Part shown: positions 1-20,248 of the stretch, piece after piece
How the letters are laid out: every line of letters starts with the position of its first letter
Position numbering within the stretch: position 1 is the first letter of the stretch
From: a virus
Reading direction: 5' to 3' (one strand)
DNA length: 20,248 nucleotides
Virus record (IMG/VR): IMGVR_UViG_3300028024_000167
Coordinates: 1-20,248 of that record
The notes under the pieces: model-generated
Database searches by the model: none
Told to the model about the DNA's origin: nothing
Seen by the model: only the letters and a program-made list of their open reading frames with translations
Program-made: the position numbers and the translations under genes

Positions 1-3000
1 TCAGACACCGTCAAATCCTCCGGAGTTTTCGTCGTAGCTGGCATTCACTGCCGCACGCAGAACGTGTTTGTTATCCATCAGGAGCTGACGAGCGCCCTTC
101 GCATCCATTGAGTGGAAGTGCAGATTTACATCTGCGGGCGAGCTGAGAGCCTGTTTTGTCGTCGTTCCGCCGCCGAGGTAAGATGCAACGTCGCTACGCG
201 TCGCGCCAGCGTTCATCATCATGGCCACGTCGCTATGACTCATGGCGGCCTGCTCGTTGAGCACAACTTCACCCATCTTCGCGTGAACGTACCCTTCAGT
301 GGGTGACGTCGCCAGTGAGCCGAAGTCGCTGATGACACCGCCGCTATGGAACTGAGCCGCCGAGAATCCAAACTGGCTACGGCCCGCCTTCTCCTCGCGA
401 GTGAGCCTGTCCTGTGCCTGCTTGATCTCCGGTGCGATGGTGTCGTTCCAGTAGCCTTCGCCGCCCGAACCGAACTGCCGTGTCTGAATCTTCGCCTCGC
501 GGCTCAGCGAATCGAGATCGTTATAAGCAGTCTGGTAGTCTGTTGCCCCGGCTTCGTATGACTGCAGCTCGTTCTGCATCTGAGGCCGCACCTGAGTCTT
601 GTCATATTGCGCTGCCTTCGCTCTGGCACCGAATCCGAACAGGCCGACAATGCCGCCACCTATCGCGCCGATGGCAGCTCCGATTGGACCGCCGATCTGC
701 GCACCCAGCTTTGCTCCCGAGAGCGCTCCCTGGAATGCTCCACCAACACCACCTTTGCCCATGACCGCGCTGAATACACCCAGTGAGTCACCAGCGACCC
801 CAAGGAGCTGCTGACCTGTCTTCGAGTTCAGTGCTCCACCGACGGCCTTCACGCCCGGAACCTTGCTGAGCGTCGAGCTTCCTACGCCGAGCGACTTCCC
901 GAGGTCTGAGACCGATTGAGTCATCTTCGGAACTTGCTGCAACGCATCCGTCACGACGGAAGAGCCCGGTGCGGCCTGTGACTGCTGGTAAGCCTGAATG
1001 GTCGAGCTGGGCGACGAGGCACCATTTGTCCCGACCGATCCCGTCGTCGAGCTGCCGACCGATCCCGCCGAGCTGCCGAGCGAGTTCGTAAGCTGGCTGA
1101 CCGATTGAGATAGCCCCGGAATAGCTAGAGTGCCGCTGGAGGCCATCGGCGAGGCTCCGGTGCCGCCGATCCCGGTGATGATGGCGCTGTCGACATGGAT
1201 CGTTGCGGTCGCGGCCTGCAGCGTCGTGTTGCTCTGCGCGATGATGCCAGCGCTTGCGGCAGCACTGGGGTGTGCCGTCCCCGAGCCGCCAAACAAGTTG
1301 CCAAGTCGAAGGCCGCTGGAGAAGGTGCCACGGAAGAGGCCGCCGCCGATCCCGCTGCTCGATCCGGTTGCGCCTGGTCCTACGGCACGGGCGAAAAAGT
1401 TGGCTGCCGTTCGTGCGATGATCCTCTCTCCCTCGCGCTGCAGAGCACGCAGGGGATTATCAAAGAATCCTTGAAACGTGCTGGTAAGCCGATCAGCCAG
1501 CGCACGCTGTTGGTCCACCAGCTTGCCATTCATGATCTGCTGGGCGGCTGCCTCCTGACGTCGATACTTGTCCGCATTGTCCGAGTCCTTGGCGCGAAGC
1601 TCCTCAAGACGCTGGTAGCGCTCCTGATACTCGTCGACGATAGCCTGTGTCTGTTCTTGCTCCCTTGGCAAACCTGTGCGATTTGCCTCCCGCTCCATCC
1701 GTTCGGTTTCATCTTCAAGACGCTGTGAGGACTCCCTCCGCTGCCGATCCGCGTCCTGCTGGATTCTCACAATCTCACCCTGCAGGGCTGTATAGCTCTG
1801 AACGCGGCGCTGATCGAGAGGATCGAGCTGACCGTATGCCTGATCCCATGCTTTTGTGATCGTGTCGACAGTTCGCTGTGTAGCTGCAGCAATCTTGTCG
1901 TTCTCGCTCATGTAGCGATTGGTGCGTCCGGAATCCATCTGGGCGATGCGGTCATTGAACTGTTGCTGCAGTTGTTCTGACTGCTGAAGATATGCGTCAT
2001 TCGAGGCCTTACGTTCCTGCGAGGCGAGATCGGGATTCTCCGCAAGCTGCCGGTTGCTGTTGATCTGATTGATCTGGTAACCGTGCTGAGCATCGAGCCG
2101 TGCCTGCCCGGTGAGACCGGTTGCCGATGAATGCTGTATTGCAAGAGCTGCATCGTTCTGAACCTTTACCCAGCGTTCACTGCTGTCCTCGATAAAACGT
2201 GTGTTGATCTCGCGAACCCGCGCAGGAATCTCGGCTGCCCGGCCTGCATTGGTCAACTGGACCGTCATCTCGCGAATATCATCCTGCATTTTCTGGTAAT
2301 AAAGGGCCTCGCCAGTAAGACTGGCCTGAACGCGAGCATCATTCGATTGCATGATTGCAAGATTCGAATCACGATTTAGTTGGATTGTCTGAGCGGCGGC
2401 CTCCTGCTGTGCTATCTGATCCCGACGCTGCTGCTCAGAAGCGCCCGCATTGGGCGCGACGATGTTGCCTGGATATCTTTCTGTTTCGACGGTATATCTG
2501 CGGTTTTCGGCATTGATCTCGCGCTGCCTCTGCAGGGCAGCATTGATCTTCTGCTGCCCTGCGAACGTAGAGTCCATCGCATGGTTGAGTTCTATCTGTT
2601 CGAGACGCTGTTTATGGGTTTCGTCGATGTTTGACGTCCCGAGCTTGTCGCGCTGCTGATCGAACTTCGCCTGCTCGTCATTGAGCGTCTTCTCTTGGAA
2701 GACATTCTTGAAGTTGTGGACGGGATTCCAATCCCATGCATCCCTCTCCTGAATATCGCGGATCTGAGCGGAACGCTGCTGTGCGGCACTTGCAGACTGC
2801 TGAAAACGTAGTCTCGCTGTCTCTGTATCACGAGGCTGCGTATAGTCCTGTTCTCGAATCCGCTGCAGAGTTTTCTCATACGCTTGCGATGCAGCGTCGA
2901 GATTCTTTACGTCGTCGATGAGCTTTACTACCTGACTCACTGCGAACGCCGCAACCAGCGCGGCCCCCATCCCTATCGCTGTACCGGCAAGTTCTCCGAT

Positions 3001-3264
3001 TACAAGAGACAGGCTCCTTACCTCGGCGGTCGTCTCTGCTGTCGCCGCCCCTGCAGCTCCCAGCCCCTCGGTGATTGTCTGACCGGCAGTGGTGCCAGCG
3101 GTGCCAGCCTCTTTCAGGCCGTCTGCGAGCTTATTGCCGCCCGTCGCACCGGCGTTACCCAGCGATTCCAGATTCTTTACGACCTGATTGATGACTTGAC
3201 CAGAGTTCTGATCGACAACCCTGATCGTGATCTGTACGTCCGAACTTCCGTTAGGCGCTGCCAT
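1..3264 (-). CDS. Tail tape-measure protein
   Basis: Sets tail length and sits inside the tail tube before DNA ejection. The protein has 1087 residues. A hydrophobic segment lies near residues 85-117. A long Gln/Arg/Glu-rich region, probably coiled coil, fills about 120-600. A Ser/Gly/Thr-rich stretch covers about 690-800, and a Gly/Ala hydrophobic segment lies near 840-880. The C-terminal part has a 'GYVHAKMGEVVLNEQAA' segment of the kind common near the end of phage tape measures. I chose the ATG at 3264 because it overlaps the previous stop (TAATG) and has GAGGA about 8 bases upstream; an upstream ATG at 3303 would overlap the previous gene by 40 bases. It is the last gene of the visible late operon, and its TGA stop is the first three bases of the window, so tail-tip genes would lie beyond. 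No peptidase or lysozyme domain was recognised. The family call rests on size, composition and position. Confidence 0.85.
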   Translation of the reverse strand: MAAPNGSSDVQITIRVVDQNSGQVINQVVKNLESLGNAGATGGNKLADGLKEAGTAGTTAGQTITEGLGAAGAATAETTAEVRSLSLVIGELAGTAIGMGAALVAAFAVSQVVKLIDDVKNLDAASQAYEKTLQRIREQDYTQPRDTETARLRFQQSASAAQQRSAQIRDIQERDAWDWNPVHNFKNVFQEKTLNDEQAKFDQQRDKLGTSNIDETHKQRLEQIELNHAMDSTFAGQQKINAALQRQREINAENRRYTVETERYPGNIVAPNAGASEQQRRDQIAQQEAAAQTIQLNRDSNLAIMQSNDARVQASLTGEALYYQKMQDDIREMTVQLTNAGRAAEIPARVREINTRFIEDSSERWVKVQNDAALAIQHSSATGLTGQARLDAQHGYQINQINSNRQLAENPDLASQERKASNDAYLQQSEQLQQQFNDRIAQMDSGRTNRYMSENDKIAAATQRTVDTITKAWDQAYGQLDPLDQRRVQSYTALQGEIVRIQQDADRQRRESSQRLEDETERMEREANRTGLPREQEQTQAIVDEYQERYQRLEELRAKDSDNADKYRRQEAAAQQIMNGKLVDQQRALADRLTSTFQGFFDNPLRALQREGERIIARTAANFFARAVGPGATGSSSGIGGGLFRGTFSSGLRLGNLFGGSGTAHPSAAASAGIIAQSNTTLQAATATIHVDSAIITGIGGTGASPMASSGTLAIPGLSQSVSQLTNSLGSSAGSVGSSTTGSVGTNGASSPSSTIQAYQQSQAAPGSSVVTDALQQVPKMTQSVSDLGKSLGVGSSTLSKVPGVKAVGGALNSKTGQQLLGVAGDSLGVFSAVMGKGGVGGAFQGALSGAKLGAQIGGPIGAAIGAIGGGIVGLFGFGARAKAAQYDKTQVRPQMQNELQSYEAGATDYQTAYNDLDSLSREAKIQTRQFGSGGEGYWNDTIAPEIKQAQDRLTREEKAGRSQFGFSAAQFHSGGVISDFGSLATSPTEGYVHAKMGEVVLNEQAAMSHSDVAMMMNAGATRSDVASYLGGGTTTKQALSSPADVNLHFHSMDAKGARQLLMDNKHVLRAAVNASYDENSGGFDGV

Positions 3265-3656
3265 TACTTTTTCCTCGTGAACTTTGCGCCACAGTTGGGG
3301 CATTCAGGAACAAATCGGCTGACTAACCTGACCTTGCAGCGGGAGCACTCGGGATGCTTCGCATGGTGCGCAAGTCGAGCCTCAAACAATGCGACAAGGC
3401 CGTTGCCCTCCCAGTTGGCGAGGCCTGTCATGGGGAGTCCGGCCTCGCGCTGGCTGTCGAGCCCCATCAGATGACGAGCTGCACGCTCATAGCCGGGGGA
3501 TATCGTCAGTGGAGGAACGGAGCGCATCAGCCGCTCGCGAGTCTGTTCATTCGCTCCCTCCAGAGACCGCTGAATCATCCCCGTCTGGAACTCCTGTTCG
3601 AAGATCTCGATGCAAGCCAATCGAATGCCCTCCGTATCTCTCACGACGTCAATCAC
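3264..3656 (-). CDS. Zinc-ribbon protein between tail chaperone and tape measure
   Basis: A 130-residue protein of unknown function. Its C-terminus carries two CxxC pairs (Cys104/107 and Cys119/122), a typical zinc ribbon, followed by a basic tail ending in RKK. The N-terminal 90 residues are mostly helical-looking and resemble nothing I recognise. The start is GTG with only a weak GGGG-type ribosome site. It is in the same frame as the upstream gene, separated by one TAG and three sense codons, so it could be made separately, by stop readthrough, or be the second half of a gene split by a nonsense mutation. Its position just before the tape measure is where the second tail assembly chaperone (lambda T-like) is usually encoded, so that is the most natural role. 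The zinc ribbon is not something I associate with that family. Confidence 0.6.
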   Translation of the reverse strand: MIDVVRDTEGIRLACIEIFEQEFQTGMIQRSLEGANEQTRERLMRSVPPLTISPGYERAARHLMGLDSQREAGLPMTGLANWEGNGLVALFEARLAHHAKHPECSRCKVRLVSRFVPECPNCGAKFTRKK

Positions 3657-3665
3657 TGCAAGCCC

Positions 3666-4403
3666 CTACTCGCCGTCTGCCTGAGTGTCGGGCGAGACAG
3701 AGGAAAAGAGAGGCTCAGCAGCGGCTACTTTGTGGAAGCAATCCATCTTAGAGATGATGGAATCTACTGGCTCTTCCTCGAGCCAATGGCCGTTGAAGCC
3801 ATATCCCTCAACGCTGAGAATCAGCTCGTCATACAGCTCGATCAGGACGCGCTGGCCGCCCTGCCATACCGTCTTGCCTGCACGCGATCCACCGACGATA
3901 AAGGAACGATTGATGCTGCTCGTATAACGTCTCTGCTGCTCGACCGTGGGCGTTTGGAAGTGATGAATAAGGTCGGTCAACTTGACCACGCTAGTCCGTT
4001 CACTATTGGCGGTGTAAAGCGCCTCCAGGCGAACCTCCTCAGTACCCAGCAGCATCGGCTCATCATCGGAGGTCTCAGACTTCCCGACAGAGACCAGGAT
4101 GTTTCCCGCCGTCATGCAGTGGGAGATCGGTACCAGCTTCTGCCAGTTCTCCATCTCCTGCAGCGGCTTGCCTCCGAGGGTGCGATAGCCACTCGCATCG
4201 GTGAGGAGCGCTTGTGCAAGTTTTGTCTTTGCCGCGCTGGTATCGAAGACGTTGGACTGTTTGCCGTCGATCCGTTCGCTGGTGTTGACGATGGCCTCGA
4301 AGTATTTCAGCCACTGCGCCTTGTTCGGAGGCGAGAGCGTCAGGATATACGTGTGACCGCTGACTGTGAACGGAACGATGCGCGATTGTGCGAGATCAAA
4401 CAT
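3666..4403 (-). CDS. Probable tail assembly chaperone
   Basis: A 245-residue protein between the tube-like tail protein and the tape measure, the slot used for lambda G-like chaperones that bind the tape measure during tail assembly. I recognise no domain with certainty, so the call rests on gene order. The first 60 residues ('MFDLAQSRIVPFTVSG', then a segment with 'SPPNKAQWLKYFEAIV') resemble the start of phage proteins that read as a small beta-strand module followed by helix. AAAGGA lies about 8 bases before the ATG. The gene ends in TAG and the next ORF continues in the same frame. No classical slippery heptamer for a -1 frameshift was seen near the 3' end, although that was judged by eye. 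It is larger than many G-like proteins, so another tail-related role is possible. Confidence 0.55.
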   Translation of the reverse strand: MFDLAQSRIVPFTVSGHTYILTLSPPNKAQWLKYFEAIVNTSERIDGKQSNVFDTSAAKTKLAQALLTDASGYRTLGGKPLQEMENWQKLVPISHCMTAGNILVSVGKSETSDDEPMLLGTEEVRLEALYTANSERTSVVKLTDLIHHFQTPTVEQQRRYTSSINRSFIVGGSRAGKTVWQGGQRVLIELYDELILSVEGYGFNGHWLEEEPVDSIISKMDCFHKVAAAEPLFSSVSPDTQADGE

Positions 4404-4541
4404 GGGGATTCCTTTGTGTGAATGGAGTTTTGAGAGTTGTTGCTTTGGCTCAGGGTGAGGAACCCCGTACTGCTTGAGGCCACGTAGGAGGGTGTGGACC
4501 TCTCCACCACGAAGTAGTGCGGTGGATACAACCAGGAGAAG

Positions 4542-4569
4542 CGGACGGCTGCTCTTACACAGCCGTCCG
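4542..4569 (-). promoter_or_regulatory. Perfect stem-loop 5 nt after the tail tube stop codon
   Basis: CGGACGGCTG and CAGCCGTCCG form a perfect 10-bp stem with an 8-base loop. On the transcribed (minus) strand the stem begins five bases after the TAG of the tail tube gene and has no U-run behind it. It may slow ribosomes or stabilise the abundant tube mRNA, or lower transcription of the chaperone. The spacing also fits a stop-codon readthrough stimulator. The rest of the 171-bp gap (4404-4574) has only weak dyads and the chaperone ribosome site. Confidence 0.7.
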
Positions 4570-4574
4570 GAAAG

Positions 4575-5597
4575 CTAAGAGCCCACTGGGAGCTGCAGGA
4601 ATGCCGGATCGGTGCTGACAACAGTCAGCGTCAGAGGTTGAACACCTGCCGCCTGATAACACGTCGTCTCGTCGATCTCGATATTCCAGATGGTCATATC
4701 ACCATCCCAGCCCATCTTGTTTGTCTTGATGTTGGCCGAAGGAACATCGATCTGCAGCGAGGCCGCCGCACCAATCGGAACGGTGATGCGGAGCGCGGTC
4801 TTCGTATTGTTGACGTACCGCGTAAACACATCGTCGGTTGCACTCGCAGCGACTGTGCTCGACAGCGAGAACGTTGGATCGCCCTTACGGATAAATCCAG
4901 CGTTCAGGCCGATGCCGGTGGCGCGATGCTGAATCATCTGGTGATCGACCTTCAACGTCGTCTGCGTGTGGCGGCCGAGGATCGAGAGCGGAGCGCCCAT
5001 GTTGCCCCACAGGAAGTCCGCATCGGAGCCGAGGAAGTAATCTTCGTTCGGGATCGCGGGCAACGGATCAAGCTCTGCGATAGTGTAACGGCCTGTGCCG
5101 ATCAGGTTGTAGTCGGCAGTGATCGAGCCATTCGACGGGATCGTCAGCGTGTAGTCGCTGACCACCATGTCCTGTACCTTATATTTGAGGTCATCGGTGT
5201 CCTCAAGGTAGATGCTGGTTGGTGTCGCCTGTCGCGTGGACTGGTCGAAGTTATAAACATGCGTGAAGGGAGCGGCCTGCCCGGTAGTAACTTCCTTGCC
5301 CATGCAGAACCCGAACAACCAGCACGCAAGCCAAGGAGTCAACTCGGAGCGCAGCCCGGATACCTTGGTCGAATTGCTAGTGATCTGGCCATTGGTGGCA
5401 AACCAAGATTTCTTACCGGAATACTCTTTATCCGACCGGCGATCCTGATCGATGTCGAAGGTTGCCGAACCATCGAATCGCTGCAGGCGCGTGAGGGCTG
5501 CATCGGGAAGAAGACCATTCCATGCGGCCTGTTTGTTTGCGGAGAGCGCTAGGGCGCGGAGAACTTTGCTTTGCGGTTCGAAGTTTACAGGGGGCAT
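4575..5597 (-). CDS. Major tail (tube) protein
   Basis: A 340-residue protein that I read as the siphovirus-type tail tube subunit. It is rich in beta-forming residues. Its opening ('MPPVNFEPQSKVLRAL'), the 'GKEVTTGQAAPFTHVYNF' segment near residue 115 and the repeated Thr/Ser-rich strands resemble tube proteins that begin with an N-terminal arm and pack as rings. It follows the tail-completion and gp37-like genes and precedes the chaperone and tape measure, the standard position. No sheath gene is nearby, so a contractile tail is unlikely. AGAGG lies about 8 bases before the ATG. It ends in TAG, followed after five bases by a strong hairpin, and the frame stays open for 57 codons up to the next gene's ATG. 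Confidence 0.72.
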   Translation of the reverse strand: MPPVNFEPQSKVLRALALSANKQAAWNGLLPDAALTRLQRFDGSATFDIDQDRRSDKEYSGKKSWFATNGQITSNSTKVSGLRSELTPWLACWLFGFCMGKEVTTGQAAPFTHVYNFDQSTRQATPTSIYLEDTDDLKYKVQDMVVSDYTLTIPSNGSITADYNLIGTGRYTIAELDPLPAIPNEDYFLGSDADFLWGNMGAPLSILGRHTQTTLKVDHQMIQHRATGIGLNAGFIRKGDPTFSLSSTVAASATDDVFTRYVNNTKTALRITVPIGAAASLQIDVPSANIKTNKMGWDGDMTIWNIEIDETTCYQAAGVQPLTLTVVSTDPAFLQLPVGS

Positions 5598-5609
5598 CGA
5601 TATCCTCTC

Positions 5610-5984
5610 TTATTTGGCACTATCCGGAACCAGCTCGAAGATCGGCTGCCCGTTGAAGGTTTCTTTCGAGAGCACCTTCCCCCACTCGGCATAACGGAGT
5701 ACGCGGGTGGAGGCGGTGCCTTTGAAGGTGTACTGCATGTGACCGTTAGCAACGTGAATGACACCAGACGGACCGGCGAACTCGCGTCCCGCATCGGTGA
5801 GCTGAACCTGCACCCAATCGGAGATGCGCTTAGTTGGCGCAGCATTGGCCGCTACTGGCGTTTGTGTAACTGCTGTGGCCCTGACGGCCACGGCCTCGAC
5901 CGGAGCGGCTGCCTGAGCCTGTGAAGGCTCAGACTCGGCAGCCGTTGCAGTCTGGGGAGGAGTCATCGTAACTTTATCGCTCAT
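5610..5984 (-). CDS. Small tail-region protein of unknown function
   Basis: A 124-residue protein I do not recognise. The first 50 residues are low complexity, dominated by Ala, Pro, Thr, Val and Gln, and are probably disordered. The remaining 75 form a compact-looking module rich in beta residues with Trp57 and a 'YTFKGTASTRVLRYAEWG' stretch. The ATG overlaps the stop of the gp37-like gene by one base (TGATG) and has GGAGG eight bases upstream. It ends 12 bases before the tube gene and is certainly part of the operon. In Mu the slot after gp37 holds the small gp38, but similarity to it cannot be judged here. A minor connector or tail protein is an inference from position. Confidence 0.7.
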   Translation of the reverse strand: MSDKVTMTPPQTATAAESEPSQAQAAAPVEAVAVRATAVTQTPVAANAAPTKRISDWVQVQLTDAGREFAGPSGVIHVANGHMQYTFKGTASTRVLRYAEWGKVLSKETFNGQPIFELVPDSAK

Positions 5985-6484
5985 CAGTGAACCTCCGGAT
6001 CGCGATTGATACCGCTGAAAGTGGCGATGCCTGAAACCGTGAAGCTCAGCGCGTAGACCTGATCGACAGGTCCGGCAACGTCTAGAGCCTGATTTACGCC
6101 GGTGAGCCCGATTGCTTCCGTGCGGCTGCCGTCCTCAAGCAACAGCCTCGCGCCCGCCAGCTCGTCGGAGAGCGCGCCGACCAGCTCAAGCGTCTGCGAA
6201 CGGAATTTAGCCAGGCTGCGCAGTGACTCGTGACGGCAGAAGGCCGAGAATAGAAGATCGACACCCTGCGTCGTCTTCGTGTTGTCGCGAGCATCGCCAT
6301 AAGCTGCGGAGTTGAAGTGCAGCCGAACGGCCGGGCTCTTCAGGACCAGTTGCCCGTTATCGTCGAAGTCTGTGCCGCCGAGTGTCTGCACATCTACGTT
6401 CTGCCCGTATGACACCTTCAGGCGTCGGGGAAGAAGATCCAGCAGAGCTTTCTCTACTGCAGTAATTTGAACTTTGCCAGCCAT
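5984..6484 (-). CDS. Mu gp37-like (DUF1834-type) protein
   Basis: A 166-residue protein in the place of Mu gp37, a family found between the head-completion and tail genes of Mu-like phages and possibly a tail terminator-like or connector component. Visible features are an N-terminal helix ('AVEKALLDLLPRRL'), an alternating beta pattern in the middle ('AVRLHFNSAAYGDARD'), and a C-terminal strand that ends 'YALSFTVSGIATFSG', similar in layout to small tail-joining proteins. It has a strong ribosome site (GGGAGGAG) and its ATG overlaps the stop of the gpG-like gene (TAATG). It ends in TGA overlapping the next ATG. The family call rests on gene order plus general resemblance. Confidence 0.62.
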   Translation of the reverse strand: MAGKVQITAVEKALLDLLPRRLKVSYGQNVDVQTLGGTDFDDNGQLVLKSPAVRLHFNSAAYGDARDNTKTTQGVDLLFSAFCRHESLRSLAKFRSQTLELVGALSDELAGARLLLEDGSRTEAIGLTGVNQALDVAGPVDQVYALSFTVSGIATFSGINRDPEVH

Positions 6485-7209
6485 TACTCTCCTCCCTGCA
6501 GACCCGCCTGCTGACGCTGACGGCCAATGTATGCAATCGTCAGATCGCGGTGGCGGTCTGGATCTTCAGGCCGGATGACGAGGAAAGGCCGAGGCGGAAT
6601 GTTCTGGTAACGCTCATGCACCTTCACCTCGATGTCCTTGTTGAGCGGTCCCTGATACGAGGCAGTGACTGTCGTCTCGCGGCCTCGCTTGTCGGTGATG
6701 GCCCGCTTGCCTGTCTTCATGGGTCGGGGAACCATGATCGTGCTGCCGTCCGGACGCTGAATCTCTACGCGCTTGTAGTGGATCGCACGCAGACGACGGT
6801 GTGAGCCAACCGTAACGCTACGTCCTGCGATTCTGGCCTGTGGCCCGATAGCGGCTCCGCGCCGATCTGCAGAGCCATACTGGTGGACCGCTGCATAGAC
6901 GAGGTTGGTACCGATGATGACGCCACCAGTGAAAACCGCAAAGGTGACCGAGTTGAGCAGCCGTCCGCTGTCGACCAGGAGCTTGTGACCGAAACCATAC
7001 TTCGCAGGATTACGGGAAATCGTATTGGGTGACAGCGGAGCCCATGAGCCGGCAGGCGAGCCCTGCTCACGAAAGGTGCGTCGCACCGATACCATCTGGC
7101 TTGCCCCGATAATGCGCATCAGTTCGTCGTTTTGGCGAATGCCCAGCTCGTAGCGGCCAAGCGCCAAAACAACGTTATCTGTGCTTACCTGGACAATCTC
7201 CGTTGCCAT
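6484..7209 (-). CDS. Phage virion morphogenesis / tail completion protein (Mu gpG-like)
   Basis: A 241-residue protein related to the Mu gpG and P2 gpS group, which completes the head-tail joining end of the tail. The diagnostic segment is 'LLVDSGRLLNSVTFAVF' near residues 79-95, followed by 'IIGTNLVYAAVHQYGS' near 98-113; this 'SG.L..S' then 'Y...HQ.G' pattern is characteristic of the family. The N-terminal third is helical and the C-terminal third is basic, ending near 'PPRPFLVIRPEDPDRH', also a usual feature. It starts right after the TAG of the previous gene (TAGATG), so the two ORFs share one frame. In Mu the homologue lies just after gpF, whereas here it sits downstream of gp36, a sign of mosaic order. 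Confidence 0.82.
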   Translation of the reverse strand: MATEIVQVSTDNVVLALGRYELGIRQNDELMRIIGASQMVSVRRTFREQGSPAGSWAPLSPNTISRNPAKYGFGHKLLVDSGRLLNSVTFAVFTGGVIIGTNLVYAAVHQYGSADRRGAAIGPQARIAGRSVTVGSHRRLRAIHYKRVEIQRPDGSTIMVPRPMKTGKRAITDKRGRETTVTASYQGPLNKDIEVKVHERYQNIPPRPFLVIRPEDPDRHRDLTIAYIGRQRQQAGLQGGE

Positions 7210-7659
7210 CTACCATCCCCGCAGATTGTGGTCCGAGAAAATCCCGGGCTCTTGTGTTACCACCGGCCCACCCGATGAACCCTGAGCAGGCGCATTTGCT
7301 GGCTGATCGAGCGATGCCTTGCCGGAAGAGATCGCCATCAGGAACTTGATGGCATACTCGTATCGCTGGCCCACCGTCTCGCTTGGTTGCGTCTCACGAC
7401 GCCGCGTGAAGAGCAGAAACATTGCGATGTCGAGAGTAATGCCTTTGACCGTCTCGCTCGCCTGCAGGGGAGTCTTGTACCGCTGGCCGCAAAAGCTATC
7501 GACCCGACCGGAAGCCTCAACCATGATCTGCTGCACAAGAGCGGTGTTTACCTCTCCATGCCCGGGATCGTAATCGTTCTCCGTATCGTCGGTCAGCTCA
7601 ATCAAATCCTTGAGCGTCAACCGCTGCGGTACAAGATCGTCCTGTGTTGCGTAAGCCAT
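7210..7659 (-). CDS. DUF1320 / Mu gp36-like head-completion protein
   Basis: A 149-residue protein of the Mu gp36 family, adaptor-like proteins that attach beneath the portal in the head-tail connector. The N-terminus ('MAYATQDDLVPQRLTLKDLI') matches the family pattern. It is followed by a helix containing 'VDSFCGQRYKTPLQ' near residues 54-67 and 'DIAMFLLFTRRR' near 77-88, both typical of the fold. The C-terminal 30 residues are Pro/Ala/Gly rich and probably flexible. The ATG is three bases after the TAG of the upstream gene, with a GGAAGG stretch at a rather long spacing of about 12 bases. It ends in TAG directly before the next ATG. Confidence 0.85.
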   Translation of the reverse strand: MAYATQDDLVPQRLTLKDLIELTDDTENDYDPGHGEVNTALVQQIMVEASGRVDSFCGQRYKTPLQASETVKGITLDIAMFLLFTRRRETQPSETVGQRYEYAIKFLMAISSGKASLDQPANAPAQGSSGGPVVTQEPGIFSDHNLRGW

Positions 7660-7661
7660 CG

Positions 7662-8078
7662 CTAGTTAGTGCCTTCCGCTGGCTGGGTCTCAGCTGTCTT
7701 AGTAGCAGCTTGTTTCTTTGAACTGACAGGCTTGGTGGCTTCTGCGATCTTCGCGGCAACCAGATGCATGGGGCTTCCCGAAATACGGGCATCCTCGAGA
7801 ATTGCTGCGACATCTGGGTCGAGTGGGGGAAGCTGCTGTCCCTCGGGCGTGATGATTGCATCCTCACGCCTCTTCGCCTCCGCCGCCGCCTGGATGAGCT
7901 GCTCGGAAGTCATCTCGGAGACAGGAACGAAGTAAGGCTCCACAACAGAGAGACCAAGTTCTTCAGCCTGTTCATCAGTAAGCGAAATGAGATCGCCCGG
8001 CTTGTAGGAGAGTTCCTTGCTGAGCCTGATGGGACGCAGAGCGCGATGCGTCGGCGACGTTGCGTTTTTCGGTGCCAT
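7662..8078 (-). CDS. Mu gp35-like small protein of unknown function
   Basis: A 138-residue protein between the major capsid and gp36-like genes, the position of Mu gp35. Near residues 17-45 it has a 'RLSKELSYKPGDLISLTDEQ' segment; short phage proteins with this sort of 'PGD...LT.EQA..L' pattern occur next to the major capsid gene in many Mu-like genomes. The middle is helical and the last 35 residues are Lys/Ala/Thr/Glu rich and probably disordered. AGGAG lies 5 bases before the ATG. The gap between the capsid stop and this gene carries an 11-bp stem-loop. Function is unknown; a role at the capsid surface or connector is only a guess from position. Confidence 0.65.
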   Translation of the reverse strand: MAPKNATSPTHRALRPIRLSKELSYKPGDLISLTDEQAEELGLSVVEPYFVPVSEMTSEQLIQAAAEAKRREDAIITPEGQQLPPLDPDVAAILEDARISGSPMHLVAAKIAEATKPVSSKKQAATKTAETQPAEGTN

Positions 8079-8105
8079 AACTACTCCTGGATTCGAGGGG
8101 GTGTG

Positions 8106-8132
8106 GCTGAGGCGGCTTGAGGCCGCCTCAGC
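8106..8132 (-). promoter_or_regulatory. 11-bp perfect stem-loop after the major capsid gene
   Basis: GCTGAGGCGGC and GCCGCCTCAGC pair perfectly around a five-base loop, 15 bases after the capsid TAA on the transcribed strand. There is no following U-run, so it is a poor intrinsic terminator, but it may protect the 3' end of the capsid message or reduce read-through into the next genes. Confidence 0.7.
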
Positions 8133-8147
8133 TATGGGGAGGACTGC

Positions 8148-9158
8148 TTAGTTGCTGGGAGTGGCAAGTGGTGTCGTAAACAGAAAGCCGCAATCGGCTC
8201 CGGTCACCTTTTCATCGGTGTACCAATCGACACCCACCACGTCGGACTTCGCGGTTGCATCGGGGTGACGAGAGACTATCACGCCATATCCATCAACCGT
8301 GCTGGGTGCCGTTGTCCAGGTGAAGGACTTGCCGAACGACAAATCCTTAGGTCCGATGCTGCCCTCGGCTCCGGTACCACTCAGAACACCAGCAGGCGCA
8401 GACACACCCTGCGGACAATACAACAGCATCGCAAAGTTCGACCAGAGGAAGCTGTTCTCATCGCTGCCGTCGTTGTAGATGGCGTCACCCACAACGACTT
8501 TCTCGATACCGAGTGCTGTAGCAACCTGCTGCTCATTGAGGGGTCCGGTGACCTGCGCGAAGCGTACATCCTTGCGCAGATTCGGATTGACAGAAAGCGC
8601 ATCAAACACGTCGCCGGAGCAAGTGAACAGATTCGGCTTCTGTCCAGTCCTCTTCACCTGTCGTGCCGCACGCTTCACGTCCATGACAGGATCGCTGGTG
8701 GCGAAGTTGTCCCACTGAGCTGCAGCGCCAAGCGCCAGTGTATTGCCAGCGGGATAGATCGCCGAGTTCGTGACGATATTCTTCACGCGAACTTCGCGGG
8801 AGAGAAGGTTCTTATCCTGCAGCAGCTGGGCCGTGTCGCGATTGAGGTCTCCGATGGTGTAGTTATCGCGATCTTCATCCGCAATCGTCGCTTTGAGAGC
8901 GTTCGACTTGCACGAGTAGGAGTCGTTCGAAACGGTGAAGCGAGCTTCCTGCGGCGACGTTCCAAATGCACGGCCCGTCTTTTCTGTGAGCTGCAGGTTC
9001 TCCTTCCCGTAAACCCAGTAGCGATCGTTCGAACGAATCACCGGAAGGCGCGGGAAAAGAAAGTCCTGCAACATCGACTGCTCAGGCTGACGATAGCCTT
9101 TGATGAAGTTGGAGATGGCCATATCCAGATGGCCAGTGAGAGGGGGTGTTACACGCAT
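8148..9158 (-). CDS. Major capsid protein (HK97-fold type)
   Basis: A 336-residue protein that I read as the main shell subunit. It has the pattern of capsid proteins of Mu-like siphophages: an N-terminal arm with 'QDFLFPRLPV', a helix with 'DEDRDNYTIGDLNRDT', a segment 'FTCSGDVFDALSVNPNLR' near residues 178-195, and 'VATALGIEKVVVGDAIYN' near 212-229 followed by 'DENSFLWSNFAMLLYCP'. The last two match the part of the fold where capsid proteins share 'LG..KV.VG.A.YN' and a strand ending 'W.N...L.Y.P'. Length and position after protease/scaffold and decoration genes agree. GGAGG lies nine bases before the ATG, in the loop of a short GACC/GGTC dyad. An internal Met13 is an alternative start. Confidence 0.87.
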   Translation of the reverse strand: MRVTPPLTGHLDMAISNFIKGYRQPEQSMLQDFLFPRLPVIRSNDRYWVYGKENLQLTEKTGRAFGTSPQEARFTVSNDSYSCKSNALKATIADEDRDNYTIGDLNRDTAQLLQDKNLLSREVRVKNIVTNSAIYPAGNTLALGAAAQWDNFATSDPVMDVKRAARQVKRTGQKPNLFTCSGDVFDALSVNPNLRKDVRFAQVTGPLNEQQVATALGIEKVVVGDAIYNDGSDENSFLWSNFAMLLYCPQGVSAPAGVLSGTGAEGSIGPKDLSFGKSFTWTTAPSTVDGYGVIVSRHPDATAKSDVVGVDWYTDEKVTGADCGFLFTTPLATPSN

Positions 9159-9197
9159 GATGAGCGACCTCCGAGGTCAGAGTGAAAAGCGTCCCGA

Positions 9198-9602
9198 CTA
9201 AGCAGCGGGAGTGGTGAGGGTGAAGGGATTGACGAAGATGATGCACTCGTCATTGGCCGCTGTGGGGCTGGACTCAAAACGACCAACCACCTCTTCCGTG
9301 GTGCCTGCGGCCTTAGCGACGGGAATCACACGGCCAGTGGCGTCAAACTTCGCCCACTGGCCCTGAGTAGCTGCAGCTCCTGCAATGGCAACCGAATCAC
9401 CCAAGCGAGTGATCGCCGCGTTATCGCCCTGCGCACAGCTCTCGCTGACGATGCCGATACCTGCTGCACCGGCAGCCGTAATCGCCGTGCAGTTGCCCTC
9501 AAGTGCTCCAACCTTCGCGCCATAGCCGCGAGTGAGAGCAGACTCGGCGGGATACGACTTCAAACTGCTATGTCCCTGGGGACCAACCTTCCGAAGTGCC
9601 AT
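9198..9602 (-). CDS. Capsid decoration protein (DUF2190-like)
   Basis: A 134-residue protein between the protease/scaffold gene and the major capsid gene, a usual place for shell-stabilising decoration proteins. The C-terminal 90 residues ('GDNAAITRLGDSVAIAG', then 'GQWAKFDATGRVIPVAKA' and 'EECIIFVNPF'-like ending) show the alternating short strands of DUF2190-type cement proteins: a barrel with a 'D..GR..P' turn. The ATG at 9602 was chosen over the in-frame start at 9695 because AGGAAGGA lies about nine bases upstream, and the extra 31 residues would run through the intergenic hairpins. It ends in TAG. Confidence 0.75.
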   Translation of the reverse strand: MALRKVGPQGHSSLKSYPAESALTRGYGAKVGALEGNCTAITAAGAAGIGIVSESCAQGDNAAITRLGDSVAIAGAAATQGQWAKFDATGRVIPVAKAAGTTEEVVGRFESSPTAANDECIIFVNPFTLTTPAA

Positions 9603-9636
9603 TTGCTCGATCCTTCCTGTACTGCGAGATAGTGAA

Positions 9637-9663
9637 ACAGGGGAGGCCCGCCCCCTCCCCTGT
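9637..9663 (-). promoter_or_regulatory. 10-bp perfect stem-loop between scaffold and decoration genes
   Basis: ACAGGGGAGG and CCTCCCCTGT pair perfectly around a seven-base C/G loop. On the transcribed strand it is followed by TTTC, giving a weak terminator or attenuator. A second 6-bp hairpin (CTGCGA/TCGCAG, 9669-9687) sits just upstream of it. Placed here it could set the ratio of protease/scaffold to decoration and capsid messages or mark a processing site. Confidence 0.7.
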
Positions 9664-9711
9664 GGGCTCTGCGAGCTTATGTCGCAGACGGACATGCCGG
9701 GTCTGGTATGT

Positions 9712-10365
9712 CTAAACCGCGCCGGTTGACGCGCCCCCGTAGGTGGCTGAGCTTTTGCCCTCGGCGTTGAGCTGCTTCAGCGCGTCGTTGTAAGGGATGT
9801 TCTTTTCCTTCGAACGAGTGACAACCTGTTCGTGGAAGAGAGCGGAACCCGGATCGACAGGAGTGCCATTGCCGCTGGGCGTTGACTTCGGCGTCTCGAC
9901 CGTGCCACCGCTGGCGAAGAGTGCGCCTTCAGGAACAATCTTCCCGAGGCCGTGAAGCACATTCGCAAGCATCTGCGCGGCATCCACCTTCTGCTGCTTG
10001 TCACCTTCGCCGAAGGTAATCTCAATCGGGTGCTCAGCCGTAAGCGCTGTGAAGAGTGCGGGAACACCCATCTCGTCGAACGCGGGCAGCCAATGCTTCT
10101 TCTCTTTCAGGTCGAAGATCAGTGTGGCAGCGCGGGCATTGCCGTTGGTCGCCGAGACCTGCGTCTGAAACTCGCTAAACCGTGCCTCGGCTGCAACACG
10201 CGCCTCGCGCTCTGCCTTCAGCTCTTCGGTGAACTTCGCCGTTGCACGCTCAATCGCCGCATCGATCTGAACCTGAGTCAACCCCCCGGTGGGAGCGGGA
10301 TTACTCGATCCAAATGTCTCTGCGAAGAAGGCCTTGATGGCATTCAAAATACTCTTTTCGTCCAT
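9712..10365 (-). CDS. Internal in-frame start giving a scaffold protein
   Basis: The last 217 residues of the protease ORF can be made alone from an ATG at 10365 (codon 150), which has GGGAG five bases upstream, a stronger ribosome site than that of the full gene. The product begins MDEKSILNAIKAFF and contains a charged Ala/Glu/Arg helix near residues 45-75 of the short form, fitting an assembly scaffold. Mu I/Z and lambda C/Nu3 use the same nested arrangement. The nested start is inferred from the ribosome site. Confidence 0.6.
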   Translation of the reverse strand: MDEKSILNAIKAFFAETFGSSNPAPTGGLTQVQIDAAIERATAKFTEELKAEREARVAAEARFSEFQTQVSATNGNARAATLIFDLKEKKHWLPAFDEMGVPALFTALTAEHPIEITFGEGDKQQKVDAAQMLANVLHGLGKIVPEGALFASGGTVETPKSTPSGNGTPVDPGSALFHEQVVTRSKEKNIPYNDALKQLNAEGKSSATYGGASTGAV

Positions 10366-10812
10366 AACATCTCCCTTTGGGTTTTCCGAGAACTCGATCT
10401 CGCTGAAACGGTCATCGCCGAACTTCGCATCGCGCAGCCCTTTGACGGCGGGCAGCATCGCGCCAAGATAGCCGATGTGGCGCAGCTCCAGTGGCATCTT
10501 GAGCGAGCCATCAGGATGCTGCTTGAACGCCACGCTACGCTTTTTGTAGCGGCCAGCCTTCACAGCAGTGTCGAACGCAGGATCGACTTCACCAGCAAGC
10601 GCCTGCACAAGATCGCCCTGCATGCGTAGAGCTTTTGTCCAGGCATAGGCGGGGCCGTCATTCGACGGATGGCCCAGAACAAAAGGAACCTCATCTTTGG
10701 AGGCATCGTAGTTAGCGCACATCTGTGCGAGATTGGCGATAGAGTAGTTGCCCTTGTCGCCGTAATCGCCTGCACGAAATACGTCCAGCCATTGACCGTT
10801 GAGTGTGCTCAC
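9712..10812 (-). CDS. Mu gpI-like prohead protease with scaffold domain
   Basis: A 366-residue protein of the Mu gpI group, which matures the prohead and removes the scaffold. The N-terminal 130 residues hold the expected pattern: 'GNYSIANLAQMCANYD' near 21-36, 'VPFVLGHPSNDGPAYAW' near 42-58 with the conserved GHP, 'GRYKKRSVAFKQHPDG' near 87-102, and 'LRHIGYLGAMLPAVKGL' near 109-125. Residues from about 150 form the scaffold part, with a charged helix and a low-complexity linker near 300-320. The start is GTG, immediately after an in-frame TGA CCT, and has no clear ribosome site, whereas the internal start at 10365 has a good one. It follows a 121-bp gap that contains a strong hairpin. Confidence 0.87.
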   Translation of the reverse strand: MSTLNGQWLDVFRAGDYGDKGNYSIANLAQMCANYDASKDEVPFVLGHPSNDGPAYAWTKALRMQGDLVQALAGEVDPAFDTAVKAGRYKKRSVAFKQHPDGSLKMPLELRHIGYLGAMLPAVKGLRDAKFGDDRFSEIEFSENPKGDVMDEKSILNAIKAFFAETFGSSNPAPTGGLTQVQIDAAIERATAKFTEELKAEREARVAAEARFSEFQTQVSATNGNARAATLIFDLKEKKHWLPAFDEMGVPALFTALTAEHPIEITFGEGDKQQKVDAAQMLANVLHGLGKIVPEGALFASGGTVETPKSTPSGNGTPVDPGSALFHEQVVTRSKEKNIPYNDALKQLNAEGKSSATYGGASTGAV

Positions 10813-10841
10813 AGGTCACAGCGTAGATGTCAGACAGTAAG

Positions 10842-10875
10842 AACGCGCACGTAGCTTGTTAGCTTCGTGCGCGTT
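10842..10875 (-). promoter_or_regulatory. Long stem-loop between gpF-like and protease genes
   Basis: AACGCGCACG and CGTGCGCGTT form a perfect 10-bp stem. After one T/T mismatch, AGCT/AGCT adds four more pairs around a TGTT loop. On the transcribed strand it ends GCGTTCTTACT, only a weak U-rich tail. It is the strongest dyad of the 121-bp gap (10813-10933) and could end most transcripts from upstream or set the level of capsid genes. Confidence 0.72.
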
Positions 10876-10933
10876 GTTTACATGCAATTTGTAGGGATGG
10901 TTTGAGAGAAGAGAGGCCGCGCAAACACTGGAT

Positions 10934-11725
10934 TTATGCGGCGAGAAGTGAAGTATACCCAGTTTGCGGTACAAGCTCCATAACTCGAATAGGCAATCTC
11001 AACATACCATCTTCCGATGCGTTCTTATCGATCTGAAGCGCTTCCGCTTCCGTGATCGACACAACAGAGCAACGGCATCCGAATCCCGATGGCGGATAGA
11101 TCTTCATCCACACACGATCTATCGCACGCGCTACGAAGCCGTCCAGATCGTCATGCTCAGGCCGCACGCGATTATCTCCCACGGTCCAGTATTGCCAGAA
11201 CGGTAGCGCTTCCAGGACAGGGCCATCCGTCATCTGCTCATAGCGGCCCACCGAGTAAGCCTTCTGCGCATTCGACGAGAACACGGTATCAATCGTCGGG
11301 CCAGCCAGCCGCGCTACGCCAGCCGCATCGGTCATTGCATCAACAGCACTGCGGAACTCATCCTTTGTGCCGCCCTGCAGCACAACCTCAGCCAGCTCGT
11401 CGCGGATCTTCTGCAGAAGACGCTGGTCGGTGAGGCCGGTGACTGTGATGGCATCGGCCTTGTACTGCTTGCTCAGGCCGTCGAAGACATCCCGCGTTAC
11501 AGGCGTCAGGCTGCGAAGATAATCGAGCGCACCAGTCGGTGGAAGCTCAAAGCTCGTATAGATCGCGCTCTCATCGGGCAACGCATCTGCAAAGAGATGC
11601 GAACCCGACATGAGCGGCAGAATCTTGCCCGTCTTCTGTCTCGCTGCTTTCAGCACGGTGAGACGCCCAAGCAGGTTGAATCCTGCCTGATAGTCTGCGA
11701 ATCGATCTGAGAGGCTTCGTTGCAT
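10934..11725 (-). CDS. Phage head morphogenesis protein (Mu gpF-like)
   Basis: A 263-residue protein of the Mu gpF / SPP1 gp7 family, minor head proteins that bind the portal and take part in head assembly. The family signature is clear at residues 176-219: FWQYWTVGDNRVRPEH, a short insert, then PPSGFGCRC, with the conserved Arg188, His191 and the Cys217/Cys219 pair that read as a metal-binding or structural site. The N-terminal 170 residues are mostly helical, as is usual. The ATG overlaps the portal stop by one base (TGATG), with GGAG ten bases upstream, so translation is probably coupled to the portal. It ends in TAA before a 121-bp gap. Confidence 0.9.
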   Translation of the reverse strand: MQRSLSDRFADYQAGFNLLGRLTVLKAARQKTGKILPLMSGSHLFADALPDESAIYTSFELPPTGALDYLRSLTPVTRDVFDGLSKQYKADAITVTGLTDQRLLQKIRDELAEVVLQGGTKDEFRSAVDAMTDAAGVARLAGPTIDTVFSSNAQKAYSVGRYEQMTDGPVLEALPFWQYWTVGDNRVRPEHDDLDGFVARAIDRVWMKIYPPSGFGCRCSVVSITEAEALQIDKNASEDGMLRLPIRVMELVPQTGYTSLLAA

Positions 11726-13197
11726 CAGGCCGAAGCTCCATGACTGTGCAAAGCCGCTGCCGTTACCTGTTGCAGACGCTGCTTGGCGTCAGCAAGAGAT
11801 TCGTCACGGAACTGATTCATCAATGTGTCGAAGGCCGCGAACTCTTCCTTCACCTGTTTGTCGCGGCCATCACTGAACTGCGGCTGACTTGCCAAAGCCG
11901 CTGGTGATGAGGCTCCCACTTGAGGGACGAGAATGGTATCCCCCTCTTCCGGCTGCGGGATTCCATACTTCGTGTGCATGTACTTCGAGGTGATCGGCAC
12001 GCCCATTTCCTGTGCGCCCTTATCGATATTCATGCGCTCGACGAGATCCTCTTCGTTCTCGACCTCATAACCAAGCGTGGGCATCGGGCAGTCCGGCCCG
12101 AAGTTCCACAGCACAAGATTGCGCACCAAGCTATCGTTCAGTACGCGATTGAGCCGCCGCGTGAACTCGACGGAACGCTGATCTTTCGTCTCCGCATGAA
12201 CGTTGCCGAGAGCTTGTGTGCCCTTACCTTCAGAGCTTCCGTGACTTGTCAGCGTCGACCCAACAATACGCCGGTAAATCTTCTCCTCCAGCTTGTCGTG
12301 CAGCTTCGCATAGACGTCCGGGTTCTGTGTCCTCGCTCCAGTCAGCAGCTCCTGCACGACCTCGAAGTTCGAGGGCACCGCAATCGCTACCGAGTTGATG
12401 ATCGCCTCCGCAGAAGCGAGAGCGTCCCTCTTCTCCTTATCCGCAGCCCCTTCGTTGTACTTCACGACCGCCGTTCCCGGTCCCTTCTCTGCAAGCCTCA
12501 TCCAAAGTCGCAGCAGATTACGCTTGAACCAACTAGGCCAGTAGATGTTCCGCATGAGAGGACGGCCCATCCGATTCCCCGCACGCATGCGGCTGCTGTA
12601 GACGATGAACTTCTGCTCAGGGACTGGAACGCCATCGTCGCCGATGTAATTACTCATCCTGAGCGGCCCGATCTGCGGGTAGTTGACCGGAGCAAACCGG
12701 AAAAGCTCCTGTGGGCAATCGCGGATGTCCAAGAGCGATACCTGTCCGGAGCTGACATCGAAGATCATCTCTTGCACTGAGTACCCGTAGAAGGGAGCGT
12801 CGAGAATCGAATTGACCGCGTTGTCCCAACACTTCAGCGAGTCGATCTGTGCCTTGATGAAGTTGGCGGCGTCGATTGCCTTCGCGGAGTCATCCTTCGG
12901 CAGTACCTGCCACGCACGCTTCGTCACGGAGAGCTTCATCTCATCGACGGCGTCGCCGACATCCTCGTCTTTCTCCTCCAGCTCGCGGTAGTAGAGGATC
13001 GCGTCGAAGGAGTTAGTAATCATCTTCTGCCAAACCGCAGTAGGATCGGCTGTCCCAGCGAAGGCCGAACCCAGACGATACGTCGATCCTTCGTTGAGAA
13101 AGAGGATCTCGGGCGAGAGTAAGGCTCCCTTCTCCGGAGGAGCCGGATTGGGATCGTTGGGGGGAGGAGTGAGATCTGCCGTAGTGTTTCCGATCAT
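11725..13197 (-). CDS. Portal protein (DUF935, Mu gp29-like)
   Basis: A 490-residue portal of the Mu gp29 family, the dodecameric ring through which DNA enters and leaves the head. Diagnostic stretches include 'DAPFYGYSVQEMIFD' near residues 113-127, 'GRPLMRNIYWPSWFKRN' near 213-229, 'TLTSHGSSEGKGTQALGN' near 318-335, and 'YMHTKYGIPQPEEGD' near 428-442. Length is normal for the family, and the gene looks intact. The first 30 residues are Pro/Asn rich and probably flexible. Its ATG overlaps the terminase remnant's stop by four bases (ATGA), with an AGGT ribosome site. Translation was therefore originally coupled to the terminase gene, which is now broken. Confidence 0.93.
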   Translation of the reverse strand: MIGNTTADLTPPPNDPNPAPPEKGALLSPEILFLNEGSTYRLGSAFAGTADPTAVWQKMITNSFDAILYYRELEEKDEDVGDAVDEMKLSVTKRAWQVLPKDDSAKAIDAANFIKAQIDSLKCWDNAVNSILDAPFYGYSVQEMIFDVSSGQVSLLDIRDCPQELFRFAPVNYPQIGPLRMSNYIGDDGVPVPEQKFIVYSSRMRAGNRMGRPLMRNIYWPSWFKRNLLRLWMRLAEKGPGTAVVKYNEGAADKEKRDALASAEAIINSVAIAVPSNFEVVQELLTGARTQNPDVYAKLHDKLEEKIYRRIVGSTLTSHGSSEGKGTQALGNVHAETKDQRSVEFTRRLNRVLNDSLVRNLVLWNFGPDCPMPTLGYEVENEEDLVERMNIDKGAQEMGVPITSKYMHTKYGIPQPEEGDTILVPQVGASSPAALASQPQFSDGRDKQVKEEFAAFDTLMNQFRDESLADAKQRLQQVTAAALHSHGASA

Positions 13198-13973
13198 TGA
13201 TAACCTGCCGACTGCGAGTGTGTGGATTGCGTCTGTGAAGTTGTGGTCTCGGTCGATAGCGACGAGCCAGCAGATGCGAGATCGCAGAGAGCTGCAGCCC
13301 AGAAGCGGTCCGAGTGAACAAAGAGCTTCTTTTTCTTCGCACCCGAAACGGCGCTCTCGACCTCGATACGTGGTGCATCGAAAGTGACGCCAGAAGCGGT
13401 GGCTTCGCGCTTGATTGCGCTGAACTCCAGAACGGTCTGCGGATCGTAGGGGATACGCCAGAGGCTCTTCTGCATGTTCTTTTTCAGGCGCATCGCCAGA
13501 TCAACCTTCATACGGACACCCGCATCATTTGTGCCGCCAAACGACACACCCATCACGCGACCAGGATTCGATTCGTTCAGATAATCGAATAGGCCACTAC
13601 CGATGCCGGTCTTATCGATTGCTGTGCGACGTGTCATATTCACCCACGGGTGCAGCAGTTCATGCTGCTTGGGGAATGAGACGGAGTGCAGTGGATACAC
13701 CATACGGGTCCATCGCACATCACCGATCAGCTCTGCCAGCCAGAGCACCGTAGCATCGCGATCTCTCGCAACGTCGATGCCACTGAAGAGCGGATTGCGG
13801 CTGACATAACCATTTGGCCAATCAACTGTAGCTCCCGCATCCTGACACGCAAGGATAAGTTCCTTGTCCAGCCATGCACCCACGGCCTTCAGGAAGAAGC
13901 AACGGAACTCCTGATTGAAGGTATCGTCGTCCTTGATACCCTGACGCATCTCTTCGATGTTGATCGGGCAACC
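13194..13973 (-). pseudogene. Large terminase subunit remnant, nuclease part only (Mu gp28-like)
   Basis: About 260 codons of a Mu gp28-like packaging terminase remain. The frame begins abruptly near 'GCPINIEEMRQGIKDDDTF', normally a mid-protein segment, and the full protein should be about twice as long. The Walker A and B ATPase half is missing. The RNase H-like nuclease keeps its probable acidic residues, numbered from the Met at 13949: Asp59 in 'SGIDVARDRD', Asp112 in 'AIDKTGIGSGLF', and Asp214 in 'HSDRFWAAALCDLA'. Upstream of 13973 the frame turns into unrelated sequence and meets a TAG at 14006-14004. The only in-frame ATG (13949) has no usable ribosome site at proper spacing. It ends in TGA overlapping the portal start. 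Most likely a deletion or recombination product. Confidence 0.85.
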
Positions 13974-14025
13974 GCGTCTACTGGGCGCTGAAGCGCATGC
14001 AGCCTATCTCTCAGGAGCGGAAGCA

Positions 14026-14283
14026 ATGAATAAGTGGGACAAGCGAGACAATCTCCAGCGAGATCAGATGCTCATGCCCTGGAGTCCAGGGCGCACCATC
14101 TCGACGGCCCGCGCCGCCGAGCTGCTTGGCGTCTGCCAGACGACGATCCGCAACATGCTCGATGACGGAACGCTCAAGGGGTACAAGATTCGTCCCCTCT
14201 GCAAGAACAGTCCGTATCGTGTTGTGCGTGACTCGGTGGAGAAGCACATCGGACACCTGATTGATGAATACTCGCTGGAATAG
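14026..14283 (+). CDS. Small winged-helix / excisionase-type DNA-binding protein
   Basis: An 85-residue protein with one recognisable module: 'TISTARAAELLGVCQTTIRN', then 'MLDDGTLKGYKIRP' and 'SPYRVVRDSVEKHI', covering about residues 22-75. This is the helix-turn-helix plus wing pattern of the excisionase/MerR-like superfamily. Such proteins bind DNA as phage regulators, recombination directionality factors or repressors; which one cannot be said. The start at 14026 has AGGAG eight bases upstream, better than the in-frame ATG at 13957, which would lie inside the terminase remnant. It runs opposite to the structural operon and in the direction of the fibre-like gene downstream. It ends in TAG, and the frame then stays open for 36 codons. 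Confidence 0.75.
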   Translation: MNKWDKRDNLQRDQMLMPWSPGRTISTARAAELLGVCQTTIRNMLDDGTLKGYKIRPLCKNSPYRVVRDSVEKHIGHLIDEYSLE

Positions 14284-14313
14284 GAGCCCGTTCGCAATGT
14301 ACGCAAAGTGGAG

Positions 14314-14394
14314 ATGCTCCGCATCGGAGGTATTGAATCCGATCTCTCCGAAGTTACGTTGGTGAGTATCATTTGCGAGGTACGTCCTAAGTGA
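14314..14394 (+). CDS. Possible 26-aa leader ORF overlapping the fibre gene
   Basis: A short ORF (MLRIGGIESDLSEVTLVSII and six more residues) whose TGA overlaps the GTG of the next gene (GTGA), an arrangement often used for translational coupling. GTGGAG lies directly against its ATG, an unfavourable distance. It is in frame with the DNA-binding gene upstream across a TAG, so it may instead be the tail of that gene. It could be chance. Confidence 0.25.
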   Translation: MLRIGGIESDLSEVTLVSIICEVRPK

Positions 14395-17024
14395 CCAATA
14401 TCAGCGGAACAAATGTCTGTGATGCTTCAGGCAACAAGATCAAGTCAGGCACCATCACCTTTACTCCGACTTTAGATGGAAAGAAGTTAGCTTCATTCAG
14501 GCCAGATGGCGGCGGTGCGGTCACCGCCACAACAATTGCCGCAAAGATCACCAATGGAGCATTCTCGCTTTCACTCTGTGACACCGTGAAGACAGAGCCC
14601 AAGAACATCAGTTATCACGTACAGGTCTTCGTCGTTGAAGGTGGCCCCAACGTTCTCGGGCCGGGTTATACGTCCTATCAGCCAACAGGCTCTGCTGATA
14701 ACTTTGACAATTACATTCCACGGCTGACAGACGGCGTAGCAATTCAGACCGGACCTCAGGGAGATTCGGCCTATCAGGTCGCTGTAGAAGGCGGGTTTTC
14801 CGGTACGCAGGCTCAGTGGATTGCTTCTTTGAAGGGCGCTCCAGGCGATGTGAGCAAGCCGCTGCTCGGCAGTGGCGTTGGAACTGGTGTCTCCGCGCAG
14901 CTGCCTACCTCACGCAATCTTTTCAATAAGGCGACGATTACGTCTGGCCTAGCTCCCAGCGCAACAACAGGAGCACCGCTGTCGGTTGGCAGCGCAAACT
15001 ATTACATGTCTGACTTCCTCTTCGTCGGAGGTCTCACCCAGATCATCTCGAATAGCATGATGGCCGATCAGTCGAGCTATTCATGCTGTTTCTATGCAAT
15101 CGATGGAAGTTTTATATCTTCTCTGTCGGCTCCCGTTTCTGCCAACACTCCCATCGCGGTTCCTGCGGGAGCTGCGCTCTTTCGCTTTTACTCGGCAGTT
15201 GCGGCAGATTCCGTAAATACAGCTCCCGTTCCAGTAGGTCAGATCATGGTTGTCGCAGGCAACGTTTTGCCGTCGACCTACACCGCATTCGGCTACTATC
15301 CGCCCGAAGTCGTAGACAACAAGGTCGCCCAGGTCAGCTCTCTGGTCGGAGCCAGCGTTGGAGCCGGTGTCTCTGCGCAGCTCCCCACGGGACGCAACAT
15401 CTTCAACAAAGCCACAATCGTTCCGAACCAAGCTCCCAGCGCGGCCACAGGCGCTCCGTTGGCAACCAGCGGATCGAATTACTACATGTCGGACTTCCTC
15501 TATGTTGGGGGACTGACACAGATCATCTCGAACAGCTTGATGGCTGCTCAGTCGGGCTTTTCGTGCTGTTTCTACGGGATCGACAAAGCCTTTATCTCCT
15601 CTCTGTCCGCTCCCGTAGCGGCCAACACTCCCATCCCCGTACCTGCAGGAGCGGCATTCTTCCGCTTCTACTCGGCAATCGTGGCCGATGCTGTGAACGC
15701 GGCTCCGGTTCCAGTGGGGCAGATTATGGTAGTGGCGGGCAGCGTGGTTCCGTCGACCTATACAGCGTTCGGGTACTACCCTCCAGAGGTCGTAGACAGC
15801 AAGCTTCTCAAGATCGGCACTGATACGAAGAACAGTATTCAGGGTTACTTCGCGCAATACGCAAATCTTCTCGACCTCAATCGCGTGCAGGTCAACGCCG
15901 CAATTCACTATGCGAATGTGAACGCCATTCCCGCTGTCACGGCAGGGAACAATGGATTCAACCTCTACGGTCCGATTCCTGTCATTGCGGGCGGCACCGT
16001 CACTGCAAACAAGCCCCTGCACACGATGGCTGGGTATGGACCAGCGTTCATGGATGTCGATGGGAACTTCCTGCCGATGGGAGCGGACCTGAAAGCATTC
16101 TGGCAGGCACAAGTCGGAATCCCAGCCAACACCACGCTCAATGTTCCTGCGAATGCGGCGTACTACTGGCCTTATTTCAATATCAACGGCAGTGGTACCG
16201 GAGACGTCGGCAAGATCGACAATATCAACACGGCGATGGTCGTGCAGGGAGCTACGTTCCCGTCGAGCTATCGTCCGTTTGTCGGTCAGGGTTTTGATCT
16301 GGTGGCAAGGAATGCTGCTCAGCCGCTCTCAGGCGTCAAGGTGGGATGGCTGGGTGACAGTATCTCCTATGGTCAGGGCAGCAACCTCAAGCTCTCAACG
16401 CTGGTCGCCGCGATCACCGGCATGCAGGATACGTACTCCCTATCATGGCCGGGGCGAAAGATGAACAATGCGCTGGATAACACCGGCAACACGGGTGTGA
16501 CAGCTCCAACGCAGGCGATCTTTCAGAACCTTGACGTGGTGGTCATCTGGCTGGGAACAAACCTCAGCGGAACGTCGACCGGCAATATCGGAACTGCAAG
16601 CGATCCGGTGAGCGTCGGGACCGCGAACGCAAATGGAGTTACGTTCCCGTCCGCTGACACATATTGCTCCCAGCTCAAGGGTGTCATCGAGCAGCTCCTG
16701 ACCTGGAATCAGAACCTCCGCATCGTCAAGGCCTCGCCGTATCAGTCCAACAACCAGAACGCGGAGACCGGCAGTCCTGAAGGGGTCGGTAATCTTCCGT
16801 CCCCGGCTGGCTTGGCACTGTTGAAACAGGTCCACGATATGGATGTGGCCGTAGCCGGACTCCAGTACGGCATCCCTGTGCTGGACTGCTATAGCGAGAT
16901 GGGGCTTTGCAACGCCAATAACCCGACTCTCACGGTCGACGGAACCCATCCGACCGCATGGTTCCAGCAGAACCGTATTGCGCCATTCTTTGCACGCAAG
17001 ATAGAGAGATATTCCATCAAGTAA
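14391..17024 (+). CDS. Tail-fibre-like protein with C-terminal SGNH/GDSL hydrolase
   Basis: An 877-residue modular protein, probably a receptor-binding fibre or secreted enzyme that removes acyl groups from surface polysaccharide. Residues 1-115 resemble the N-terminal beta module of phage minor tail proteins. Residues about 122-152 hold the fibre motif 'GPQGDSAYQVAVEGGFSGT' followed by QWIASLKG. Residues 158-317 and 318-477 are near-identical tandem domains beginning near a 'NLFNKATI' segment and ending 'FGYYPPEVVD'; 478-640 is a divergent third copy. Residues 648-877 are an SGNH esterase: GDS with Ser657, Gly688, 'GTN' with Asn724, and 'DGTHP' with Asp850 and His853. Start is GTG with GAGG ten bases upstream. 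No signal peptide is visible. It lies opposite to the tail operon, not with the tail genes, so it may be a separately regulated or relocated module. Confidence 0.82.
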   Translation: MTNISGTNVCDASGNKIKSGTITFTPTLDGKKLASFRPDGGGAVTATTIAAKITNGAFSLSLCDTVKTEPKNISYHVQVFVVEGGPNVLGPGYTSYQPTGSADNFDNYIPRLTDGVAIQTGPQGDSAYQVAVEGGFSGTQAQWIASLKGAPGDVSKPLLGSGVGTGVSAQLPTSRNLFNKATITSGLAPSATTGAPLSVGSANYYMSDFLFVGGLTQIISNSMMADQSSYSCCFYAIDGSFISSLSAPVSANTPIAVPAGAALFRFYSAVAADSVNTAPVPVGQIMVVAGNVLPSTYTAFGYYPPEVVDNKVAQVSSLVGASVGAGVSAQLPTGRNIFNKATIVPNQAPSAATGAPLATSGSNYYMSDFLYVGGLTQIISNSLMAAQSGFSCCFYGIDKAFISSLSAPVAANTPIPVPAGAAFFRFYSAIVADAVNAAPVPVGQIMVVAGSVVPSTYTAFGYYPPEVVDSKLLKIGTDTKNSIQGYFAQYANLLDLNRVQVNAAIHYANVNAIPAVTAGNNGFNLYGPIPVIAGGTVTANKPLHTMAGYGPAFMDVDGNFLPMGADLKAFWQAQVGIPANTTLNVPANAAYYWPYFNINGSGTGDVGKIDNINTAMVVQGATFPSSYRPFVGQGFDLVARNAAQPLSGVKVGWLGDSISYGQGSNLKLSTLVAAITGMQDTYSLSWPGRKMNNALDNTGNTGVTAPTQAIFQNLDVVVIWLGTNLSGTSTGNIGTASDPVSVGTANANGVTFPSADTYCSQLKGVIEQLLTWNQNLRIVKASPYQSNNQNAETGSPEGVGNLPSPAGLALLKQVHDMDVAVAGLQYGIPVLDCYSEMGLCNANNPTLTVDGTHPTAWFQQNRIAPFFARKIERYSIK
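14862..15341 (+). repeat. 480-bp tandem repeat, copy 1
   Basis: First of two in-frame 480-bp (160-residue) units in the fibre-like gene. Both begin around a 'GVSAQLPT' peptide and end before the next 'GVSAQLPT'. The protein copies agree at most positions while the DNA differs at many third positions, so the duplication is not recent or has been under selection. Confidence 0.88.
15342..15821 (+). repeat. 480-bp tandem repeat, copy 2
   Basis: Second 160-residue unit, in register with copy 1. The Cys-Cys pair ('SCCFY') and the 'PSTYTAFGYYPPEVVD' ending are kept. A third, strongly diverged unit follows (roughly 15822-16320, e.g. 'FPSSYRPFVGQGFD' in place of the ending), so the array may have had three or more units. 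Confidence 0.88.
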
Positions 17025-17062
17025 TTCGCGTCCGGACGGTCATTGGACCTTCCGGACGCGAA
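17025..17062 (+). terminator. Strong stem-loop directly after the fibre-like gene
   Basis: TTCGCGTCCGGA and TCCGGACGCGAA pair perfectly over 12 bases. After one mismatch, GGTC/GACC adds four pairs around ATTG. The stem begins at the base after the TAA. No U-run follows, so it is more a 3' protecting or bidirectional hairpin than a classical terminator. Confidence 0.68.
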
Positions 17063-17117
17063 ATGCAACAAGAGCATGGACTCGTTTCTTTGACAATTCA
17101 GACTGAGCAAGTCCCAG

Positions 17118-17355
17118 TTCCGTTGGATTGATCGTTTTCGGATGACTTCCGTTGGATTTTTCGGTGGCAAATTGGCCAATTTCTTGGAGAAAATGCCCAA
17201 TTCTCAATCTCGCCTGATGCTCGTCGAGGCAATTTCCTCTTGTTCCGTTGGATTTCTCATTCTCTGGAACCAAGAATCAATGACTTAGAGCGTCAATCCA
17301 ACGGAAGTACCTGCGGGTGCTGTCATCTAATTCTGGTAACGGCGGTCCAACGGAA
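17118..17355. repeat. Five copies of TTCCGTTGGAT, three direct and two inverted
   Basis: Direct copies are at 17118-17128, 17147-17157 and 17243-17253. Inverted copies are at 17296-17306 and, with one base changed at the end, 17345-17355. Flanking bases extend the pairing: copies 1 and 4 share 14 bases, copies 2 and 5 share 15 (ATGACTTCCGTTGGA), and copies 3 and 4 form a 12-bp dyad around 40 bases. Candidate roles are binding sites for a regulator or recombinase, or a degraded mobile element. Confidence 0.8.
17169..17182. repeat. 14-bp perfect palindrome AAATTGGCCAATTT
   Basis: A fully symmetric 14-mer inside the repeat cluster, between the second and third 11-bp motif copies. Size and symmetry fit a dimeric repressor operator, though no promoter elements next to it were recognised. 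Confidence 0.6.
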
Positions 17356-17453
17356 GTCATTCCCGATGTGCGAATCGACCAATAAATACGCGCTCATCCC
17401 GCGATTTCCCGCCGTCCCCCGCCGTATCCCGCTGCTGTCATCTAATTCTGGTA
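17318..17453 (+). repeat. 21-bp direct repeat flanking 94 bp
   Basis: Identical 21-mers at 17318-17338 and 17433-17453 (core GCTGTCATCTAATTCTGGTA). The 94-bp insert contains the fifth 11-bp motif copy and runs of CCGCCGT/TCCCGC. It may be a duplicated end of a small element, a duplication scar, or an attachment-like site. Confidence 0.75.
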
Positions 17454-17469
17454 CTCACAGAAATACAGG

Positions 17470-17495
17470 GATTCTTCGGCTTCGCCTCAGAATGA
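17470..17495. repeat. REP-like hairpin
   Basis: GATTCTTCGGCTTCGCCTCA followed by GAATGA forms an imperfect hairpin: ATTCT with AGAAT outside, GGC with GCC inside, around TTC. It looks like repeated palindromic elements scattered between genes in acidobacteria and related genomes; a match to a named family was not checked. Confidence 0.45.
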
Positions 17496-17743
17496 CGGGG
17501 TGATTGGGTGGAGAATGATGGGGAATGAATGATGGAGAAGTGGCTGGCGATGGCGAGTGGATGGTGATAGCGAGTGGATCGAGGGCGAAGATTGGCGGTG
17601 GAAATCTCCTGTTGATTTAGGGACGGCTGCCGATGACGGGAGAGGGTAAGGAGGCGTCGAAGAGAGTCATGAGAAGAGTTTTGTCGATGGGTATGGCTGT
17701 CCTGGGCTCGGGTTGCCCGGTCTTTTGGGGTTGATTTGGATGT

Positions 17744-17803
17744 TTGCGACTTATGCAACAGTTGCTGCATCCTATATCTGATAATTTGATAGAAGGGCAC
17801 TCA
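17744..17803 (+). promoter_or_regulatory. Lon leader with ribosome site and possible promoter
   Basis: GAAGGG ends six bases before the lon ATG. Upstream lies an AT-richer stretch with candidate -10 boxes (TATATC at 17773 and GATAAT at 17780), but no -35 at proper spacing could be chosen. GCAAC-A-GTTGC (17755-17765) is a small dyad. No heat-shock element such as CIRCE or HAIR was recognised. Confidence 0.3.
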
Positions 17804-20248
17804 ATGGCAAACGACTTCGTAAGTGTAATTAAACCGACAGCTAAAAACTCCGAAGGGAGCGAGGGCGCGAACGGCGGGCGGCCGGTTCCGGTTCTGCCAG
17901 TACGCGATACGGTTCTCTTTCCGCATGCGGTGCTTCCTTTAACGGTGGGCCGCGAAAGCTCTATCCAACTGATTCAATCTCTGGGCGAGGAGAAGTCGAT
18001 TCTCGTGGTGGCCCAGCGAGACGCGCGGCAGGATACTCCCCAGGCGGCCGACCTTTATGCCGTGGGCACGCGTGCGACTGTTCATAAGGTCGTGAAGATG
18101 CCCAACCAGAGCCTCTTTGTGTTTACAGAGGGCAATGAGCGTGTGCACCTGGGCGAGTTCACGCAGCTGCAGCCGTTCATGACGGCGGAGTTCGAGGTAA
18201 TCGCTGAGACGATACCGGAGAAGACGCCGGAGTTCGAGGCTCTCGAGCGTAACGTGGTGAGCCAGTTCCAGCAGATCGTGACCTCGTCGCCGACTTTGTC
18301 GGACGACCTACAGACGATTGCGATCAACATCGAGGAACCGGGACGCCTGGCGGACTTTATCGCCTCGTCGCTGCCGTTCCTGACGACGACCGACAAGCAG
18401 GAGCTGTTGGAGACGCCGGACGTGACCAAGCGTCTGGAGCGGATCAACCAGCACCTCGCCAAGGAAATCGAGGTCCAGCAGCTTCGGAACAAGATTCAGT
18501 CCGAGGTGCAGGATTCGGTGCAGCAGTCGCAGAGGGACTACTACCTGCGCGAGCAGCTGAAGGCGATTCAGAAGGAACTTGGCGATGTGGACGAGAGCCA
18601 GAAGGACATCGCTGAGCTGAAGGAGAAGATTGAAGCTGCCGGAATGCCGGATGAGGTGAAGAAGGACGCGCTGAAGGAGCTCGCCCGTCTGAGCCGGATG
18701 AACGCGATGGCTGCGGACTACAGCCTGACACGGAACTACGTGGAGTGGCTGGCGGTTCTGCCGTGGTCGAAGAGCTCGGCGACCGAGGTGGACATCAAGA
18801 AGGCGAAGGAGATTCTGGATACGGACCACTATGGCCTGAAGAAGGTGAAGGACCGCATCCTGGACTACCTCTCGGTGCGTCGCCTGAAGCCGGATATGAA
18901 GGGACCGATTCTTTGCTTCGTCGGGCCTCCGGGCGTGGGTAAGACCTCGCTTGGGCGGTCGATTGCGAAGGCTCTGGGACGCAAGTTCTCGCGCATCTCG
19001 CTGGGCGGCATGCACGACGAGGCGGAGATCCGCGGACATCGGAGAACGTACATCGGCGCGCTGCCTGGGCAGATCATTCAACACCTGAAGAGGGTGGAGG
19101 TGAACGACCCGGTCTTCATGCTGGATGAGATCGACAAGCTGGGCCGCGATTTTCGTGGCGATCCGGCGAGCGCGCTGCTGGAGACGCTGGACCCGGAACA
19201 GAACAACACGTTCCGCGACAACTATCTGGATCAGCCGTTCGACCTGAGCAAGGTGCTGTTTATCTGCACCGCCAACCAGCTCGATACGATTCCGGGACCG
19301 TTGCTGGACCGCATGGAGATCATCGAATTGACGGGTTATACCGAAGAGGAGAAGGTCAACATCGCGGAGCGGTATCTGGTTCCCCGGCAGCTGAAGGAGA
19401 ACGGTGTGGATGCTGCGATGATCGACTTCCCGACGACGAGTGTGGCGCTGGTAGCGCGGCACTATACGCGTGAGGCCGGTGTGCGCAGGCTGGAGCAGCA
19501 GATTGGAACGGTGTGCCGCAAGGTGGCTCGCAGGATCGCAGAGGGCGCGACGGAGAAGATCACGATTACGCCTGAGGTGATTCACGAGTTTCTGGGCGGG
19601 ATCAAGGTCCGCGTGGATACGGAGATCGCCGAGCGGACGAAGCGTGCGGGCGTGGCGGTTGGCCTGGCGTGGACTCCGGCAGGAGGAGACGTGCTCTTCA
19701 TCGAGGCGAACAAGATGAAGGGTAAGGGCGGATTCACGATCACCGGTCAGATCGGCGACGTGATGAAGGAGAGCATGCAGGCCGCGTTGACCTGGGTGCG
19801 CTCGAACGCAGGGAAGTTCGGCCTCGAGCAGGACTTCACGAAGGACACGGATATTCATATCCACGTTCCGGCGGGAGCGATCCCGAAGGACGGTCCTTCG
19901 GCGGGCATCACGATGGCGACGGCTTTGGTGAGTCTGTTGACGGACACACCGGTGCATCCGCTGACGGCGATGACCGGCGAGATCACGCTGAGCGGCAACG
20001 TGCTGCCGGTGGGAGGCATCAAGGAGAAGTTCCTTGCGGCCAAGCGCGCGGGAGTGCGGGATGTGATTCTTCCCCTGGAGTGCAAGACCCAGGTGGACGA
20101 AGACCTGACGCCGGATCAGATCGACAACGTGAAGATCCACTACGCTACGCGGATCGAAGAGGTACTGTCGATAGCGCTGCCGAAGACGGTGCAGGAAGAG
20201 GCAGAGGACGAGGCGGTTCGCGAAGAGGTGATTCACGCTTCGGCGTAA
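17804..20248 (+). CDS. lon: ATP-dependent Lon protease
   Basis: An 814-residue cytoplasmic AAA+ protease that unfolds and degrades damaged and regulatory proteins. The N-terminal substrate-binding domain starts near residue 27 ('[20 protein letters not shown]'), followed by a long coiled coil near 215-300. The ATPase has Walker A GPPGVGKT (374-381) and Walker B FMLDEID with Asp441/Glu442. The protease domain has the catalytic Ser699 in GPSAG and the partner Lys742 in 'KEKFLAAK', with the same 43-residue spacing as in E. coli Lon. The length is normal and the protein ends in an acidic Glu/Asp-rich tail. I chose the ATG at 17804 for its GAAGGG ribosome site; the in-frame start at 17744 adds 20 residues. 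It is intact, shows no phage features, and marks host chromosome at the prophage boundary. Confidence 0.97.

Follow-up and report, generated by a model that had tools for sequence, protein, structure and literature searches.

A Mu-like prophage upstream of lon in an Edaphobacter-like host, with half a terminase probably left by a single direct deletion

Genes and features of the locus

The window analysed here, 20,248 bases without Ns, is the whole of the IMG/VR record IMGVR_UViG_3300028024_000167, a single metagenomic record whose ends sit on gene ends, bases 1-3 being the stop codon of the probable tape-measure gene and the last three that of lon (Table 1). Judged by the amino acid identity of its lon product, the host is Edaphobacter-like, i.e. 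a soil Acidobacterium of the phylum Acidobacteriota, and nucleotide homology between the window and Edaphobacter aggregans starts at 17725. The virus-host boundary as given by the record is off by about 2.8 kb, because the record was cut at gene ends and takes in the host lon gene. The phage is inserted approximately 300 bp upstream of lon (window 17459-17804), near enough to influence its promoter. A 641-base query containing the REP-like repeat directly outside the phage gave matches in 42 of the 62 genomes from the host genus, and nearly all of the listed matches fell on this repeat, often with many copies per genome.

The frame on the minus strand from 14003 to 13194 reads, after a stop codon, as AACASAPSRRGCPINIEEMRQG and in a longer readout as AACASAPSRRGCPINIEEMRQGIKDDDTFNQEF. 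In Pfam its protein hits Terminase_6C (E 3.5e-8) and in PHROG the families of the terminase large subunit; by its sequence, it is the nuclease half of a Mu-gp28-type large terminase. Three acidic residues kept in the nuclease domain (D73, D126 and D228, numbered in the translated stretch) are likely to be the catalytic ones. No ATPase part and no Walker motifs were found in the remnant, and the whole record is without a Terminase_6N match and thus offers no intact terminase elsewhere. DNA homology to many relatives halts exactly at 13973/13974, and the stop point is the same in every relative compared. The original prediction of a terminase cut down to its C-terminal nuclease is thereby confirmed.

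The Mu-type head gene set (Mu portal, F, Gp36) follows the terminase in order, and across the 12,759 coding bases of the 14 late genes no stop codon was found. The head and tail genes downstream are intact, as had been proposed, as far as they are visible, most tail and baseplate genes lying beyond the record end at the tape-measure stop. The portal used as a query retrieved no loci from genome contigs or viral contigs.

On the other side of the remnant, a helix-turn-helix (HTH) gene and a tail-fibre-like gene are encoded on the plus strand. A 108-aa HTH frame starting at 13957 was rejected as an artefact of the junction described below, and a search with the HTH protein against phage records gave no matches. 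Within the fibre protein, a unit of approximately 150 residues is duplicated in tandem, the two copies being identical at 117 of 150 residues.

Table 1. Features of the window, with coordinates, strand and basis of assignment
Feature	Position	Strand	Basis
Neck and tail genes (Gp36, tail completion, tail tube, unassigned tail genes, probable tape measure), intact	1..8078	-	Pfam, PHROG, relatives
Major capsid protein, intact	8148-9158	-	Pfam, PHROG, relatives
Protein without assigned function, upstream of capsid gene, intact	9198-9695	-	Pfam, PHROG, relatives
Head maturation protease, intact	9712..10812	-	PHROG, relatives
Minor head protein (Mu F type), intact	10934..11725	-	Pfam, PHROG, relatives
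Portal (Mu portal type), intact	11725..13197	-	Pfam, PHROG, relatives
Terminase large subunit remnant, C-terminal RNase H-like nuclease domain	13194..13973	-	Translation, Pfam, PHROG
Probable deletion junction, 5 bp common to gp16-like and terminase sides	13969..13973		GGTTG on minus strand
C-terminal remnant of gp16-like early gene, GNRVYWALKRMQPISQERKQ followed by stop	13969..14029	+	31/31 bp to G441
HTH (HTH_17/excisionase-like) protein, 85 aa	14026..14283	+	Pfam, PHROG, relatives
Tail-fibre-like protein, C-terminal SGNH/GDSL hydrolase domain	14391..17024	+	Pfam, PHROG, relatives
Repeat cluster near left end, 5 copies of TTCCGTTGGA in both orientations	17117..17357		Repeat comparison
Inner copy of 21-bp end-type repeat, TGCTGTCATCTAATTCTGGTA	17318..17338		Alignment of ends
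Phage left terminus, outer end-type repeat and terminal ...ACTCACA	17433..17459		Aligns with G386, G335 and G122 ends
Host dispersed REP-like repeat, directly outside phage	17460..17498		Search in host-genus genomes
Host lon protease gene	17744..20248	+	94% aa identity to E. aggregans

The junction and its counterparts in related phages

The terminase frame had been described as turning into unrelated sequence and a TAG. The TAG is real, whereas the sequence is not unrelated, as on the plus strand it is the C-terminus of a gene from the same group of phages, for which we use the working name gp16-like, Pfam and PHROGs having given the protein no name. The remnant comprises the last approximately 20 codons, overlaps the next start as ATGA and matches the C-terminus of an early gene in relatives (EANRVWWALKGMAQARG in G122 and DANKVRWALKGMLQAAG in G050). 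In the relative G441, both sides of the join were found: the gp16-like side is identical at 31 of 31 bases (window 13999-13969), the terminase side shares 74% identity across 721 bases (window 13973-13253), and the two matches overlap by 5 bases, GGTTG on the minus strand of the window. G348 likewise matches both sides, and the missing length is approximately 17.4 kb in G441 coordinates and 16.7 kb in those of G348. That one relative matches both sides of the join points to one direct deletion of about 17 kb, and the recent deletion that the original prediction had named as one possibility is supported by the finding of both parental junction sequences 16-17 kb apart in undeleted relatives.

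In the relatives that show the left arm, the gp16-like gene and the terminase are on opposite strands, with the gp16-like gene 16-19 kb upstream, and this also holds for the fibre gene where it is visible. The order in G386 is fibre-HTH-gp16-...-MuB-MuA-...-Ter-portal, and the same order from HTH-gp16 through portal was found in G348 and G122. The protein adjoining the gp16-like gene matches the HTH protein of the window in G122, G368, G348 and G386; in G050 (in the order fibre, gp16, MuB/MuA, terminase) the protein between fibre and gp16 has diverged and gives no significant match to it. Where relatives retain the counterpart of the lost stretch, it carries genes for a transposase of the Mu type and a transposition ATPase as well as for a transcriptional regulator, an endolysin and a Gp27-like protein. 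The DDE transposase (MuA) and the ATPase (MuB) are not among the genes of the window and, in the relatives whose left arm is seen, lie inside the stretch missing here. The notion that the motor alone was lost is therefore not tenable, given that the transposase and the transposition ATPase, the early genes, the endolysin and Gp27 disappeared along with it.

We consider it very probable that the record represents the left part of a Mu-like prophage, inserted upstream of lon in an Edaphobacter-like host, the middle of which was lost by a single direct deletion of approximately 17 kb. One end of the deletion would lie about 20 codons before the end of the gp16-like early gene, the other around codon 240 of the gene for the terminase large subunit, and illegitimate recombination of the end-joining or slippage type, to which the sharing of only 5 bp by the two ends points, may have joined them. 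Such an event would have taken out the transposase and the transposition ATPase together with early and regulatory genes, the endolysin (lysis) gene, Gp27 and the terminase ATPase, and would have brought the left terminus, the fibre gene and the HTH gene next to the head and tail genes. One direct deletion explains the half terminase, the stop codon and the seemingly unrelated sequence, and also why the neighbouring genes run in the opposite direction. Since transposase, regulators, lysis and packaging ATPase are all gone, the product is presumably a defective prophage incapable of transposing or packaging by itself. Its late genes are probably silent, because the genes upstream of the terminase, presumably with promoter and activator, are gone as well. 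The deletion may be recent, with which the stop-free late genes are compatible, and it presumably took place in the cell.

Alternative origins of the truncated terminase

An intact prophage whose two parts were joined as a chimera during library preparation, amplification or assembly is an improbable but not negligible alternative. It would agree with the provenance of the junction from one metagenomic record: a search of IMG/VR with the exact 25-base junction pattern found no other record among those open to it, from which near-identical records may be missing, and a match in G069 was rejected, being a 28-bp match within an unrelated gene. The short microhomology at the join would fit as well, as amplification chimeras also show short microhomology at their joins. 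However, Ns are absent and the 5-bp overlap is below the k-mer length of any assembler and gives a de Bruijn assembler far too little sequence to misjoin on, which argues against a software error; furthermore, order and orientation are as expected after a simple deletion within a single phage, and the relatives matched on one side of the join are also those matched on the other. As to whether the deletion arose in a cell or in the sequencing library, a real molecule is therefore favoured.

The terminases of relatives bear on the remaining alternatives. Strong matches with open frames of 458-545 aa were found in eight genomes when 200 genomes of the host family were searched; the seven of these that were read over their whole length encode ATPase and nuclease parts in a single continuous protein, as does the IMG/VR relative L001, and homology to the window begins near residue 220-250 of these proteins. 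Twenty matches were obtained from the host order (397 genomes searched), comprising 18 substantial ones with open frames of 403-556 aa, none of which carries the break of the window, a frame-shifted tail of a substantial one (G435) and a weak partial match (G087). The shortest frame, that of G348, results from a frameshift in the ATPase part. Among 80 IMG/VR relatives, the frame stays open for 180 aa or more ahead of the homologous start in 76, which hence have a full-length terminase, and the other four run off record ends; truncated terminases numbered zero. In G348, the closest relative (L117-L119 joined and reverse-complemented), the stretch 23000-24873 holds the broken terminase frame and, between terminase and portal, a second, diverged copy of some 45 ATPase residues.

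A domesticated particle, resembling a gene transfer agent or a tailocin and kept by the host without a packaging motor, is very unlikely. It had been suggested as one option that the particle serves something other than packaging its own genome, and a conserved break together with strong purifying selection had been named as support for this; the break was found in no other record searched, and close relatives have a terminase of full length in the same position. The 12.8 kb of stop-free late genes and the purifying selection seen in codon-position differences from G348 might speak for such a role, yet this selection signal spans the entire history of the phages and not the branch after the deletion alone. 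The comparison with G348 was restricted to codon-position differences in place of dN/dS, as third positions differ by 51-63% and are near saturation. The nonsense changes that would have indicated decay of the structural genes did not appear, but given that 3.2% of random changes give stops, zero stops leave room for neutral change of as much as about 0.7% after the loss without any selection, and the integrity of the late genes is thus no evidence for domestication. Moreover, the loss extended to the endolysin, the regulators and the genes that lead into the late operon, and a gene transfer agent requires its own packaging motor, with which a motor-less particle is at odds. The element is in all probability an ordinary broken prophage rather than a particle retained for some new function.

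It is similarly doubtful that the element is a mini-Mu satellite that keeps its left terminus (perhaps both termini), fibre, head and tail genes and relies on intact relatives, with end sites that match its own, for transposition and packaging in trans; if this were true, a deleted prophage would be spreading as a satellite. A naturally split terminase, with the nuclease half as a separate gene and the ATPase encoded elsewhere, is hardly credible: the 285-position profile of PHROG 5909, a terminase family, does cover the nuclease half, but all assessable near IMG/VR relatives encode one continuous protein, the remnant starts at an internal ATG without a spaced Shine-Dalgarno sequence, and the sequence upstream is a different, truncated gene.

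Under the favoured single deletion, the striking phage without a motor reduces to one ordinary event, and relatives allow both of its ends to be traced to the base. A truncated terminase together with stop-free late genes should not be taken as grounds for domestication.

Left terminus and relation to known phages

The break had been placed at the prophage edge, whereas the phage runs approximately 3.5 kb past it to an intact left terminus at 17459. On the minus strand, this terminus reads 5'-TGTGAGTACC and aligns with TGTGAATACAG in G386 and with TGTGAGTACAG in both G335 and G122, while the bordering DNA differs among the aligned left ends of the window and these three phages. A start with 5'-TG and repeated end sites are of the Mu type; the right end lies outside the record. 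As a by-product, the left terminus and the gene order of the left arm are defined for a group of transposable phages in Acidobacteriota.

Mu-like prophages of the Terriglobales (G348, G122, G050, G386 and G441, the latter being IMG/VR 3300047494_000274) share with the window the late order Ter-portal-F-protease-capsid-Gp36-tube-TMP, left-arm genes on the opposite strand and, where seen (G386, G335, G122), a matching left-terminus sequence. Unlike the window, they retain the 16-17 kb from the gp16-like gene to the terminase, MuA/MuB-type genes and a long terminase, which in G348 carries a frameshift. With phage Mu and the Pseudomonas phage B3 group, the window has in common the Mu-type portal, the F protein, Gp36, the C-terminal domain of the terminase (33% identical between B3 and the remnant) and a terminus beginning with TG; in contrast to them, it is distant in sequence, its fibre/SGNH gene adjoins the terminus, and it is deleted. 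Prophages, some of them Mu-like, that are inactive in bacterial genomes have been described for Neisseria gonorrhoeae (PMC1931599) and in a review of 'grounded' prophages (PMC6379469). From the defective prophages of these two sources, the window differs by its host phylum, Acidobacteriota, and by the precise junction resolved here.

The TTCCGTTGGA cluster near the left end probably consists of protein-binding sites. Phages of the group (the window and the left ends in L137, L136 and L099) have left-end clusters of 5-6 variable bases followed by TTGGAT in both orientations. The cluster core differs from phage to phage, being TTCCG in the window, GGCAC in G122, GTCGC in G386 and TTCGC in G335, and these clusters could be operator or immunity-type sites that differ by lineage.
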